From contig NZ_DASQNA010000022.1 in assembly GCF_035645195.1 (NCBI RefSeq), positions 1 to 64,000 on the forward strand: a DNA stretch of 64,000 nucleotides, read 5' to 3'. This DNA comes from Paenibacillus sp. (GTDB lineage: Bacteria > Bacillota > Bacilli > Paenibacillales > YIM-B00363). The notes beneath the pieces were generated by a model. That model did no database searches. It saw nothing but the letters and a program-made list of their open reading frames with translations, and was not told the DNA's origin. The position numbers were made by a program, and so were the translations under genes. Positions 1-64,000 of this stretch are shown piece after piece; within the stretch, counting starts at the first letter, position 1; each line of letters opens with the position of its first letter.

Positions 1-60
1 AATGGCTCGTTTCTTTACATCAAAGCTATATGTTTCAAGCTTCTGCCCTTTCTTTACCAT
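1..60 (-). CDS. IS3-family transposase OrfA, N-terminus (runs off left edge)
   Basis: The reverse strand opens at 60 with MVKKGQKLETYSFDVKKRAI and stays open to the window edge. This resembles the start of the helix-turn-helix OrfA of IS3-family (IS150-group) elements, which binds the IS ends. Only 20 codons are visible, so the family call rests on this start plus the IS150-like terminal sequence just upstream (see 1-141). Confidence 0.6.
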   Translation of the reverse strand, partial: MVKKGQKLETYSFDVKKRAI

Positions 61-141
61 GACGAAAAGCACCCCCTATAGTATTCATCGGTTTTAAACA
101 CAGGGTGTTTATCCAATGTCCACTATAAGGGGTGCACTTCA
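1..141 (-). mobile_element. Terminal part of an IS150-group (IS3 family) insertion sequence
   Basis: Read on the reverse strand from 141, the sequence begins TGAAGTGCACCCCTTATAGT followed by GGACATTGG. IS150-group ends start with TG and carry a TGCACCC...GTTGGAC core, so the terminal inverted repeat probably starts at 141. A second, inner inverted repeat (69-82 against 122-135, one mismatch) lies between this end and the OrfA start. The rest of the element is outside the window, so its other end and the target duplication cannot be seen. Confidence 0.55.
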
Positions 142-177
142 TATAAAGCGGGGCTTTTTCTTTTTTGGAGGTCAGGG

Positions 178-322
178 ATGAGCAGTATAGGTGAGCGAGT
201 AAAGCACATTAGAAAATTACATAAGTTAAATCAAAAAGATTACTCTGCAGCAATTAACATTTCGTAGGGGCGAATCCGCGAGATTGAAAAGAATATATGT
301 AAACCCTCTACAGACACGTTTT
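178..322 (+). pseudogene. XRE-family HTH regulator, broken copy
   Basis: From ATG 178 the frame reads MSSIGERVKHIRKLHKLNQ..., close to the intact HTH protein at 34141. A CAG-type glutamine codon of the intact copy is TAG here (265-267, after INIS). The similarity resumes in frame with IREIEKNICKPSTDT and is lost near 322. A good ribosome site (TTGGAGG) and a GC-rich leader precede it, as in the intact copy. It is therefore a nonsense-mutated, 3'-truncated paralogue lying directly beside the IS150-like end. Confidence 0.8.
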
Positions 323-399
323 TTGGCGGAGGGAACCAGTATAGGTCCTAATTTCCATTTAAGGCAAGCGGCAGATTAAGACTACGAGAGTCTGTATCC

Positions 400-531
400 T
401 TAAAGAAAAGTCGAAAATCCTTGTTGAGTGTGAGTAATGAAAATGACCCCGCCATGAGGTTTTCCGCGATCTAGAATGGCTTGTCCTTGACTCTTACTTT
501 TCGAAATATCTAGACTGATAAATCGTTTCAT
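400..531 (-). pseudogene. IS110-family transposase, N-terminal fragment
   Basis: The reverse frame from 531 begins MKRFISLDISKSKSQGQAIL and continues through an ITHTQQGFSTFL segment before a stop at 400-402. The LDxSK...QAxLD...HTxxGF pattern matches the start of the DEDD RuvC-like domain of IS110-type transposases, with the Asp of LDIS as first catalytic residue. Only about 43 codons remain of a protein that normally exceeds 300, so this is a relic. Confidence 0.55.
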
Positions 532-615
532 ATCCCTTTCCCTTTGGCCGGCAGGCAGGATAATGCAATGAGTAAACGGACAACCTAAGTTACAAATGGA
601 GGGCACCGCTACTTA

Positions 616-646
616 TTGACTTAGAGTGTACTCTAAGTGTTAGTCT
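616..646 (+). promoter_or_regulatory. MerR-type operator-promoter upstream of merR-like gene
   Basis: A -35 box TTGACT (616-621) and -10 box TAGTCT (641-646) are separated by 19 bp, the long spacer typical of MerR-activated promoters. The spacer contains an inverted repeat CTTAGAGT-GT-ACTCTAAG (620-637) with perfect 8-bp arms. The same element occurs at 1102 and 10626. Confidence 0.85.
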
Positions 647-669
647 CTTTTTGTGCGACAAATTTATTA

Positions 670-1056
670 ATGGAGACGATTGCGTTGACATATTCTATTG
701 GCGAACTTTCAAAAATCGTTGGGGTAAGCGAACATACTTTGAGGTTTTATGAAAGGGAAGGCTTAATAAAAGTAAACAGAGACGATAACAATATCAGGGT
801 TTATTCGGAAGAAAATAAAACATGGGTAGAAGCTTTGCTCCACCTAAAAAAAACGGGGATGTCACTAAAAGACATGAAGCAATTTGCCATGTGGGGGCAT
901 GTGGGGAATGAAACAATGGGAGAACGATTAGATCTACTTAAAAATCATCGCAAAAAAGTAGTGGAAGAATTGAAGAAGCTTCAACAAAGTTTAGAGTTTC
1001 TGGATGATAAAATTACTTTTTATGAAAATGAATTGGGAGACTGTTTCTCTAAGTAG
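670..1056 (+). CDS. MerR-family transcriptional regulator (AdhR/NmlR-like)
   Basis: The product is a short one-component activator of the MerR family. The winged HTH begins YSIGELSKIVGVSEHTLRFYEREGLI, followed by a VEALLHLKKTGMSLKDMKQF segment and a C-terminal dimerisation helix (KNHRKKVVEELKKLQQSLEFL). I take ATG 670 as start; the frame is open from TTG 637, and TTG 685 is also possible, but 637 lies inside the operator. The gene sits on a promoter with an operator of its own type, implying autoregulation. AdhR/NmlR-type members use a cysteine near the region here reading LLHLKKTG; this protein has none there, only one Cys near its C-terminus (GDCFSK). Signal and mechanism are therefore open; probable targets are the operators at 1102 and 10626. 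Confidence 0.85.
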   Translation: METIALTYSIGELSKIVGVSEHTLRFYEREGLIKVNRDDNNIRVYSEENKTWVEALLHLKKTGMSLKDMKQFAMWGHVGNETMGERLDLLKNHRKKVVEELKKLQQSLEFLDDKITFYENELGDCFSK

Positions 1057-1101
1057 CCTGTTGCTTTTTCCAAAAGGAAAAAAATTAAAGTGAAAAACCA
1101 C

Positions 1102-1132
1102 TTGCTTTAAAGTGCACTCTAAGGAGTAACCT
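1102..1132 (+). promoter_or_regulatory. MerR-type operator-promoter upstream of SDR gene
   Basis: TTGCTT (1102-1107) and TAACCT (1127-1132) are separated by 19 bp that contain the inverted repeat CTTTAAAGT-GC-ACTCTAAG, matching the operator before the merR-like gene. The leader downstream (CCATTTAGATTCAGGAAGG) also matches that of the P460 gene at 10651-10700, so the regulated promoter and leader were duplicated as one unit. Confidence 0.8.
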
Positions 1133-1216
1133 AGTGTTGCTCCATTTAGATTCAGGAAGGAATACGCGGTGAAAAAATGGAGAAAATTAAGATTACAAAA
1201 TTAGGAGGAGTAATTT

Positions 1217-2059
1217 ATGGCCAACAATAAAGTTTGGTTTATCACTGGTGCCGGTCGCGGTATGGGGGTTGACATTGCAAAAGCTGCTCTTGCGGCTGGA
1301 CATCGTGTAGTTGCTACCGGGCGTAATACCGACAAGGTATCCAAAGTTCTGGGCGAGAACGATAACCTGCTGGTCGTAAGACTGGACATTACTAATCCTT
1401 CCGATGCAGAAGCTGCTGTCAAGGCAGCAGTTGATCGATTTGGCAGCATTGATGTGCTGGTCAACAACGCTGCCAACTTCTATGCAGGATATTTTGAGGA
1501 GCTGACTCCTGAAAATATCGAGCGTCAAATTGCTACCAACCTTATTGGCCCGATGAACGTCACCCGTGCTGTATTACCTATGATGCGTAAAAATCGTTCC
1601 GGCCACATCATTTCCATCTCATCAATCGCGGGTCTTGTTGGACAAGAATATGTTTCTGCTTATTGCGCTTCGAAGTTCGGTCTAGAGGGATGGATGGAGT
1701 CTCTGCACCATGAAGTCGCTCCGTTTGGTATAAAAACCACCATCGTTGAGCCGGGCTTCTTCCGCACCGAATTGTTGGAGCCGGAGTCGACATTCTGGCC
1801 TGAGTTGACAATCGACGATTATGCCGAGCGCTCCAATAAAAGCCGTACTATGTTTGAGTCAGTAAATGGCAGACAGCCTGGAGACCCAGCCAAACTTGCT
1901 AAGGCGCTGCTCATTATTGCAGACGAGAAGGAGCCTCCGGTACGCTGGATAGCTGGAGCTGATGCAATTGCTGGTGCTGAGCAGAAGGTAGCAGAACTCC
2001 AACAGCAGATCAATGCCTACCGTGATTTATCAACTTCACTTGCACATGAAGACGCATAA
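1217..2059 (+). CDS. Short-chain dehydrogenase/reductase (SDR)
   Basis: This 280-residue classical SDR is likely an NADP(H)-dependent cytosolic oxidoreductase. Visible motifs are the cofactor loop TGAGRGMG (about residues 10-17), the NNA motif (VNNAANF), the catalytic Ser in SISSIAG and the YCASK catalytic Tyr/Lys pair. The PGFFRTELL segment follows the active site. The long C-terminal tail (DPAKLAKALLIIADEKEPPVRW) is typical of ketoreductase-like SDRs; fragments of related tails survive at 3121 and 10519. An AGGAGG site sits 6-8 bases before ATG 1217. It is the first gene behind the second MerR operator. The substrate cannot be read from sequence. Confidence 0.9.
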   Translation: MANNKVWFITGAGRGMGVDIAKAALAAGHRVVATGRNTDKVSKVLGENDNLLVVRLDITNPSDAEAAVKAAVDRFGSIDVLVNNAANFYAGYFEELTPENIERQIATNLIGPMNVTRAVLPMMRKNRSGHIISISSIAGLVGQEYVSAYCASKFGLEGWMESLHHEVAPFGIKTTIVEPGFFRTELLEPESTFWPELTIDDYAERSNKSRTMFESVNGRQPGDPAKLAKALLIIADEKEPPVRWIAGADAIAGAEQKVAELQQQINAYRDLSTSLAHEDA

Positions 2060-2378
2060 TTACGAGTTAACGATGCTGATATTCTGAATTGCAACAGTTT
2101 GTAATAAGCTAACTGGACACGTTAATGGAATCAATAGGGAGCAGATCACCTCAGTAACTGCTCCCTGAATTGAAGTAACACATTAATTAATTAGTAAGTA
2201 ACCAGCGATCCCTTGGATTTGCGACCTTCTCCTTTATAACGGCAACGGTTGCTCGGCGTGAGACCGTTCATTTTGAGGACTGTATATGTTTGTATTATCC
2301 CTAAACTATCTTCTTCATAAGATTGCAATCTCTCACTTTAATCATACACCCAAAAAGTTATGAGAAAGGAGGATTTCA
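2060..2378. other. Intergenic stretch with one hairpin
   Basis: No gene is recognisable. An inverted repeat GGGAGCAG (2137-2144) / CTGCTCCC (2158-2165) lies about 80 bases after the SDR stop; it lacks a T-run, so it is only a weak terminator candidate. The reverse strand at about 2194-2292 has a short open stretch ending GEGRKSKGSLVTY that I do not recognise. Confidence 0.35.
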
Positions 2379-3086
2379 ATGTCCTCGGATAAACAAGTTG
2401 CACTTGTCACTGGTGGGAATCGAGGAATTGGATATGAACTGGTCAAACAATTGGCTTTGAATAGTTTTAAGGTCATTTTGACAAGTCGGGATCCTGAAAT
2501 CGGTCATGAAGCTGCGCAAAAACTTAAGGAGTCAAATCTGGACGTTTCGTTTATGGTGATGGATGTGGACGATCGACAAAGCATACGCCAAGCAGCTATT
2601 ACAGTAAATGATAGATATGGAAGATTAGACGTTTTGGTTAATAATGCTGGCGTGTATTTGGATGAGAATGAAAAGTTATTAACTATGGACCCTTCTATTC
2701 TAGACAAAACAATGGCAACTAATTTCTTCGGTGCTTACCATGTCATCCATTCCTTTATCCCACTCATGGAAAAGCAAGGCTATGGGAGAATTATTAATGT
2801 TTCTTCAGGATATGGGACAATGAGAGAAATGGCCGTTCAAGGAGTAGGCGCCTATAAGTTGTCTAAACTTTCTTTGAATGGATTGACACAATTGGTAAGT
2901 GCAGAAGTCAAAGGAGATATCAAAATTAACGCGGTCTGTCCGGGATGGGTAAGTACAGATATGGGTGGCCCATCTGCTCAAAGAACCCCAAAGCAAGCAG
3001 CTGAGTCTATCCTTTGGTTAGCGACTATTGGACCTGAGGGGCCTAATGGGGGGTTCTTTAGAGATGGAAAACGAATCGATTGGTAA
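2379..3086 (+). CDS. Short-chain dehydrogenase, carbonyl-reductase-like
   Basis: This 235-residue SDR begins VALVTGGNRGIGYELVKQLA, carries DVLVNNAGVY and an active-site segment NVSSGYG...GAYKLSK (Ser, Tyr and Lys present), then NAVCPGWVSTDMGG. The C-terminal ESILWLATIGPEGPNGGFFRDGKRIDW block is typical of plant/bacterial carbonyl-reductase-like SDRs acting on aldehydes or ketones with NADPH. GAAAGGAGG precedes ATG 2379. A damaged second copy lies at 4771-5004, so the family has expanded locally. Confidence 0.88.
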   Translation: MSSDKQVALVTGGNRGIGYELVKQLALNSFKVILTSRDPEIGHEAAQKLKESNLDVSFMVMDVDDRQSIRQAAITVNDRYGRLDVLVNNAGVYLDENEKLLTMDPSILDKTMATNFFGAYHVIHSFIPLMEKQGYGRIINVSSGYGTMREMAVQGVGAYKLSKLSLNGLTQLVSAEVKGDIKINAVCPGWVSTDMGGPSAQRTPKQAAESILWLATIGPEGPNGGFFRDGKRIDW

Positions 3087-3120
3087 CATTATAGTATAGA
3101 AGAATAAATCTTATGTATAA

Positions 3121-3293
3121 GGTGGAGAGGTCCGGCTAGCTAAGGCGTTGATTACGATCGCGAGCCAGGTGGAGCCACCGGTACGCCGGGCACTTCTTTG
3201 CAGTGATAAGGCTACTGGTCAGATGATCGGCATAACAGGAAACCTTGTGAATAAGTGGCAACAATTTACCAAAACACAGCAAGCTTACTCTTG
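3121..3293 (+). pseudogene. SDR C-terminal remnant
   Basis: The frame reads RLAKALITIASQVEPPVRRALLCSDKATG... and ends with QQAYS and a stop at 3291-3293. It is the tail of an SDR like the product at 1217 (AKLAKALLIIADEKEPPVRW). The catalytic parts are gone and there is no start codon or ribosome site, so this is debris of a deleted gene. Confidence 0.7.
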
Positions 3294-3392
3294 AAAAGAT
3301 GGTTACGTGGGTAAGTGTTCTCCCCCTTTCACCTTAGAAAGATGGAAGTGTTTACTATTACCAAGTTTTTAATAAGAAAGGATGTCATTTAA

Positions 3393-4136
3393 ATGTCAAA
3401 TATCCAAGATAAGGTTGTCATTATTACGGGCGCCTCTAGTGGAATTGGTGCAGCTACTGCAAAAGAACTTGCATCTAAAGGTGCGAAGTTGGTACTGGCA
3501 GCTCGTCGCGAAGATCGATTAAGAAAATTACAAGAAGAGATCCAAAATAAAGGTGGGCAAGTCATTTACAAAGTGACCGATGTTGCCTCACAAGAACAAG
3601 TGGAAGAGCTTGCTAAATATACTCTTAAAGAATATGGGAAAGTAGATGTAATGGTTAATAATGCAGGTGTAATGCCACTATCACCTATTTCTCAGCTGAA
3701 AGTTAAGGAATGGGATACAATGATTGATGTTAACATCAAGGGTGTATTATATGGTATTGCTGCTGTTCTTCCGTCCATGAGAGAAAGAAAAGAAGGGCAT
3801 ATCATTAACGTTTCCTCAATAGCTGGTCACTTAGTATTCCCTACTAGTTCAGTATATAGTGGTACAAAGTTTGCTGTACGAGCCATTACAGAAGGTCTTC
3901 GTAGGGAAGAGTATAGCAACAATATTCGTACAACCATTATCTCGCCAGGGACTATTGATACAGAATTACTAGATGCCATTTCAGATTTAGAATTAAAATC
4001 TACATTCGTTGAAGCTAATAAAAAAGTTCAAATCGAGCCTGCTAGCATTGCTCGTGCCATTGCATTTGCCATTGAACAACCATCAGATGTAGCGGTAAAT
4101 GAGATGATTATTCGTCCAACCATCCAAGAACTGTAA
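3393..4136 (+). CDS. Short-chain dehydrogenase (YdfG-like SDR)
   Basis: This 247-residue classical SDR has the cofactor loop TGASSGIG, an NADP-favouring AARREDRL segment, VNNAGVMPLSP, and the active-site Ser (NVSSIAG) and YSGTKFA Tyr/Lys pair. PGTIDTELL and the tail AIAFAIEQPSDVAVNEMIIRPT match the large group of broad-range NADP-dependent alcohol/aldehyde SDRs. AAGAAAGGATG precedes ATG 3393. A broken relative of its C-terminus lies at 4450-4632. It probably acts in the cytosol on small carbonyls; the substrate is not evident. Confidence 0.88.
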   Translation: MSNIQDKVVIITGASSGIGAATAKELASKGAKLVLAARREDRLRKLQEEIQNKGGQVIYKVTDVASQEQVEELAKYTLKEYGKVDVMVNNAGVMPLSPISQLKVKEWDTMIDVNIKGVLYGIAAVLPSMRERKEGHIINVSSIAGHLVFPTSSVYSGTKFAVRAITEGLRREEYSNNIRTTIISPGTIDTELLDAISDLELKSTFVEANKKVQIEPASIARAIAFAIEQPSDVAVNEMIIRPTIQEL

Positions 4137-4449
4137 AATCAACATATTTGTAATGAGGAGTCCCACTTTTTGGGGGCTCCTTGTGCTTATGGATAAAACC
4201 GTTTATGACCTTGGGGAAGCTGTTCTTATTTATAGCATGCTATATGTTGTAACAAAATAGAACCTTCCAACTAATGTGAAATTTTCTCCTGGTTTATTCC
4301 GCATATATGGGTTTTGGACCAAGCGCCATGTTGCAGCATTGGGCTCTGTTCAATGATTACAAAATTGGGACTTAATCATCAATGAAAGTTTTTTTGTTCT
4401 CAAATACTCTTCGACTGCTGACTCTACGATACCTCGTGGACGGAAACGA
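4137..4449. other. Intergenic stretch without recognisable gene
   Basis: An imperfect hairpin (AGGAGTCCC...GGGGGCTCCT, about 4155-4181) follows the SDR stop and may end transcription, though no T-run follows. Nothing else is recognisable up to the SDR remnant. Confidence 0.35.
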
Positions 4450-4632
4450 TTGTGCTATTTGTATGCCGTTGGACACGATATTACCGACGAAGTCAGCGCT
4501 GCTGTCTTAAAGGAATATCGTAAAACAGTTCTTCCTCCGGAAGTCATTGCTAATGCCATGGCGTATGCGATTGAGCAACCGGATTATGTGGATGTAAGTG
4601 AAGTTATTGTGCGTGAAAAGAGCAGAATGTAA
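4450..4632 (+). pseudogene. SDR C-terminal remnant (YdfG-like)
   Basis: The frame contains DITDEVSAAVLKEYRKTV followed by VIANAMAYAIEQPDYVDV and SEVIVRE, matching the tail of the intact SDR at 3393 (ARAIAFAIEQPSDVAVNEMIIR). Cofactor and catalytic regions are missing and no ribosome site is visible. It is the last quarter of a deleted paralogue. Confidence 0.7.
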
Positions 4633-4770
4633 AAAGCATCAAATAAACAGTGGATGTTGTCTCGTCTTTTGAAGCAATTGATGGATTGCGGTCTGCGTGA
4701 ATCGTGAAATAGCGCAAAAGTACGCACCTTATTTGCTGGAATTATAAGGAGTAGGAGGATCATCCCATAC

Positions 4771-5004
4771 CTTTGGGAAACTTCTTCGGCGCTTACCACG
4801 CTCATGGAAAAGCATAGATATGGGAGAATTATCAATGTTTCATCAGATACGGATATGGGTGGTGCGTTTGCTACACGAACTCCGCAACAAGCAGCAGAGT
4901 CAATCCTTTGGTTGGCGACGATTGGACCTGATGGACCCAATGGTATGTATTTTAGAGATGGTAAAAAACCGAATGATAACTGTGCCCGGAAAGTCCGAGC
5001 ATGA
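4771..5004 (+). pseudogene. Carbonyl-reductase-like SDR with internal deletion
   Basis: Pieces match the intact SDR at 2379: NFFGAYHA, then (frame changed) LMEKHRYGRIINVSS, then directly TDMGGAFATRTPQQAAESIL and ATIGPDGPNGMYFRDGKK. About 50 residues including the catalytic YxxxK are deleted between VSS and TDMGG. The 5' half is also absent. The tail runs into sequence belonging to a binding-protein remnant. Confidence 0.75.
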
Positions 5005-5364
5005 TAATCCTGCCACTTCAGGGAACGAGCCCGTCAAACTTAAAATGGTGCATTGGATCGAAACCAAGTCGGGAACCGTGGTGTCGGAGATCAACGAAAG
5101 GTTCCAAAAGGAATATCCCAATATTGAGGTTCTAGTCGAATATGCTCCGGTGGATCACTACCAAAGCATCATTCGCAGCCGGTTTCACCCGCATTCAAGA
5201 CGGGGACCTACTATTTTCTTAACCAAAACTGGCCGCCAGGCGCCCAGGGTAAGTTGTTCCAGGTGATTCAAGAGTTGATGGCCGGCGCGAAGACTAATTC
5301 GGTCGATCAATTGCTCAGAGAATTGGACCGATTCGAAAGTGAGGGAATGAAATGGAATATGTAA
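4997..5364 (+). pseudogene. ABC sugar-binding protein, N- and C-terminal pieces joined
   Basis: About 5020-5186 encodes KLKMVHWIETKSGTVVSEIN followed by ERFQKEYPNIEVLVEYAPVD, the mature N-terminus of a family-1 solute-binding protein, without signal peptide. From 5200, in another frame, comes TGTYYFLNQNWPPGAQGKLF and a tail ending SEGMKWNM with stop at 5362-5364, a typical C-terminus of the same family. The roughly 300 central residues are missing. This is a deletion relic. Confidence 0.65.
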
Positions 5365-5400
5365 AGCATGTATCGCTGCGGGACCGAGCGGAGAGATTGT

Positions 5401-6651
5401 ATGACGAAGGAGACTCTGAAAATGGATCATAAGGCCAATAACCATCCACTCAGGTTAGCTCTGCTGTTAGCAGTTTTTTCTGCGCTCGGGCCATTTACAG
5501 TCGACATGTATCTCGCATCATTTCCGCAGATGATGACTTTTTTTGATACAACCGCATCGATGATCCAGGCAAGTTTAATGGCCTGCTTGCTGGGATTGGG
5601 TTTGGGGCAGCTTGTATTTGGTCCTTTAAGCGATATACATGGCAGACGCAAACCACTGTTGTTCTCCATGATGTTGTATCTCCTTTCTTCTCTCTGCTGC
5701 ACTGTTGCGCCTAATATTGAAATCTTCATTGCTTTGCGAATTGTACAAGGATTTGCCGCCTCTGCTGGGCTTGTTATTTCTCGAGCAATTGTTCGCGATA
5801 TGTATAACGGAGTAGAGTTGACTAAATTCTTTGCGCTTCTTACGATGATTAGCAGCGCCGCTCCCTTGCTTTCACCACTTGCCGGGAGCACCGTCATTAC
5901 TTTTACCTCATGGGAGGGTGTATTTATCTTCTTAGGGCTGCTGGGAATCTGTTTAACCGCCATAACAACATGGGGATTAAAGGAAAGTTTGCCTGTAGAG
6001 CAGCGTGTTCCGAATAACTTCATGGAGCTATTGGGAAACTATAAAACCTTGATCCGAAATCGGATATTTATGGGTTATGCTCTTGTAAAAGGATTTTTAT
6101 TCGCAGGCGTGTTTGCCTATGTATCAGGAACGCCATTTATTTATCAAAACATTTACGGTGTGTCGCCTCAAGTATTCTCGATGCTGTTTGCCATGAATGG
6201 AATCAGTATTATGATAGGATCTCAGCTAGTCAAACAATTGGCAGGACGAATATCCGAACGCCACATTCTTCTGATCGGATTGGTATTAGCCTTTATTACC
6301 AGCGTTTCGGTTCTTTGCGTAGTCTTATATCAGGGTCCATTCTTTGCACTGATTATTCCACTCTTCTTTTTTACTACATCGATTGGAATCGTTGGACCGG
6401 TTGCGTTTACATTAGGAATGGAATTGCAAGGGCATATTGCCGGCGGCGCTTCCGCCATTCTAGGCATCCTTCCGTTTTTATTAGGTGCTATTGCTTCCCC
6501 GCTTGTGGGGCTTGCGGGTGAATACTCCGCAGTACCGCTCGGTGTCATTCTTATTACGACCAGCTTGTTGTCTATTATTATTTATGTAACCATGACTAAG
6601 AAAGTCAAATCAGAACCCGCTGCACAATTTCGCGATGTGCGAAGTACTTGA
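5401..6651 (+). CDS. MFS exporter, Bcr/CflA family
   Basis: This is a proton-driven drug/metabolite exporter of the major facilitator superfamily with about 12 membrane segments. The start region LLLAVFSALGPFTVDMYLASFP and the GPLSDIHGRRKP loop (motif A) after helix 2 identify the Bcr/CflA (DHA1) group. The ORF extends upstream to 5368, but ATG 5401 has GGAGAG in front and fits the family's N-terminus. A close paralogue is at 16247; both share FRxVQGFAASAG and SGTPFIYQNIYG. The substrate is unknown. Confidence 0.88.
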   Translation: MTKETLKMDHKANNHPLRLALLLAVFSALGPFTVDMYLASFPQMMTFFDTTASMIQASLMACLLGLGLGQLVFGPLSDIHGRRKPLLFSMMLYLLSSLCCTVAPNIEIFIALRIVQGFAASAGLVISRAIVRDMYNGVELTKFFALLTMISSAAPLLSPLAGSTVITFTSWEGVFIFLGLLGICLTAITTWGLKESLPVEQRVPNNFMELLGNYKTLIRNRIFMGYALVKGFLFAGVFAYVSGTPFIYQNIYGVSPQVFSMLFAMNGISIMIGSQLVKQLAGRISERHILLIGLVLAFITSVSVLCVVLYQGPFFALIIPLFFFTTSIGIVGPVAFTLGMELQGHIAGGASAILGILPFLLGAIASPLVGLAGEYSAVPLGVILITTSLLSIIIYVTMTKKVKSEPAAQFRDVRST

Positions 6652-6743
6652 TTTTTTCAACATCATTTCTTGATTTTTCGGGTAATCTGTCTTCCGATTT
6701 GCTTGTACAATAAGAGCACAGAAATACAGGTTTTTCAGATGAT

Positions 6744-6766
6744 GGCCGGGGAGTTCCTCTCCGGCC
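6744..6766 (+). terminator. GC-rich hairpin downstream of MFS gene
   Basis: GGCCGGGGAG-TTC-CTCTCCGGCC forms a 10-bp stem with one mismatch; only a weak TTT follows. It lies about 90 bases after the exporter stop and may terminate it. Confidence 0.45.
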
Positions 6767-6906
6767 CGGTTTGATAAATGGGAAGGAATACAACTTGGAA
6801 CGCCTATGGAGAAAAGTGTTTATTCTAACCTGATTTATATTTTCGGGGATTCCTGTAGAAATTCAGTTAAATCTAAGGATTTTAAAAATGAAAGGAGGAT
6901 TATTAA

Positions 6907-7650
6907 ATGTCAAATTCAAAGGGACTTACTGCTACACAGAAAATAATAGGAGATTTTGATCCAATCATCAAAAAAGTTTTAATCATTGAAGATGAAATAA
7001 ACATTGCGAGAATCATTAAATTAGAGCTTGAACATGAAGGATACAAGGTAGAAACAGCAGAAAACGGCATAATAGGGCTTGAAAAATTTAGCAACGGACA
7101 ATGGAACCTTGTGTTACTCGATATTATGCTTTCAAAGTTAAACGGGATGGAAGTCCTTCGAAGAATTCGGACTTCAGGGGACATGACACCTATTATCTTA
7201 TTGACAGCAAGGGATTCAATTCCTGATAAAGTGAGCGGGCTTGATCATGGAGCGAACGATTACATTACTAAGCCATTTCAAATTGAGGAATTGTTGGCAA
7301 GAATTCGTGCGTGTTTACGAATAAACCAAATGATGGAGGAAAAAGTAGACGAACAAATATTAACTGTTGCAAATTTAAAAGTTGATAAAAAAACACGAAT
7401 AGTAACACGTGATTCCACAAATATTGAATTGACTCCTCGAGAATTCAATTTGCTTGTTTATCTGATACGGCATAAAAACCAAGTTCTAAACCGAGAGCAA
7501 ATTTTAACGCATGTATGGGGCTTTGATTATTACGGAGATACAAACGTTGTAGATGTATATATTAGGTATTTGCGTAAAAAAATAGAGGATTCCTTTCATT
7601 TTCCGCTTATCCATACAGTGCGTGGAGTTGGATATGTCATAAAGGAGTAA
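6907..7650 (+). CDS. OmpR-family response regulator
   Basis: The receiver domain has the acidic pocket (IIEDE, residues 26-30), the phosphorylated Asp at about residue 72 (LLDIML), Thr100 (LLTARD) and Lys122 (TKPF). A winged-helix DNA-binding domain follows (LTPREFNLLVYL...VDVYIRYLRKKIE...VRGVGYVI). About 20 residues precede the receiver, slightly longer than usual; AAAGGAGG before ATG 6907 supports that start. Its stop overlaps the kinase start (TAATG), so the two are co-translated. A phased repeat block at 9167-9214 is a candidate target. Confidence 0.93.
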   Translation: MSNSKGLTATQKIIGDFDPIIKKVLIIEDEINIARIIKLELEHEGYKVETAENGIIGLEKFSNGQWNLVLLDIMLSKLNGMEVLRRIRTSGDMTPIILLTARDSIPDKVSGLDHGANDYITKPFQIEELLARIRACLRINQMMEEKVDEQILTVANLKVDKKTRIVTRDSTNIELTPREFNLLVYLIRHKNQVLNREQILTHVWGFDYYGDTNVVDVYIRYLRKKIEDSFHFPLIHTVRGVGYVIKE

Positions 7651-9122
7651 TGTTTGTGAATATCCGAAATAAAATCATTTTGTTGTTAACTGTTTCAGTG
7701 CTATTGATCAGCATTACGATTAATACATCCATTTATTTTTTCTTCTATACCATTACAACCAACGATAAATTAAATTACGTTCGTTTACAGGCTGAAAATA
7801 TTGTTGGTCAATTGAAAGCTGTTACTAATGATGCGAAAATATTTTATATTTTAAATTCGCAATTACCGTTGAATGGAATGATTCGTGTTGTGAATGATGA
7901 TTCACATCCCGTTATGACCATTACAAAAGAAACGGAATTTACAGAGTTTAAACCAATATTTAAACACTCGCAAACAGTTGAATTAATATCAGTGAACAAA
8001 GTTAAGTATGCCGTTGCGAGTTTTCCAATCATATGGCACGACGGAAATATTATGATGTTAGAAGTTACAGCAAGTTTAGCATCATCATACGATAGTTTAA
8101 AAATTTTGAAGCTTGTGTTAATTGCCGCTTCACTTATTGTTCTGATTCCTTCATTTTTAGCCGGAAGAATGATAAGCAATATCATTTTAAAACCAATTAA
8201 ATCAATGATTGAAACGATGGAGGAAATTCAGCGAAAGAGCATATTTAAAAAGCTTGAGTTAAAAACACAATCAAAAGATGAATTATACAAATTGGGAAGT
8301 ACGTTTAATAAGATGATGGATATCTTAGCAAAAAACTTTGAAAAACAACAGCAATTCGTGTCTGATGCTTCTCATGAATTAAAAACACCGTTAACTGTTA
8401 TTGAAAGCAACGCAAGCATGCTGAAACGATGGGGGATGAAAGATCAGGCTCTATTGGAGGAATCTATAGATGCAATCTATTCAGAAGCCGTCAGAATGCA
8501 AGAAATGACAAAGCAAATGCTTATGCTTGCAAATCATGATGCAGAATGGAATTTAGATATAAAAAAGGTGGACTTTATTTCGCTCAGTAAAGAGACAAGT
8601 AAACTGATTAAAAATGCTTATGGCCAAGAGATTTCTGTAAACACTATACATGACAAAGTTATCGCAAGTGCAGATAAGCAAAAAATGAAGCAACTATTGT
8701 TTATCTTGCTTGATAATGCAATAAAATACAGCACATCACCTATTGAGCTAAATGTTGGATATGAGAAAGGGAACGTTTTTTTCACTGTTAAGGATTATGG
8801 GATTGGCATACCGCAAGAAGATATCGCACATATTTTTGATCGCTTTTATCGGGTCGATAAAGCGAGAAATCGGGAAACTGGGGGAACTGGACTTGGTTTA
8901 TCCATTGCAAAACAGATTGTGGATTCTCATGGAGGAAACATAAATGTCGTTAGTAAAGAGGGAGAAGGAACAAGTTTTACTGTAACTTTAAAAATAGATG
9001 CTTTTTCGGGGGAGAATTTACATGTAACACAATTGAAAGAATATTTGACTGAAAATTCAGAAAAAATTTCAGGTGAAAAGATTGTCTCTTTATCAAATAT
9101 TCGAGCAGGATCTAAATTGTGA
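7650..9122 (+). CDS. Membrane sensor histidine kinase
   Basis: The 490-residue kinase has an N-terminal membrane segment (about 10-32), an extracytoplasmic sensor of about 120 residues, a second membrane segment (LKILKLVLIAASLIVLIPSF), a HAMP linker, and the H-box SDASHELKTPLT with His242 as likely phosphorylation site. The ATPase domain has an N-box (LLDNAIKYS) and G-boxes (DYGIGIP, GGTGLGL). A tail of about 45 residues after the ATPase domain is unassigned. It partners the overlapping OmpR-type regulator; its signal is unknown. Confidence 0.92.
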   Translation: MFVNIRNKIILLLTVSVLLISITINTSIYFFFYTITTNDKLNYVRLQAENIVGQLKAVTNDAKIFYILNSQLPLNGMIRVVNDDSHPVMTITKETEFTEFKPIFKHSQTVELISVNKVKYAVASFPIIWHDGNIMMLEVTASLASSYDSLKILKLVLIAASLIVLIPSFLAGRMISNIILKPIKSMIETMEEIQRKSIFKKLELKTQSKDELYKLGSTFNKMMDILAKNFEKQQQFVSDASHELKTPLTVIESNASMLKRWGMKDQALLEESIDAIYSEAVRMQEMTKQMLMLANHDAEWNLDIKKVDFISLSKETSKLIKNAYGQEISVNTIHDKVIASADKQKMKQLLFILLDNAIKYSTSPIELNVGYEKGNVFFTVKDYGIGIPQEDIAHIFDRFYRVDKARNRETGGTGLGLSIAKQIVDSHGGNINVVSKEGEGTSFTVTLKIDAFSGENLHVTQLKEYLTENSEKISGEKIVSLSNIRAGSKL

Positions 9123-9161
9123 GAAGAGCCCCAGAAGTCATAGGGCTCTTCTTTTTTTTTT
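9123..9161 (+). terminator. Rho-independent terminator after the two-component operon
   Basis: A perfect 9-bp stem GAAGAGCCC / GGGCTCTTC (9123-9131 and 9143-9151) is followed by ten T residues, directly after the kinase stop. Confidence 0.9.
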
Positions 9162-9166
9162 GATTT

Positions 9167-9214
9167 CTAACAAAACTCTAATCAATTTCTAATCATTCTA
9201 TAAGTTCCTTCTAA
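9167..9214 (+). promoter_or_regulatory. Phased direct repeats, candidate OmpR-type regulator site
   Basis: CTAA occurs at 9167, 9178, 9189 and 9211, mostly within TTTCTAAT or ACTCTAAT, i.e. spaced by 11 or 22 bp. Direct repeats about one helical turn apart are how OmpR/PhoB regulators bind. The block lies between the two-component genes and the hydrolase gene, so it may link them. Confidence 0.5.
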
Positions 9215-9259
9215 TTTTAAAAACTTAAAATGAGATTAAGGTTATAAAAAGGAGGGGAA

Positions 9260-9277
9260 ATGAACAATTTCATATAA
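9260..9277 (+). other. Five-codon open frame with strong ribosome site
   Basis: AAAAAGGAGGGGAA precedes ATG 9260, which opens MNNFI followed by TAA. It may be a leader peptide of the hydrolase gene or the leftover start of a lost gene. No attenuator hairpin is obvious around it. Confidence 0.3.
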
Positions 9278-9363
9278 CCATTGGACAAGGGGTAGCGAAT
9301 ATGGCTATAACACTTTTTCTGACCCGACTATTAAAATGCATTTGAAAAAAAGGAGGATTTAAT

Positions 9364-10422
9364 ATGAGAAAAATTAAGGCTTTTGCGATTGTTTCCATGT
9401 TGTTTGCATTTTTACTAGCTGGCTTTAATGCGGGACTGACTGGTGGAAGTGCAGAGGCTTCAGGTAAAAAAGCAGGTAAAAAAGAAAATGATAAAGTTAC
9501 TATGGAAACCATTACGTTTAAAAATGGTGTATGGGATATGGCGGGGAATGTGTTTTATCCAGAAAATTTTGATAAAAAACAAAAGTACCCAGCAATCGTG
9601 TTCACGCACCCGGCTGGTGGAGTTAAGGAGCAAACAGCAGGACTTTACGCACAACGTATGGCGGAAAAAGGCTTCGTTACTTTAGCTTTTGATGCGAGTC
9701 ACCAAGGTGCAAGCGAAGGCGAGCCGCGTTTTTTGGAAAACCCAACAGAACGTGTGGGCGATATTTTTGCGGCAGTTGATTATTTAACGACACTACCATA
9801 TGTGGATCAGGAGAGAATTGGCGCAGTTGGAATTTGTGCCGGTGGAGGATACACAATTGCCGCAAGTGCACTTGACCACCGAATTAAAGCGGTCGCTGGG
9901 GTAAGTACTTACGATTATGGAGCAGCTTTTCGGGATGGTTTTCCGAATGAGGGATCCGGAAATCCGGAAGACCAACTTGCTGCTTTGAAATCTGCAAGTG
10001 ATGCTCGTACAACAATTGCGAACGGCGGTGAACCAGAATATCTTCCTTATGTGCCAAATTCTGAAGATGAACTTACGGAAGATTCGCCAACAACTGCAAT
10101 AGAGGCGTATGAATACTACCGTACAGACCGCGGTTCCCACCCAAATTCACAGAATAAAATGTTGGCAACAAGTACTTTATATATGATGAACTTTGATCCG
10201 TTCGCAAATATAGATAAATGGCTGACACAACCGTTAATGCTGATTTCTGGCGATATTTCGGAATCACGTTATTATTCGGAACGTGCGTATGAAAAAGCAG
10301 TTACGAGTGATAAAGAATTGGTGCTTGTTGAGGGAGCAACTCATGTAGACATGTATGATGTGCCTCAATATGTAAACCAAGCTGTTACTAAGTTGACGAC
10401 TTTCTTTAGTGAAAAAATGTAA
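9364..10422 (+). CDS. Secreted alpha/beta hydrolase, dienelactone-hydrolase-like
   Basis: A signal peptide (MRKIKAFAIVSMLFAFLLAG, likely cut after the SAEA region) precedes an alpha/beta-hydrolase fold. HPAGGVKEQ forms the oxyanion region and the elbow is GICAGGGYT, with Cys in the nucleophile position as in dienelactone hydrolases. The acid is probably in LISGDISESRYY and the His in EGATHVDMYD. AAAGGAGG precedes ATG 9364. It follows the two-component genes and a block of phased repeats, so it may be their target. Close relatives are annotated only as hydrolases or peptidase-like; the substrate is not evident. Confidence 0.8.
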   Translation: MRKIKAFAIVSMLFAFLLAGFNAGLTGGSAEASGKKAGKKENDKVTMETITFKNGVWDMAGNVFYPENFDKKQKYPAIVFTHPAGGVKEQTAGLYAQRMAEKGFVTLAFDASHQGASEGEPRFLENPTERVGDIFAAVDYLTTLPYVDQERIGAVGICAGGGYTIAASALDHRIKAVAGVSTYDYGAAFRDGFPNEGSGNPEDQLAALKSASDARTTIANGGEPEYLPYVPNSEDELTEDSPTTAIEAYEYYRTDRGSHPNSQNKMLATSTLYMMNFDPFANIDKWLTQPLMLISGDISESRYYSERAYEKAVTSDKELVLVEGATHVDMYDVPQYVNQAVTKLTTFFSEKM

Positions 10423-10428
10423 ATGAAA

Positions 10429-10454
10429 AAAGAAGTCGTCGCACCGACTTCTTT
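10429..10454 (+). terminator. Hairpin terminator after hydrolase gene
   Basis: AAAGAAGTCG (10429-10438) pairs with CGACTTCTTT (10445-10454) across a 6-base loop, a few bases after the stop. Confidence 0.7.
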
Positions 10455-10466
10455 CAGACGGTAGAC

Positions 10467-10509
10467 AAAAAGGTATTCAATTCATTGATTTTGAATTGAA
10501 TACCTTTTT
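10467..10509. terminator. Second, bidirectional terminator hairpin
   Basis: A perfect 18-bp inverted repeat (10467-10484 with 10492-10509; arms begin AAAAAGGTATTC) has a 7-base loop and A/T-run ends on both sides, so it could stop transcription from either direction. Confidence 0.75.
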
Positions 10510-10518
10510 CGCAAGCAG

Positions 10519-10568
10519 GGTGGAGTCCCGGCGAAACTATCTAAGGCGCTGGCGCTGATTAAAATTTA
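10519..10568 (+). pseudogene. Tiny SDR C-terminal remnant
   Basis: GGVPAKLSKALALIKI plus stop matches the DPAKLAKALLII segment of the SDR at 1217. It is only 16 codons, but its place directly before a copy of the SDR's MerR-operated promoter shows that this stretch was copied from, or split off, an SDR locus. Confidence 0.5.
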
Positions 10569-10625
10569 AATATCAACGGAAAGACTTGCCGAGGCAACTT
10601 GGTATTCAAAAAATAAAAAAAACAC

Positions 10626-10656
10626 TTGATATAGAGTGAACTCTAAGGATTAATCT
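10626..10656 (+). promoter_or_regulatory. MerR-type operator-promoter upstream of P460 gene
   Basis: TTGATA (10626-10631) and TAATCT (10651-10656) flank a 19-bp spacer containing TAGAGT-GA-ACTCTAAGG. This is the third copy of the operator seen at 616 and 1102. The leader CACCATTTAAATACATGAAG matches that of the SDR gene at the same distance. Confidence 0.85.
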
Positions 10657-10741
10657 ATTCCTGCACCATTTAAATACATGAAGGGAATAACCATTACAAA
10701 TTCCTAACAACTATTATCTTAACTTGGGGAAAGGAAATAAT

Positions 10742-11521
10742 ATGAAAAAACAAATAATTTCGGCACTCCTATTGCTGCTATCCCTCACGCTTGCCGCTTG
10801 CAACAGCAACTATGACACAAATGACATGTCCCAACAGGAGCCATCTGGTAACACTCCCCAACAGGATGCGTCTGCTGACACTTCCCAACAGGATGCATCT
10901 GGTGACACTTCCCAACAAGAGCCATCGGAGCCATCTGGGTATGACCGCGAACTTGTCAAATTCCCTGAGAACTACGATAAGGGCGTGAACTACGCGACTG
11001 TGACTCGAGGAAATATCAGGGAGGAGGCTTACACGAGCCGGGAAGCGATCGAAGCGGTGCAGAACGGCCAGCCGATCCCGAGCGGTACCGTAATTGTTCT
11101 TGAGATTTATGAGGATGAAGAACTTTTTGACATCTTCGTGATGGAAAAGCGCACTGGCTGGGGCGACCAGAAACCCCCCGAGGACCCGCGTAACGGGGAT
11201 TGGCTATTCCAGGAATTCAATGCTGACAAGTCGTTGGGATACGACGTCATCGGTCGCTGCTTTTCCTGCCACGCGAATCAGGAACGGGATGACCACGTGT
11301 ACACGTTAGATGAGATGAAGAGTTATGAACTTGAGGATGTTACAGGATCGAAGGACAGTAGTACAGAATCTAGGTTCGCAGGTATCCCTACGGAGGACTG
11401 GGAGGTAAACGTGATATCTCCTCATAATGAAAAAAGTAGATTAATAGGCAATGAGGGTAAAGCAGGAATAATCGCGAACGTTCTTTTGACGATGTATTTA
11501 CAACAAAATATAAACCAATAG
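10742..11521 (+). CDS. Cytochrome P460-family lipoprotein
   Basis: The protein has a lipoprotein signal (MKKQIISALLLLLSLTLAAC, lipobox LAAC), then a tether with repeated TSQQDASGD/SQQEPS units, then a P460-like domain: FPENYDKGVNYATVTRG, TSREAIEAVQNGQPIPSGTV, GWGDQKPP, NGDWLFQEFNAD and the haem c motif CFSCH (Cys173, Cys176, His177). P460 proteins bind a c-type haem and, in known members, oxidise hydroxylamine or bind NO. The last 60 or so residues are not P460-like. ATG 10742 is chosen over 10724 because the signal peptide begins there. The following DUF4405 and ResB/CcsA/ResA genes would supply haem attachment. A frameshifted paralogue lies at 32707. Confidence 0.85.
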   Translation: MKKQIISALLLLLSLTLAACNSNYDTNDMSQQEPSGNTPQQDASADTSQQDASGDTSQQEPSEPSGYDRELVKFPENYDKGVNYATVTRGNIREEAYTSREAIEAVQNGQPIPSGTVIVLEIYEDEELFDIFVMEKRTGWGDQKPPEDPRNGDWLFQEFNADKSLGYDVIGRCFSCHANQERDDHVYTLDEMKSYELEDVTGSKDSSTESRFAGIPTEDWEVNVISPHNEKSRLIGNEGKAGIIANVLLTMYLQQNINQ

Positions 11522-11574
11522 ATGTGTTGCCATGTAAGGATATTTTGCATTCCGAACAGAAAGAGGACTATGCT

Positions 11575-12261
11575 TTGAATCGAAAGATGTTATTCAAGCT
11601 GGTAATAGACGTTGTGATGACTGTTCTTATGTTAATCGCAATGGCTTACCAAATTACGGAGAATAGAATCCATGAATTCGTCGGTGTTTCGGTCTTTGTA
11701 TTATTTATCGCCCATAATTTTCTAAATCGATACTGGTATCGTGCGATACTAAAGGGAAAGCTCAATCCAAGGCGTATTCTGCAAATCGGACTCAATTTGC
11801 TTTTTCTGCTGGCAATGGCTGTGATGATCATATGTGGAATACTCATATCCAGCGATGTATTTCCCTTTCTTGCGGTAGATAATGACATGATTTTCAGGCA
11901 AATCCATGTTCAGACTGCCTATTGGGGGTTTATCATCATGGCGATACACATCGGCTTTTCTTGGGGAATCATTATCCATTCAATAAGAAGGATGACGGGA
12001 ATCACAGGCACTAACCGTTTTCGCACCATTGCGTTGCGTATTTTGTCGGTGTTCATTGTGATCTATGGGGTACGCTCTTCCATCGAGAGAGAGATGGGGG
12101 CCAAGCTGATGGTTTATGACCCATTTTATTGGTTCGATGATGATACCATGATCCGCTTTTTAATTGACCACTTATCGATCATGGGCATCTATATTTGCGG
12201 GACACATTATGCTTTGAAATTTTTTCAGAAGCAGGAACAAAGAGCAGTTCAACTAAATTGA
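11575..12261 (+). CDS. DUF4405 cytochrome-b-like membrane protein
   Basis: This protein has about six membrane helices with histidines in pairs typical of DUF4405/cytochrome b561-like subunits: HEFVG, AHNFLNRYWY, RQIHVQTAYWG, MAIHIGFSWG, plus DHLSIMG and CGTHYALKFF. It probably carries b haem and passes electrons between the quinone pool and an external c-type protein such as the P460 lipoprotein. The frame is open from GTG 11524, but TTG 11575 has AAAGAGGA 9 bases upstream and starts close to the first helix. It follows the P460 gene with no terminator between, so one operon is likely. Confidence 0.75.
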   Translation: MNRKMLFKLVIDVVMTVLMLIAMAYQITENRIHEFVGVSVFVLFIAHNFLNRYWYRAILKGKLNPRRILQIGLNLLFLLAMAVMIICGILISSDVFPFLAVDNDMIFRQIHVQTAYWGFIIMAIHIGFSWGIIIHSIRRMTGITGTNRFRTIALRILSVFIVIYGVRSSIEREMGAKLMVYDPFYWFDDDTMIRFLIDHLSIMGIYICGTHYALKFFQKQEQRAVQLN

Positions 12262-12436
12262 TACCCGATGCAGCTGTTGGGGCGGTTGAGCTTTCATTTT
12301 TCAAGCCGCCCAAGTCTTTCCTTTTTCAATATACCCCGATCTCGGGATTTTCATTCGCCGGAAGCTTGCCTTTTCACAGGGCAACTTATACAACTACAGG
12401 TGACTATCAAGTCCTTTTATATAGGGGTTTTTCATA
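12262..12436. other. Gap between DUF4405 and resB-like genes
   Basis: This 175-base gap holds no recognisable gene, clear terminator or strong promoter. The last bases (TATAGGGG) offer a weak ribosome site for the next gene. Confidence 0.3.
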
Positions 12437-14065
12437 ATGGAACATGTAAATGAACGTGTAATTTGCGAATGCGGACATGCGAACCCGCACGGAACCATTC
12501 TTTGCGGATCATGCGGGAAACAAGTCGGTGAAGCACTTCCGGAAAGATCATTCGATATGCGTTATGAAGGAAGTGCAAGACGTTCACAAACGTATAAAAA
12601 AACGCCTCCGGATATGATTTGGAATTTTTTCTCGTCCGTAAAAGTGGGGATCTGGATTATTGCTCTTATTGTAATCGCGTCTGCGATGGGAACCATTTTT
12701 CCTCAGCAGATGTATATTCCCCAAAATGTTGCGCCGGAAGATTTTTATCAAGATCAATACGGCTTTCTGGGCCAAATATACTATCAATTGGGTTTTAACA
12801 ATCTATATGGTTCATGGTGGTATTTCCTGCTGTTGGCCGCTCTGGGAATATCGCTTGTGATCGCAAGTTTGGATCGAGTGGTTCCTCTATATCGCGCTTT
12901 GAAAAATCAAGGCGTTACGCGGCATGAAAGCTTCATGCGAAGACAACGTCTTTTCAGTGAAACAAGAGTGAAAGAAAATACAGATGAACAGCTGGATGTT
13001 CTCATAACCAAATTAAAGAATAAACGATATCGTATTCTGGAAGAAAACGGAAATTATTTGGCCGAGAAAAATCGATTTTCAAGATGGGGACCGTATGTAA
13101 ATCATACGGGCCTTATTATCTTCCTTATCGGAGGAATGCTCCGATTTATACCGGGGATGTATGTAGACGAAATGCTTTGGATTCGTGACGGTGAAACAAG
13201 CGTTATTCCGGGAACGAATGGAAAGTATTATTTAAGCAGCGACAAGTTTATTTTGGAAACTTATCAAATCGAGCAAGAGGATGAAGTATTTGCGAATGCC
13301 CTGTCACGAGTTGGAGACGGAAATATCGTTAAAAATTTTCAAACGAATGTAACCTTGTATGAACGTAACGGCGAGATCCTACCTGGAATCACACCCGAGC
13401 TCGTAAAGGTAAAGGATTACCAAATCAAAGTGAATCAACCTTTGAAACATAATTCGTTTGCTCTTTACCAAACTTCCTATAGATTAAATGAACTCAATAA
13501 GATGACCTTTCGTCTAGAGGATAAAGAGACGGAAACAAGCTTTGGCCAGATTACGATCGATTTATTAAATCCGGAAAAAAATTATGATCTGGGCAATGAA
13601 TATAAAGTTGAGATTTTAGAATATTACCCCGACTTTTATTTTGATCGTGCAGGCCGGCCTGCAACAAGGTCACAGGTTCCCGACAATCCGGCATTTTTCT
13701 TTAACATGATCTCTCCAGAAAACCCGGATGGCGAAACAAGCTTTGTTGCCATACGAAATACATTTGAACCAAACGGAGATAATCAATTCCAAATGAAATT
13801 TGAAAATGTTGAAACGAAAAATGTATCGGCCCTTACCGTTCGTAAGGACAATACGTTATGGTTTCTTGGGTTGGGAGGAGCTATTTTCATGATTGGAGTT
13901 ATACAAGGGATGTACTGGAACCATAGGAGAATATGGATTAGGAGAAGCGGCGACGCAATCTTAATTGCAGGGCATACAAATAAAAATTGGTATGGGATCG
14001 GAAATGAAATAAACCATATTTTAAAAGAAACCGGCTTTCAAGAATTAACTGATCAAACAGGATAA
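12437..14065 (+). CDS. resB: ResB-like cytochrome c biogenesis protein with zinc ribbon
   Basis: The product resembles ResB/Ccs1, which with ResC/CcsA moves haem across the membrane and joins it to CXXCH proteins. An N-terminal zinc-ribbon (CECGHANPHG...CGSCG, residues 10-26) is followed by the family start FFSSVKVGIWIIALIVIAS, a second helix (YFLLLAALGISLVIASLDRV), a third (GPYVNHTGLIIFLIGGMLRF), a large external domain and a last helix (LWFLGLGGAIFMIGVIQG). 542 residues is normal for the family. The zinc ribbon is an addition seen in some Firmicute members. It is the first gene of a resB-ccsA-resA set behind a P460 gene, suggesting service to that cytochrome. Confidence 0.85.
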   Translation: MEHVNERVICECGHANPHGTILCGSCGKQVGEALPERSFDMRYEGSARRSQTYKKTPPDMIWNFFSSVKVGIWIIALIVIASAMGTIFPQQMYIPQNVAPEDFYQDQYGFLGQIYYQLGFNNLYGSWWYFLLLAALGISLVIASLDRVVPLYRALKNQGVTRHESFMRRQRLFSETRVKENTDEQLDVLITKLKNKRYRILEENGNYLAEKNRFSRWGPYVNHTGLIIFLIGGMLRFIPGMYVDEMLWIRDGETSVIPGTNGKYYLSSDKFILETYQIEQEDEVFANALSRVGDGNIVKNFQTNVTLYERNGEILPGITPELVKVKDYQIKVNQPLKHNSFALYQTSYRLNELNKMTFRLEDKETETSFGQITIDLLNPEKNYDLGNEYKVEILEYYPDFYFDRAGRPATRSQVPDNPAFFFNMISPENPDGETSFVAIRNTFEPNGDNQFQMKFENVETKNVSALTVRKDNTLWFLGLGGAIFMIGVIQGMYWNHRRIWIRRSGDAILIAGHTNKNWYGIGNEINHILKETGFQELTDQTG

Positions 14066-14093
14066 GCGAAAATAGATAGGAAAGAGGTAAATA

Positions 14094-15269
14094 ATGATCG
14101 CTATTAGCAGTAACCTGCTTTATGCAGCATTCTTGTTATATTTACTTTCCACCTTTCTGTTTGGTGGAGCGATTCGCGATCGGAGAAAACAATACGATAA
14201 ACCAAGTAAATGGGCTGCAGCCGCAATAAGTGTGACCATTCTAGGCTTTATTGCCCATATGGGATATTTTGTAACAAGATGGATGGCTGCCGGACACGCG
14301 CCGGTGAGCAATATGTTCGAGTTTGTAACCGCATTTTCGATGATGTTCGTGTTGGCATTCATCATCCTTTATTTTTTGTATAAAGTGTCAATCTTGGGTT
14401 CATTCACCTTGCCGATTACGTTATTAATGATTGCCTATGGAAGCTTGTTCCCGACAGATGTTTCTCCATTAATACCGGCACTGCAATCGGATTGGCTTGC
14501 GATCCATGTAACGACAACGGCACTAGGTTCAGCAGTATTAGCCAGCAGCTGTATTGCAGGTATCATTTATTTACTTCGTTCTGTCGACCAGACGAAACCG
14601 TCCATGAAAACCTTCTGGCTTGAAGTAATCATGTATTCCATCGTGGCAACACTTGCTTTTATTATCATTACATTGGTTTTTAGAGGATTGCAATATGAAG
14701 CTGTTTATCAAGGGTTCGATCAAAATGGCCGGGAGACGGAGATCACTTACAACCTTCCTTCACTTATAGGGCCTAATCAAGGCGAGTTGCTTACAGAAGG
14801 TAAAATGGAAGCTTTCGTCGAGGTACCGGCTGTTATCGACGCAGGAAAATTAAATACAGTCATTTGGTCTGTTATCTCGGGTTTTCTTTTATACCTATTC
14901 CTTAGGCTGATTTTAAGGAAAAGAATTTCTGCAGCTCTTCAGCCCTTAACAAAGAATATTAAGCTTGATTTGGTTGATGAAATTGGATATCGATCGGTTG
15001 CGATCGGATTTCCGATATTTACTTTGGGCGCACTCGTTTTTGCGATGATATGGGCTCAAATTGCTTGGACACGTTATTGGGGATGGGACCCTAAGGAAGT
15101 ATGGGCACTAATTACATGGTTATTCTATGCAGCATATTTACATTTACGGCTGGCTAAAGGTTGGCATGGAGAAAGATCGGCATGGCTTGGAGTCATTGGT
15201 TTTGGAATCATTATGTTCAACCTGGTTTTTGTAAACCTGATTATCGCGGGATTACATTCTTACGCCTGA
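14094..15269 (+). CDS. ccsA: CcsA/ResC-like haem lyase subunit
   Basis: This polytopic membrane protein has the tryptophan-rich haem-handling motif of the CcsA/CcmC/CcmF superfamily, [18 protein letters not shown], near the C-terminus, and conserved histidines ([28 protein letters not shown]). With ResB it forms the system II cytochrome c synthase that attaches haem on the outer face. AAAGAGG precedes ATG 14094, 28 bases after the ResB stop. Length (391) and motifs are normal. Confidence 0.9.
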
Positions 15270-15286
15270 TAAGTAAGGAGGTTCAG

Positions 15287-15814
15287 ATGGGGAACAAAAA
15301 GACCAGATTTCTTTTTCGCTTGGGTCTGCTGCTTATTATGATTTCGGCCATAACTTACGCGTTTTATCAGCAATTCTTTACTGAAAAAGATCGGGTTCAG
15401 GCTGGAGATCAAGCACCTGATTTTGTACTTGAAGATCTGGAAGGAAATCAAGTTCAGCTATCAGACTTAAAGGGAAGAGGAGTTTTTTTGAATTTCTGGG
15501 GGACATGGTGCAAACCATGTGAGCAGGAAATGCCTTATATGGAGAGTCAGTATCATCGCTATAAAAACCTGGGTGTAGAAATATTAGCTGTTAATATTGC
15601 GGAAAGCGACATTGCCATTGAATCTTTCGTTGAAAGACATGGACTTACCTTTCCCGTTCTGAAAGATAAAGACCAGGCAGTGACTGAAGCTTATGATATT
15701 ATCCCAATTCCGACATCATTCTTAATCGATAAGAATGGAAAAGTTCTAAAGGTGATAACCGGCGCTATGACTGAGAAGGATATAGCAAATTACATGGAAT
15801 TAATAAAATCATGA
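15287..15814 (+). CDS. resA: ResA-like thiol-disulfide oxidoreductase
   Basis: A single N-terminal anchor (FLFRLGLLLIMISAITYAFY) is followed by a thioredoxin-fold domain with active site WCKPC (Cys75/Cys78) and the cis-Pro loop IPIPTSFLID. ResA reduces the CXXCH cysteines of apocytochrome c outside the cell before haem attachment. B. subtilis ResA has CEPC; here it is CKPC. TAAGGAGG precedes ATG 15287; an upstream in-frame extension to 15161 overlaps ccsA and is rejected. Confidence 0.9.
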   Translation: MGNKKTRFLFRLGLLLIMISAITYAFYQQFFTEKDRVQAGDQAPDFVLEDLEGNQVQLSDLKGRGVFLNFWGTWCKPCEQEMPYMESQYHRYKNLGVEILAVNIAESDIAIESFVERHGLTFPVLKDKDQAVTEAYDIIPIPTSFLIDKNGKVLKVITGAMTEKDIANYMELIKS

Positions 15815-15982
15815 AAATGATAGTTGTATCTTAGTAGACAGCTAAACTTATTCTTAGCATTCGGTGTTGGATTTTTATCCTTTCTGTGCACGTTTGCCTT
15901 TGTACCCAACTTTCCTTTCATATATTACTGGATTGTCAATCAATGATTTGGAGACAGAACGAGGAGTTTTAATAAGAATTCC

Positions 15983-16218
15983 TTTGGCGGACGGGTTCAA
16001 CGTTGGGGAGGTCCGATGGAGGAGATTCGTCCCGGCGACGTGATCTGTTCCCGCCAGGCGAGAAACACTGGCATGGTGCTTCTCCAACCACAGCGATGAC
16101 TCACATTGCCATTCAAGAACGTCTGGACGGCAAGGCGGTCGATTGGATGGAGAAAGTCAGCGACGACGATCAATACCACGCCCAATCGGACTTAATTCTT
16201 TTTAAAGTTTTACCATAG
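15983..16218 (+). pseudogene. Cupin-domain protein, 5'-truncated and frameshifted
   Basis: One frame gives [19 protein letters not shown]; the next gives [20 protein letters not shown] then [20 protein letters not shown]. Inserting one G in the TGATCTGTTC stretch (16041-16050) would restore [14 protein letters not shown], a usual cupin metal-binding core. The N-terminal half is missing. Similar cupins sit beside carboxymuconolactone decarboxylases; a broken one of these lies at 28572 and an intact cupin at 30225. Confidence 0.75.
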
Positions 16219-16246
16219 AAAAGAAGATTAGGGGTTTTTTTAGACC

Positions 16247-17449
16247 ATGACCAATATCAACAATCAGCATGTGGTTAGACTGGCTTTACTATTGGGTTTG
16301 TTTTCGACACTGGGGCCTTTCACGATCGATATGTATTTACCGGCGTTTCCGGCGATTACGAGGCAATTCGGTACGACTGCTTCACTCGTTCAGTTTAGTC
16401 TCACCGCTTGTTTACTTGGGCTCGGCGTAGGCCAACTCGTTATGGGTTCGCTGAGCGATGGATACGGAAGGCGAAAACCTTTGCTTATCTCCATGGTCGT
16501 TTATGTCATCTCTTCATTAGCTTGCGCATTCTCACCGAATATCGGGTTGTTGATCGTTTTCCGATTCGTGCAGGGTTTCGCTGCTTCAGCGGGCATTGTT
16601 ATCTCCCGTGCGATCGCACGCGACCTGTACAGTGGTAAAGAACTCACCAAATTTTTTTCGATGCTCGTGCTTGTTAGTAATTTGGGACCACTCGTAGCTC
16701 CGGTTGCCGGCAGCGGAGTTCTTACTTTCACGACATGGGTCGGTGTATTTATCGCGTTATCGTTACTAGGAATGTACTTATTAGTGATGACAAAATGGCG
16801 TTTAGGTGAGAGTTTGCCACCCGATCGCCGCAGCTCTACAAATTTCGTGCATCAACTGCACAGCTACGGTGTGCTCATGCGAGATCGCCAGTTTCTAGGC
16901 TACATGCTGGCACAAGGTATTATGATCGCTGGGGTTTTCGCGTATGTCTCCGGAACGCCCTTTATTTATCAAAATATTTATGGAGCCAGCCCCACTGTAT
17001 TCGCTCTTCTTTTTGGATCTAACGGCATTGGACTGATCATAGGATCCCAAGTTGTCGGACGGATGGCGCATCGTGTTTCCGAACACGCCTTCGTGTTATT
17101 CGGCCTATGGCTTGCCTTAGTGGCAAGTGTCGTTGTCTTATTGGTAGCCATTTTCCATGGCCCACTTTTCACATTGGTCATCCCATTGTTTTTCTTTGTA
17201 GCCGCAATCGGGATTACATCAACTGCTGCATTTCCGCTTGCTATGGAAAGTCAAGCCCACATGGCGGGTAGTGCTGCTGCGTTGCTTGGCGTCATTCCTT
17301 TCTTGCTAGGTGCGGTCGTCGCTCCGTTGGTCGGCATTGCGGGAGAAGACACTGCCGTTCCTCTTGGCGTCATCATATTATCGTCTAGTACCGCTGCAAT
17401 GATCGCATATTTCTCACTGGTAAGGTCTAAGCAGGCACTCCAGGCATGA
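16247..17449 (+). CDS. MFS exporter, Bcr/CflA family (paralogue)
   Basis: This 400-residue exporter parallels the one at 5401 over its whole length: LGPFTIDMYLPAFP, GSLSDGYGRRKP (motif A), RFVQGFAASAGIVISRAIAR, SGTPFIYQNIYGAS and the LLGVIPFLLGAVVAPLVG helix. About 12 membrane segments are expected. Such proteins pump drugs, sulfonamides or small metabolites out using protons. It follows a broken cupin gene with no clear terminator. The two copies differ at many sites, so the duplication is not recent. Confidence 0.87.
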   Translation: MTNINNQHVVRLALLLGLFSTLGPFTIDMYLPAFPAITRQFGTTASLVQFSLTACLLGLGVGQLVMGSLSDGYGRRKPLLISMVVYVISSLACAFSPNIGLLIVFRFVQGFAASAGIVISRAIARDLYSGKELTKFFSMLVLVSNLGPLVAPVAGSGVLTFTTWVGVFIALSLLGMYLLVMTKWRLGESLPPDRRSSTNFVHQLHSYGVLMRDRQFLGYMLAQGIMIAGVFAYVSGTPFIYQNIYGASPTVFALLFGSNGIGLIIGSQVVGRMAHRVSEHAFVLFGLWLALVASVVVLLVAIFHGPLFTLVIPLFFFVAAIGITSTAAFPLAMESQAHMAGSAAALLGVIPFLLGAVVAPLVGIAGEDTAVPLGVIILSSSTAAMIAYFSLVRSKQALQA

Positions 17450-17527
17450 ACCTCTGGAAAGGACTCGCGATGAAAATGAAATTACAATCGAATAAATGGA
17501 GAATTTGCGGTCGAGGAGTGAACTCAT

Positions 17528-18073
17528 ATGAAAAAAATGTTATCGGTGACTCTTGCCCTGGTGATCGTCTACACCCTCACTGGTTGCAGCGGCAATGAGG
17601 AAGAAAGTACTCCCAATGGAACAGAGTTTGAAAAAGAAGCTCCAACGGATGAACGAATCCGAGACAGAAGTCAAGGTCCAACGGTTGAAAGCGAGAGTAT
17701 AGAAGGTGCTAAGATTCGGTTGAAGATCGAAAATGAGGAATTCATTTTTACAATGTATGACAGTCCAACGAGTAGGGACTTTTTGAGCAAACTCCCGCTT
17801 ACGTTATCATTCGAAGATTTCGGTGGATTCGAAAAAATGAGCGTCTTAGAAGAGGGGCTATCTATGGAAGATGCTCCGGACGGCAACACTCCTATCACCG
17901 GAGATTTCGCTTATTACGCCCCGTGGAAAGTTGTGACTATTTTCTATGAGAATCGGAGATATTCCCCCGGACTGATCCAATTAGGTAAGATCGAATCCGG
18001 TTTGGACGAGCTCGTGAAAAAACTCGGAGGGATAAATGCTGACTTTATTGTAACGATAGAAAATATGCAATAA
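17528..18073 (+). CDS. Lipoprotein with cyclophilin-like domain
   Basis: The lipoprotein signal (MKKMLSVTLALVIVYTLTGC) leads to an acidic linker and a domain matching the cyclophilin-like fold found in many Bacilli: KIRLKIENEEFIFTMYDSPT, FLSKLPLTLSFEDFGGFEKM and GDFAYYAPWKVVTIFYE...GLIQLGKIESGL. It is probably surface-anchored; no enzymatic role is established for this domain. GGAGTG precedes ATG 17528. A decayed sugar dehydrogenase gene follows 16 bases later. Confidence 0.7.
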   Translation: MKKMLSVTLALVIVYTLTGCSGNEEESTPNGTEFEKEAPTDERIRDRSQGPTVESESIEGAKIRLKIENEEFIFTMYDSPTSRDFLSKLPLTLSFEDFGGFEKMSVLEEGLSMEDAPDGNTPITGDFAYYAPWKVVTIFYENRRYSPGLIQLGKIESGLDELVKKLGGINADFIVTIENMQ

Positions 18074-18089
18074 AGGAAGGGTGATAGAG

Positions 18090-18903
18090 TTGAGTACGAA
18101 ATTGCCCCTCCTGCTTGCAGTCCTACTAATCTTAGGCCGTTCTGCTAATGGAAATCCCGCAGATGGGAAGGGAAATGCTTCAATGTGCAGCAAGAGACTT
18201 TCATTGGGGAGGATAATGTAAGGCAGGAAGGGACGCTTGCACCTGTCCAAGCACCTGAAGTGATCGCGATAAATCTAGATGTTCCTTGGTCCATCGAAAA
18301 GTTAGGGAATACCTTTTATTTAACGGAAAGACCAGGAAATATCGTAAAGATTGAAACGGAGTAGCTTGCTCAAAGCCTGGATTCGCTAGGCGGGAAGATC
18401 TTACGAATGAGTGTAGACGGATCAATTCCTAGCGATAACCCGATCCCGAATTCCTATATATAGTTATGAGCATCGCAATCCTCAAGAATGTCTTGTCAAC
18501 CTGCCGGGACGTTATATGCAAGTGAACACGGTAATAACGCTAATGATGAAATCAACCGCATCGAATCCGGTCAAAATTACGGCTGGCCGGTGATCCAAGG
18601 TTTTGAGGAAAAAGAGGGGACGGCCGTGCCGCAATTCACGTCCGGCGACGGAGAGACTTGGGCGGCGTCCGGGATGAACGAATCCAACGAAAAGTTGTAT
18701 GTTGCGGCATTGCGAGGAAGCGCCGTTCTAGAATTCGATCTTGCAACGGGTGAACAACGTGAAATCGTAACCGATTTCGGAAGAATTCGGATGTGCGGAT
18801 TGAGGACAACAATCTTTATTTCATCAGCAATAATTCAGATGGACGCGGCACGCCACAGGAAAATGACGATAAGCTTTATCGAATTTCGCTACCGGAAAGG
18901 TAA
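18090..18903 (+). pseudogene. PQQ-dependent sugar dehydrogenase-like gene, heavily broken
   Basis: From TTG 18090 there is a signal-peptide-like start, then a frame change near 18178, APEVIAINLDVPWSIEKLGN with FYLTERPGNIVKIETE, a TAG at about 18362, further stops near 18461, then ASEHGNNANDEINRIESGQN with YGWPVIQG, and a last frame change near 18790 into NNLYFISNNSDGRG...KLYRISLPER. These are blocks of the six-bladed PQQ glucose/sorbosone dehydrogenase family (usually about 350 residues and secreted). At least two frameshifts, several stops and lost segments make it inactive. Confidence 0.8.
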
Positions 18904-18941
18904 GTTACAAAGTTCACTAAGAGGATGAGGAGATAGAGAAG

Positions 18942-19901
18942 ATGCATACTGCATTCGCAGAAGATGTGAACATCTTAAATCAGCTCCAATCGAACTTGGA
19001 AGGCTGCATTATGGGCAAAGAAAGGGAGGTCGAGTTGCTGCTGACAGCCGTTCTTGCAGGCGGGAACATACTTCTCGAAGACGTGCCCGGAACCGGAAAG
19101 ACAGTTCTAATTAAAGCGTTGGCACGATCTGTGCAAGGCCGCTTCCAGCGCATCCAATGCAATCCTGATTTGCTGCCTACCGACGTGACAGGAGTATCCA
19201 TGTACCATCCCAAACAGGAGATGTTTCGATTTCGGCCTGGGCCGATCTTTAGCAACATTGTACTGATCGACGAGATCAACCGGGCCTCGACAAAGACGCA
19301 GTCCGCGCTCCTTGAGGCTATGGAAGAGCGCCAGGTTAGCGTGGACGGCGAGTGTTATCCGCTGCCGGAGCCTTTTCTGCTGTTAGCGACGCAAAATCCA
19401 ATCGATTTCGAAGGTACGTACACGCTGCCGGAAGCGCAGATGGACCGATTTATGCTGAAGTTTCATCTTGGGTACCCCGGCCACGAAACCGAGAAGCGGA
19501 TTCTGCTCGCTCAGGAAACTGATCATCCGGTTGACCGGATCGAGCCCGTGGTGACGATCGAGCGTCTGACGCAAATGCAGGAACGGGCGAAACGCGTGCA
19601 CGTCGATGAAGCTATCGTTGACTATATCGTCTCGATCGTGAGAAGCTCGCGCGAACATCCAGCCGTCTATCTTGGAGCCAGTCCACGTGCTTCGGTCGCC
19701 ATGATGCAAGCGGCGAAAGCGAGGGCGTATTTGCGAAGCCGGGACTACGTTATACCGGACGACATCAAAGATTTGACGCCGTTCGTGCTCGGGCATCGGC
19801 TGATTTTACGCCCAGAGGCGAAATTTGACGGGAACGGTCTTGAGTCAATCATTGAGTCGATATTGCTGCAAGTGGGCGTACCCGTCGCCATGGGGAAATA
19901 G
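18942..19901 (+). CDS. MoxR-family AAA+ ATPase
   Basis: The 319-residue ATPase has Walker A (EDVPGTGKT), Walker B (IVLIDEINRAS), sensor region (LLATQNPIDFEGTYTLPEAQ) and the MoxR C-terminal lid (GASPRASVAMMQAAKARAYL). MoxR proteins act as chaperone-like ATPases in cell-envelope or stress pathways, paired with DUF58 and transglutaminase proteins as here. ATG 18942 is preceded by GGAGATAGAG. It is the first of three tightly packed genes. Confidence 0.93.
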   Translation: MHTAFAEDVNILNQLQSNLEGCIMGKEREVELLLTAVLAGGNILLEDVPGTGKTVLIKALARSVQGRFQRIQCNPDLLPTDVTGVSMYHPKQEMFRFRPGPIFSNIVLIDEINRASTKTQSALLEAMEERQVSVDGECYPLPEPFLLLATQNPIDFEGTYTLPEAQMDRFMLKFHLGYPGHETEKRILLAQETDHPVDRIEPVVTIERLTQMQERAKRVHVDEAIVDYIVSIVRSSREHPAVYLGASPRASVAMMQAAKARAYLRSRDYVIPDDIKDLTPFVLGHRLILRPEAKFDGNGLESIIESILLQVGVPVAMGK

Positions 19902-19902
19902 G

Positions 19903-21126
19903 ATGGGCATGTTCGTTGCGTTTTCGGCTCGTTATTGGGGCATCGTGGCTTTGTTGTTCATTAGTTTGTTGTTTCTTCTGTTTCAAGGCGGTAAGTTCGC
20001 TTTCATGCTTTTCAGTATCGTTGCTGCGTTAAGTCTTTATATCCTGTTGGGACGTTGGAGCGGGGTCTCGAATGTGCGCGGCGTCCGAACGCTACCGGAC
20101 ACCGTAAGCGGAGGGACGATTGAGGCAGGAACATCGGTTGCCGTGCATGTGCAAGTGCACATTCCCGGCTTCTGGCCCGTGCCTTACGTAACAATTCAGG
20201 AGAAGCTTACACATAGCGGGGGCGAGGAGTATACGATCGAGACGATCCTCATTCCCGATTGGAAGCGACGGGCGGAAGTTTCCTACGTAACGCCCCCGTT
20301 GCGAAGAGGAGTGTACCGATTCGAAGACACCGATTGTGCGACCGAAGACATTTTCGGTTTGTTTCGACATCAAGGGCGCCTCCGGTTGCCCTACGCCTTC
20401 AAGGTGTTTCCGCAAAGGGTGGACATTCGTGATTGGAAACAGCTACATCATATGTTTCGCGGCAATCCGCATACATCGGCGAGAACACGATTCTATCGGG
20501 AGACGGCGCAGGTCAATGGCATACGTGAATACATCAATGGGGATCGCTTGTCTAGAATTCATTGGCACGCTTCGGCTAAGACGGGGAGTTGGAAGTCGAA
20601 GGAATTCGAACGGGAAGCCATTCCCAAGATCGTTTTCGTTCTTGACAGGAACATGAGCGGTTATCGCAATCAAGAACAGTTCGAATTGGCCGTCTCCGTT
20701 GCGACTTCCCTGCTAGATTACGCAATATGCCGCGACATGGCTGTGGGGTTATTGTCAGCCGGGAAAGAAACGAAGGTTCTTGAACCCGAACGCGGCGATA
20801 GCCAGAAGAACGCGATCATGAACCATTTCATTGAAGTGGAACTTGACGGTATGAATCCGTTGCGGGAAGTCCTGCAAGAACGAGTCCGAACATTCATTCC
20901 TGGAACACTTTTTGTCGTCGTCAGCCCTGAATTCGGGGATGCGTTGGCGCCTTCCCTGGTCTTACTCCAGCAGCGCCGCATGATGCCTTTCCATATGTGG
21001 ATCGCTGCAGAGGTGTCGCTGAACGTGCACGAGCAGTGGGTTCAGTATTTGCGAGCGGCCGGCTTATCGGGCTGTGTTGTAACGTCGCTGGACAGGCTGC
21101 CTTTGGTTGTAGGAGGGAACAAATAA
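19903..21126 (+). CDS. DUF58-domain membrane protein
   Basis: Two N-terminal membrane helices (WGIVALLFISLLFLLFQGGK and FAFMLFSIVAALSLYILLG) precede a beta-rich region and the DUF58 signature GIREYINGDRLSRIHWHASAK near residue 215, then a von-Willebrand-A-like fold (KIVFVLDRNMSG). The frame opens upstream at 19825 inside moxR, but ATG 19903, one base after the moxR stop, fits the family start. Known partner of MoxR ATPases; role in envelope assembly or protease/transglutaminase control is inferred. Confidence 0.9.
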   Translation: MGMFVAFSARYWGIVALLFISLLFLLFQGGKFAFMLFSIVAALSLYILLGRWSGVSNVRGVRTLPDTVSGGTIEAGTSVAVHVQVHIPGFWPVPYVTIQEKLTHSGGEEYTIETILIPDWKRRAEVSYVTPPLRRGVYRFEDTDCATEDIFGLFRHQGRLRLPYAFKVFPQRVDIRDWKQLHHMFRGNPHTSARTRFYRETAQVNGIREYINGDRLSRIHWHASAKTGSWKSKEFEREAIPKIVFVLDRNMSGYRNQEQFELAVSVATSLLDYAICRDMAVGLLSAGKETKVLEPERGDSQKNAIMNHFIEVELDGMNPLREVLQERVRTFIPGTLFVVVSPEFGDALAPSLVLLQQRRMMPFHMWIAAEVSLNVHEQWVQYLRAAGLSGCVVTSLDRLPLVVGGNK

Positions 21127-23367
21127 GTGAAAATGAAGCGATGGCTGCCGCGGGATTGGCACGAGCGGCTATCAGTCGTGCTTACGGGGTTGTTCCTTCT
21201 GCAATATGTACTTTGGATTGAGCGTGAAGAGGGGATGTGGCTACCGGAAACGGTTGTGATCGTGAAATTGACCCTTCTCTCGACGGTCGTCATTGAAGCG
21301 ATGCTTCGGAAGCGCAAAGTGGTTCGATGGTGCCTTCAGCTGGCGGCGCTAGTATCCGCGACGGGGTTCGTCTTGGAGTATGTTCCGGTCCGCCGCGACG
21401 TTGTTCGTTTCACAGACGCGGTCGACCTTCTACGCGACAATTTCATGGCGCTGCCGCCTTTCATCTGGTTCTCTTTATCGGCCTGGGTAATTACGCTGTT
21501 CGCAGCGAAGCTAATGCAGGAAAAGAAATATATAATAACCGTACTCGTATTCACGGTCACAACCTTCGCCATTCGAGATTCTTACGGTACACTCAACCTT
21601 TGGAAACAGGCGGTGACGGTGATCGTCTGCGGCTTATTGTTGTTGACCGTACGCCATTTCTCCGATTTGAAGCAAAAACATCCGACTGGTTGGCCGCATC
21701 TAGTCAAATTCTCGCCCTTTATCGTCCTGTCGATACTCTTCCTGATCACGGTCGTCGTAACGCTTGGAGCTCTGGCGCCGGATACCCGACCGGTACTGAC
21801 AGATCCCTATACGATGTGGCAAACCATGAGAGGCGATCGAGTCGTATTTACGAGCGACGGGGAACGGTCAGCTTCGTCTTCCAGCATTGCTTCAACCTCC
21901 GGGTACAGCCGAGACGATTCGTCGCTCGGCGGAACGATCGCCTTCGACGAGACGCCGGTTTTGTCGGCTGTCTCTTCGCATCGAACATACTGGCGCGGCG
22001 AAACCCGCGCGTTATATACAGGCACCGGATGGGTCGTGAGCGAGGCGGAGCGCCAGGCTGCGACGACCGCCATTGCGCGGGGGGCCTCTCTTCCGGAAAG
22101 CGCGAGCCATAGAACACTCGAAGTTACGCAGACGATAACGATGCTTCCTGGTTCGGACCAGGAGTATCCGGTACTGTTTGGAGCGTACGCGATCGACAGG
22201 GTGCAACGCGTCGCAAGCGGCGGAGCGGACGCGGACTTTTCTTCTCTTCGATGGTCACCGAGGTTGTCCGAAGTACGGTGGGTCGGCGACGACTCGCGAG
22301 CGTACCCGGATACTTACACGTTGGTTTCCCAGGTGCCCATCATCGACGAAGAAGCGCTACGGAGCGTGTCTGAAGGGCTCCCGATCGAGGCCGAATTCGA
22401 ACCGTACTTGGCTTTGCCGGAGACGCTCCCGTCCAGAGTAACGGACTTGGCCCTCCAGGTGACGGAGTCGGGTGAAAGTATGTACGACAAGGCCAAACTG
22501 CTCGAGCAGTATTTATCCAGTTCTTATGCGTATACCACTGCTCCAGACCAGAGCCGTGGTCAAAGCCATGATTTTGTCGACCGATTTTTGTTCGAAATTA
22601 GGGAAGGCTACTGCGACTATTATTCAACAGCGATGGTCGTCATGGCGCGTTCGATTGGCATCCCGGCCCGTTGGGTAAAAGGATTTGCTCCGGGTGAATT
22701 AACCGGTGACGGGGTGTACACCGTACGTAATTCCGATGCCCACTCTTGGGTCGAGGCGTACTTTCCCGGATATGGTTGGATTCCTTTCGAACCGACAGCA
22801 GGGTTCGAACTTCCCGTTCATCATCCGGACGAAGGCGCTATTGCAGACCTACCTTCGGAACCCGTGCCGGAACTCGTGCTGGAAGAGGAGCCGAACTCTG
22901 ACATAGAAATATCTACTGAGCTAGAGTCGGACGTGCCTGCGTCTATAATAAATGGCGGCTTTCCTCATTCATTCGTTTGGGCAGTTGGTGCCGTTTGGAC
23001 GTGTATGCTGTTGGCATTGGGGTTGGTTTATCGCAAGATCTGGCCGGGCAGGGACCAATTAGCCGCCAACCGTTTTGCCGTACTCGAATTCGAACGTTTC
23101 CTTCTCTATGCCAAGAGAAGAGGGTATACCCGCAAGAAGCATGAAACGGCAAGGGAAGCGTTGTGGAGATGGTTCGATGGTAATCAGCGGATAGAGAAAG
23201 AGGATTTAGAGTCATTACTGTCGTTCTTCGAGAAAGCTAAATATGGCAATGGGGTTTTTAGCAACGAGGAAATGGTGGCTTTCTCGCATAAATTACAACA
23301 TCTTCGGCAAGAGCTACAACAGAGAAAGAGTGCTTGGTTAAAATTTATTGAGAATCGTGACCATTGA
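21127..23367 (+). CDS. Transglutaminase-like membrane protein
   Basis: About five N-terminal membrane helices, a large external transglutaminase-like domain and one C-terminal helix ([20 protein letters not shown]) with a DUF4129-like tail. Catalytic Cys496 lies in [20 protein letters not shown] and His539 in [12 protein letters not shown]; the usual third-residue segment reads IPFEPTAGF, with Glu where Asp is common. The start GTG 21127 directly follows the DUF58 stop. This is the YebA/TgpA arrangement (MoxR-DUF58-transglutaminase), thought to modify or remodel the cell envelope. Confidence 0.9.
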
Positions 23368-23433
23368 ATCAGTTGAGGTGGCCCCGGTGTTTGTTAGTCA
23401 GTTTGGTGTGGAATTGGGAGGGGCCGTTCCGGC

Positions 23434-23604
23434 GTGAGAAACTTGCAAACGGTAAAGGCTGAGATAGAAGAAAAACGGCAAGTACTGATTAATATAGGCA
23501 TTCGGTTGGGGTTGACTCACCCCAAGACCTTACAGTTATCTCAAGAAGTTGATGAATTACACAACGAACTCAACCGTATTGTTCAGGGACCACGTTTCGA
23601 CTGA
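23434..23604 (+). CDS. Spo0E-like aspartyl-phosphate phosphatase
   Basis: GTG 23434 opens a 56-codon frame: MRNLQTVKAEIEEKRQVLIN...THPKTLQLSQEVDELHNELN...RFD, stop 23602-23604. The SQEVD motif (residues 36-40) within two predicted helices is the Spo0E signature; members dephosphorylate Spo0A~P and delay sporulation. GGGAGGGG lies 10-18 bases upstream. Length is normal for the family. It follows the MoxR operon and supports an endospore-forming host. Confidence 0.8.
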   Translation: MRNLQTVKAEIEEKRQVLINIGIRLGLTHPKTLQLSQEVDELHNELNRIVQGPRFD

Positions 23605-23705
23605 CGAACACTAGCCAACCAAAATGGGAGGGGGGGTGAGGGTACTTTGATATAATGTACTCGTCAACAAACTGCAATGGCCTGTCCGCTAACGGATACG
23701 AGCAC

Positions 23706-23734
23706 GCAACGATGGAACCAATCCATTGCTTTTT
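23706..23734 (+). terminator. Terminator-like hairpin after spo0E-like gene
   Basis: GCAACGATGGA (23706-23716) pairs, imperfectly, with TCCATTGC (23722-23729), followed by TTTTT. Similar GCGATGGA...TCCATCGC hairpins occur at 34987 and about 35485. Confidence 0.5.
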
Positions 23735-23793
23735 CTTCGTCCCAACTCGGCTGCGTTGCAAGGGAAACTTTAGTAGTTGAAGTCACGTCATAA

Positions 23794-24153
23794 TTATGTA
23801 GCATGCTGAAACAAGTAGATGAAAAGTTTAAACCTCTTTAATCTAAGGGAGGCTGACCGTGGGTCAGCGCAGATTGCAGACAAACCCCTTTGTTCCGGGA
23901 CGGAACTCAGGAGTTTGTCTTGTTTAAGGGCTATGAGAAGTAAAAATGCATCGAATCTCCGCTTCGAGCCACCTGACCTCCAAAGCCAGGTGGCTAATTT
24001 CTTGAGATTCATGCAAGCATAAACGGGCATCGCCTGCATGGAGACTTTACGTAGCCCTCGTAAGGTCGTCCACCGCATGCCATGCTTCTCTTTCATGTCT
24101 GCAAATACGCGCTCAATCGTTTCCTTGCGCATCGAGTAGATTTGTTTGTTCAT
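23794..24153 (-). pseudogene. IS1182-family transposase, C-terminal fragment
   Basis: The reverse frame from 24153 begins MNKQIYSMRKETIERVFADM with KEKHGMRWTTLRGLRKVSMQ and continues MNLKKLATWLW. This is the conserved tail of IS1182-type DDE transposases; the E of RKETIERVFADMK is the last catalytic residue. The N-terminal two thirds (first two Asp residues) are absent: sequence upstream of 24153 is unrelated. It is an immobile relic. Confidence 0.8.
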
Positions 24154-24158
24154 AAAAT

Positions 24159-24370
24159 CTATATCGGACCATCTGTAGAAGGTACGGATGTTGAATACAT
24201 TGCAAGAGTGGGCGGCAAGGTTTCTGGCCGGAAACCCTCATTTGCCCGGCAATAAGCAGCGCGTGGCCTTCTTGCTTCTCATGGTTTAGAATTTAAGGAC
24301 GATGGAAAGTTTCATACAATGAACCGGGTAAAGTCGCTTTCAGAGGCTGTCGGACGACAAGAACATACCC
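24159..24370 (+). pseudogene. Unrecognised coding fragments
   Basis: The plus strand reads IYIGPSVEGTDVEYIARVGG and then, after TAA and a frame change, LEFKDDGKFHTMNRVKSLSE. Codon use looks protein-like but no complete gene is present and I do not recognise the family. It directly abuts the transposase relic and is followed by a terminator, so it is probably the end of a gene cut by the insertion. Confidence 0.3.
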
Positions 24371-24374
24371 GATT

Positions 24375-24401
24375 AAAAACCGCTGAGAATGCGGTTTTTT
24401 T
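24375..24401 (+). terminator. Rho-independent terminator
   Basis: AAAAACCGC-TGAGAAT-GCGGTTTTTTT: a 9-bp stem with 7-base loop and T-run. Confidence 0.85.
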
Positions 24402-24412
24402 GTTTTTTCGGA

Positions 24413-24490
24413 CAAGTTCTTGTCGCTGACGAGCGACAAGAACTTGACCCCTTTGTTGATGCGCGACAAAAACTTGACCCTTTTGTAGAC
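24413..24490. repeat. Inverted repeat plus 30-bp tandem repeat
   Basis: CAAGTTCTTGTCGCT (24413-24427) and AGCGACAAGAACTTG (24432-24446) form a perfect 15-bp inverted repeat with a GACG loop. The right arm begins a 30-bp unit (GCGACAAGAACTTGACCCCT...) repeated at 24463 with a few changes, so there are two direct copies and one partial inverted copy. Such compact repeats often mark transposon ends or regulator sites; which one is unknown. Confidence 0.6.
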
Positions 24491-24536
24491 TGTATGGATA
24501 TCACATCAGTATCCGGCGCAAATTGCTTTTTTTCGA

Positions 24537-25082
24537 TTATAAGATCCTTTCAATTAAAATCCCCACTTGTTCTGCCATTACACGGGGCGGATAAGGCATT
24601 TCATTCTTGAACCACCATTCTATTTCTTCTACGTATGCCCCTCCAATAAATCGAAGAATAATATCTTTACTTAATCCCTGATTCTTTCCTTCTGATATAT
24701 TCACTTCAGCCTCTAGCTGTTCGATGACAAACTCAAGGAACTGTCTACGAAATGAAGGGGCCCCTTTACTCTCTAGCATCGTCGAAAAGAATAAATAATT
24801 ACTTTCAAGGTATTCGAACCAGACGGTATTTCCGTCTATAAAATCCATTTCAGCTGATGATTCGCACAAAATCTGGAGTTCATTAATATGCTCTTCAATC
24901 AACTTATCTAGCAGATCGTATTTGTCCATGTAATGAAGATAGATGGTTTTTCGGCTCACATTTGCCCTGTCGGAAATATCTTGGATCGTGATCTGATTAA
25001 AATCTTTTTCAGACATCAGTTCTAGAACAGCTTTTTTTATTGCTTCTTGAGATTTGGCTATTCTTCTGTCCACCTTTGCCAT
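24537..25082 (-). CDS. TetR/AcrR-family transcriptional regulator
   Basis: This 181-residue repressor-type protein has an N-terminal HTH (AIKKAVLELMSEKDFNQITI then QDISDRANVSRKTIYLHYMD) and an all-helical C-terminal ligand domain ending EEIEWWFKNEMPYPPRVMAE. It is divergent from the aldo/keto reductase gene at 25293, so the shared gap of about 210 bases probably holds its operator and it likely controls the reductase-dehydrogenase pair. TACAC...GTGTA half-sites (about 25119-25142) are a weak candidate. Confidence 0.88.
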   Translation of the reverse strand: MAKVDRRIAKSQEAIKKAVLELMSEKDFNQITIQDISDRANVSRKTIYLHYMDKYDLLDKLIEEHINELQILCESSAEMDFIDGNTVWFEYLESNYLFFSTMLESKGAPSFRRQFLEFVIEQLEAEVNISEGKNQGLSKDIILRFIGGAYVEEIEWWFKNEMPYPPRVMAEQVGILIERIL

Positions 25083-25292
25083 GATTGTATGTCACCACAC
25101 TTTCTTAAACCAGTAATTATACACTTTCGTTATATTTGTGTACTACTACACGAATCGCGCTCATTTAACCATTGAAGAACCTGATACTTTTTATAATAAT
25201 ACACACATGTCACCTAATTCATCAATGGGTATTTTTCTACGAGCATTTACTTTGGCTCGATTACATCTATAGGAAAGTGAGGACGAATCAGA

Positions 25293-26282
25293 TTGGAATA
25301 TGTGAAACTTGGCAATTCGGGATTGGATGTATCGCGGATTTGTCTCGGTTGTATGAGCTTTGGTATTGGAGAACGTGGCGATTTTCCATGGGCTCTTAAT
25401 GAGGAAAGCAGTCGTCCGATGATTAAAAAAGCGCTGGAGTTAGGGATTAATTTTTTTGATACCGCAAATATTTATTCGGACGGGACAAGCGAGGAAATTA
25501 CCGGGCGAATTTTAAGGGATTATGCAAACCGGGATGAGATTGTTATTGCGACAAAGGTTTATTTTCGCGTGCGGAAAGGTCCAAATGGTGCCGGGCTTTC
25601 CCGTAAAGCAATTATGAGTGAAATCGATAAAAGTCTTAAGCGCCTTGGGACCGACTATGTAGATCTGTATCAAATCCATCGCTGGGATTACGACACTCCC
25701 ATTGAAGAGACGATGGAAGTATTACATGATGTGGTGAAAGCAGGAAAAGCGAGATACATCGGTGCTTCTTCCATGTACGCTTGGCAGTTAATGAAGGCTA
25801 ACCATGTAGCGGAGAAGAACGGATGGACCAAGTTTGTTAGCATGCAAAATCACCTCAACCTCCTCTACCGTGAGGAAGAGAGAGAGATGCTGCCGCTTTG
25901 TAAGGAAGAGAAAATCGCTGTGGTACCGTGGAGCCCGCTCGCTGCGGGAAGATTAACCCAGCCATGGGGGACAGCAGCCGACCTTCGCTCCAAAGTAGAT
26001 GAAATTGGAAAAATAATTTATTCGGCAACAGCCGATTCTGACCGAAAAGTTGTCGACCGCCTAGAGGAACTAGCGAATATACGCGGCGTACCAATGGCGC
26101 AAATTGCACTTGCCTGGTTGCTTCAGAAAGAACCGGTAGCGGCTCCGATTGTTGGCGCGACGGAAATTTCTCATATTGAACAAGCTGCCGGCGCCCTTTC
26201 GATCAAATTGACACCTGATGAGGTTGCATTCCTGGAAGAACTGTATGTTCCGCATCCGGTGCTCGGTATGTTCCAAAATTAA
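25293..26282 (+). CDS. Aldo/keto reductase
   Basis: The 329-residue (beta/alpha)8 reductase has the catalytic tetrad Asp/Tyr/Lys/His in FFDTANIYSDG, IATKVYF and YQIHRWD, and the C-terminal NADPH-binding region PIVGATEISHIEQA. The start is TTG 25293 (LEYVKLGNSGLDVSRICLG). It resembles YeaE/YdbC-like or aryl-alcohol AKRs that reduce aldehydes. It is followed by a zinc alcohol dehydrogenase and is divergent from a TetR gene, suggesting one aldehyde-responsive unit. Confidence 0.88.
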   Translation: MEYVKLGNSGLDVSRICLGCMSFGIGERGDFPWALNEESSRPMIKKALELGINFFDTANIYSDGTSEEITGRILRDYANRDEIVIATKVYFRVRKGPNGAGLSRKAIMSEIDKSLKRLGTDYVDLYQIHRWDYDTPIEETMEVLHDVVKAGKARYIGASSMYAWQLMKANHVAEKNGWTKFVSMQNHLNLLYREEEREMLPLCKEEKIAVVPWSPLAAGRLTQPWGTAADLRSKVDEIGKIIYSATADSDRKVVDRLEELANIRGVPMAQIALAWLLQKEPVAAPIVGATEISHIEQAAGALSIKLTPDEVAFLEELYVPHPVLGMFQN

Positions 26283-26309
26283 TGATAAGAAAGGATTGTG
26301 CTCTTTAGT

Positions 26310-27368
26310 ATGTGCAATAATCATGCAAACAATTTGACTCGTGCGCTAAGCGTACCAAGTGCCAAAACAGCATTTGAGCAGACGACAATCGAACGCAGAG
26401 AGTTAAAACCGGAAGATGTACTCATTGATATTAAGTATTGTGGCATTTGCCACTCTGATATTCACCTTGCTCACAATGATTTTGGCAGTGGGATCTATCC
26501 AATGGTCCCCGGTCATGAAATTACCGGGGTCGTGACGGCGGTCGGAACAAACGTAACTAAATTCGCTGTTGGGGATCGCGTTGGCGTTGGTTGCTTTGTG
26601 GACTCCTGTGGAGAATGCAAATATTGCGTCCGTGGGGAGGAGCAATTTTGTACAAAGGGCGTCGTTATTGTATTTAATTCGTTAGACTACGATGGGCAAA
26701 TGACATACGGTGGATATAGCCAAAAAATTGTTGTAAAGGATAACTTTGTTGTCCATATTCCTGACGGTTTGGAACTAGATGTGGCTAGCCCGCTGTTGTG
26801 TGCAGGTATCACGACCTACTCTCCTTTGAAACACTGGAACATCGGGCCGGGCAAGAAGGTTGCCATCGTAGGGATGGGGGGGCTCGGGCACATTGCAGTC
26901 CAATTCGCGCATGCTTTGGGTGCTGAAGTAACGGTCTTGAGCCAGACGATGAATAAGAAAGATGAAGCCCTGAAATTGGGCGCAGACGATTTCTTTGCAA
27001 CCAATGATCCGGCAACTTTCAATGAATTGGCTGGACGATTTGACTTCATCTTAAACAGCGTATCCGCAAATATTGACGTTGATGCGTATTTATCCCTGCT
27101 TGATGTAGACGGTACACTTGTAAATGTCGGTCTGTCAAATCAACCAGATCAGTACAATGTTTTCTCCTTATTTGCAGGGCGCCGCAGCATCGCTGCTTCC
27201 AACGTCGGTGGAATTCCGGAAACACAAGAGATGCTCGATTTTTTTGCTCAGCATGGTATTGCTCCAATGATTGAGGTAATCCGTGCTGATCAGGTTGACG
27301 AAGCGTATGAGCGTATCCTCCGCAATGACGTGCGTTACCGATTCGTGATCGATATGTCTACATTGTAA
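26310..27368 (+). CDS. Zinc-dependent NADP alcohol dehydrogenase (CAD-like)
   Basis: This medium-chain dehydrogenase has the catalytic-zinc ligands CGICHSD, GHE and a Cys in LLCAGITTYSP, and the structural-zinc cysteines CGECKYCVRGEEQFC. The cofactor fold shows GMGGLGHIAVQFA. It belongs to the cinnamyl-alcohol-dehydrogenase-like/AdhA group that interconverts aldehydes and alcohols with NADP(H). ATG 26310 is preferred over GTG 26298 because AAGGA lies only two bases before the latter. It is 27 bases behind the aldo/keto reductase, hence co-transcribed. Confidence 0.9.
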   Translation: MCNNHANNLTRALSVPSAKTAFEQTTIERRELKPEDVLIDIKYCGICHSDIHLAHNDFGSGIYPMVPGHEITGVVTAVGTNVTKFAVGDRVGVGCFVDSCGECKYCVRGEEQFCTKGVVIVFNSLDYDGQMTYGGYSQKIVVKDNFVVHIPDGLELDVASPLLCAGITTYSPLKHWNIGPGKKVAIVGMGGLGHIAVQFAHALGAEVTVLSQTMNKKDEALKLGADDFFATNDPATFNELAGRFDFILNSVSANIDVDAYLSLLDVDGTLVNVGLSNQPDQYNVFSLFAGRRSIAASNVGGIPETQEMLDFFAQHGIAPMIEVIRADQVDEAYERILRNDVRYRFVIDMSTL

Positions 27369-27425
27369 TTAGCTGGCGATAATTTGGGCACCTTACTTTG
27401 GTAGATAAAACAGGAGGGCTTTTCA

Positions 27426-28271
27426 ATGCAAATGGTTACTTTATCTAATGGAACTAAGATGCCGATTTTAGGTTTTGGAGTATATCAAATTCCGGATCTT
27501 GAAGCATGCGAACGGGTAGTGAGTGAAGCTATTGAAGTGGGGTACCGTTCTATCGATACTGCTCAGGCTTATGGGAATGAAGAAGCAGTTGGCAATGCAG
27601 TTCGTAAAAGCGGCATACCGCGTGAAAAATTCTTCATTACGACAAAGGTTTGGATTTCCAATGCCGGATATGAAAAAGCGAAAACCTCCATAGACGAGTC
27701 TTTGCGTAAACTGCAAACAGACTACATTGATTTAATGTTGATTCATCAACCATTCAATGATTACTACGGTACGTATCGGGCTATGGAAGAGTATTATAAA
27801 GCCGGAAAAATCAAAGCGATTGGTGTTAGTAATTTCTATCCTGATCGTTTCATTGATATCGCTCAGTTTAGCGAAATCACACCAATGGTTAACCAAGTCG
27901 AAACGCATGTGTTCAACCAACAAAAACAAGCACAAAAAATAATGGAGAAATACGGAACACAAATTGAATCTTGGGGACCTTTTGCAGAAGGAAGAAATGA
28001 TTTCTTTAACAATGAAACCCTAAAAGAGATTGGTGAGCAATATGGTAAATCTGTTGCTCAAGTGGCTCTTCGTTATCTCATTCAACGCAATGTTATTATC
28101 ATTCCTAAAACTGTAAATAAAGAACGAATGATTGAAAATTTTAATGTCTTTGATTTTGCATTATCAAACGAAGACATGGATAAAATCGCCAAATTGGATC
28201 AGGGTCAAAGTTTATTTTTCTCACATTATGACCCAGAAACGGTTGAATTCTTAACGGGACTAGGTAAATAA
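27426..28271 (+). CDS. Aldo/keto reductase (AKR5-like)
   Basis: The 281-residue enzyme carries [10 protein letters not shown], the catalytic residues in [18 protein letters not shown] and [11 protein letters not shown], and the NADPH-binding end [16 protein letters not shown]. It resembles 2,5-diketo-gluconate/methylglyoxal reductases (YvgN-like). GGAGGG precedes ATG 27426. It follows the dehydrogenase after 57 bases and ends before a clear terminator. The broken AKR at 29347 is a relative. Confidence 0.9.
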
Positions 28272-28357
28272 ACCAGAATCAGTGCCAAACCATCGGGATT
28301 GATAAGGGGACTTGCTCTAATTCTTCTACTATCCAAGAGCTATAAAATAAAAAAATT

Positions 28358-28391
28358 GCTGCCCCGAAGTATTCTTTGAGGGCAGCTTTTT
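28358..28391 (+). terminator. Rho-independent terminator after AKR gene
   Basis: GCTGCCC (28358-28364) pairs with GGGCAGC (28380-28386) across a 15-base loop, followed by TTTTT. Confidence 0.75.
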
Positions 28392-28411
28392 AGTGGAAGG
28401 TGTTTTTCGAT

Positions 28412-28484
28412 TAAGTAACGTTTTGATCCTAGGTGCAAACGGCGGAATCGCACGGCTAGCTATAGATTTGGTTTTGAATTTTTA
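28412..28484 (+). pseudogene. NAD(P)-binding protein, N-terminal remnant
   Basis: SNVLILGANGGIARLAIDLV then a stop matches the first 20 residues of the intact protein at 30992 (TNVLILGASGGIARVAIDLF). Nothing further of the gene remains, so it is the stub of a deleted paralogue. Confidence 0.65.
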
Positions 28485-28571
28485 GCATTTTTGTTAGGAA
28501 TAGGATTAAGTTCCTCAATTTTTTTTGAAAGTCGATGAGCAGCTTTATGAATGGATGGTGAAGAGCCTAAA

Positions 28572-29320
28572 ATGAACAGAAAAGAATTGAGTGAACAGAA
28601 ATATAAACAGCTATTTGGCACTGGGGTACCTGCCGCATACGTACCGACCCTGATTTTCAGGAAATCTTGAGCCGCTTCATTTTTGGGGAAATTTTCCATC
28701 AAGGTAACCTTGACGATAAACAACGGGAGCTTATCACTTTAGTGGTGCTTACGACAAACCAAACGTTGCCCCAATTAAAGGATCATGTAAACGCCGCGCT
28801 AAACGTTGGGCTGACACCAGTGCAAATCAAGGAAGCAATTTATCAGTGTGCGCCATACATTGGATTTCCCAAAACACTGAATACGATAAATGAAGTTAAT
28901 GAGGTTTTCAAAGCGAGAAATATTGCATTGCCGCTTGAAAACCAAACACAGGTCGAAGAAAATAATCGGTTTGACAAGGGGCTTGCCGTGCAGGTAGAGA
29001 TCTTTGGTGATGTCATTGCAAAAATGCGCGTAAATGCACCGGAAAATCAAAAGCACATACAGGGGTTTCTTTCCGCCTTTTGTTTTGGAGATTTCTATAC
29101 TCGCGGCGGACTTGATTTGAAAACACGCGAGCTGCTGACGCTTTGTATCGTAAGTAGCTTGGGCGGTGCTGAAGGTCAAGTGAAGGCACATGTGCAGGGC
29201 AACGTAAATGTGGGCAATAACAAGGAAACATTGATTACGGTTATTTCCCACTGCCTTCCCTATATGGGCTTTCCGAGAACGCTGAACGCACTAGCATGCG
29301 TTAATGAAATTATTCCTTAA
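28572..29320 (+). pseudogene. Carboxymuconolactone decarboxylase-family gene with frameshift
   Basis: ATG 28572 opens MNRKELSEQKYKQLFGTGVP, but the frame then runs into a stop. The continuation (DPDFQEILSRFIFGEIFHQG) is in another frame, open to 29320; the two frames are offset by one missing base near 28640. The body has two AhpD/CMD-type repeats (QRELITLVVLTTNQTLPQLK; TRELLTLCIVSSLGGAEGQV). A TTG at 28667 could at best start a shortened protein without a ribosome site. The family includes peroxidatic and decarboxylase members; the gene lies among cupins and reductases that often accompany it. Confidence 0.75.
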
Positions 29321-29346
29321 ATTTAAGAAGCAAAGGAGAGAAATAC

Positions 29347-30238
29347 ATGTTTAACGAAACTTAAAAATTATCAAATGGTGTAGAAATTCCAAAATTAGGT
29401 CTTGGTACTTGGCTGCTTAACGATGAAGAGGCGGCACAAGCATTGCGTGATGCGGTATCTATCGGATATCGCCATATAGATACTGCTCAGGCTTATAGAA
29501 ATGAAGCTGGTGTTGGCGAAGGAATCCGTTCCTGCGGTGTCACAAGAGAAGAACTCTTTCATAACGACAAAGGTTGCTGCAGAATTAAAGACCTATGAGG
29601 CAGTTACGCAGTCCATTGATGAGTCATTAGCAAAAATAGGACTGGATTACATTGACCTTTTGATTATCCACAGCCCACAGCCTTGGAAGGAGTTCGGTGA
29701 GGAAAACCGATACTTTGAGGAAAACAAAGAAGCATGGAAAGCAATGGAGGATGCTTATAAGGCCGGCAGAGTAAAGACAATCGGTCTTTCTAACTTCCTT
29801 CAGGATGATGTAGAGAATATTCTTGCAAGCTGTGAGACTAAGCCTATGGTAAATCAGATATTAGCACATGTGAGCAATACTCCTTTGGAGCTGATTCAAT
29901 TCTGCCAGAAGAATGACATCCTGGTAGAGGCATATTCACCAATAGCACACGGTGCAGTCCTTGATAATGCAGAGATTAAGGTAATAGCTGATAAGTACGG
30001 AGTATCTGTTGCTCAGCTTTGCCTTCGTTATGATATTCAGCTTGGTCTTGTAGTAATTCCTAAGACGGCAAATCCAGATCACATGAGAAACAATGCAGAG
30101 CTTGATTTTGTTATCAGCGATGCAGATATGGAGTCTTTGAAGAATGTAGAGCACATCCAGAATTATGGTGAGCATAGTTTCTTCCCGGTATTTGGCGGGA
30201 AATTAAAAACAGGAGGAAGGCAAAATGGTAAAACATGA
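29347..30238 (+). pseudogene. Aldo/keto reductase with early stop and frameshift
   Basis: ATG 29347 reads MFNET and then TAA; the family sequence continues KLSNGVEIPKLGLGTWLLND...YRHIDTAQAYRNE. Near 29562 the frame changes, continuing FITTKVAAELKTYEAVTQSI through IIHSPQPWKEF and VVIPKTANPDHMRNN. Asp, Tyr, Lys and His of the tetrad are all still encoded, but two lesions separate them. The end of the frame overlaps the following cupin start (30225). Confidence 0.85.
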
Positions 30239-30635
30239 AGAAGTAAAAAATGGCGTTATTTTCCCGGTGGGCGAAAAAAATGAAGCATATGCACAATATT
30301 TTGTGGGACAAAGTTATATGAAAACATTAATAGCTGATCCTAAAGTGAATGTTGGTGTTGGGAATGTGACCTTTGAACCGGGATGCCGCAATAACTGGCA
30401 TATTCATCGTGATGGATTTCAACTTTTATTAGTAACCGGTGGCGAAGGTTGGTACCAAGAAGAAGGTAAACCTGCTAAATTCTTAAAAGCCGGTGATGTT
30501 ATTGTCACCCATGATGGTGTAAAACACTGGCATGGTGCTACAAAAGATAGCTGGTTTGAACACATTGCAATTACCGCAGGAAAGCCGGAATGGTTGGAAC
30601 CCGTAAGTGATGAAGAATATAACAATCTCAAGTGA
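30225..30635 (+). CDS. Cupin-domain protein
   Basis: The 136-residue single-domain cupin has both metal motifs: CRNNWHIHRDGFQLLLVTGG (His, His, Gln/Glu) and GDVIVTHDGVKHWHGATKDS. Relatives are annotated as quercetinase-like or carboxymuconolactone-associated cupins; no substrate can be given. AGGAGG at 30211-30216 precedes ATG 30225, inside the end of the broken aldo/keto reductase frame. The lost partner genes around it suggest it is a survivor of a decayed operon. Confidence 0.85.
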   Translation: MVKHEEVKNGVIFPVGEKNEAYAQYFVGQSYMKTLIADPKVNVGVGNVTFEPGCRNNWHIHRDGFQLLLVTGGEGWYQEEGKPAKFLKAGDVIVTHDGVKHWHGATKDSWFEHIAITAGKPEWLEPVSDEEYNNLK

Positions 30636-30651
30636 ATGAATTACCAAGTAG

Positions 30652-30684
30652 AAACGGCAGCCGTGATTCGGCTGCCGTTTTATA
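30652..30684 (+). terminator. Rho-independent terminator after cupin gene
   Basis: AAACGGCAGCC (30652-30662), loop GTGATTC, GGCTGCCGTTT (30670-30680), then TTAT: an 11-bp perfect stem. Confidence 0.85.
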
Positions 30685-30686
30685 CT

Positions 30687-30960
30687 CATGCTTTGGGCGG
30701 TTGCTGCATGGACGTTCGGACCGACGCAGAACTTTAACCTGCTTTCATTTGCTCCGGAAGCTTCCGGCATCATGCTTAGCATGAACAGGCCGATCCAACA
30801 GATCGATAATATCGATGAATCGCCCACAGCTACTCCTCCGATGCCAGCACCAACAGCGAAGCAGAGCTGCACGAAACTGCTGCTGCTGCGGTCGCGACGG
30901 CTGTCATCGTTGCGTCCGTTTCCTTCAGGCTAACCCGTACGTTCACGAAACGCGCAACAA
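30687..30960 (+). pseudogene. MFS transporter C-terminal remnant with internal micro-inversion
   Basis: The plus strand encodes MLWAVAAWTFGPTQNFNLLS then FAPEASGIMLSMN (30687-30785). The next part of the family appears on the minus strand: VQLCFAVGAGIGGVAVGDSS...ICWIG (30872 to 30789). The plus strand then continues AAAAVATAVIVASVSFRLTR TFTKR. The three pieces in this order and orientation reconstruct the end of an AraJ/YdhP-like MFS protein in which about 90 bases are flipped. Confidence 0.6.
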
Positions 30961-30991
30961 GCAGACAACTAAACGAAGGAGAGTTTTAAAT

Positions 30992-31579
30992 TTGACAAAT
31001 GTTTTAATCCTTGGAGCAAGCGGGGGAATCGCTCGCGTTGCCATTGATTTATTCCTTAAAGAAACTGATGCGCAGCTGACACTTTATTTGCGCAACCCAC
31101 GCAGACTAGGAAGAGTGGATTCTAGTCGTGTTAGAGTAATCGAAGGCGATGTAATGGATATTGAAAAATTAAAAGAAGCAATGAATGGACAGGACGTTGT
31201 TTATGCAAATTTAGCTGGTGCTTTAGAGCAAATGGCAAAGAATGTTGTCGAAGCAATGAACGCTTCCGGAGTCAAACGCCTCATTTGGATCAGTTCAATG
31301 GGAATTTATGATGAAGTCCCTGGTGAGAAACATGGCAGCATTTTAGACCCATATCGTAAGTCAGCTGCGGTAATTGAAGCTTCGAACCTGGATTACACGA
31401 TTTTGAGACCGGGCTGGTTTACCAATAAAGATGAAATTGACTACGAGACGACCCAGAAAGGCGAACCATTTAAGGGGAATGATGTATCGCGTAAGAGTGT
31501 TGCAGATTTGGTTGTTAAACTAGCTGTAACTCCGAGCTTGGAAGTTCGCCGCAGCTTAGGGGTAAACAAGCCTGAATAA
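30992..31579 (+). CDS. NAD(P)-binding protein (NmrA/atypical SDR-like)
   Basis: This 195-residue Rossmann protein starts at TTG 30992 (AAGGAG 9 bases upstream): MTNVLILGASGGIARVAIDLF. It has an Arg-rich NADP-type second strand (RNPRRLG), EGDVMD, VVYANLAGA, and WISSMGIYDE...GSILDPYRKSAAVIEAS where Ser/Tyr/Lys occupy the SDR-like site, then LRPGWFTN. Such proteins are flavin-reductase- or NmrA-like. An open frame upstream to 30815 is MFS debris. A stub of a second copy is at 28412. Confidence 0.82.
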   Translation: MTNVLILGASGGIARVAIDLFLKETDAQLTLYLRNPRRLGRVDSSRVRVIEGDVMDIEKLKEAMNGQDVVYANLAGALEQMAKNVVEAMNASGVKRLIWISSMGIYDEVPGEKHGSILDPYRKSAAVIEASNLDYTILRPGWFTNKDEIDYETTQKGEPFKGNDVSRKSVADLVVKLAVTPSLEVRRSLGVNKPE

Positions 31580-31612
31580 ATACAGTAATTCGCTTAAGTG
31601 GAAGGAGATTGA

Positions 31613-32604
<992 letters not shown>

Positions 32605-32706
32605 AAGGCTCATTAAAGTAGAGTAATCGTTTTGGGTATAGTTCTATACTTTATGGTTCCGCTGATCGGTGGAAACGCATTACAGCGGGTTTGGAGGAGG
32701 AAAACT

Positions 32707-33293
32707 TTGAAGAAACTATTTAGTCTTGCCCTCGGGTTGGTTACAGCTTTCGCATTTTCTGCTTGTGGAAGCAACGACAATGAGATAGCAAACGTTGCTC
32801 AAGAAGCGGAACAGTCAAGAGCTGACAGTGCCATGACAAACAGTGCTCAAGAAGCGGAACCGTCTGGAGATGCTAGTGAACAAGTTAAACTCCCGGAGAA
32901 TTATGATAAGGACGTGCTCTATACGACAGTGACTCGTGGAAATGCCAAAGAACTGCTATATACAAGTCGGGAAACGATTGAAGCAGTGAAGGATGGACAG
33001 CCTATCCCCAGTGGTTCTGTCATCACACTTGAGATCTACAGGGATGGAGAATTAACCGATATCTTCGTGAATGAAAACGCTCAGACTGGGGCGACGAGAC
33101 TCCTCCCGAGGAACGTAATGGTGATTGGCGGTACCAGGCTTTCACAGCTGACAAGTCAGTTAATACCAATAGAAAAATCGGAAGCTGCATTTCTTGCCAT
33201 GCAACTCAAGAACAAGATGACTTTGTGTATACGTTAGATGAGATGAAGAGCTACGATCTCGATGATTTTATGGGAGCTGTAGATGCTACGGAG
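32707..33293 (+). pseudogene. Cytochrome P460-family lipoprotein, frameshifted paralogue
   Basis: TTG 32707 (GGAGGAGG upstream) opens LKKLFSLALGLVTAFAFSAC, a lipoprotein signal, then LPENYDKDVLYTTVTRGNAK, TSRETIEAVKDGQPIPSGSV as in the P460 protein at 10742. One A appears lost in the run at about 33073. In the next frame come WGDETPPEERNGDWRYQAFT, SCISCHATQEQDDF (haem motif CISCH intact) and YTLDEMKSYDLDDF. After about 33290 the similarity ends abruptly and another protein's tail follows in the same frame. No MerR operator is visible upstream. Confidence 0.8.
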
Positions 33294-33863
33294 ATCCGTC
33301 CAATCGAAGAATTTTATGAAAATACAGAGAATAACATCTTTAATAAATGTGATCCTCCTGAGGTTTTGGGAAGAATTTGTAAAGGATGGGTTTCGGGTGA
33401 AACCTATGGGGAATTATTTGAGTTTGTAAGTCAATCCGGTGTGGTGCTAAGTGGGAAGCGACCGAAGGCACTCAAGATGGAGAATCTCGTAGAGATATGT
33501 GACAACTCGTTATCCTATGAAGGGGCATTGATACTAGGTGCGGTTTTAGAACTATTGCCCTTAGTTAGGAACGAGGGGCTTGAAAATATATCTGACCTGA
33601 TCGAGGATTTTCAAAAAAAGCTCAAGTATGGTTTGCCGTCTCGAAAAGCTGTGATTCTTTATGAACTTGGATTTTCAGACAGAGTTGTTGCACAACAGCT
33701 AACCGAGTTGTTGGGAGTAGGAGGTACTTATAAAGAAACAACTATAATACAATTAAACGATAATGAGGAAGCCGTAAGAAGTCTTTTGACGAATTACCCA
33801 GCGTATTTCCAATGTAAAAGGGGTATGCAGAATGTATTTCCCAACTCTATTGTCAATGTCTAA
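33294..33863 (+). pseudogene. C-terminal fragment of a large protein, possibly helicase
   Basis: The frame carries RICKGWVSGETYGELFEFVS, NLVEICDNSLSYEGALILGA and QKKLKYGLPSRKAVILYELG then FSDRVVAQQLTELL. This pattern reminds me of the C-terminal part of DEAD/DEAH-box helicases from defence loci, but I cannot confirm it. It has no start of its own and is fused in frame to the end of the broken P460 gene. Its stop lies inside the first repeat of a Tn7-like end, so it looks like cargo of a transposon whose other side was deleted. Confidence 0.4.
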
Positions 33864-33978
33864 GGTTTACCGTCCAACGTAATTACCAACTCTAATGTAA
33901 AAATGGTGAGCATGAATAAAACAACAAAGCCTTAATACTACAGGTTTCTTCAATTCCCAACTCTAATGTCACTAAACA
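33836..33978 (-). mobile_element. Tn7-like transposon end with three spaced sites
   Basis: Read on the minus strand from 33978: TGT, five bases, then GACATTAGAGTTGGGAA. The Tn7 left end reads TGT, five bases, GACAAAATAGTTGGGAA. Two further copies follow inward: ACATTAGAGTTGGTAA (from about 33898) and GACAATAGAGTTGGGAA (from about 33856), cores 71 and 45 bp apart. Three separated sites within about 150 bp is the Tn7 left-end layout for TnsB binding. The element would extend leftward and contain the 33294-33863 fragment. No tns genes are in the window. Confidence 0.6.
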
Positions 33979-33993
33979 TCCGTTCGTAAAAAA

Positions 33994-34075
33994 GACGGAA
34001 AGTAGTTGGGAAACTCGGAAAGCAGTTGAAATAGTCGGAGAGTAGTTGGAAATGTAGGAAAGTAAGTTTGACGAG
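33994..34075 (+). repeat. Four abutting 20-bp repeats, Tn7-site-like
   Basis: CGGAAAGTAGTTGGGAAACT starts at 33996 and related units start at 34016, 34036 and 34056, exactly 20 bp apart; the fourth is weaker. The core AGTAGTTGGGAA resembles the TnsB-site core of Tn7 (AATAGTTGGGAA) and points opposite to the array at 33836-33978. Four contiguous sites recall a Tn7 right end, but no clean terminal TGT is found before GAC at 33994. Confidence 0.5.
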
Positions 34076-34140
34076 AATGTTTTACAGCAAGAACGGCCCC
34101 GGAGATGCTTTCCGGGGCTTTTCCTTTGGGGAGGCTAGAT

Positions 34141-34359
34141 ATGACTAATATCGGTGAACGTGTAAAGCACGTTAGAAAATTACATAAGTTAAATCAACAA
34201 GAATTCTCGAAAGCTATAAACATATCACAGGGTCGTCTAAGTGAAATTGAAAAGAATATTTGCAAACCTTCTGCCGACACCTTAATCTCATTAGCCACAG
34301 GCTTTAATGTTAATTTGAACTGGCTTATTTTGGGGGAGGGGGAGCACTTTAAATCCTAG
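34141..34359 (+). CDS. XRE-family HTH regulator, small
   Basis: This 72-residue protein is essentially one Cro/C1-type HTH: MTNIGERVKHVRKLHKLNQQ, EFSKAINISQGRLSEIEKNI, CKPSADTLISLATGFNVNLN and a short WLILGEGEHF end. GGGGAGG lies 7 bases before ATG 34141; the frame opens at 34105 but that part is leader. A GGCCCCGGAGATGC...CCGGGG hairpin lies upstream. A nonsense-mutated copy with the same leader type is at 178. It sits between Tn7-like ends and may have regulated an integrated element. Confidence 0.85.
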   Translation: MTNIGERVKHVRKLHKLNQQEFSKAINISQGRLSEIEKNICKPSADTLISLATGFNVNLNWLILGEGEHFKS

Positions 34360-34665
34360 GCTGGCGGAAACGGCATTGAGCTAAAGGATTTAGGTGGTGT
34401 TAATAATGGGAGAAAATTGCCTTGTGTCGATGCGGATGAGGCACGGGCCGGTTCCCTACGCTACGGAACCCGGAACGGCGCGGCAAAGAAACAACCGTTG
34501 AATAATCAAGATCCGCTAATTATTGTCTCATGAAAATAAAGTTGTAGACTGAGAAAATAAAGTGTTAGACCGTGAAAATAAAGTTCTAGACTGGCAGCGG
34601 TGGCGTTAAGCTAACTGGGCATATACTACAATTTCAGCATCCCACTTTGTGGTAAAATATACAAG
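34360..34665. other. Non-coding stretch with a transposon end
   Basis: Between the XRE gene and the next small gene lie an inverted repeat CGGTTCC/GGAACCC around 34450-34473, two related blocks (GGCATTGAGCTAAA at about 34372 and GGCGTTAAGCTAA at about 34603), and the Tn7-like end at 34524. No gene is recognisable. Confidence 0.4.
34524..34592 (+). mobile_element. Tn7-like transposon end with three 21-bp sites
   Basis: The plus strand reads TGT (34524-34526), five bases, then GAAAATAAAGTTGTAGACT at 34532, with GAAAATAAAGTGTTAGACC at 34553 and GAAAATAAAGTTCTAGACT at 34574, an exact 21-bp period. The Tn7 right end reads TGT, five bases, GACAATAAAGTCTTAAACT in abutting copies. Terminal TGT, spacer and site core all agree. 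The element would run rightward; no partner end or tns gene is visible in the window. Confidence 0.6.
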
Positions 34666-34974
34666 ATGGGGGTGGTGTGGCTGAAATCGAAGAAACCAAC
34701 TGTTAAAATTATTTCCCTAATCACTGCATTACTTTTATTCGGAATGTTTGTTTATTTCTCAAAAACCACACTAACGGCCCAGGCGGTGGTACTTGAAAAA
34801 ACCGGGGTTAATGCCATTGTAGTTGCAGACTACAGCGGTGTACGTACCACAGTTAAAACAGCTGTAAATATTAGTGAACTAGTACAGGAGGGGGGGCAGT
34901 ATTACATTTCATATAAAACCAGAATGTGGGGAGCTCCCGAGCTGCTAAGCATCAAGAAGACTGACGGACGTTGA
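34666..34974 (+). CDS. Small membrane-anchored protein, unknown
   Basis: About 100 residues with one N-terminal membrane segment (IISLITALLLFGMFVYFS) and a compact beta-rich external part (AQAVVLEKTGVNAIVVADYS...GQYYISYKTRMWGAPELLSI). I do not recognise a family. ATG 34666 is preceded only by A/T-rich sequence; GTG 34675 or TTG 34681 are alternatives. A hairpin terminator follows. It lies inside the presumed Tn7-like element. Confidence 0.5.
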   Translation: MGVVWLKSKKPTVKIISLITALLLFGMFVYFSKTTLTAQAVVLEKTGVNAIVVADYSGVRTTVKTAVNISELVQEGGQYYISYKTRMWGAPELLSIKKTDGR

Positions 34975-34986
34975 TTATGCTCGAGA

Positions 34987-35022
34987 GAGCGACGGTGGAC
35001 CCGATCCATCGCTTTTTTTTTG
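34987..35022 (+). terminator. Terminator after small membrane protein gene
   Basis: AGCGACGGTGGA and TCCATCGCT form an imperfect stem around CCCGA, followed by TTTTTTTT. Confidence 0.6.
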
Positions 35023-35108
35023 CATTGTAGCGAGGCCACTGAGCTATCGGGCAGTATAGTTTAGTTAAATCTGTTAAAATGAGGGTGGTGTATCGTAGGA
35101 GGAAGAAA

Positions 35109-35264
35109 ATGTTTAAGGATAAGTTCATCTATTTAATTGTTTTGTTAGGTGGAGCGTACTTGTTATATAAAGGTGTAGAATTGTTGGCTTTTAAAGGTAT
35201 ACCAAAAACCGGTCAGTATACTTGTAAGAGGCGTGTTCTTAAAGCGAAAGGTGGGTTTAAATGA
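35109..35264 (+). CDS. Very small membrane protein, unknown
   Basis: ATG 35109 has AGGAGGAAG 4-12 bases upstream and encodes 51 residues: MFKDKFIYLIVLLGGAYLLY then a short basic tail. One membrane helix is expected. The stop overlaps the ATG of the next gene (ATGA), implying translational coupling. No family recognised. Confidence 0.55.
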   Translation: MFKDKFIYLIVLLGGAYLLYKGVELLAFKGIPKTGQYTCKRRVLKAKGGFK

Positions 35265-35476
35265 ATCGGCTAGCGGGACTGGTACTTATCGGCTTTTCAT
35301 CACTTACAGCAGCAATAGTCTTGGCACTTGCAGGGCTTGCTCAAAATGTCGATGAAATCGACGGGACATATAGTAATGACTATTTCAGTCAATTACCAGT
35401 TTGGGTTTATATACTTATATTAATCCCTTTTGTTATTGGGTTGATATTATGCGATAAGAAAGATTCTGAAAAATAG
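35261..35476 (+). CDS. Small two-helix membrane protein, unknown
   Basis: The 71-residue product has two membrane segments (LAGLVLIGFSSLTAAIVLAL and LPVWVYILILIPFVIGLILC) around an acidic external loop (NVDEIDGTYSNDYFSQ). It overlaps the 51-residue gene before it by four bases, so the two are a pair. No family recognised. It is the last feature of the AT-rich accessory region. Confidence 0.55.
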   Translation: MNRLAGLVLIGFSSLTAAIVLALAGLAQNVDEIDGTYSNDYFSQLPVWVYILILIPFVIGLILCDKKDSEK

Positions 35477-35567
35477 GGACGAGAGTGTGGCGATGGACCT
35501 GTCTATCGATATCCCCGTATAAGTGCTTAAAAACAACTGGATTTTTCCAGAAAATTGGCCCCGAATC

Positions 35568-36503
35568 TCATTCAGGGCTTATCCTTTGAGGAAGGCCCTC
35601 TCCCAATTGTTTGTAATATTCCAGAACAAATTCCTTGAACTTCTTTGCCGCTTCGGTCATATACCGATGGGTATACCATGAAATCTCGATCGTTCGGGTG
35701 CTTATGGGCTCTTCGATGGAAACAAGAGCGACGGAGGAGCCCTCGGAGCCGCCCCACGTTAACGAAGGTATAAAAGAGACGCCGAGGCCGGCTCGAATTA
35801 AACTGCGGACCATTGCGGGCTCGTCGCACTCGTAAATGATGTGCGGGATAAATCCTGCGAATCGGCAGAGGGAATCTGTCGTTTCGCGCAGCCGCTTGCC
35901 CGGTTTTAACCCGATAAATCGTTCCTCCGCAAGTTCATGCAAGCGTACGGTTTGGCGGTGTGCCAGCCGGTGGCCGCTTGGGACCGCGAGCTTAATCTCT
36001 TCCGTCAACACCGGCACAGACTCGGTTCCGGGAATAGTAAATGGGGATGAGGAGATGCATAAATCAAAAGACGGGTAGACGGAGCTCCCCGAATCATGCT
36101 GCAGCAGCTTAAATTCAACTTCCGGATATTGCTGCCGGAACTTCGAAATCATATCGGGCAACAAATAAGATCCGACTTGAATGTAAAAGACAAGGTTTCC
36201 TGTAGGTCGTCCCGCGAGGTCTAGAAGCTCCTGTTTGCCATCCTCCAGCGTTTGCAAAGCCGCGTCAACTCTGGCTAAAAACCGCCTTCCGAACTCGTTG
36301 AGCTGAATCGTCTTCCCCGTACGATCGAACAGTTTCACGTTCAGTTCTTTTTCCAGGTTTCCGATCATTTTGCTTAGGGCGGGTTGGGCGATCTGCAGCG
36401 ATTCTGCGGCTCTCGTCATATGTTCAAGGCGCGCGACAGTCTGAAAATATTTGAGCGACAAGAGATCGATGGTATCCCCTTCTTTCTTTATAACAAAATA
36501 CAT
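35568..36503 (-). CDS. LysR-family transcriptional regulator
   Basis: The N-terminal HTH reads LLSLKYFQTVARLEHMTRAA then ESLQIAQPALSKMIGNLEKE, followed by the effector-binding fold (FYIQVGSYLLPDMISKFRQQ; VPVLTEEIKLAVPSGHRLAH; LIRAGLGVSFIPS). About 310 residues, normal size. ATG 36503 is used; the HTH proper begins about 11 codons later and a TTG there is an alternative. It is divergent from the carboxylesterase gene and probably controls it through the palindrome at 36558-36575. Confidence 0.9.
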   Translation of the reverse strand: MYFVIKKEGDTIDLLSLKYFQTVARLEHMTRAAESLQIAQPALSKMIGNLEKELNVKLFDRTGKTIQLNEFGRRFLARVDAALQTLEDGKQELLDLAGRPTGNLVFYIQVGSYLLPDMISKFRQQYPEVEFKLLQHDSGSSVYPSFDLCISSSPFTIPGTESVPVLTEEIKLAVPSGHRLAHRQTVRLHELAEERFIGLKPGKRLRETTDSLCRFAGFIPHIIYECDEPAMVRSLIRAGLGVSFIPSLTWGGSEGSSVALVSIEEPISTRTIEISWYTHRYMTEAAKKFKEFVLEYYKQLGEGLPQRISPE

Positions 36504-36557
36504 ATGAACTATATATATAATGATATATTTTAAATTATATAAAAACAACCCTATACT

Positions 36558-36575
36558 AGGTTTGAAAGCAAACCT
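36558..36575. promoter_or_regulatory. Palindrome in the LysR/esterase gap
   Basis: AGGTTTG-AAAG-CAAACCT is a perfect 7-bp inverted repeat 15 bases before the esterase start codon, next to a TATACT box (36553-36558). It may be the LysR operator, or a regulator site covering the ribosome site. Confidence 0.5.
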
Positions 36576-36590
36576 TGGTAAGGGGGAAGA

Positions 36591-38831
36591 ATGCTGACTA
36601 TGTCGGGATTTCGGCAGACAACGGTTGCGTGGGCGTTAGCGGGGGTCTTAGCGGTGCAATCGCTCATTCCAATGAGCATGGAAGCGGCGACAAGGAATGA
36701 TGTGACCGGCAAAGAGATTCAGAAGCTTGTAGATTCAGGTGTCATCCAGGGAGAAGGGTACGGCATTACGGAGGCTTATTTGCGCAAGCCGACCTCAAGA
36801 CTTCAGGCCGGCATTCTTTACTTGCGGATCGCCGGCTTGGAGGAAGAAGCTTTATCTTACGCAGCCTCCTCTTCTTACGAGAACGCATCCGTATCAACAA
36901 AGATGCAGCCGCTCCTAGCCTATTTATTTGAACACCCTTATCTCGGATGGGGGAGCGACTCCGAGCCTCTAGGTCAAATCAGCGCAGAGGAATATGGGAG
37001 AGTTCTATTAACGCTCCTAGGTTATTATGAGAATATCGATTACCCGCGTGAGGAAGTGCTCTCTTTTGCGAAGGAAAAGGGGTTGAACGTGATTGCCGGA
37101 GGTGGACTCATGAACAACGAACGTACAATCAAAGCTACATACGAGGCTTTATCGATGCAGATCAACCAAGGGAACGAGACACTGGCAGAGCAATATACGG
37201 CCAGTCGAAATAAAGCGAATTTTAAGCCGCAGCCGCTGATCGAAACGGTATATGGAAAGATCAGAGGCACGCGGCAGGCTGAGGCTGGAGTCTTAGAGTG
37301 GCTGGGAGTCCCTTACGCACAATCCCCGGTTCATGAGCTTCGCTGGAAAGCGCCTCGCGAGCTTGCGAGCTGGGACGGCGTTATAGAGACGACCCGATAC
37401 GGCAATAGCTGCGTGCAGTCCGCCAATGGCAAGACGATCGGCGAGGAGGATTGCCTCTACTTAAATATATGGCGTCCGGACAACGCCAGCTCTAACCTTC
37501 CGGTTCTCGTATTCGCGCACGGCGGCGGCAATATGAGCGGTTCCGGACAGGACTTTAAGGGAGATCAGTTGGCTAGGGAAACAAACAGTATCATTATTTC
37601 CGTGAATTATCGGTTAGGCGCGATGGGATTCTTTCGCCACCCCGCCCTTAGAACAGGAGACGCAATCGACGATTCCGGGAATTACGGGTTGTTGGATATT
37701 CTGCACTCCTTGACATGGGTGCGCGACAACATCGAGTCGTTCGGCGGGAACCCGAACAATGTTACGCTGTCCGGTCAATCGGCAGGCGCAAGGAATGTAC
37801 TTGCTGCCATGATTTCTCCGCTAGGGGAAGGATTATTCCATAAAGCGGTCGTTCTGAGCGGCGGCTTGACCACGGCGGACCCTTCGAAAGGCGATGCCAA
37901 ATCGGATGAGATATTAAGCATGCTGCTGATCAAGCACGGGAAGGCGGGGGACGCGGAAGAGGCACGGGAGTGGATCCAGTCGCAATCCGCGGAAGCGATC
38001 GACGCCTTCTTGCGCGGATTGGACGCGGCAGAGTATGCCCAGGCATACGGACAGGTTTCGATCCAAATGGAGCCGTTCCCTCATTTGTTCGAAGACGGCG
38101 CGGTCATTCCGAAGGAAGGGTTTAAGCGGATCGATTCCGGTCATTATCACAAAGTCCCCGTGATACTAGGGAGCACGGCAACCGAATTTTCCGTATTCGC
38201 GCTGTCGGACCCGGATTTCCTGCCATCCATCATGGATGGAAGCTTGTTTAAAGACAGCCAAAAAATGAAGCTGTACAGCGCATCCGTGAAGTACGGAAGC
38301 GGCTTGTATGCCGGATTCAACGCGGAGCGGGTGGCAGAGCGGCTTGCGGGACAACCTGGTCAGCCGCCGGTGTATGCGTACCGGTTCGGTTGGGGAACAA
38401 GGGATGGAGTCATTGATCCGGGCCACCGGTTCTTGATGGGCGCAAGGCACGGAGCGGATATAATGTTTTATACGGGTGACGTTGCGACTGTAACGCAGTA
38501 TTTCCCTAAAGGGTACGTTACGGAAGAGAACGAGCCTGGTCGAGAAGCCTTGACGGCCATCGTACGAGGGTACGTGAAGCAATTCCTTTATACCGGCAAT
38601 CCGAACGGCGAAGGACTTCCGCTTTGGAACGAATGGAGCGACGAAGACAACGCGGAGAAAATCCTGAAGCTGGATGCGGATGATGCGCAGGCGATCGTTG
38701 CCATGTCTGCCGAATACCTGAAGAACGAAGACATTCTTGCCGAGATGGAAGCGGATCCGAGTCTTTCGGCGGAACAGAAGGCTTGGATTAAGGATCAAAT
38801 ATTTGCCGGACGATTCTTCTGGAAGCCCTAA
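36591..38831 (+). CDS. Secreted carboxylesterase type B with N-terminal extension
   Basis: At 746 residues it is some 200 longer than usual para-nitrobenzyl esterases. After a signal peptide (ending near MSMEAAT) comes a 190-residue helical region with an S-layer-homology-like start (VTGKEIQKLVDSGVIQGEGY...LRKPTSRLQAGILYLRIAG). The esterase begins at about residue 215 (ETVYGKIRGTRQAEAGVLEW) with VFAHGGGNMSGSG oxyanion loop, Ser397 in LSGQSAGARN (GQSAG instead of GESAG), Glu in GSTATEF and His in MGARHGADIMFY. AAGGGGGAAG precedes ATG 36591. It probably hydrolyses esters outside the cell. Confidence 0.85.
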   Translation: MLTMSGFRQTTVAWALAGVLAVQSLIPMSMEAATRNDVTGKEIQKLVDSGVIQGEGYGITEAYLRKPTSRLQAGILYLRIAGLEEEALSYAASSSYENASVSTKMQPLLAYLFEHPYLGWGSDSEPLGQISAEEYGRVLLTLLGYYENIDYPREEVLSFAKEKGLNVIAGGGLMNNERTIKATYEALSMQINQGNETLAEQYTASRNKANFKPQPLIETVYGKIRGTRQAEAGVLEWLGVPYAQSPVHELRWKAPRELASWDGVIETTRYGNSCVQSANGKTIGEEDCLYLNIWRPDNASSNLPVLVFAHGGGNMSGSGQDFKGDQLARETNSIIISVNYRLGAMGFFRHPALRTGDAIDDSGNYGLLDILHSLTWVRDNIESFGGNPNNVTLSGQSAGARNVLAAMISPLGEGLFHKAVVLSGGLTTADPSKGDAKSDEILSMLLIKHGKAGDAEEAREWIQSQSAEAIDAFLRGLDAAEYAQAYGQVSIQMEPFPHLFEDGAVIPKEGFKRIDSGHYHKVPVILGSTATEFSVFALSDPDFLPSIMDGSLFKDSQKMKLYSASVKYGSGLYAGFNAERVAERLAGQPGQPPVYAYRFGWGTRDGVIDPGHRFLMGARHGADIMFYTGDVATVTQYFPKGYVTEENEPGREALTAIVRGYVKQFLYTGNPNGEGLPLWNEWSDEDNAEKILKLDADDAQAIVAMSAEYLKNEDILAEMEADPSLSAEQKAWIKDQIFAGRFFWKP

Positions 38832-38936
38832 TTCAATTGTTACACGCGAGGCGAAGGGAGCCCTCCACCGGGCGCCTTCGCTGTTTGTATATAATATCTT
38901 GCAGTATAAACAACTGCCGAGAAGGGGGGACGAGCA

Positions 38937-39740
38937 TTGATCATCGAACTTCTTATGCTATTGCTTATTGGACTCCTCGCCGGCATGTCGGGCTCCCTGG
39001 TGGGGCTTGGGGGAGGGTTTATCGTTGTTCCCGCTCTGGCCTTTTTGTTTCCGGACATGCTCCCGGCGCATCTGGCAGGCACCTCGATGGCGATGCTGCT
39101 CGTGAATTCCATCTCCAGCACCTATGTGTATGCCAAGCAACAAAGAATCGAATACCAAGCCGCGCTATGGTTTGCCGCCGCCTCGATCCCAGGCTCCGTG
39201 ATTGGGGCCTTCTGGGTGGAATCGATGACGGGGAAGGCTTTTTATATAGGTTTTGGCGCATTTCTTATATTCGTCTCGCTGCTGCTTATATTTAAACCGA
39301 AACAGTCTATTGGCGCGCTGCACTTCCGGCCGACCGTGTCCAGGACATTGGTGGATGCCTCGGGGGAAAGCTTCCCATTGGCGTATCATCTTCCCGTCGG
39401 CGTTGCCATCAGCTTTTTCGTGGGGTTCTTATCCAGTTTGTTCGGGGTGGGCGGCGGCAGTCTGATGGTACCGACGATGACGCTGCTGCTCCTCTTTCCC
39501 CCGCATATCGCCGTCGCGACTTCCATGTTCCAAATTAGCCTGTCCGCTGTTGTAAGCACGACGACCCATGCTTTTTTATTGAATATTGATTGGATGAAAG
39601 TGCTGATGCTCGCTCCGGGCGCTTTCGTTGGCGGACAAATCGGCGCGCGCCTCGCCAAGCGGATTCCGGCAGGAGTCCTTGTGAAGGTGTTAGCGGTCAT
39701 GCTTATGCTTGTTGCGTTCCGGTTGATGATGAAGTCGTAA
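38937..39740 (+). CDS. TauE/SafE-family permease
   Basis: About eight membrane helices with the family's paired glycine motifs: GMSGSLVGLGGGFIVVPALA near the start and FLSSLFGVGGGSLMVPTMTL in the second half, reflecting an internal duplication. Members export sulfite, sulfoacetate or related organosulfur anions, but the substrate here is unknown. TTG 38937 has GAAGGGGGG upstream. A GC-rich hairpin lies between it and the esterase stop. Confidence 0.87.
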   Translation: MIIELLMLLLIGLLAGMSGSLVGLGGGFIVVPALAFLFPDMLPAHLAGTSMAMLLVNSISSTYVYAKQQRIEYQAALWFAAASIPGSVIGAFWVESMTGKAFYIGFGAFLIFVSLLLIFKPKQSIGALHFRPTVSRTLVDASGESFPLAYHLPVGVAISFFVGFLSSLFGVGGGSLMVPTMTLLLLFPPHIAVATSMFQISLSAVVSTTTHAFLLNIDWMKVLMLAPGAFVGGQIGARLAKRIPAGVLVKVLAVMLMLVAFRLMMKS

Positions 39741-39794
39741 ACCATCAATATGGACATAAACAAATCTTAACAGCGTTGGCGTCAGAATAGCACC

Positions 39795-40043
39795 GATTGC
39801 CACGGAAAAACAGCGAAAGTTAACAATTCGTCGGTCGCTCTCGAGTTGGTTCTCGATGCAGAATTAGACGCCCAGGGACAATTTGACGGAGAAGTCTATT
39901 TGGATCTCATCGACCTTGAAACAGACGAGTACGTAGACTGGTACCAATCAAGCGTGCAGAATATCCCTTATGATAAGACGACAGTCCACTACAGCACGTA
40001 CAACGCAGCCATCGATGCGGGCTGGTCGGTAAATACGTATTAA
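39795..40043 (+). pseudogene. Possible C-terminal remnant, unknown protein
   Basis: The frame is open from about 39777 without a start codon: STDCHGKTAKVNNSSVALEL then DAELDAQGQFDGEVYLDLID and a TVHYSTYNAAIDAGWSVNTY end. It looks like the tail of a secreted or beta-rich protein. ATG 39846 would give 65 residues but has no ribosome site. A strong terminator follows immediately, as expected for a gene end. Confidence 0.4.
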
Positions 40044-40048
40044 GCAGC

Positions 40049-40088
40049 AAAACGCTAAAAGCGCACACGGCGCTTTTAGCGTTTTTTT
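40049..40088 (+). terminator. Rho-independent terminator
   Basis: AAAACGCTAAAAGCGC pairs perfectly with GCGCTTTTAGCGTTTT (40070-40085) over a five-base loop; T-run follows. Confidence 0.9.
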
Positions 40089-40094
40089 ATGCGC

Positions 40095-40129
40095 GAGCAA
40101 GTCCGTTGCGACGGGCTTGCTCTTTTTTT
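40095..40129 (+). terminator. Second terminator hairpin
   Basis: GAGCAAGTCCGT and ACGGGCTTGCTC (one mismatch) flank TGCG, followed by seven T residues. Confidence 0.8.
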
Positions 40130-40212
40130 AATGCAGCCTATTTCATGTGGATTTAAGGTTCGCGCGTTATACTGTCTCTGAGGCGTTTCCAGGGAAAGGG
40201 TGAACGGAACCG

Positions 40213-40596
40213 ATGAACGCGAAACGATGGATGATGCTGGGTACTTTGGCGATAGCGATCGCGGTAGGACATCCGCTATACAAGGAAGGTACGCTCCCGG
40301 ACGCAGCACCCCGGGCTTCCGCCGACTCCGAATCGGACGACGGCGACGCATTGCTGCAAGCGCTTGGACTTGAGAACGACGAGCAGCTGCGGGAAGCGAT
40401 CTACGACGGGTTCTCGCTCGCCGATATCGCGCGCGCCGGCGGGAAAGACCCCGCGGCCGTGGTCGAACTGCAAGTGGCGGAGGCGTTGGCGCTGCTTGAG
40501 CAGCGGTACGCGAGCGGCAGCATCACGGAAGAAACATATCTCGCGCAGCGCGAGGAAATCCCGGAAGTCGTGGAACGAAGCGTTTACGACACCTAA
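40213..40596 (+). CDS. Small secreted protein, DUF2680-like
   Basis: The 127-residue product has an N-terminal hydrophobic segment (WMMLGTLAIAIAVGHPLY), an acidic linker and the segment LREAIYDGFSLADIARAGGK then VVELQVAEALALLEQRYASG and SITEETYLAQREEIPEVV. This 'slow-start, alternating helix' pattern resembles DUF2680-type secreted proteins of Bacilli with no known activity. GGGAAAGGGTG lies before ATG 40213, and a terminator follows. Confidence 0.6.
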   Translation: MNAKRWMMLGTLAIAIAVGHPLYKEGTLPDAAPRASADSESDDGDALLQALGLENDEQLREAIYDGFSLADIARAGGKDPAAVVELQVAEALALLEQRYASGSITEETYLAQREEIPEVVERSVYDT

Positions 40597-40603
40597 CGAC
40601 GAA

Positions 40604-40634
40604 AAAGAACAGCCGGAGCTGTTCTTTTTTTGTC
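40604..40634. terminator. Bidirectional terminator between convergent genes
   Basis: AAAGAACAGC (40604-40613), loop CGGA, GCTGTTCTTT (40618-40627) and T-run; it serves the small secreted protein gene and, on the other strand, the monooxygenase gene. Confidence 0.85.
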
Positions 40635-40636
40635 GA

Positions 40637-41638
40637 TTATTCGCCCGATGCCTTCAGCCCGCAAGCATCCGCTAAAATTTCGAAGGAGCGTAAGCGGGCG
40701 TGATGGTCATAGATTTGGCCTGTGACCATAATCTCGTCCGCCCCCGTTTCCTCCACGATCGCTTGCACCCCTTCGCGCACCGTGTCTTTATCTCCAGTTA
40801 CCGTGTATCTCAGCTGGCTTCGCACAATTTCTTCTTCGTGCGCGCTCCAGAGCGGAGCCATGGAGTCCACCGGAGGCCGAAGCTTTCCGGTGCGGCCGCG
40901 AATGATGTTCAGGAACGCCATCTGATGAGAGGTGCCCAATCGCTGCGCTTCCTCATTGGTGTCCGCCGCGACGACGTTGATGGCCACCATGGCATACGGC
41001 TGCTCCAGCGCCTCCGAAGGACGGAAGCTGGACCGGTAGAGATCTAGTGCCGGCAGCAAATATTCAGGGGCGAAATGGCTTGCGAACGCAAACGGCAAGC
41101 CCAATTGCCCGGCTAACCGAGCGCTGAATCCGCTGGAGCCTAACAGCCAAATCGGAATGTTCAGCCCTTCTCCAGGGTATGCGCGAACCGACCTGTTCCC
41201 CGGAGGAGGGGAGAAAAATTCGCGCAGCTCTTCAAGCAATCTGGGGAAATCCTGCCCGTCGCTGTCCAGTCCGCGCCGCAGCGCTCTGGCAGTCAGTTGG
41301 TCGGTGCCCGGCGCCCGGCCGAGGCCGAGATCGATCCGTCCCGGGTACATGGATTCCAAGGTGCCGAACTGTTCCGCAATGACGAGCGGGGCGTGATTCG
41401 GAAGCATGATGCCGCCGGAGCCTACGCGGATCTTCGTGGTGCCGGCGGCCACATAGCCGATCACTAGCGACGTAGCCGAGCTCGCGATGCCTGGGAAGTT
41501 GTGGTGCTCTGCAAGCCAGTACCGGTGATAGCCCCACCGTTCTGCATGTTGGGCCAAATCGAGCGTATTTTTGAAAGAATCCGCCGCTGTCCCGCCCTCG
41601 ACGACGGGCGCCAAGTCCAATACGGATAATGTCGTCAA
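40637..41638 (-). CDS. LLM-class (luciferase-like) flavin monooxygenase
   Basis: This 333-residue protein has the hallmarks of bacterial luciferase-like oxidoreductases: [40 protein letters not shown] (His-rich active-site helix), [20 protein letters not shown] and [14 protein letters not shown], with [20 protein letters not shown] binding reduced flavin. YhbW-like group; the substrate is unknown. Start is TTG 41638 with GGAGGAA upstream on the minus strand. Confidence 0.9.
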
Positions 41639-41852
41639 AATGGGGATTCCTCCTCACGTGTGAGTTGAGCTCTCAAACTGTAATATTTATTGTAACAGAC
41701 TTAGGGTCTGCCGTGCAAACGGCATAGGTCATGTATGCGAGGGACGCATCCATCATGTTGGCCAATGAACGCAAGATTATCCGAATCAGGAGACTTTATC
41801 CGAAGGTTGGGGAAAATACGGAACGATGGCTTGAAGACCGGAGGAGAGAACC

Positions 41853-42569
41853 ATGGATTTGTCGCAAATGTTTACCATGTATCAACCGCTGATTTCGTTC
41901 AAAGACGATAAGTTGTTCGGGTTCGAAGCGCTGCTGCGGAGCGAAACGGGCGCGGCGCCGGGCGAGCTATTCGAGAACGCGAGAGGGCGCGGAAGCGTCT
42001 ATGCGCTGGATCGTCATGCCGTGAAACTGGCGGTCGAGGGCTTTCGGAAACATGGAGTCGGAACGAAGCTGTTCGTCAATGTGCTTCCCTCGACATTGGT
42101 CGAACGCGATTTCTTTCCCTACCTCGAGGGAATATTCGCGGACACCGGGTTCGACCCGACAACGCTCGTGTTCGAATTGACCGAGACGATCGTCGAGGCT
42201 TCGTTCTGGAGCGGGAACGCGCTGAAAGACGCGGTAGCGCGCATCCGGCGGGAGCTGGGCGCGTCGATCGCCGTCGACGACGTCGGAAGCGGCGTGGCTT
42301 GCAATCGCAATATCGTCGAGTTCGAGCCCGACATCGTCAAGCTGGACCAATATTTCGGGTTCGAGCTGTCGAAGTCGCCGGCGAAGCAGCGCATGGTGGA
42401 CAGCTATCGGAGGCTGGCCGAAGGCAGCTTCACGCTGGTGCTGGAAGGGATCGAATTCGAAGAAGACGCCAAGGCGGCGAGGAGTCTGGACGTCGACGTA
42501 GGGCAAGGGTATGCCTTGGGCCGGCCGGAGCCGCTCGAACGATTCGCCGAAGCGGCCGCGGAACGGTAG
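41853..42569 (+). CDS. EAL-domain c-di-GMP phosphodiesterase
   Basis: The 238 residues are a single EAL domain without GGDEF or sensor. Key residues are in place: FEALLR (EAL), VNVLPST (Asn), ELTET (Glu), VDDVGSG (Asp pair; DDFGSG is usual), KLDQYF (Lys), LEGIE (Glu) and VGQGYALGRP (Gln). It should hydrolyse c-di-GMP in the cytosol and lower biofilm or raise motility signals. GGAGAG precedes ATG 41853. It is not obviously linked to its neighbours. Confidence 0.87.
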   Translation: MDLSQMFTMYQPLISFKDDKLFGFEALLRSETGAAPGELFENARGRGSVYALDRHAVKLAVEGFRKHGVGTKLFVNVLPSTLVERDFFPYLEGIFADTGFDPTTLVFELTETIVEASFWSGNALKDAVARIRRELGASIAVDDVGSGVACNRNIVEFEPDIVKLDQYFGFELSKSPAKQRMVDSYRRLAEGSFTLVLEGIEFEEDAKAARSLDVDVGQGYALGRPEPLERFAEAAAER

Positions 42570-42666
42570 AGGGAACGTTACCAAAAACTAGAAGCTTCCT
42601 TGCCACACGGAACGATTATAGTGTAACTTATTCCTTATAAACCTTAAGGAAGCGGCGGACGAACGA

Positions 42667-43716
42667 ATGAATTGGAACTTTGTCCCTACCTATTTTGCGA
42701 TCAAGCAAGATATTAAAGAGAAAATCGCGAAGGGCGTCCTTCTTCCGGGCGAGCTTCTGCCAGGTCGAAAGTCGATGTGCGATCAGTATCAATGCAGCTG
42801 GAGCACGCTGAACCGAGCGGTGAACGAGCTGATTTTGGAGGGCGTGTTAACGGCGGAGAAGGGGAAGGGGACGTACGTCTCCAACCGCGGTTCCGAACCG
42901 GGCGAGCAAGAGCGGACATTGGATACCGTCAACGTATGGGTATGCAACCCGTTCCCGAGCGTCTACGCTTTGATGTCCGAAATGATCGACGGCATGCGGG
43001 ACGAAGCCCACCGCAGGGGCGTCTCGGTGCGAATTCTGGACCTGGCCGAACCCGCGGCGATTCCGAGCAGCCTGAACGACTTCATCGTGGTGACGCCCTC
43101 CAACGATCAATGGGCGACGCTCGTCGAAGCCCGGAATCGCGGCGATCGGTTCGTCGTGTTGAATTCAAGCTGGGATGCCGCGCCTTTCCCGTGCATCGAC
43201 GCCGATATTTACGGAGCGGCGACGGAAGCGACGCGTATCCTGCTTCAGCGAGGGCACCGAGCGATCGGATTGGTAGGCATTCGCGAAGGATTTTCCAATT
43301 ACGACCGAAGGGTCGAGGGATTCCGCCGGGCGTTCGAAGATGCAGGGGTTCGGATGGACCCCGAATGGATCGTCGGCCGGCCCGAAGAACGGGACGTCGC
43401 GAAGCGCATTTACGAAGAGTGGCTCGATCGCCATCCCGAGTGCACGGCGTTGTTTACCGCCGACTACGCTACTTCCATGCTCCTGCTGGAATTGCTGCAG
43501 GACAAGGGCATCCCGGTGCCGGATCGGCTGTCCTTATTCGCGACCGGCACGCCGCAATTCGCGCCGTACGGCAATTTATCGGTCAGCGCCGTCGTCCAAC
43601 CGTTCCACGAGATGGGCCGGCTGGCGGCCCGTCGGCTGCTGGAGCGGGAGCTGACGCCCGGCGCCGTGCTGCTCCCTTGCCGGCTCAATATCGGCAATTC
43701 GATTAAATCCTTATAA
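42667..43716 (+). CDS. GntR-type regulator with LacI-like sensor domain
   Basis: The N-terminal winged helix reads PTYFAIKQDIKEKIAKGVLL, PGELLPGRKSMCDQYQCSWS and TLNRAVNELILEGVLTAEKG, then a periplasmic-binding-protein-like sugar-sensing domain (ATEATRILLQRGHRAIGLVG; TALFTADYATSMLLLELLQD; GRLAARRLLERELTPG). This AraR-like architecture is common in regulators of sugar loci. It precedes the mutarotase-sulfatase-transport genes and likely represses them until a released sugar binds. AAGGAAG precedes ATG 42667. Confidence 0.87.
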   Translation: MNWNFVPTYFAIKQDIKEKIAKGVLLPGELLPGRKSMCDQYQCSWSTLNRAVNELILEGVLTAEKGKGTYVSNRGSEPGEQERTLDTVNVWVCNPFPSVYALMSEMIDGMRDEAHRRGVSVRILDLAEPAAIPSSLNDFIVVTPSNDQWATLVEARNRGDRFVVLNSSWDAAPFPCIDADIYGAATEATRILLQRGHRAIGLVGIREGFSNYDRRVEGFRRAFEDAGVRMDPEWIVGRPEERDVAKRIYEEWLDRHPECTALFTADYATSMLLLELLQDKGIPVPDRLSLFATGTPQFAPYGNLSVSAVVQPFHEMGRLAARRLLERELTPGAVLLPCRLNIGNSIKSL

Positions 43717-43769
43717 TGCGATTCGACAGCCGTCCTTGGCGCAAATTCCGGGGAGCGGCTTGTTTGCGA

Positions 43770-43799
43770 TTGACAAAAAAACTACGTATGGAATAACAT
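43770..43799 (+). promoter_or_regulatory. Sigma-A-type promoter for the mutarotase-sulfatase operon
   Basis: TTGACA (43770-43775) and TAACAT (43794-43799) are 18 bp apart; AT-rich alternating sequence (GATATATATGTATATA) follows up to the AGGAGGG ribosome site of the mutarotase gene. Confidence 0.6.
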
Positions 43800-43827
43800 T
43801 GATATATATGTATATAGGAGGGCGGAA

Positions 43828-44136
43828 ATGGGCAGAGCGGCGTTCACCTTAACGATCTTGCCGGGGATGGAAGAGGAGTACGATCGCAGGCATCAAGAGG
43901 TTTGGCCGGAGCTGTTGGAGCTGATGAAAGCGTATGGGTTTCGGAACTATTCGATCTTCCGTTCCGGACGTTCCTTGTTCGGGTACGTAGAGAACGAAGG
44001 CGATGTCGGAGGAGCGCTCGCCGCGCTTCATGAGCACCCGATTCAGCAACGTTGGCGCGATGCCATGTCCGACGTGCTCGTTCGCGATCGGCAGATGGGA
44101 TTCACATTTTTGGACGAAGTATTTCATATGGATTGA
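43828..44136 (+). CDS. rhaM: L-rhamnose mutarotase
   Basis: The 102-residue product matches the dimeric RhaM/RhaU fold: AFTLTILPGMEEEYDRRHQE VWPEL with the active-site His, GFRNYSIFRSGRSLFGYVEN with the Tyr, and the WRDAMSDVL end. It interconverts the alpha and beta forms of L-rhamnose. AGGAGGG precedes ATG 43828. Its stop overlaps the region of the next start, so it is translationally linked to a sulfatase. That pairing suggests a rhamnose-containing, sulfated substrate. Confidence 0.85.
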   Translation: MGRAAFTLTILPGMEEEYDRRHQEVWPELLELMKAYGFRNYSIFRSGRSLFGYVENEGDVGGALAALHEHPIQQRWRDAMSDVLVRDRQMGFTFLDEVFHMD

Positions 44137-44150
44137 TGGGGGAGATCATC

Positions 44151-45656
44151 TTGGAAATGCGTCAGCCCGGAAAGCCGATCAATATTTTGTTTATTATGGC
44201 GGATCAGCTTCGTTACGACAGTTTAGGGTATACCGGACATCCGATGGTGAAAACCCCCAATATCGACAAATTGGCGGCCGAAGGTACGCAATTTCAGAAG
44301 ATGTATGTGCAATCCGCCGTTTGCGGTCCGTCCCGGGCTTCGATTTATACGGGTCGGTACGTTCATTCTCACCGGGTCCGATTCAACGAGGTGCCGTTCG
44401 GCGCGGGCGAGCGGACGATCGCCGATTACTTCAACGATGCGGGATACCGCTCGGCGCTGATCGGCAGAACCCACTTCACCCCCATTACCGAAACGTACGG
44501 CTTCGAGTATTACGCTTACTACGACGGTTTGCCGGCCAAAGACGGATTTTCCGCGTATCCGGAGTATTTGCGCCGATGCGGTTACAGCGAGGAAGACATT
44601 CGGTTCCGGTATTGGCCGAAGGAACTGACCGTGCTGCCGGGGCAGGAAGCGTATCCGGAGGACTTCGCGGAGGCCGACTATCCATGCCGTATTCGCGAAG
44701 AACATTCTGACACCGCTTACATGACGAATGAGGCGATCCGCTTTATTCGGGAGACCGCCGATCGGCCCTGGATGCTTCATTTGTCGTATTGGAAGCCGCA
44801 CCTGCCTTTCAGCGTGTCGGAACCGTATTTCGGCATGTACGACCCGGACGAAGTGCCCATGCCCCAACGGAAGAACGGAGAGTTGGACGGCAAGCCTCCG
44901 CTGCAGCGCCTGTTCCGGGAAGAACGCCGCGGCGCGTTCGTCGACGACGAACGGCGCCTTCGCAGGGTCAGGTCCGCCTACTACGGCATGATCACCCAAC
45001 TGGACGACCATCTCGGGCGATTGTTCGACGAGATGGAGCGGCTGGGCGTCTTGGACAATACGTTGATCGTATTCACGTCCGACCATGGAGAATATTTGGG
45101 CGATCATGGAATGATCGAGAAGGAGCTCTTCTACGAACAAGCGATCCATGTCCCCTGCATTCTCAAGCTTCCCGGCGTCGTTCCCGCCAACCGGCAAGTC
45201 GGGGAGCTGGTCGAATCGATCGATTTGCTGCCGACGCTGCTGGAGGCCGCAGGCTTGCCGATCCCTCCCGCCGTTCAAGGGCGAAGCTTGCTGCCGTTGA
45301 TTCGCGGCACCGCAGCGGAATGGAGAAGGGAAGTGTTCGCCGAGTGGGACTTCCAATATTATCATTCCCGCCGGCTGTTAGGCCTCGCCCCCGAACAGTG
45401 CAGGGCGATCATGATTCGGGACGAACGCTGGAAGTACGTGCATTACAGCGACCAGCCTTGCGAGCTGTACGACCTGGAAGAGGATCCGGGCGAATTCGAA
45501 AATGTGGCCGATCGGCCGGAACAGCGGGACAGGGTCGAGGCGATGCTCCGGCGCATTCTCGAGTGGCGGATGCGGACGGAAGACCCAATGCCCGAAATCG
45601 ATTTAACGTTCGCGACCTACCTGCGCGACCCTTGGAAAGCCCCGGCGGGCAGGTAG
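44151..45656 (+). CDS. Type I (formylglycine) sulfatase
   Basis: The fold begins PINILFIMADQLRYDSLGYT with the metal-binding Asp; the maturation motif is CGPSR with Cys58 turned into formylglycine, followed by the usual Gly-Arg (YTGRYVHSH). Other metal/substrate residues lie in YWKPHLPF, VFTSDHGEYLGDHGM and the C-terminal RWKYVHYSDQPCELYDLEED. No signal peptide is seen, so it probably works in the cytosol on imported sulfated sugars. Starts possible at ATG 44136, TTG 44151 or ATG 44157; GGGGGAG at 44138 favours 44151. The maturing enzyme (FGE or anSME) is not in the window. Confidence 0.88.
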   Translation: MEMRQPGKPINILFIMADQLRYDSLGYTGHPMVKTPNIDKLAAEGTQFQKMYVQSAVCGPSRASIYTGRYVHSHRVRFNEVPFGAGERTIADYFNDAGYRSALIGRTHFTPITETYGFEYYAYYDGLPAKDGFSAYPEYLRRCGYSEEDIRFRYWPKELTVLPGQEAYPEDFAEADYPCRIREEHSDTAYMTNEAIRFIRETADRPWMLHLSYWKPHLPFSVSEPYFGMYDPDEVPMPQRKNGELDGKPPLQRLFREERRGAFVDDERRLRRVRSAYYGMITQLDDHLGRLFDEMERLGVLDNTLIVFTSDHGEYLGDHGMIEKELFYEQAIHVPCILKLPGVVPANRQVGELVESIDLLPTLLEAAGLPIPPAVQGRSLLPLIRGTAAEWRREVFAEWDFQYYHSRRLLGLAPEQCRAIMIRDERWKYVHYSDQPCELYDLEEDPGEFENVADRPEQRDRVEAMLRRILEWRMRTEDPMPEIDLTFATYLRDPWKAPAGR

Positions 45657-45764
45657 CGCGCGGAAGCGGCTTGTTGTCACGAAAGCGATGCAATGCGATT
45701 CCATACGAGAGGGGCAGGGACCTTGGCCGAACGGTTTGCCGGTGCCGCCGTTTCCCGAACGAGG

Positions 45765-46661
45765 ATGCCGCTGCACATGCGGAATAAGAAATTCAAGAAA
45801 CACCTCATCGCCTACGCCTTTCTTTTGCCGATCTTCATTTCGATGGCTTTGTTCAAGTACTACCCTTTTTTCACCGCTATTTTGAAATCGTTTTACCAAT
45901 GGAACGGGGCGAATATCGACAAGTTCGTCGGATTGGAAAATTTCAGGCAGCTGCTGCAAGATCCGACGTTTTACGTATCGCTGAAAAACGTGTTCGTCCT
46001 GACGATCTGCTTCGTCCTGATTCAACTCGTTTTCCCGTTGTATGCGGCCGTCGGCGTGTTCCACACCCGGTTGAAAATGCAGAACATGTATCGCGTGCTG
46101 TTCCTCGTGCCGCTGGTGGTGCCGCATATCATCATCTTCCTGCTCTGGCGATGGATTTATATGGGCAACGGCGTCATCAATACGTTCTTAGATGGGATCG
46201 GTCTGGAGTCATGGACCCGCGCGTGGCTGGGGGAAAGCGCGACGGCGCTGTGGTCGGTCGTCTTCGTCAATTTTCCGTGGATCGGGGGCATTTTTTTCCT
46301 GATCTATTTGGCCGGGTTGATCGCTATTTCTCCGGAACTATTCGAAGTGGGGAAATTGGACGGCATGAACGCGTGGCAAAGGTTTCGGCATATCGAGCTG
46401 CCTCTGATCAAAAACCAAATCCGGCTCGTCGTCATTCTAGCGTTCATCCAACAATTCCAAAGCTTCGAGAACGTGCTCGTGCTGACGAACGGCGGCCCGG
46501 GATTCTCCACGCTTACCCCAGCTCTATATCTATATAAAGAAGGCTTTGAGTATAACGAGTTCGGGTATGCCTCCGCCATCGGGGTGGTCATCTTCCTCAT
46601 CCTGGTGGCCGTAACCTTCGGCGCGAACAAGTTGATCAGACCGGCGGATACGTCGGATTAA
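45765..46661 (+). CDS. ABC sugar transporter permease (MalF/UgpA-like)
   Basis: About six membrane helices start with KKHLIAYAFLLPIFISMALF, with the cytoplasmic EAA loop LFEVGKLDGMNAWQRFRHIELP that docks the ATPase. It forms the importer channel with the next gene's product and the binding protein at 47601. The frame opens earlier (45693) but ATG 45765 or 45777 fits the family start. It follows the sulfatase by about 110 bases. The ATPase subunit is not encoded nearby, as usual when a shared MsmX-type ATPase is used. Confidence 0.87.
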   Translation: MPLHMRNKKFKKHLIAYAFLLPIFISMALFKYYPFFTAILKSFYQWNGANIDKFVGLENFRQLLQDPTFYVSLKNVFVLTICFVLIQLVFPLYAAVGVFHTRLKMQNMYRVLFLVPLVVPHIIIFLLWRWIYMGNGVINTFLDGIGLESWTRAWLGESATALWSVVFVNFPWIGGIFFLIYLAGLIAISPELFEVGKLDGMNAWQRFRHIELPLIKNQIRLVVILAFIQQFQSFENVLVLTNGGPGFSTLTPALYLYKEGFEYNEFGYASAIGVVIFLILVAVTFGANKLIRPADTSD

Positions 46662-46673
46662 GGGGGGCGGAAC

Positions 46674-47495
46674 ATGCGAAAAAGGGCCCTGGGAGCCGCG
46701 GCGAATCACATCGCGCTTGCGTCGCTGCTGCTCCTGACGTTATTTCCGTTTTACATGCTAGCCATCAGCTCCTTCAAGTTTCAGGACCAAATGATCCATT
46801 CCTTCTGGGTGCCGGCCGCCCCGCTGCACTTCGAAAACTACGTCGGCGCATTCCTGCAAACGTATCCCTTCATAGGGAACTCGATTGTAATCACGACCGG
46901 GATCATCGTTTGCGTGCTGATCAACTCGACGCTGGCGGGGTACGCCTTCGCCCGGTTCCAATTTTTCGGTCAAAGTCTACTGTATTCGCTCATTCTGATG
47001 TTGATGATGGTGCCCGGCTTCCTGCTGCTGATTCCGCAGTTCGCCTTGTTTCGGTCCTTCGGGCTGCTGAACACGTACTGGGCCCAAATTTTCGGACCGA
47101 TGGCGGGCGCTTCGGCGCTGGCCACGATGCTGATGCGGACGTTCTTCGAAGGCATTTCGAAGAGCCTGATCGAAGCCGCGGAGATGGAAGGCGCCGGGGA
47201 TCTGCGCATCTTCTGGCAAATCGTGCTGCCGCTGTCCAAGCCGGTGGTGTCGACCGTCGCCATCATCAACGCGCTTACGGGTTGGAACAACTACATTTGG
47301 CCGTTGGTCGTCACGTCCGGGGAATCGGTTCGACCGATCATCCTCGCCTTGAGCAATATTAAAGGACCGCTCGATCAAGTGCAGGGGCTGCAGTTCGCCG
47401 GTTACGTCATCGCCGCCATGCCGATGTTGATTTTGTTCGCGTTCGCTACGAAATCGTTCATCAGCGGCATTACGGCGGGAGCGGTGAAAGGATGA
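46674..47495 (+). CDS. ABC sugar transporter permease (MalG/UgpE-like)
   Basis: This 273-residue permease has five or six helices (ALASLLLLTLFPFYMLAISS at the start), the EAA loop SLIEAAEMEGAGDLRIFWQI VLP, and the family end KSFISGITAGAVKG. GGGGGGCGG precedes ATG 46674, 12 bases after the partner permease. The two make the heterodimeric pore of a CUT1 importer. Confidence 0.9.
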   Translation: MRKRALGAAANHIALASLLLLTLFPFYMLAISSFKFQDQMIHSFWVPAAPLHFENYVGAFLQTYPFIGNSIVITTGIIVCVLINSTLAGYAFARFQFFGQSLLYSLILMLMMVPGFLLLIPQFALFRSFGLLNTYWAQIFGPMAGASALATMLMRTFFEGISKSLIEAAEMEGAGDLRIFWQIVLPLSKPVVSTVAIINALTGWNNYIWPLVVTSGESVRPIILALSNIKGPLDQVQGLQFAGYVIAAMPMLILFAFATKSFISGITAGAVKG

Positions 47496-47600
47496 ATGCG
47501 GTCGCCGAACGGAGAGGGGGGAGCGGAAAACGCGTTTGGGAAGCTGCGAACGGCACTTTGGTTACAAATCGCGACTTTAAAAAGGGGAAGGTGTAGAACA

Positions 47601-49058
47601 ATGGAAAAGAACCGTCTGACGATGCGCGGGGCCGCCGCGGCGATCGGCATCGCGCTGGTCGTCGCCGGATGCAACGCGTCCGGGGGCGCGGGCTCCGAAG
47701 GGGCAGCCGATTCGAACCGCACCACCGAGCTCAACGTCATCATCCAGTCCGATGCGAGCGGCGACGAGCAGGAGAAGGTCGCTTGGGAAGAAACCATAGC
47801 CTTGTACGAAGAAGCGAATCCGAACGTGGACGTCAACCTCCAGCTCCAATCCTTCGACGGCGTAGAGCAGCACCGCACTTGGGTAACCACGCAGCTGATC
47901 GGGGGAACGGCTCCGGACGTGTTCACGACCCGGTACATCTGGGACCAAGAAGATTTGAAGAAAGAGCTGCTCGTCGATCTGACGCCCTATTACACCCAGA
48001 AGCAAGCGCATCTCGGGGACAGAACGTGGGAGGAGGCGTTCCCGGATGCCGTGCTGCAGCGGATGCGGGGGGATGACGGGCGTTACGCCAGCGTGCCTAC
48101 GAGCATCGACTCCGTACGGATTCTGTATAACAAAGATCTATTCGATAAAGCGGGCGTCACGGCCATTCCGACAACGTGGAACGAATTCATGGAGGCGCAA
48201 GAAAAGCTGAAGCAGTCCGGCGTCGTTCCGTTCGGGTTCCCGAATACGAAGCCGGGGGATTACAACTACAGCTGGACGACACGGATTCTCACGGAGGAGC
48301 TGATCGCAAGCCAGTACGAAGAGCTGGACGTCAGCGGCAACGGCTTCATCGAGGTGAACGAGTACGTTCGGGCGGTGGACCAAGGGATGGTCGACATTAC
48401 CCAGTCCCCTTACAAGGACGTCTTCCCGCTGATCAAGGAATGGAGTCAATACTGGCCTAGAGGGTATAACGGCATCGACTTCAACACGTCGAACGAAATG
48501 TTCCTGCGCGGGGAAGTCGCCATGGTAATGCGGACATCCTCGCAAAGCAAGGTGTTGTTCGAATCCAGCGCGCGCAACTTCGAGATGGCGCTCTTCCCGC
48601 TGCCGTATATCACGAAGGAGAACCACCCCGACGCCGTCGAGAAGCTGATGGAGATCGGCGGGGTGCCGGCGGGCAATTTGGCGATTCCGAAGTCGATCGA
48701 TCCGGGGAAAATCGATGCCGCCGTCGACTTTATCGCCTTCGTCACCTCCCCGCGCATCCAAGGCATGCATGCCGAGAAGCTGTACCGCGCGCCGGCGACG
48801 GCCACGGCCGATCTGCCCGAACATCTGCAAGGCTTCAAGTTCGTAGGCGATCCGATGAAGCTGAACATTTACGGCGGCGAAGTCGACAAGAACGTGACGG
48901 AAAACAACCAGAAACTGGGACAGCTGTACTTGGAAGGATCGAAGCCGTTGGAGGAGTATTTGGCGGAGCTGAAGCAAGTCATGGTGGACGGCGTGAAGAA
49001 GAAGATGGAGGAGAATCAATGGAACGCCGGCAACAATTACGGCATTAAACAGGAATAA
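47601..49058 (+). CDS. ABC sugar-binding lipoprotein (CUT1)
   Basis: ATG 47601 (AAGGGGAAGG upstream) opens MEKNRLTMRGAAAAIGIALV with lipobox VAGC, then the family-1 solute-binding fold: ELNVIIQSDASGDEQEKVAW, QHRTWVTTQLIGGTAPDVFT, PTSIDSVRILYNKDLFDKAG, GVVPFGFPNTKPGDYN and GNLAIPKSIDP. The frame extends to 47496 but this part lies before the signal peptide. It captures the glycan fragment for the two permeases upstream. About 485 residues, normal for the family. Confidence 0.9.
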   Translation: MEKNRLTMRGAAAAIGIALVVAGCNASGGAGSEGAADSNRTTELNVIIQSDASGDEQEKVAWEETIALYEEANPNVDVNLQLQSFDGVEQHRTWVTTQLIGGTAPDVFTTRYIWDQEDLKKELLVDLTPYYTQKQAHLGDRTWEEAFPDAVLQRMRGDDGRYASVPTSIDSVRILYNKDLFDKAGVTAIPTTWNEFMEAQEKLKQSGVVPFGFPNTKPGDYNYSWTTRILTEELIASQYEELDVSGNGFIEVNEYVRAVDQGMVDITQSPYKDVFPLIKEWSQYWPRGYNGIDFNTSNEMFLRGEVAMVMRTSSQSKVLFESSARNFEMALFPLPYITKENHPDAVEKLMEIGGVPAGNLAIPKSIDPGKIDAAVDFIAFVTSPRIQGMHAEKLYRAPATATADLPEHLQGFKFVGDPMKLNIYGGEVDKNVTENNQKLGQLYLEGSKPLEEYLAELKQVMVDGVKKKMEENQWNAGNNYGIKQE

Positions 49059-49094
49059 GCCGAACCGATCGGCCGGATGCCGGCCGCCGCGCAG

Positions 49095-49120
49095 AAGCCG
49101 TCCCGTCGGGACGGCTTTGT
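49095..49120. terminator. Terminator between convergent genes
   Basis: AAGCCGTCCC (49095-49104), loop GTC, GGGACGGCTT (49108-49117), then TGTT; ends the ABC operon and probably the phosphoesterase gene on the other strand. Confidence 0.75.
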
Positions 49121-49142
49121 TGCGCCGCGACGAATTCGCGCG

Positions 49143-50243
49143 TTACTTCCCGAACGACACCTCGATGCGAACGATCTCCGAGCGAGTGCCGATTCGAATC
49201 GGCGGTCCCCAGAAGCCAAACCCGGATGTCACGATCGCATGAAGCTGTTCCTTACGCAGGTAACCCCAATCGAGTTCGTAAATCCTTCGCGTGATCAGGT
49301 TGCCCGGGGCGACCTGCCCGCGGTGCGTGTGTCCGGACACGATCAGGTCGATGCCGGCCTGCTGCGCGATATCCAGCTCGTACGGCTGGTGGTCCAAGAG
49401 GATCAGCGGAAGAGAGCGATCCTCCCCTTCAAGCAGCTCTTCAAGGGCGGCGCGGTCGCGCTCGGTACGGTCTTTGCGGCCGACAAGGAGCAAAGAGTCG
49501 GCTACGGTCTCGACCTCGTCATACAACACCGTGATGCCGGCCTGTTCGATCGCTTCGACGATCGTTCGCGTCGAACCGTCGTAGCGGTCGTGGTTGCCGA
49601 GCGAGGCATACACGCCGAGGGGGGCCGAGATGCCGCGGAGAATATCGGGTATGCCTTGCTCCAAATACGGACCGATGTCATCGTCGAGGATGTCGCCGGG
49701 AAACAGCACGAGATCGGGCTGCAGCGCATTGATCTCATGAACCATCCGCTCGGCATGGTCTCGACCCGACAGCAGTCCGAAGTGCATATCCGCGGCCATC
49801 GCGATCGTCATCGATTCGGCGTACGGATTCGGCTTGTCGATGTGCACTTCGTATGTACGCACTACGGGGTTGTAGGCGTTAAACATGCCGTAACCGAGGA
49901 AGCCTGCCACGGCCAGAAGGGCCGCGACGCCGGACCACTTCTCCACATGATGCCTCGGGAGGCGGGTAAACCGCAGCAGCCGGACGCTAATTTGCACAAG
50001 CGGCAGCACCATGAGCAGCAAGTAGAACAGCGCCATCCAATAAGCGCCGATGATGCGCAGGACGACGTTATCGAAGACGAGGCCCCAAATAAAGGCGCTG
50101 GCGACGACGCTTACCGTGACGATGTAAAGAATCTTCAAAGTTTTAGAAGCCTTGGGCCTGAGCCAGCGCCAGCCGCTCCACCCGATATAGTACACAAGCG
50201 CCGCATAGAGTAAGATGTATGCCAAACCGATCAGTATGAACAT
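49143..50243 (-). CDS. Membrane metallophosphoesterase (YkuE/YaeI-like)
   Basis: Four N-terminal membrane helices (MFILIGLAYILLYAALVYYI first) precede a calcineurin-like phosphoesterase with all metal motifs: DMHFG (DxH), FPGDILDDD (GD), SLGNHDRYDG (GNHD), LLDHQPY and VSGHTHRGQV (GHTH). ATG 50243 is chosen; the frame opens farther out at 50336. Such proteins cleave phosphoesters of lipids, UDP-sugar lipids or nucleotides near the membrane. It is unrelated to its sugar-locus neighbours in function as far as can be seen. Confidence 0.9.
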   Translation of the reverse strand: MFILIGLAYILLYAALVYYIGWSGWRWLRPKASKTLKILYIVTVSVVASAFIWGLVFDNVVLRIIGAYWMALFYLLLMVLPLVQISVRLLRFTRLPRHHVEKWSGVAALLAVAGFLGYGMFNAYNPVVRTYEVHIDKPNPYAESMTIAMAADMHFGLLSGRDHAERMVHEINALQPDLVLFPGDILDDDIGPYLEQGIPDILRGISAPLGVYASLGNHDRYDGSTRTIVEAIEQAGITVLYDEVETVADSLLLVGRKDRTERDRAALEELLEGEDRSLPLILLDHQPYELDIAQQAGIDLIVSGHTHRGQVAPGNLITRRIYELDWGYLRKEQLHAIVTSGFGFWGPPIRIGTRSEIVRIEVSFGK

Positions 50244-50480
50244 AGGGTTTCTCCTATCGCTACAATGGAAAGTCGCTGGCCGCCGCGGCCTGCTATAAAT
50301 ATATCCTATATATAATACCGCATCGGGGCAAATCAACGCCGAGGAACCGTCGACTGCCTAAAACGTATTAGAAGGAACGCTGCCGCGAATTCGAAATCCG
50401 TACCGATGATCCAAGCGATAAGGAACGGCGGATGAAGCGGCGCAGGCGGAAATCAGAAACGGAAAACGGAGTGAGGTTCC

Positions 50481-51575
50481 TTGTACGATCAAAAGTGGTT
50501 TCGCGCGGGATTGTGGGTGCTGCTTGCCTTCGCTATCATTTGGGTCGGTTCGCAAATCGAATTCATTTTCCGTCCCTTAGTTGTGATTGTCCAGACGTTA
50601 TTCGTTCCGCTGCTCGCGGCCGGCGTCTTGTTTTTCCTGCTCCGCCCGCCGGTGCAATTTCTCGTCTCGCGGAAGGTGCCCCGAGCTTTGGCGATACTGC
50701 TGCTGTATCTCCTCATCGCGGGCTTCGCGACGATCGCGGCGCTAACGGTTGGACCGCTGGTTCGAGGGCAGTTCGCGCAATTGATCGAAGCGCTGCCGGG
50801 CTTCATCGAACTTGCGATCGCGAAGACGTACGAGCTCCTCCGATCCGAGGCGTTCGCCAGCTTCTTAGCTACATCCAACATCGATCCGGACGCGTTGGCC
50901 GAACAGGCGTCGGGATACGTCATGACGGTGGTCGACGTCGTGAGCCGAAACCTCTCGAATATTGTCGGCTTTATCGCGAACGTCTTCATGATCGTGTTGG
51001 TCGTCCCCTTCATCCTCTTTTATTTCCTCAAGGACGGCGAGAAAATGTTCGAAGGCTTGATCGGCCTGTTGCCGAAGCGGCGGCAATCCGAAGGTCGCGA
51101 GCTGCTGCTGGAACTCGATCGAACGATCGGCCTCTTCATCCAAGGGCAGATGACCGTCGCCGTCAGCGTCGGCGTCATGCTGTTAATCGGTTTCGAAATC
51201 ATCGGATTGAACTATGCGGTGCTGCTTGCCTTCTTCGCCATGATCACTAATGTCATTCCGTACTTGGGCGCGTTCCTGGCGGCGGCGCCCGCGCTCATCG
51301 TCGGCTTGGCCGATTCGCCGCAGATGGCGCTCAAAGTGCTCCTCGTCACCGTCATCGCGCAGCAGATCGAAGGCAATCTCCTCTCTCCGTGGATCATGGG
51401 CAAGGGGCTGAACATCCATCCGCTGACGATCATTCTGCTGCTGCTCGTCGTCGGCACGTTGATCGGTCCCGTCGGGCTGCTGTTCGCGATCCCGGGCTAC
51501 GCCGTCTTGAAGATCGTCGCCGTGTACGCGATGCGGTGGATGCGGAAGGGGCCTGAGGACCCGATAGACGCTTAA
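50481..51575 (+). CDS. AI-2E-family (PerM-like) membrane transporter
   Basis: The 364-residue protein has about eight helices with the family's conserved parts: FLLRPPVQFLVSRKVPRALA, FILFYFLKDGEKMFEGLIGL, NVIPYLGAFLAAAPALIVGL and EGNLLSPWIMGKGLNIHPLT near the end. Members export autoinducers or act as sodium/proton antiporters; which applies is unknown. Start TTG 50481, with GTGAGG upstream. Confidence 0.87.
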   Translation: MYDQKWFRAGLWVLLAFAIIWVGSQIEFIFRPLVVIVQTLFVPLLAAGVLFFLLRPPVQFLVSRKVPRALAILLLYLLIAGFATIAALTVGPLVRGQFAQLIEALPGFIELAIAKTYELLRSEAFASFLATSNIDPDALAEQASGYVMTVVDVVSRNLSNIVGFIANVFMIVLVVPFILFYFLKDGEKMFEGLIGLLPKRRQSEGRELLLELDRTIGLFIQGQMTVAVSVGVMLLIGFEIIGLNYAVLLAFFAMITNVIPYLGAFLAAAPALIVGLADSPQMALKVLLVTVIAQQIEGNLLSPWIMGKGLNIHPLTIILLLLVVGTLIGPVGLLFAIPGYAVLKIVAVYAMRWMRKGPEDPIDA

Positions 51576-51614
51576 GAGCGCGCTGAACGAGGAGGCAAGC
51601 GGATCGCGAACAAA

Positions 51615-51678
51615 GTCGTGAAAGTGCACGAGGAAAGTCGCCTAAACGGTAGTTCGCCGCCGTCGGCGTCAGTATCAT
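51615..51678 (+). promoter_or_regulatory. YesN-type regulated promoter element, copy 1 (sensor kinase)
   Basis: Aligned without gaps to 55155-55218 and 59254-59317, the 64-bp block shares AAAGTGCA, GAAAGTCG and AACGGTAGTT and ends in a -10 box TATCAT (51673-51678). There is no -35 consensus at the right distance, pointing to activator dependence. It lies 118 bases before the kinase gene start. Confidence 0.65.
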
Positions 51679-51795
51679 GAAGAGACATGGAAAAAGTGAT
51701 GCATTGCCAAAACGAAAACGATACCACACAATGAATAACGGGCTGTCGGGCATATGCTCGGCAGTTTTTTGCATCATGGGGAAGGAGTGGCGGCA

Positions 51796-53529
51796 TTGCG
51801 AATCCCGCATCTATCGTGGAATTCCATTCGGTTCAAGCTGGTAGCGGGGTTATTTCTCGTGACGATCCCGCTCATTACGATGCTTATCTACAACAACTAC
51901 TACAGCATCAGCGTCGTTCGCAACCAAGTGGCGCTTTCCAATAAGAATTTGATCTCGTTGTACATGGCCCAGATCGATTCGCAGCTGCAGGATGCCGAAC
52001 GCAATTTGATGAGCTTGGTGACCTACGACTACGATATTCGGTCCATGGATAACCCGAATTCGGGGGACGAGTACCAACTGGCGAAACACCGCGTATCGAT
52101 GAAATTGTCTAACGAGATCGTACTGTACAAATCTGTCGACGCTTTCTTCGTCTACTCCAAGGCAAGGCAGGATCTGCTGGACGTCTTCAAGGCGGGGGTC
52201 GCCTTTCCGGAGCGGGATCGAGTCGAGCAGTATTTGCATCGGTGGTTCGAAGGCCGACCGGCTCTGGAGGAGAGCGGCAACGACGGTTGGTTCGCGCAGA
52301 AAATCGGGGAAGATTACTACATGCTGAAGGTGATTCCTTCCGGGGATCTGTATATCGGGGCATGGGTCAACGCGAAGACGCTGCTCGTTCCGCTCCACTT
52401 GATCGATCTAGGCGGCGAAGGAAGCGCGCTGCTGGTGACGGAGCGGGGGGAGCCTATGGTCAGCACCGGTCCTTTGCCGGACGAGCGGATCGATTATACG
52501 AAAGGTTTACAGCAATATTATCTTTCCGGCGGCCAGACCAACTCGCTGATCGTCGGAGAGCCGTCGCAAGAAGGAAACTTCAGCCTCGTCGCCGCTATCC
52601 CGGAAAAGCAAATATTACAAAACCTCCCAAAGTTGTCTCGGACCATAGAAATCATATCGATCGCTTCGATCGGGCTGCTTCCGATCAGCTTGCTGCTGCT
52701 TCGCCGTATTTTGCTTTTGCCGCTGAAACGTCTGCTTTCCGTCATGAGACGAATCAACGACGGGAACGTCAACGTGCGAGTCGAACCGTATCCGGCATCC
52801 GATGAATTCATCTTAGTGAATCAAACGTTCAACTCGATGATGTCTCAAATCGAGGAACTCAAAATCAGCGTATACGAGGAGCAGTTGAGCAAGCAAAAGG
52901 CGGAGCTGCAACACCTGCAATTGCAAATCAATCCGCATTTTTTCATGAATTCTTTAAACATCCTGTACAATCTGGCGCAAGTCAAAAAGTTCGAGCTGAT
53001 TCAGGAAATGACCTTGTGCTTGGTTCAATATTTCCGTTTTATGTTCCGCAGCAATTTGACGTTCGTCGCGCTGCGGGAGGAGCTGCAGCATGTACGCAAT
53101 TATATAAGGATTCAAGAGCTTCGTTATCCGAACCGGTTAACGTGCCGAATCGAAGCGCCGGCCTTCTTGGAGCAGGTTCCCGTGCCGCCGCTCGTGATTC
53201 AATCTTTCTTGGAAAATTCCATGAAGCATGGCGTGACGCAGGACGAGCCGATCCATTTGTCCGTCGACATCGATTTGAAGGAAAGCGGACTGGAGCCTTA
53301 TATCGAGATCATCATACGCGATACGGGCTGCGGGTTTTCGGAACGCGCCTTAGCCCAAATTCGCTCGGGAAATCGCGTGATCGACGAACAGGGCGAACAT
53401 ATCGGCATATGGAACGTGCGAAAGAGACTTCAGCTGCTGTATGGCGATCAAGCGTCTATCGTTTGTTATAACGGCTTCCCGCAAGGCGCCGTGATCGAAT
53501 TGAAGCTTCCTTATCATGTGGAGACGTAG
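51796..53529 (+). CDS. YesM-like sensor histidine kinase
   Basis: TTG 51796 (GAAGGAG eight bases upstream) starts MRIPHLSWNSIRFKLVAGLF with a membrane helix, a 260-residue external sensor, a second helix (IEIISIASIGLLPISLLLLR) and a HAMP linker. The kinase core is the His_kinase type: QLQINPHFFMNSLNILYNLA with the phosphorylated His, N-box ENSMKHGVTQDE and G-box DTGCGFSE. About 577 residues. It pairs with the AraC-type regulator that follows 18 bases later and likely senses an external sugar. The frame opens at 51754 but the upstream part is leader. Confidence 0.9.
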   Translation: MRIPHLSWNSIRFKLVAGLFLVTIPLITMLIYNNYYSISVVRNQVALSNKNLISLYMAQIDSQLQDAERNLMSLVTYDYDIRSMDNPNSGDEYQLAKHRVSMKLSNEIVLYKSVDAFFVYSKARQDLLDVFKAGVAFPERDRVEQYLHRWFEGRPALEESGNDGWFAQKIGEDYYMLKVIPSGDLYIGAWVNAKTLLVPLHLIDLGGEGSALLVTERGEPMVSTGPLPDERIDYTKGLQQYYLSGGQTNSLIVGEPSQEGNFSLVAAIPEKQILQNLPKLSRTIEIISIASIGLLPISLLLLRRILLLPLKRLLSVMRRINDGNVNVRVEPYPASDEFILVNQTFNSMMSQIEELKISVYEEQLSKQKAELQHLQLQINPHFFMNSLNILYNLAQVKKFELIQEMTLCLVQYFRFMFRSNLTFVALREELQHVRNYIRIQELRYPNRLTCRIEAPAFLEQVPVPPLVIQSFLENSMKHGVTQDEPIHLSVDIDLKESGLEPYIEIIIRDTGCGFSERALAQIRSGNRVIDEQGEHIGIWNVRKRLQLLYGDQASIVCYNGFPQGAVIELKLPYHVET

Positions 53530-53547
53530 GAAAGGGGAGTGCGACGA

Positions 53548-55137
53548 ATGGTGCAGGTGCTCATCGTAGACGACGAGATTCATGCCGTAGAAGGAATCCG
53601 TTCGGGCGTCGAGTGGCGGAAGCTCGGCGTTACCGGCGTCTTTGCCGCGTATAACGCTAAACAAGCTCAAGAGGTGTTCGAGCGCGAACCCATCGATATT
53701 ATGCTATGCGATATCGAGATGCCCCAAGCGACGGGGCTCGAGCTGACCGAATGGGTGCGGAACCGCTCCCCGAAGACGGAAACGATTTTTTTAACATGCC
53801 ATGCCGATTTCAAATATGCCAAGCAGGCGCTTCAGTTGGGAAGCCTGGATTACATGCTTAAGCCCGTTCCGTTCAAAGAATTGGAGAAGGTGCTGCGGAA
53901 AGCCATCGAGAAGATCGGCAAAGATTCGGAGCTCGCGGAATTCAGCCAGTACGGCCGGTTCTGGTTCCAGCACCAACCGATGCTGATCGAGCGGTTCTGG
54001 CTGGACATCGTCACGCAGACGATTCCGTCGGATGCGGCGGCGGTAAGGCGTGCCGCGGCGGACCGCAACATCCCTTACGCGGACGAGATGAGCTTCGTGC
54101 CGGTGTTGATCAGCGTGCAACGGTGGCACAAGCCGTTAACGCTTCGCGACGAAAAAATTTTGGAGTACGCGCTGAAAAAGACCGCCGAAGAAGTGCTGCT
54201 CGGCTCTCGCCGAGACGGGCAAATTTTCCCGTTCGGGAACGGGCGTCTGCTGGCGGTCTTAGCCGGCGAAAGCCACTCCGACATCGAATCGACGTTAAAG
54301 CCATTATGCGAACGGTATATAGAGACGTGCATGCAGTATTTTTATTGCGATCTCTCTTGTTATCTCGGAGACACCGTGCACGGGCACGGCATGTACGAGA
54401 TGGTGAATCGTCTGCAGGTCCTGGAGAAAAACAATGTCGCTTACAACAATAAAGTGTTTTTGTCGTTCGATCTAAGGAGGCAGCCTCCCGCCAACCGATT
54501 GCCGGACATGGAAATGTGGGGGGTCATGCTCAAGGAAGGGAAAGGCGAGAACGTACTGGAGGAAGCGGCTCGCTATTTCGAGCAGCAATTGACGCAAGAT
54601 GCGCTGGACGCCAACATGCTGCACCGGTTTTATCAAAATTTCCAACAGATGCTTTATTACGTGCTCCAAACGAAAGGGATTCAAGCCCATCAACTGTTCA
54701 GCGACGACGTCTCCGTGGAGCTGGCGGCGCGTGCGACCCGTTCCGTGACGGATATCGAGGCGTGGATGAACCATGCGGTTCGCAAAGCGATCGAATACGT
54801 GTCCTCGATCGAACAATCGCAAAGCGTGATCGAACGAGTAAAGCATTTTATCAAACTGAATATCGCGAAAGACTTGTCGAGGGAGGACATCGCGAATCAC
54901 GTGTTTCTCAACCCGGACTATTTGACTCGGATTTTTAAGAAAGAGACCGGCATGGCGGTATCGGATTATTTGTTTCAAGAACGGCTCAAGCTGGCGCAGG
55001 AGCTGCTGACAAAAACCGATATGCCGATCAGCGCGGTCGCGTCGCACATCGGCTACGCGAACTTTTCGCACTTCTCCCGGATGTTCAAGAAGTACACCGA
55101 CCTCAATCCGAACGAATACCGTCAATTGCATCAGTGA
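53548..55137 (+). CDS. YesN-like AraC-type response regulator
   Basis: The receiver domain (VQVLIVDDEIHAVEGIRSGV; phosphorylated Asp in IMLCDIEMPQA; Lys in YMLKPVPF) is joined by a 260-residue linker to two AraC helix-turn-helix units (DLSREDIANHVFLNPDYLTR IFKKE and MPISAVASHIGYANFSHFSR MFKKY). ATG 53548 has GGGGAG upstream; the frame opens three codons earlier. It should bind direct repeats; the 64-bp element before its own kinase gene, the binding-protein gene and the permease gene is the best candidate. Confidence 0.92.
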   Translation: MVQVLIVDDEIHAVEGIRSGVEWRKLGVTGVFAAYNAKQAQEVFEREPIDIMLCDIEMPQATGLELTEWVRNRSPKTETIFLTCHADFKYAKQALQLGSLDYMLKPVPFKELEKVLRKAIEKIGKDSELAEFSQYGRFWFQHQPMLIERFWLDIVTQTIPSDAAAVRRAAADRNIPYADEMSFVPVLISVQRWHKPLTLRDEKILEYALKKTAEEVLLGSRRDGQIFPFGNGRLLAVLAGESHSDIESTLKPLCERYIETCMQYFYCDLSCYLGDTVHGHGMYEMVNRLQVLEKNNVAYNNKVFLSFDLRRQPPANRLPDMEMWGVMLKEGKGENVLEEAARYFEQQLTQDALDANMLHRFYQNFQQMLYYVLQTKGIQAHQLFSDDVSVELAARATRSVTDIEAWMNHAVRKAIEYVSSIEQSQSVIERVKHFIKLNIAKDLSREDIANHVFLNPDYLTRIFKKETGMAVSDYLFQERLKLAQELLTKTDMPISAVASHIGYANFSHFSRMFKKYTDLNPNEYRQLHQ

Positions 55138-55154
55138 ACGCGGCAGGGGATAAG

Positions 55155-55218
55155 GTCGGCAAATGTATAACGAAAAGTCGTTCGCGGAGCGGTGCCGATT
55201 GGGCGGAACACGTACAAT
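55155..55218 (+). promoter_or_regulatory. YesN-type regulated promoter element, copy 2 (binding protein)
   Basis: GTCGGCAAA... and AAAGTCG occur at the same offsets as in the copies at 51615 and 59254, and the block ends in a -10 box TACAAT (55213-55218). The AACGGTAGTT part is more diverged here (GAGCGGTG). Confidence 0.55.
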
Positions 55219-55295
55219 GAGGACAGATTCGCCGGAGATTCCGCTGCAGCGCAAACGGTTTCAACCGGCGGGAACCAAGAAAATGGGGGAGTACG

Positions 55296-56798
55296 ATGAA
55301 TAAGAAGTTTATGATCGCAAGCGCGCTCGCGACGGCGACGGCGCTCGTCTTATCCGCGTGCGGCGCTAATAGCGGCAACGCGCCGGCAGCGAACGGCGGA
55401 GCCTCGGAATCGACGGAACAGACCGTCGACTTGACCGTAGCCTTTCCGATTTTCGGAGCCGTGCCGAAGGATATGGAGGCGGTTCAAGCAGCGATTAACG
55501 AGATCGCGAAGGAGAAAATCAATACGACCGTTACGTTGACGCCGATCAGTATCGGAAACTGGGATCAACAGGCGAACTTGATGTTGAGCAGCAATGAAAA
55601 ACTTGATCTGATGCTAGTCCTAGGCAACAACTACAGCAATTATGTCGCCAAGGGTCAGCTCATTGCGCTCGACGAGCTGCTCGAACAGCACGGCCAAGGG
55701 ATCAAGGAAGCGCTCGATCCTTCTTATCTGAAGGCACCGCAAATCGCGGGGGCGATTTACGCGATTCCTACGGTGCGGGACTTCGCGAGCTATAACGGCA
55801 TCTCGATGCGAAAGGATCTCGTCGAGAAATACGGAATCGATGTCAACCAAATTCGGACGCTCGACGATGTAGAGGCGGTTTTGAAAACGATCAAGGCGAA
55901 CGAGCCGAATATGACGCCGCTCATTCCGGGCAATGTCGGCGCTTCCATTCTGGACCGGTACCGCACGTACGATAGCCTCGGCGATTCGATCGGCGTGCTG
56001 CCGAATTTCGATAACGGGTTGAAGGTCGTCAACCTCTACGAAACCGAGGAATACGCTCAGCTCGTGAAGAAGGTAAGAAGCTGGTACACCTCCGACTTGA
56101 TCCTGAAAGATGCGGCGACGAACAAAACGACGGTTTCCGATCTGATGAAGGCGAATCGCGCCTTCGCGTATTTAGCCAACATGAAGCCTGGATTCGTAGA
56201 GCAAGAATCCAAGAATAACGGAACGCAGATGGTGACGGCGACCTTGGTTCAGCCCGTATCGACGACTTTGAACGTCACGGGCGCCATGTGGGGGATCCCG
56301 ATCAACTCCAAGACGCCGGACAACGCGATGGAATTCCTGAATCTGATGTATTCAGATCCCGAGATCGTCAATTTGCTCATTTGGGGCATCGAAGGGCAGC
56401 ATTATGTCGTGAAAGACAATGTCATCGACTATCCTGAAGGCGTCAATGCGCAAACATCGGGCTATAACTTGAATTTGGGATGGATGTTCGGGAATCAGTT
56501 CCTGTCGCATGTGTTCACCGGCAATAACCCGGATATCTGGAAAGAGATGGATGAATTCAACAAATCGGCGCTGAAATCCAAGGCACTCGGCTTTACGTTC
56601 GACGCCAGCGCGGTGAAGGCGGAGTATGCCGCGGTCACGAACGTGATTACGGAATACAGGCTGCCGCTCGAGACGGGGAGCGTCGATCCGGACAAGGTGT
56701 TGCCGGAATTCATTGCGAAGTTGAAATCCGCCGGCATCGACAAGATTATCGCGGAGAAACAAAAGCAGCTCGACGAATGGGCGAAAAACAACCAATAA
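55296..56798 (+). CDS. LplA-like ABC sugar-binding lipoprotein
   Basis: Lipoprotein signal MNKKFMIASALATATALVLS with lipobox SAC, an AGN-rich linker, then an extracellular binding fold (TVAFPIFGAVPKDMEAVQAA; NGISMRKDLVEKYGIDVNQI; GAMWGIPINSKTPDNAMEFL; GYNLNLGWMFGNQFLSHVFT) with a DUF3502-type C-terminus. GGGGGAG precedes ATG 55296. It works with the LplB/LplC permeases at 59363 and 60349, although a GH2 gene lies between. About 500 residues, normal. Confidence 0.9.
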   Translation: MNKKFMIASALATATALVLSACGANSGNAPAANGGASESTEQTVDLTVAFPIFGAVPKDMEAVQAAINEIAKEKINTTVTLTPISIGNWDQQANLMLSSNEKLDLMLVLGNNYSNYVAKGQLIALDELLEQHGQGIKEALDPSYLKAPQIAGAIYAIPTVRDFASYNGISMRKDLVEKYGIDVNQIRTLDDVEAVLKTIKANEPNMTPLIPGNVGASILDRYRTYDSLGDSIGVLPNFDNGLKVVNLYETEEYAQLVKKVRSWYTSDLILKDAATNKTTVSDLMKANRAFAYLANMKPGFVEQESKNNGTQMVTATLVQPVSTTLNVTGAMWGIPINSKTPDNAMEFLNLMYSDPEIVNLLIWGIEGQHYVVKDNVIDYPEGVNAQTSGYNLNLGWMFGNQFLSHVFTGNNPDIWKEMDEFNKSALKSKALGFTFDASAVKAEYAAVTNVITEYRLPLETGSVDPDKVLPEFIAKLKSAGIDKIIAEKQKQLDEWAKNNQ

Positions 56799-56812
56799 TC
56801 CTGTAAGCTTCT

Positions 56813-56848
56813 GCCCAGGTCAACCTCGTTGACAGGGGCTTTTTTTTC
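56813..56848 (+). terminator. Terminator after lplA-like gene
   Basis: GCCCAGGTCAA and TTGACAGGGGC form an imperfect stem (two mismatches) around CCTCG, followed by eight T residues. It would partly separate the abundant binding-protein transcript from the enzyme gene. Confidence 0.7.
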
Positions 56849-56876
56849 CGATACCGACGCGAGGAGAGGGAAGACG

Positions 56877-59186
56877 ATGGTTAGAGAGATTTCGTACAAC
56901 GAAAATTGGATGTTCGCCAAAACCGGAGACCCAGAATATGCGCATGAGCGCATGCGCGAAGGGCAGTCCGTCACACTGCCGCACACATGGAATGCGGAGG
57001 ACGGGCATGGACCGAATTATTATCGAGGAGCGTGCTGGTACCAGAACGTATGGACGCTCTCCCCCGAGGATGCGGCAAAGCGGGTGTACCTGGAGATCGG
57101 AGCCGCCGGCAATACCGGGAAGGTATATATTAACGGCAGCTTGGCGGGCGAAAGCCGATGCGGCTACGCCATGTTCCGGGTGAACGCAACGCCGTATTTG
57201 AAAGCAGGAGAGAATCTCATCTCCATATTGGTCGATAACAGTTACGACAATGAAGTGTTCCCGCTGTTGGCTGACTTTACGTTCTACGGCGGCTTGTATA
57301 GAGAAGTCAAACTGCTGGTGATGGACGACCTGCACTTCGACGTCATGGACAACGGCCGGGACGGCGTGTATTTCACGCAAAAGAAGATCGGGGAGCGAAC
57401 ATTCGAGTGGACGGTTCAAGGCAGGGTAATCAATGAATCCTCTCAAGCCGAAGCGGGAATCGTTCAGGTGGAGCTCAAGGACCAAGACGGGAACGTCGTA
57501 TCGACGGCGACGTCAGAACATGCATTCGATGGCGAAACTACGTTCGAGCTGCGAAGCGACATTGTCGACCCGATTCTTTGGCACGGGGTCGAACGACCTT
57601 ATCTGTACACGGCTGCGATTACCGTCGCGGCGGGCGGACAGACGCGCGATTCGCGGCAGATCGAAATCGGCTTTCGCACGATCGACGTTACGACCGACCG
57701 AGGCTTGCTCTTAAACGGGGAACCGTTGAAATTGAACGGCGTGTGCCGCCATCAAGATTTCGCGGGGGCAGGCAACGCCATTACCAAGGCGCATATGGAG
57801 CGGGATATGGCTTTGATCCGGGAGGTTGGCGCGAATAGCGTCCGGCTCGCTCACTACCAGCATGACGATTATTTTTACAGCTTGTGCGACCGTCACGGCT
57901 TGTTGGTGTGGGCCGAAATCCCGTTCATCAGCGTCCCTTCCACCAAAGATCCGGAAAATCGAAATGCGGTCGAGCAGCTGGAAAGACTCGTGAAGCAGGC
58001 TTTCAATCACACCTCGATCTATTGCTGGGGCGTGCAGAACGAAATCACCATCGCGGTGGAGACGGAGCACACGCACACTACAGTTCAAAAATTGGTTCGT
58101 ATGGTCAACGAGCTGGACCCCGGCCGTTATACGGTCCAAGCGAACATCAACGGGGTGGAAGACGACAGCGTCTTTCATAGCTACACCGATTTGGCCGGCT
58201 ATAATTTGTACTATGGTTGGTATTACGGCGAAGTGAAGGATTTGCAAAAGCGGTTCGACTCGTTCCACGCCGCGAACCCGGAGCTCCCGCTGATCTTATC
58301 CGAGTACGGCGTGGATACGAATCCCAAGTTTCATTCGTATGCGCCGAAGGTGAAGGATTACACGGAAGAATATCAGCTGTTATTTCATCGCAACGCCATC
58401 GATGCGATCGGCGAGCGTCCATATGTGATTGGCGGTTACGTGTGGAATATGTTCGATTTCGGCAGCGCGAACCGGAATGAAGGCGGCGAGACCGGCAAAA
58501 ACCTAAAGGGCCTCGTAACATTCGACCGAACGACCAAGAAGGACGCGTTTTATCTGTATAAAGCCTATTGGTCCAAGGAGCCTTTCGTGCATCTTGCCGG
58601 CCGCCGTTTTGTAAATCGGCATCAAGCGCAGAACGATATCGTCGTGTTGACCAACTTGCGCGATATCCGTGTGTATGTAAATAACGAATTGATCGCTCGT
58701 ATCGAAAGCGACGAACCGGTGAAAATCGCGAAGGATGTCTTGTTGTCCGAAGGCGATAACCTTGTGCGGGTCGAGGGCGTCGATGACCGGGGCTTCATGT
58801 GCGAGGACGAAATGGCGCTGCGCCGCGTAAGCGAGCCCGATGAAAGTTATATCCACGTTGCCGAAGACCGAACGAAGCATGTCGTGAATTGGTTCGAGAA
58901 ATTCGATTTATCGGATACCGAAGCCGTCCCTCTAAAAGACGGATACTATTCGACGTTCGATACGATCGAGGAGCTCTACCGCAGCGAAGCGGCGAAAGCC
59001 GTATTCCTCAAATATTTCGCGCATGTCACCGGAAATCCGTTTTTCGAAGTGACGATGAACGTGATGTCCATCGAGAAGATGGCGCAGCTGGAGTTTTACC
59101 GAATCGTTCCGGAGCTATTGATTGCGATTAATAAAGAATTGAATGCAATTCCGAAGCTCGCGGCCGAACCGTCGGCGAAACCGTAA
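56877..59186 (+). CDS. Glycoside hydrolase family 2
   Basis: The 769-residue enzyme has the GH2 order: sugar-binding jelly roll (VTLPHTWNAEDGHGPNYYRG ACWYQ), immunoglobulin-like domain, and TIM barrel (NGVCRHQDFAGAGNAITKAH; NSVRLAHYQHDDYFYSLCDR; GLLVWAEIPFIS) with acid/base Glu389 in WGVQNEI and nucleophile Glu476 in LSEYGVDTN. A C-terminal domain resembles DUF4982. No signal peptide, so it cleaves imported oligosaccharides. GH2 includes beta-galactosidases and beta-glucuronidases; which one cannot be said. GAGGAGAGGGAAG precedes ATG 56877. Confidence 0.9.
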   Translation: MVREISYNENWMFAKTGDPEYAHERMREGQSVTLPHTWNAEDGHGPNYYRGACWYQNVWTLSPEDAAKRVYLEIGAAGNTGKVYINGSLAGESRCGYAMFRVNATPYLKAGENLISILVDNSYDNEVFPLLADFTFYGGLYREVKLLVMDDLHFDVMDNGRDGVYFTQKKIGERTFEWTVQGRVINESSQAEAGIVQVELKDQDGNVVSTATSEHAFDGETTFELRSDIVDPILWHGVERPYLYTAAITVAAGGQTRDSRQIEIGFRTIDVTTDRGLLLNGEPLKLNGVCRHQDFAGAGNAITKAHMERDMALIREVGANSVRLAHYQHDDYFYSLCDRHGLLVWAEIPFISVPSTKDPENRNAVEQLERLVKQAFNHTSIYCWGVQNEITIAVETEHTHTTVQKLVRMVNELDPGRYTVQANINGVEDDSVFHSYTDLAGYNLYYGWYYGEVKDLQKRFDSFHAANPELPLILSEYGVDTNPKFHSYAPKVKDYTEEYQLLFHRNAIDAIGERPYVIGGYVWNMFDFGSANRNEGGETGKNLKGLVTFDRTTKKDAFYLYKAYWSKEPFVHLAGRRFVNRHQAQNDIVVLTNLRDIRVYVNNELIARIESDEPVKIAKDVLLSEGDNLVRVEGVDDRGFMCEDEMALRRVSEPDESYIHVAEDRTKHVVNWFEKFDLSDTEAVPLKDGYYSTFDTIEELYRSEAAKAVFLKYFAHVTGNPFFEVTMNVMSIEKMAQLEFYRIVPELLIAINKELNAIPKLAAEPSAKP

Positions 59187-59201
59187 TCGGCGAGACACGA
59201 G

Positions 59202-59240
59202 GACCCCTGCCAATGTATCCGTTGCAGGGGTCGTTTTTTT
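59202..59240 (+). terminator. Rho-independent terminator after GH2 gene
   Basis: GACCCCTGC (59202-59210) pairs with GCAGGGGTC (59224-59232), followed by G and seven T residues. Confidence 0.85.
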
Positions 59241-59253
59241 GACCTCCGGGGTG

Positions 59254-59317
59254 GTCGGCAAAGTGCAAATCGGAAGTCGGAGGAACGGTAGTTAGGCTGT
59301 CCGGATTTCTCTATGAT
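59254..59317 (+). promoter_or_regulatory. YesN-type regulated promoter element, copy 3 (permeases)
   Basis: The block has GTCGGCAAAGTGCA, CGGAAGTCGG, AACGGTAGTT and ends in the -10 box TATGAT (59312-59317). CGGAAGT and CGGTAGT are direct repeats 15 bp apart. The sequence at the -35 position (TAGTTA) is poor, consistent with activation by the AraC-type regulator. Confidence 0.65.
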
Positions 59318-59362
59318 GAGAGTACATCAGATAAGCATTCGCCTGAAAGGGGATCGTACCGC

Positions 59363-60337
59363 ATGACAAATCACACCCACAGCGTGGCGGTGAAAAACGC
59401 GCCCAAGATCAAACTCGCGCGGAGCGCGGCCGTGAAACGAATTTGGAAATTTAGCCCGCTCTACTTGATGATGATCCCGGGAGTCGTATATTTGATCATC
59501 AATAACTACTTGCCGATGTTCGGTCTCGTCATCGCCTTCAAGGATATCAATTTCGCGAAAGGCATTTGGGGAAGCGATTGGGTCGGACTTCAAAACTTTA
59601 AGTTTCTCTTTCAAACGTCGGACGCGTACGTCATTACCCGCAACACGATTTTGTACAACGTGGCTTTCATCGTGTTCAATCTGATCGTCGGAGTGGGCCT
59701 TGCGATTTTGCTCAATGAAATCAAAAGCAAGCTCGCCTCTCGGTTCTACCAAACGGTCATCATTCTGCCTTTCCTCATTTCCATGGTGTTGGTGAGTTAT
59801 CTCGTATTCTCCTTGCTGAGCATGGAGAGCGGCTTCATGAACAAGACGGTTTTGCCGCTGCTCGGCATCGACCCGATCGCTTGGTACAACGAACCGAAGT
59901 ATTGGCCGTTCATTCTGACCGCGGTCGAGGTTTGGAAAGGGGCCGGGTACGCTTGCATCATTTATTTGGCGGCCATTATCGGCATCGATCCGGAGTATTA
60001 CGAGGCGGCCACGCTGGACGGCGCATCGAAGTGGCAGCAAATCCGTAAGATTACGCTGCCGCTGATTATGCCGGTCATCATTATGCTGACGCTGCTTGCG
60101 ATCGGACGCATATTTTACTCCGACTTCGGATTGTTCTACCAAGTGCCGATGAACGCGGGCGCATTGTTCAGCACCACGAACGTAATCGATACGTACGTGT
60201 TCCGAGGCCTGCTGCAGCTCGGCAACATCGGAATGTCCTCGGCGGCGGGCTTCTACCAATCGCTCGTCGGATTCGCGCTCGTCCTGGCATCCAATTATGT
60301 CGTCCGTAAAATCAACAAAGAGAACGCGTTGTTCTAA
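59363..60337 (+). CDS. LplB-like ABC sugar permease
   Basis: The 324-residue permease has six helices (PLYLMMIPGVVYLIINNYLP at the start, with FGLVIAFKDINFAKGIWGSD typical of LplB) and the EAA loop YYEAATLDGASKWQQIRKITLP. ATG 59363 follows GAAAGGGGAT. It pairs with the LplC-like protein next to it, forming the importer fed by the binding protein at 55296. No ATPase gene is present, which is usual for this group. Confidence 0.92.
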   Translation: MTNHTHSVAVKNAPKIKLARSAAVKRIWKFSPLYLMMIPGVVYLIINNYLPMFGLVIAFKDINFAKGIWGSDWVGLQNFKFLFQTSDAYVITRNTILYNVAFIVFNLIVGVGLAILLNEIKSKLASRFYQTVIILPFLISMVLVSYLVFSLLSMESGFMNKTVLPLLGIDPIAWYNEPKYWPFILTAVEVWKGAGYACIIYLAAIIGIDPEYYEAATLDGASKWQQIRKITLPLIMPVIIMLTLLAIGRIFYSDFGLFYQVPMNAGALFSTTNVIDTYVFRGLLQLGNIGMSSAAGFYQSLVGFALVLASNYVVRKINKENALF

Positions 60338-60348
60338 GGAGGATCTCC

Positions 60349-61239
60349 GTGAATAAAGAAATTGCAGCTTGGCGGGTGGCGGCCCATACAGTCTTGATTC
60401 TGTTCTCTCTCTCGTGTCTGCTTCCGTTCGTGTTATTGACGATGTCCTCCATTACGGACGAGCAGGCGATTTTGCAGCATGGGTATTCCTTCTTCCCGAA
60501 GGAATTCAGCTTTGCCGCATATGAGTATTTATGGCAGCAATCTGCGTTGATTTTTAATGCGTACGGCATTACGGTGTTCATCACGGTCGTCGGAACCGCG
60601 GTCAGCTTGCTGATCACTTCGCTGCTCGCTTATCCGTTATCGCGCCGGGACATGCCGGGCGGCACGTTCTTCGCCTTCTTGGTTTTCTTCACGCTGCTGT
60701 TTAACGGCGGACTCGTGCCGACGTATCTGATTTACACGCAGGTGTTCGAAATTAAAAATACGTTGTGGGCGTTGATCGTCCCGGCGCTGTTGATGAAAGG
60801 CTTTAATGTGCTGCTCATGCGAACATTTTTCATGACGACCATTCCGGTACCGGTGTTGGAGTCGGCAAGCATCGACGGGGCGAGCGAGTTTAAGATGTAC
60901 TACAAGATCGTCCTGCCGCTGTCGCTCCCGATTATGGCTACGGTCGGGCTGTTCCAAGCGCTGGCGTATTGGAATGACTGGAACAACGGGTTAATCTATG
61001 TGACGGACCCGCAATTGTTCAGTTTGCAAAACGTGCTGAACCGGCTGATGAGCGATATTCAGTTCCTGGCTAGCAACAGCGATTTCGCCTCGAACGCGAG
61101 CGAAAGCGTCGCGCAGCTCCCGAGCGAAACGTTCCGCATGGCCATCGCGGTCATCGCCGTCGTGCCGATTCTCATCGCATATCCGTTCTTCCAAAAGTAC
61201 TTCGTAAAGGGCATGACCATCGGCGCGGTCAAAGGTTGA
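60349..61239 (+). CDS. LplC/YtcP-like ABC sugar permease
   Basis: GTG 60349 with AAGGAGGA upstream starts a 296-residue permease with about six helices (LILFSLSCLLPFVLLTMSSI; YLIYTQVFEIKNTLWALIVP) and the EAA loop VPVLESASIDGASEFKMYYK IVLP. The end KYFVKGMTIGAVKG is the typical C-terminus of the group. It lies 11 bases behind the LplB-like gene. Confidence 0.92.
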   Translation: MNKEIAAWRVAAHTVLILFSLSCLLPFVLLTMSSITDEQAILQHGYSFFPKEFSFAAYEYLWQQSALIFNAYGITVFITVVGTAVSLLITSLLAYPLSRRDMPGGTFFAFLVFFTLLFNGGLVPTYLIYTQVFEIKNTLWALIVPALLMKGFNVLLMRTFFMTTIPVPVLESASIDGASEFKMYYKIVLPLSLPIMATVGLFQALAYWNDWNNGLIYVTDPQLFSLQNVLNRLMSDIQFLASNSDFASNASESVAQLPSETFRMAIAVIAVVPILIAYPFFQKYFVKGMTIGAVKG

Positions 61240-61264
61240 CCCCGATTCATTCATAACAGGAAAA

Positions 61265-61312
61265 GGCTGCGGAGTCCCGGGCATCTCTCGGGCTCCGCAG
61301 TCTTTTTTCTTT
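61265..61312 (+). terminator. Strong terminator after the LplBC operon
   Basis: GGCTGCGGAGTCCCG and CGGGCTCCGCAGTC form a long GC-rich stem with one mismatch around GGCATCTCT, followed by a T-run. Confidence 0.85.
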
Positions 61313-61317
61313 TGCGT

Positions 61318-61347
61318 TTGACAGGACACCTAAAGGTGTCATACAAT
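61318..61347 (+). promoter_or_regulatory. ArsR-gene promoter with operator between -35 and -10
   Basis: TTGACA (61318-61323) and TACAAT (61342-61347) are 18 bp apart. Between them lies GACACCT-AA-AGGTGTC (61325-61340), a perfect 7-bp inverted repeat; an extra half-site AATGGTGTC lies at 61362-61370. This layout means repressor binding blocks the promoter: autoregulation by the ArsR protein encoded 115 bases downstream. Confidence 0.75.
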
Positions 61348-61462
61348 CAAAAAGGAAACTAAATGGTGTCCGGTTGGAATTATCAGGAGGTGTTGCAGTA
61401 ACGGCTGTCCCTTCATACTACATTTAGAATCTTATACCGAAATCACGGCGGGGAGGGCTGTT

Positions 61463-61792
61463 GTGAACGATCATACAACGGCGCGGGATGTGTTCGATGC
61501 AATCGCAGACCCCACGAGGCGCCAATTGATTCGTCTGTTAGCAGAGGCGGGGGAGAAGCCGCTTCATGAATTAACGCCGCACTTTCCGATGGGACGAACC
61601 GCGGTATCCAAACATTTGTCCATTCTGAAAGAGGCCGGACTGGTCGTCGACCGCAAGGTCGGCAGGGAAACGCGGTATCGTCTCAACGCCGCCCCTTTGA
61701 TCGAAGTTCATGATTGGGTGGCCTTCTACAGCAAGTTCTGGAGTACGAATCTGCGGCGCCTAAACCAATTATTGGAGGAGGAAGAACTATGA
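61463..61792 (+). CDS. ArsR-family repressor (SdpR-like)
   Basis: The 109-residue winged helix reads DVFDAIADPTRRQLIRLLAE, LTPHFPMGRTAVSKHLSILK and EAGLVVDRKVGRETRYRLNA. No metal-binding Cys pairs are seen, as in the SdpR/PagR-like subgroup that travels with AHSA1 proteins. GTG 61463 has GGGGAGGG upstream. Its stop overlaps the next start (ATGA). It probably represses its own operon through the palindrome at 61325. Confidence 0.9.
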   Translation: MNDHTTARDVFDAIADPTRRQLIRLLAEAGEKPLHELTPHFPMGRTAVSKHLSILKEAGLVVDRKVGRETRYRLNAAPLIEVHDWVAFYSKFWSTNLRRLNQLLEEEEL

Positions 61793-62208
61793 GTCTTACA
61801 TTATCCTTGGATTTTCAGTACAAGACATCGATCGAGAAGCTGTGGTCCGCCTTGACCGATTCGAGCAAGCTCGCCCGATGGGTATGCAACATCCACACCG
61901 GACAGCCGATGGAAAATAATTTTAAGCCGGTCGTCGGTCACCGGTTTCAGTTTCGGACGGAGCCGACCGAATATTGGAACGGGGTCATCGAAGGCGAAGT
62001 GCTGATCGTGGAGGAACCCACCCGGTTGTCCTATACGTGGGCCGGCGGCGAGAAGCATACGGTCACTTGGACGCTGCAGGATTTAGGGAACGGAACGGTG
62101 AACCTTCATCTCGAACAGACCGGAATTTCGAATGACCAAGCGCTCAATGGCGCAAAGTACGGGTGGAGCAAATGGTGCGGCGAGCTTGAAAAGGCATTGG
62201 AACGATAA
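61789..62208 (+). CDS. SRPBCC (AHSA1-like) protein
   Basis: This 139-residue START/AHSA1-type protein has the pattern YKTSIEKLWSALTDSSKLAR WV, GHRFQFRTEPTEYWNGVIEG, VEEPTRLSYTWAG and HLEQTGIS...WCGELEKALER at the end. The fold makes a cavity for a hydrophobic ligand; in ArsR-linked members the role is unknown. ATG 61789 lies inside the arsR stop, and GGAGGAGGAAG gives it a strong ribosome site. Confidence 0.88.
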   Translation: MSLTLSLDFQYKTSIEKLWSALTDSSKLARWVCNIHTGQPMENNFKPVVGHRFQFRTEPTEYWNGVIEGEVLIVEEPTRLSYTWAGGEKHTVTWTLQDLGNGTVNLHLEQTGISNDQALNGAKYGWSKWCGELEKALER

Positions 62209-62244
62209 GCGCTATGAGTGCGATGCGAAAAGAGGCGTGTCCTG

Positions 62245-62838
62245 ATGACAAAAGGGATAAGAAACCCTAAAATTGACCCGTTTTTCCACAAGGCCCAAAA
62301 GTGGAAGGAAGAGTTCGAGAGGTTAAGAAATATCGTTCTTGACTGCGAACTGACCGAGGATTTTAAGTGGATGCATCCTTGTTACACGTACCAGAACAAG
62401 AACGTCGTTCTCATTCATGGATTTAAAGAGTATTGCGCGCTTCTGTTTCACAAGGGCGCCTTGCTGAAAGATCCCCATGGGATTCTGGTCCAACAAACGG
62501 AGAACGTACAGGCGGCGCGCCAGATTCGGTTCACGAACATTCAACAAATCGACGAGATGCAGCTGATCATAAAAGCGTATATCGACGAAGCCATCGAAGC
62601 GGAAAAGGCCGGCTTGCAAGTGGAGTATAAAAAGAATACGGATTACGCCATTCCGGAAGAATTACATAATAAATTCGTGGAAATCCCGGATTTGAAGACA
62701 GCGTTCGAATCGTTGACGCCGGGGCGCCAAAGGGCGTACCTCCTTCATTTCTCGCAACCCAAACAGTCCAAAACGCGAGAGGCAAGGATCGAGAAATATT
62801 TGCCTCATATTCTCGACGGTAAGGGAATGGATGACTAG
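62245..62838 (+). CDS. YdeI/OmdA-type protein (DUF1801 domain)
   Basis: The 197-residue product has an N-terminal DUF1801-like domain (EDFKWMHPCYTYQNKNVVLI HGFKEYCALLFHKGALLKDP) and a C-terminal OmdA-type tail (DLKTAFESLTPGRQRAYLLH FSQPKQSKTREARIEKYLP). B. subtilis YdeI-like proteins have been linked to envelope stress, but the function is unclear. ATG 62245 is used in preference to 62218. It may share the ArsR transcript. Confidence 0.85.
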   Translation: MTKGIRNPKIDPFFHKAQKWKEEFERLRNIVLDCELTEDFKWMHPCYTYQNKNVVLIHGFKEYCALLFHKGALLKDPHGILVQQTENVQAARQIRFTNIQQIDEMQLIIKAYIDEAIEAEKAGLQVEYKKNTDYAIPEELHNKFVEIPDLKTAFESLTPGRQRAYLLHFSQPKQSKTREARIEKYLPHILDGKGMDD

Positions 62839-62858
62839 TACAGTCCGAGCAAAGTCAT

Positions 62859-62883
62859 GCCGGCAGCCGAAGGGGCTGCCGGC
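62859..62883. terminator. GC-rich hairpin between convergent genes
   Basis: GCCGGCAGCC and GGCTGCCGGC form a perfect 10-bp stem with a short loop; TT only follows. It lies between the YdeI-like gene and the convergent kinase-like gene. Confidence 0.6.
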
Positions 62884-62902
62884 TTGAAACGTATAAGCGC
62901 GC

Positions 62903-63364
62903 TTACCTCTTAAATTTAAAATCCCCGTAATCGATGACAATGATCCTTCCTTTGCGGTTCAACCGCAAGTTTTTCACTTTCGGATTATGGTTCCGATTAA
63001 ACATATCTTTGGGATCGATCCCTTTTCTGCGAAACTTCGATTTGAGCTTCTTCAATTTTTTCCTGTACGCTTTCGATGATTTCGGGAACTTCTTATCATA
63101 CTTCTTCATGATTAACCACAGGTTCCCGTAATCTTTGATTTCGGCAAGGTGTTTTCTAATAGAAGAGCCCGATGACCTGTACACTTTGATCTCGCGCCGA
63201 TTGTGCCCGATTCCGGCTTTGCTTCTCACGACCTTTAGGACATAGCCGTTATTTAGATCGTACACGACTCGGTTTTTGCCGGAGCTTATTTTTTTCTTCT
63301 TTTTTATCCACTTTCTGACGTCCTTGTTCAATTTCCGTTTGATTCGTTTTGGAACGCTCCCCAT
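62903..63364 (-). CDS. Small basic protein with kinase-like fold
   Basis: Only 153 residues and very rich in Lys/Arg. ISSGKNRVVYDLNNGYVLKV resembles a kinase glycine loop plus ATP-binding Lys, HNRREIKVYRSSG a helix-C segment, LWLIMKKYDKKFP a hinge, and NRNHNPKVKNLRLNRKGRII VIDYG a catalytic loop with Asn and a DYG (DFG-like) metal site. The catalytic loop has Asn/His where most kinases have HxD, so activity is uncertain. I know only loosely annotated relatives in Bacilli. Start ATG 63364. Confidence 0.6.
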   Translation of the reverse strand: MGSVPKRIKRKLNKDVRKWIKKKKKISSGKNRVVYDLNNGYVLKVVRSKAGIGHNRREIKVYRSSGSSIRKHLAEIKDYGNLWLIMKKYDKKFPKSSKAYRKKLKKLKSKFRRKGIDPKDMFNRNHNPKVKNLRLNRKGRIIVIDYGDFKFKR

Positions 63365-63461
63365 TCTACATCACTCTTTTTTAAGAAATTGTTAAGAACA
63401 AGTTATGCGAAGGGGGAGAATTTCGTATGGACTACCTCATCAAGTCTAGTTTGAGCTTCTC

Positions 63462-64000
63462 CTACATTCTGAAATCGGGCGGAATGCGTTTCGCGACGCC
63501 GGTACGAATCGCGGCGGCGATGACGGCGCTTCTGACGTCGGCAACGACGCGCTCATTGAAGATGCTCGGGATGATGTAGGACTCGTCCAGCTCTTGAGCC
63601 GTTACGGTGTCGGCGATCGCCTGCGCGGCCGCCATTTTCATCGTTTCGTTGATGATGCTTGCCCGGCAGTCCAGCGCGCCCCGGAAAATGCCCGGGAACG
63701 CCAGGACATTGTTGATCTGGTTAGGGTAATCGCTTCGGCCGGTAGCGAACACGCGGACGATGGGGAGGGCGAGCTCCGGCGCGACCTCCGGCACGGGGTT
63801 GGCCATGGCGAACACGATGGGGTCTTCGGCCATGTTCTTCAGATCGTCTTGGTCGAGCAAGCCGCCGCGCGATACGCCGATGAAGACGTCCGCCCCCCGA
63901 ATGACTTCCTTCAGCGAACCCGCCTCCGGCTCCACCTGAGGCTGGGCCGCGAGCCACCTCCACATGGGATGCGCATAGTCCGATCCTCTGACGATCGCGC
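63462..64000 (-). CDS. Malic enzyme, C-terminal part (runs off right edge)
   Basis: The reverse frame is open to the window edge; the visible part reads IVRGSDYAHPMWRWLAAQPQ, then GADVFIGVSRGGLLDQDDLK, VFAMANPVPEV, FATGRSDYPNQINNVLAFPG IFRGALDCRASIINETMKMA and ends IRTGVAKRIPPDFRM. These are the NAD-binding and C-terminal segments of bacterial malic enzyme, which decarboxylates malate to pyruvate. About 170-180 residues are present; the N-terminal catalytic part lies outside. Confidence 0.93.
   Translation of the reverse strand, partial: AIVRGSDYAHPMWRWLAAQPQVEPEAGSLKEVIRGADVFIGVSRGGLLDQDDLKNMAEDPIVFAMANPVPEVAPELALPIVRVFATGRSDYPNQINNVLAFPGIFRGALDCRASIINETMKMAAAQAIADTVTAQELDESYIIPSIFNERVVADVRSAVIAAAIRTGVAKRIPPDFRM

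Follow-up and report, generated by a model that had tools for sequence, protein, structure and literature searches.

Why does a cluster for a membrane-bound cytochrome and its haem attachment in a Paenibacillus carry the same kind of promoter as a small MerR regulator gene on the same contig? In the 64,000-nucleotide stretch of DNA analysed here (the window), three 31-bp elements, sites A, B and C, lie on the plus strand within 10.1 kb (Table 1). Their anatomy can be read directly from the sequence: hexamers of the form TTGxxx and TAxxCT are separated by 19 bp in each (TTGACT-19-TAGTCT in A, TTGCTT-19-TAACCT in B and TTGATA-19-TAATCT in C), and an operator within a spacer of 19 or 20 bp is a feature of MerR-type promoters. 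The first-pass annotation, made from the sequence alone, had placed these elements and the genes downstream of them (merR, an SDR gene and the P460-domain/DUF4405/ResB/CcsA/ResA cluster) correctly. The inverted repeat that it described as common to them holds for the right arm, which is whole in all three sites; the palindrome CTTAGAGT-NN-ACTCTAAG is perfect in site A only (16/16 arm positions), while B and C keep 6 of the 8 left-arm positions and 14/16 altogether. The arms of site A are those of the 18-mer on which a Haemophilus influenzae MerR protein was crystallised (PDB 5D8C), as described in PMC6480146, and on this basis the operator is, by its sequence, of the known NmlR type. Site A would then be the predicted operator for autoregulation of merR.

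Table 1. Features of the window discussed in the text.
Feature	Positions	Strand	Basis
Site A, predicted NmlR-type operator in 19-bp-spacer promoter of merR	616..646	+	counterpart in 14/14 orthologous loci
merR, NmlR-like MerR regulator, 123 aa, probable TTG start	685..1056	+	profile, structure-relative, alignment evidence
Site B, predicted operator/promoter 5′ of SDR1	1102..1132	+	30/31 identical to L072 OYE promoter site
SDR1, short-chain dehydrogenase, first gene past site B	1217..2059	+	profile
SDR2	2379..3086	+	profile; homologues (78–84%) near P460 genes in five stretches (L138, L139, L141, L150, L151)
SDR3	3393..4136	+	profile; 85–86% identical to SDR following OYE in L066, L069, L070, L071
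Short remnant resembling SDR1 3′ part, upstream of site C	10511..10560	+	10/16 residues, E 0.003
Site C, predicted operator/promoter 5′ of cytochrome cluster	10626..10656	+	best match is L068 OYE promoter site, 29/31
Leader 3′ of site C	10657..10685	+	27/29 identical to L072 OYE leader
Cytochrome P460-domain protein, apparent lipobox, CFSCH haem motif, cytochrome c′-beta-like	10742..11521	+	PF16694, PDB matches, alignment
DUF4405 membrane protein	11524..12261	+	profile
ResB, one of two in genome	12437..14065	+	profile
CcsA/CcsB-type cytochrome c biogenesis protein	14094..15269	+	profile
ResA thiol-disulfide oxidoreductase	15281..15814	+	profile

The pattern common to the sites occurs three times in the window and in none of 100 shuffles, in a test whose pattern was derived from the three sites themselves. 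Searching the whole source genome (5,950,630 bases in 55 contigs) with up to three mismatches returned exactly A, B and C, and the reversed control pattern returned no match. On a weight matrix trained on 16 sites from eight relatives, with the sites of the window left out of the training, C scored highest (43.3), followed by B (40.0) and A (39.1), while the next-best position in the window reached 6.8 and the best of the reversed window 9.2. Shuffles, genome scan and held-out scores together rule out a chance origin of the three sites, and the genome scan rules out an operator scattered through the 5.95-Mb genome, and the local regulon with MerR-type 19-bp promoters that had been suggested is supported. 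Specificity resides in the whole 31-mer, not in the octamer alone: the bare octamer ACTCTAAG occurs five times in the window against one expected, four times inside the three sites and once outside. Matrix scan and search found no fourth, weak site in the window 5′ of the MFS gene at 16247, although homologues of this gene (75%) in four other genomes do carry such a site. In the order of the source strain, 22 other genomes have one exact site each, in every case 5′ of an SDR-like, MFS, AKR, CMD, merR or epimerase-like gene.

What the regulator would ordinarily control can be read from 14 other loci, six of them on plasmids, where its counterpart is 78–84% identical; the carriers comprise Neobacillus, Niallia, Bacillus, Peribacillus, Ectobacillus and Priestia plasmids. 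At all 14, site 1 precedes merR, site 2 lies 73–115 nt after merR and a gene for old yellow enzyme (OYE) follows site 2, two of these genes being frame-broken; an SDR or aldo/keto reductase gene comes after OYE in at least eight. In eight genomes searched whole, 16 of the 18 site matches are these merR/OYE pairs, and we recognised no description of the pairing among the literature matches listed. The window has two sites in equal places, but at the other loci site 2 drives OYE and not SDR1, and there is no third site before P460. No OYE gene was found in the window (no match better than E 0.35), and the nearest OYE in the source genome, on contig C25, is 50% identical and has no operator site.

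The OYE promoter looks like the source of sites B and C. Site A has its best match in a site 1 (28/31), B and C theirs in a site 2. In the 31-bp comparison averaged over the 14 loci, C is equally close to site 1 and site 2 (25.4 each), so its assignment to the OYE promoter, suggested by similarity, comes from the best match and the leader only. Among the six plasmids, five have OYE leaders that agree with the leader of C at 26 of 29 positions, whereas every one of the six merR leaders agrees at 10 of 29. B and C align with each other across ~85 bp, with a downstream-flank score reached by 0 of 2000 shuffles; their upstream flanks show no significant likeness (p 0.09), and the leader of B did not rise above shuffles when compared with L067 and L068 (p 0.69 and 0.12). 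This operator is absent directly upstream of all 17 other P460 genes examined. Together with the way B and C resemble the OYE promoter, this absence makes the cytochrome link look like promoter capture, and the switch of the cytochrome cluster appears to be a captured promoter, which drives OYE in relatives. The tie between regulator and haem module put forward in the first-pass annotation is therefore right as to the position of site C, but the regulator does not seem to have had it for long, since the second site precedes OYE at 14 of 14 other loci.

Capture need not imply use, and site C could be a passenger, a fragment of the OYE promoter left by recent recombination that has no regulatory role, with the cluster expressed from elsewhere. 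It has a decayed piece of an SDR gene immediately upstream, and the window contains other broken genes, for example a second P460. Moreover, site C is preserved to about the same degree as its leader (29/31 and 27/29 at best), so that selection on C is not evident and its survival could be due simply to a recent arrival. We nevertheless think this unlikely: site C retains its hexamers, 19-bp spacing and conserved core and has the top matrix score of the three, it ends 85 bases 5′ of the P460 start codon on the strand of the gene, and a promoter scan of 10300–10760 found no sigma-70-like promoter with a 16–18-nt spacer.

It is less probable still that the three sites serve another MerR protein of the genome, or are shared by several. 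The genome does encode nine MerR_1 matches, the regulator of the window and eight others, and related MerR genes elsewhere adjoin near-identical operators. However, merR sits between A and B, and merR and two sites occur together at 14/14 other loci, the six plasmids included. A different palindrome, CTTCAAGT-CG-ACTTGAAG, belongs to the paralogue at G000:C10; scanning revealed no clear 19-bp operator for the other seven, any of which may still act at the three sites. We infer that the MerR protein of the window binds all three sites.

This protein passes PF13411 with 64.7 bits (cut-off 21.6), and its monomer structure model (mean pLDDT 83.7) has an HTH, helices at 42–56 and 61–68 and a long helix at 78–121. 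The best solved relatives, with E values of 6e-27 to 8e-27 over residues 1–115, are HI_0186 of H. influenzae and two similar chains (PDB 5E01, 5D8C, 5D90). HI_0186, which we take to be the NmlR of H. influenzae, is likewise a small MerR protein, with operator arms CTTAGAGT/ACTCTAAG. That NmlR reportedly targets adhC-estD, whereas the targets are OYE in the relatives and would be SDR1 and the cytochrome cluster here. Against the NCBIfam NmlR model NF041849 the regulator scores 69.4 bits with a cut-off of 175; it is thus NmlR-like, yet outside NmlR proper by the profile cut-off, and the AdhR/NmlR type proposed for it is upheld by the likeness to HI_0186 and the 5D8C arms and not by this model. 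His53 aligns with the sensor Cys54 of NmlR and is His in 9/9 aligned orthologues, in agreement with the earlier remark that the sensor position lacks a cysteine. What that remark overlooked is the only cysteine of the protein, Cys120, where the long C-terminal helix ends, kept in 9/9 aligned orthologues and in 5/5 unbroken plasmid copies. The sensor cysteine (Cys54 in NmlR, Cys52 in AdhR) is described as conserved and important in PMC4776306, which presents AdhR (YraB) of Bacillus subtilis as a Cys52-dependent MerR regulator of carbonyl-stress genes; the regulator-side literature also includes PMC5045206. Our protein would share this Gram-positive MerR carbonyl-stress type, but Cys52 of AdhR has no counterpart in it. 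With histidine in place of the NmlR and AdhR cysteine, Cys120 or a site without a thiol is probably where the signal acts; judged from the neighbouring enzymes alone, that signal would be a quinone or a reactive carbonyl. The closest solved relatives and the identical operator arms might lead one to expect an ordinary NmlR/AdhR orthologue that uses a conserved cysteine to detect formaldehyde or methylglyoxal; with His53 invariant and the equivalog cut-off missed, we hold this to be very unlikely.

To an independent, convergent origin of site C from a weak promoter, short as MerR sites are, we give almost no credence, because the likeness extends past the operator into the leader (27/29 with L072, a score reached by 0 of 2000 shuffles). 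We consider it likely that the window holds a mobile NmlR-like MerR regulator, copies of whose OYE promoter now stand at SDR1 and at the cytochrome cluster. The regulator would bind CTTAGAGT-NN-ACTCTAAG palindromes within 19-bp spacers and act at two promoters, its own and one for detoxification, the latter being that of OYE in other carriers. In this lineage the OYE gene would have been lost from the locus, with copies of the promoter placed before a different SDR (B) and before the P460-domain/DUF4405/ResB/CcsA/ResA genes (C). Activation would come about as the 19-bp spacer is untwisted. Because promoter copies stand at both SDR1 and the cytochrome cluster, one inducer should switch on both, coupling carbonyl reduction to an extracytoplasmic c-type cytochrome with its own haem-attachment machinery. 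The locus would thus be a readable case of bacterial regulon rewiring, in which the donor promoter, the captured copy, the missing original target and the uncaptured relatives are all visible. The cytochrome cluster gains a candidate regulator and inducer class, and an NmlR-like branch is exposed in which a supposedly essential sensing cysteine is an invariant histidine, so that its sensing mechanism is directly testable.

What the captured promoter may deliver is a P460-domain protein (PF16694, 49.2 bits against a cut-off of 27) with CxxCH haem attachment present as CFSCH. By its sequence it resembles cytochrome c′-beta: the best solved matches are c′-beta chains (NeCP-beta 7S5O, McCP-beta 6HIH), which likewise lack Lys at the presumed haem–Lys cross-link position. 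This position is Leu in 18/18 aligned proteins and aligns with McCP-beta Phe61 and NeCP-beta Met79, if the numbering in PMC11928373 corresponds, as we presume, to that of the chains. On these two grounds hydroxylamine chemistry is unlikely and a role as hydroxylamine oxidase is disfavoured, which weakens hydroxylamine as one of the signals named at first. The protein differs from the c′-beta cytochromes in being an apparent lipoprotein clustered with DUF4405 and ResB/CcsA/ResA. A DUF4405 protein has been shown to bind haem b, according to PMC11334425, and among the literature matches listed none had both ‘cytochrome P460’ and ‘DUF4405’. One could go further, in a reading that we offer only tentatively and rather doubt: a plasmid-spread NmlR-like branch, with His in place of the position-54 thiol switch, might sense through Cys120 or a non-thiol ligand (quinone, metal), and capture of its promoter by a membrane cytochrome module might have placed under the direct control of electrophile sensing an extracytoplasmic c′-beta/haem-b electron path equipped with haem-attachment machinery of its own.

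A palindrome common to four TetR-P460 intergenic regions has five matches in the window (up to three mismatches, in three places); they are not near the P460 or tetR of the window, which rules out TetR control of P460 having been kept there. The order has five other loci with the whole cytochrome cluster. At L146, an AKR gene is preceded by a related promoter with a 19-bp spacer and CTTGGAGT arms (three mismatches), and P460 comes next on the same strand; on this arrangement, P460 may elsewhere come under MerR-type control by read-through.

The three elements reported by the first-pass annotation are present as written, each consisting of TTGNNN, a 19-bp spacer and TANNCT, with a palindrome that lies within the spacer and ends in ACTCTAAG. 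The 31-mer matches three times within the window and in none of 100 shuffles, and across the whole genome at up to three mismatches it falls on exactly these three places (sites A, B and C) instead of being scattered; a reversed control pattern gave no match over the same genome at the same tolerance. A weight matrix derived from 16 sites of eight relatives, window sites excluded, scores C at 43.3, B at 40.0 and A at 39.1, with 6.8 for the next window position. As far as this operator shows, the regulon is therefore restricted to these 10 kb, which lie in a window starting at base 1 of its 239,102-base contig. The observation holds up, and what it describes is local and well defined. Operator and regulator type are both known already; what is new is the apparently captured cytochrome promoter and the branch with histidine in place of cysteine.

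Operator sites and associated features of the window
Feature	Position	Strand	Description
Helix-turn-helix gene remnant (apparent)	180-330		near contig start; in-frame stop
Site A	616-646	+	before merR; palindrome perfect
merR	685-1056		regulator gene
Site B	1102-1132	+	before SDR1; two left-arm positions lost
SDR1-end-like fragment	10513-10560		just upstream of site C; 10/16 residues, E 0.003
Site C	10626-10656	+	before cytochrome cluster; two left-arm positions lost
Cupin-like gene remnant (apparent)	15990-16215		ResA-MFS interval
TetR gene and following genes	24537-30635		TetR, then aldo/keto reductase, alcohol dehydrogenase, carboxymuconolactone-decarboxylase-like and cupin-like genes (homology/reading)
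Second P460 gene, broken	32632-33305		pieces 58 and 61% identical to first; different frames, one internal stop

The regulator is a 123-residue MerR protein (PF13411, 64.7 bits) with a small two-part build in a predicted monomer model (mean pLDDT 83.7). Its placement in the NmlR/AdhR type agrees with its best three solved relatives (E 6e-27 to 8e-27, one named HI_0186) and with the operator, which is a known one since its arms match the DNA complexed with an H. influenzae MerR protein in 5D8C, tabulated as cttagagttcactctaag (PMC6480146), at 16/16 positions in site A and 14/16 in both B and C; the NCBIfam NmlR model, however, is missed, with a score of 69.4 against a cut-off of 175. The sensor cysteine is indeed absent. 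Conservation of this cysteine (Cys54) across the NmlR clade is reported to be absolute, with Cys52 as its counterpart in AdhR (PMC4776306), whereas the window regulator has His53 at this position. This histidine is identical in 9/9 aligned orthologues, whose sole cysteine is Cys120, and both residues are retained in 5/5 unbroken plasmid copies.

In the order, 141 of 392 genomes (own included) hold a regulator match at E 1e-20 or better. Because the best of those listed, own copy aside, is only 50% identical, and the best in the family of 8 genomes 40%, vertical inheritance within the order looks unlikely for this regulator. Of the 15 relatives that a genome-contig scan gave, eight lie at 79–83% identity (Neobacillus, Niallia, Bacillus, Peribacillus, Ectobacillus) and the next at 43%; 45 plasmid records match, six of them at 78–80% (Priestia, Peribacillus). 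The 14 loci compared, namely these eight chromosomal relatives and the six fetched plasmids, all have one site before merR (site 1) and a second 73–115 nt after it (site 2), followed in every case by a gene for old yellow enzyme (OYE), which is frame-broken in two (L071 and the plasmid locus L169). Of 18 site matches in the eight genomes searched whole, 16 belong to these merR/OYE pairs and two adjoin alcohol dehydrogenase and other MerR genes. Elsewhere in the order 22 of the 392 genomes carry one exact site apiece, before SDR-like (11), MFS (4), AKR (2), merR (2) or epimerase-like (1) genes or CMD with a divergent merR (2). Since SDR-like genes stand behind 11 of these 22 sites, control of an SDR gene by such an operator, as predicted at site B, is ordinary.

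The next regulator group of the order is represented by seven fetched loci (L155–L161), whose regulators are 45–50% identical and have, at the LLHLK motif position, His in five and Arg in L161 (L158 left out). TTAAAGT-type sites lie inside the fetched stretch in 6/7, all but L161, which together with the identity values suggests that operator and regulator of L155–L160 changed together. The genes near these operators are of CMD, SDR3-like, AKR or cupin-like type. Within the own genome, a MerR paralogue on C10 (L011) has a perfect 19-bp-spaced palindrome of different sequence, CTTCAAGT-CG-ACTTGAAG.

Where did sites B and C come from? Site A is nearest to site 1 of the relatives (28/31) and site B to site 2, the OYE promoter (30/31, L072). 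The best match of site C is also a site 2 (29/31, L068), but on average across the 14 loci it matches either kind of site at 25.4 positions, so it is the leader that decides and assigns C to the OYE promoter. The 29-base leader after C is identical to the OYE leader of L072 at 27/29 positions and to the other seven chromosomal ones at 15–25 (p 0 to 0.0095 by shuffles over all eight); five of six plasmid OYE leaders reach 26/29 (the sixth, L169, 16), against 10/29 for each of the six plasmid merR leaders. The B leader is more diverged (12–21 of 29 against chromosomal OYE leaders) and shows no excess over shuffles with two of the eight. B and C align over about 85 bp, the downstream flanks scoring above 2000/2000 shuffles and the upstream flanks showing no significant likeness (p 0.09). 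A search of the window for the OYE gene found none. L071 carries merR-OYE-SDR3-P460-DUF4405 as one contiguous run, and therefore a deletion in an L071-like ancestor could have joined the OYE promoter to P460. Site C and its leader are preserved to about the same degree, a state that would fit both use and recent arrival.

P460 matches at E 0.001 or better occur in 24 of the 392 genomes (own included). The 16 stretches compared here comprise 11 from within the order, taken from the ten other genomes that match at E <1e-30 (the remaining 13 match more weakly), together with five that come from merR-OYE carriers. The full set P460, DUF4405, ResB, CcsA and ResA is found in five (L138, L139, L141, L142, L144), at 80–83% identity for ResB and 85–89% for CcsA, and L142 and L144 additionally have RR-HK-DLH in common, on the same side in both. 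With L071 counted, 17 other P460 genes were compared, and this operator stands directly upstream of none of them (up to four mismatches). In L150 the sites lie beyond P460 on its downstream side, close to an alcohol dehydrogenase gene. In L146 a MerR-type promoter with a 19-bp spacer and CTTGGAGT arms (8060–8090, 3 mismatches) precedes an AKR gene; P460 follows that gene directly on the same strand, and control by read-through is possible there. Homologues of the window TetR lie next to or near P460 in 6/16 stretches and a LysR gene in three. The own genome has another ResB/CcsA pair, on C18 and 40 and 48% identical, so that the window copy looks dedicated.

The best solved chains for the P460-domain protein, 7S5O and 6HIH, are both tabulated as c'-beta (PMC11928373). 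Cytochromes P460 have their cross-linking Lys at the position corresponding to Phe61/Met79 (PMC11928373), whereas the presumed equivalent here, taking the paper's numbering to apply to the chains, is Leu in 18/18. A DUF4405 protein is reported to bind haem b (PMC11334425). In 5/12 plasmid matches listed (H19–H22 and H24, from Sinorhizobium, Rhizobium and Pseudosulfitobacter), the matched region carries annotations for both P460 and DUF4405, and so the pair extends beyond Gram-positives.

We propose that the regulator would occupy each of the three promoters and, once its signal arrives, would untwist the 19-bp spacer and let RNA polymerase start. Operons with sites of this type encode OYE, SDR, AKR and CMD enzymes, which makes a reactive carbonyl or quinone the probable signal. 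If candidate site C is used, an extracytoplasmic c-type cytochrome would be made as part of the response, together with a haem-b membrane partner and the haem-attachment machinery.

The TetR-P460 intergenic regions of L138, L139, L141 and L153 have a common palindrome that reads GATTTGTTGAGTAATCAACAAATC in L138 and varies slightly in the others, possibly a TetR operator for P460 in these relatives; in the window, no copy was found close to either P460 or tetR. In relatives, homologues of several genes of the window's TetR region adjoin P460 genes or NmlR-type sites.
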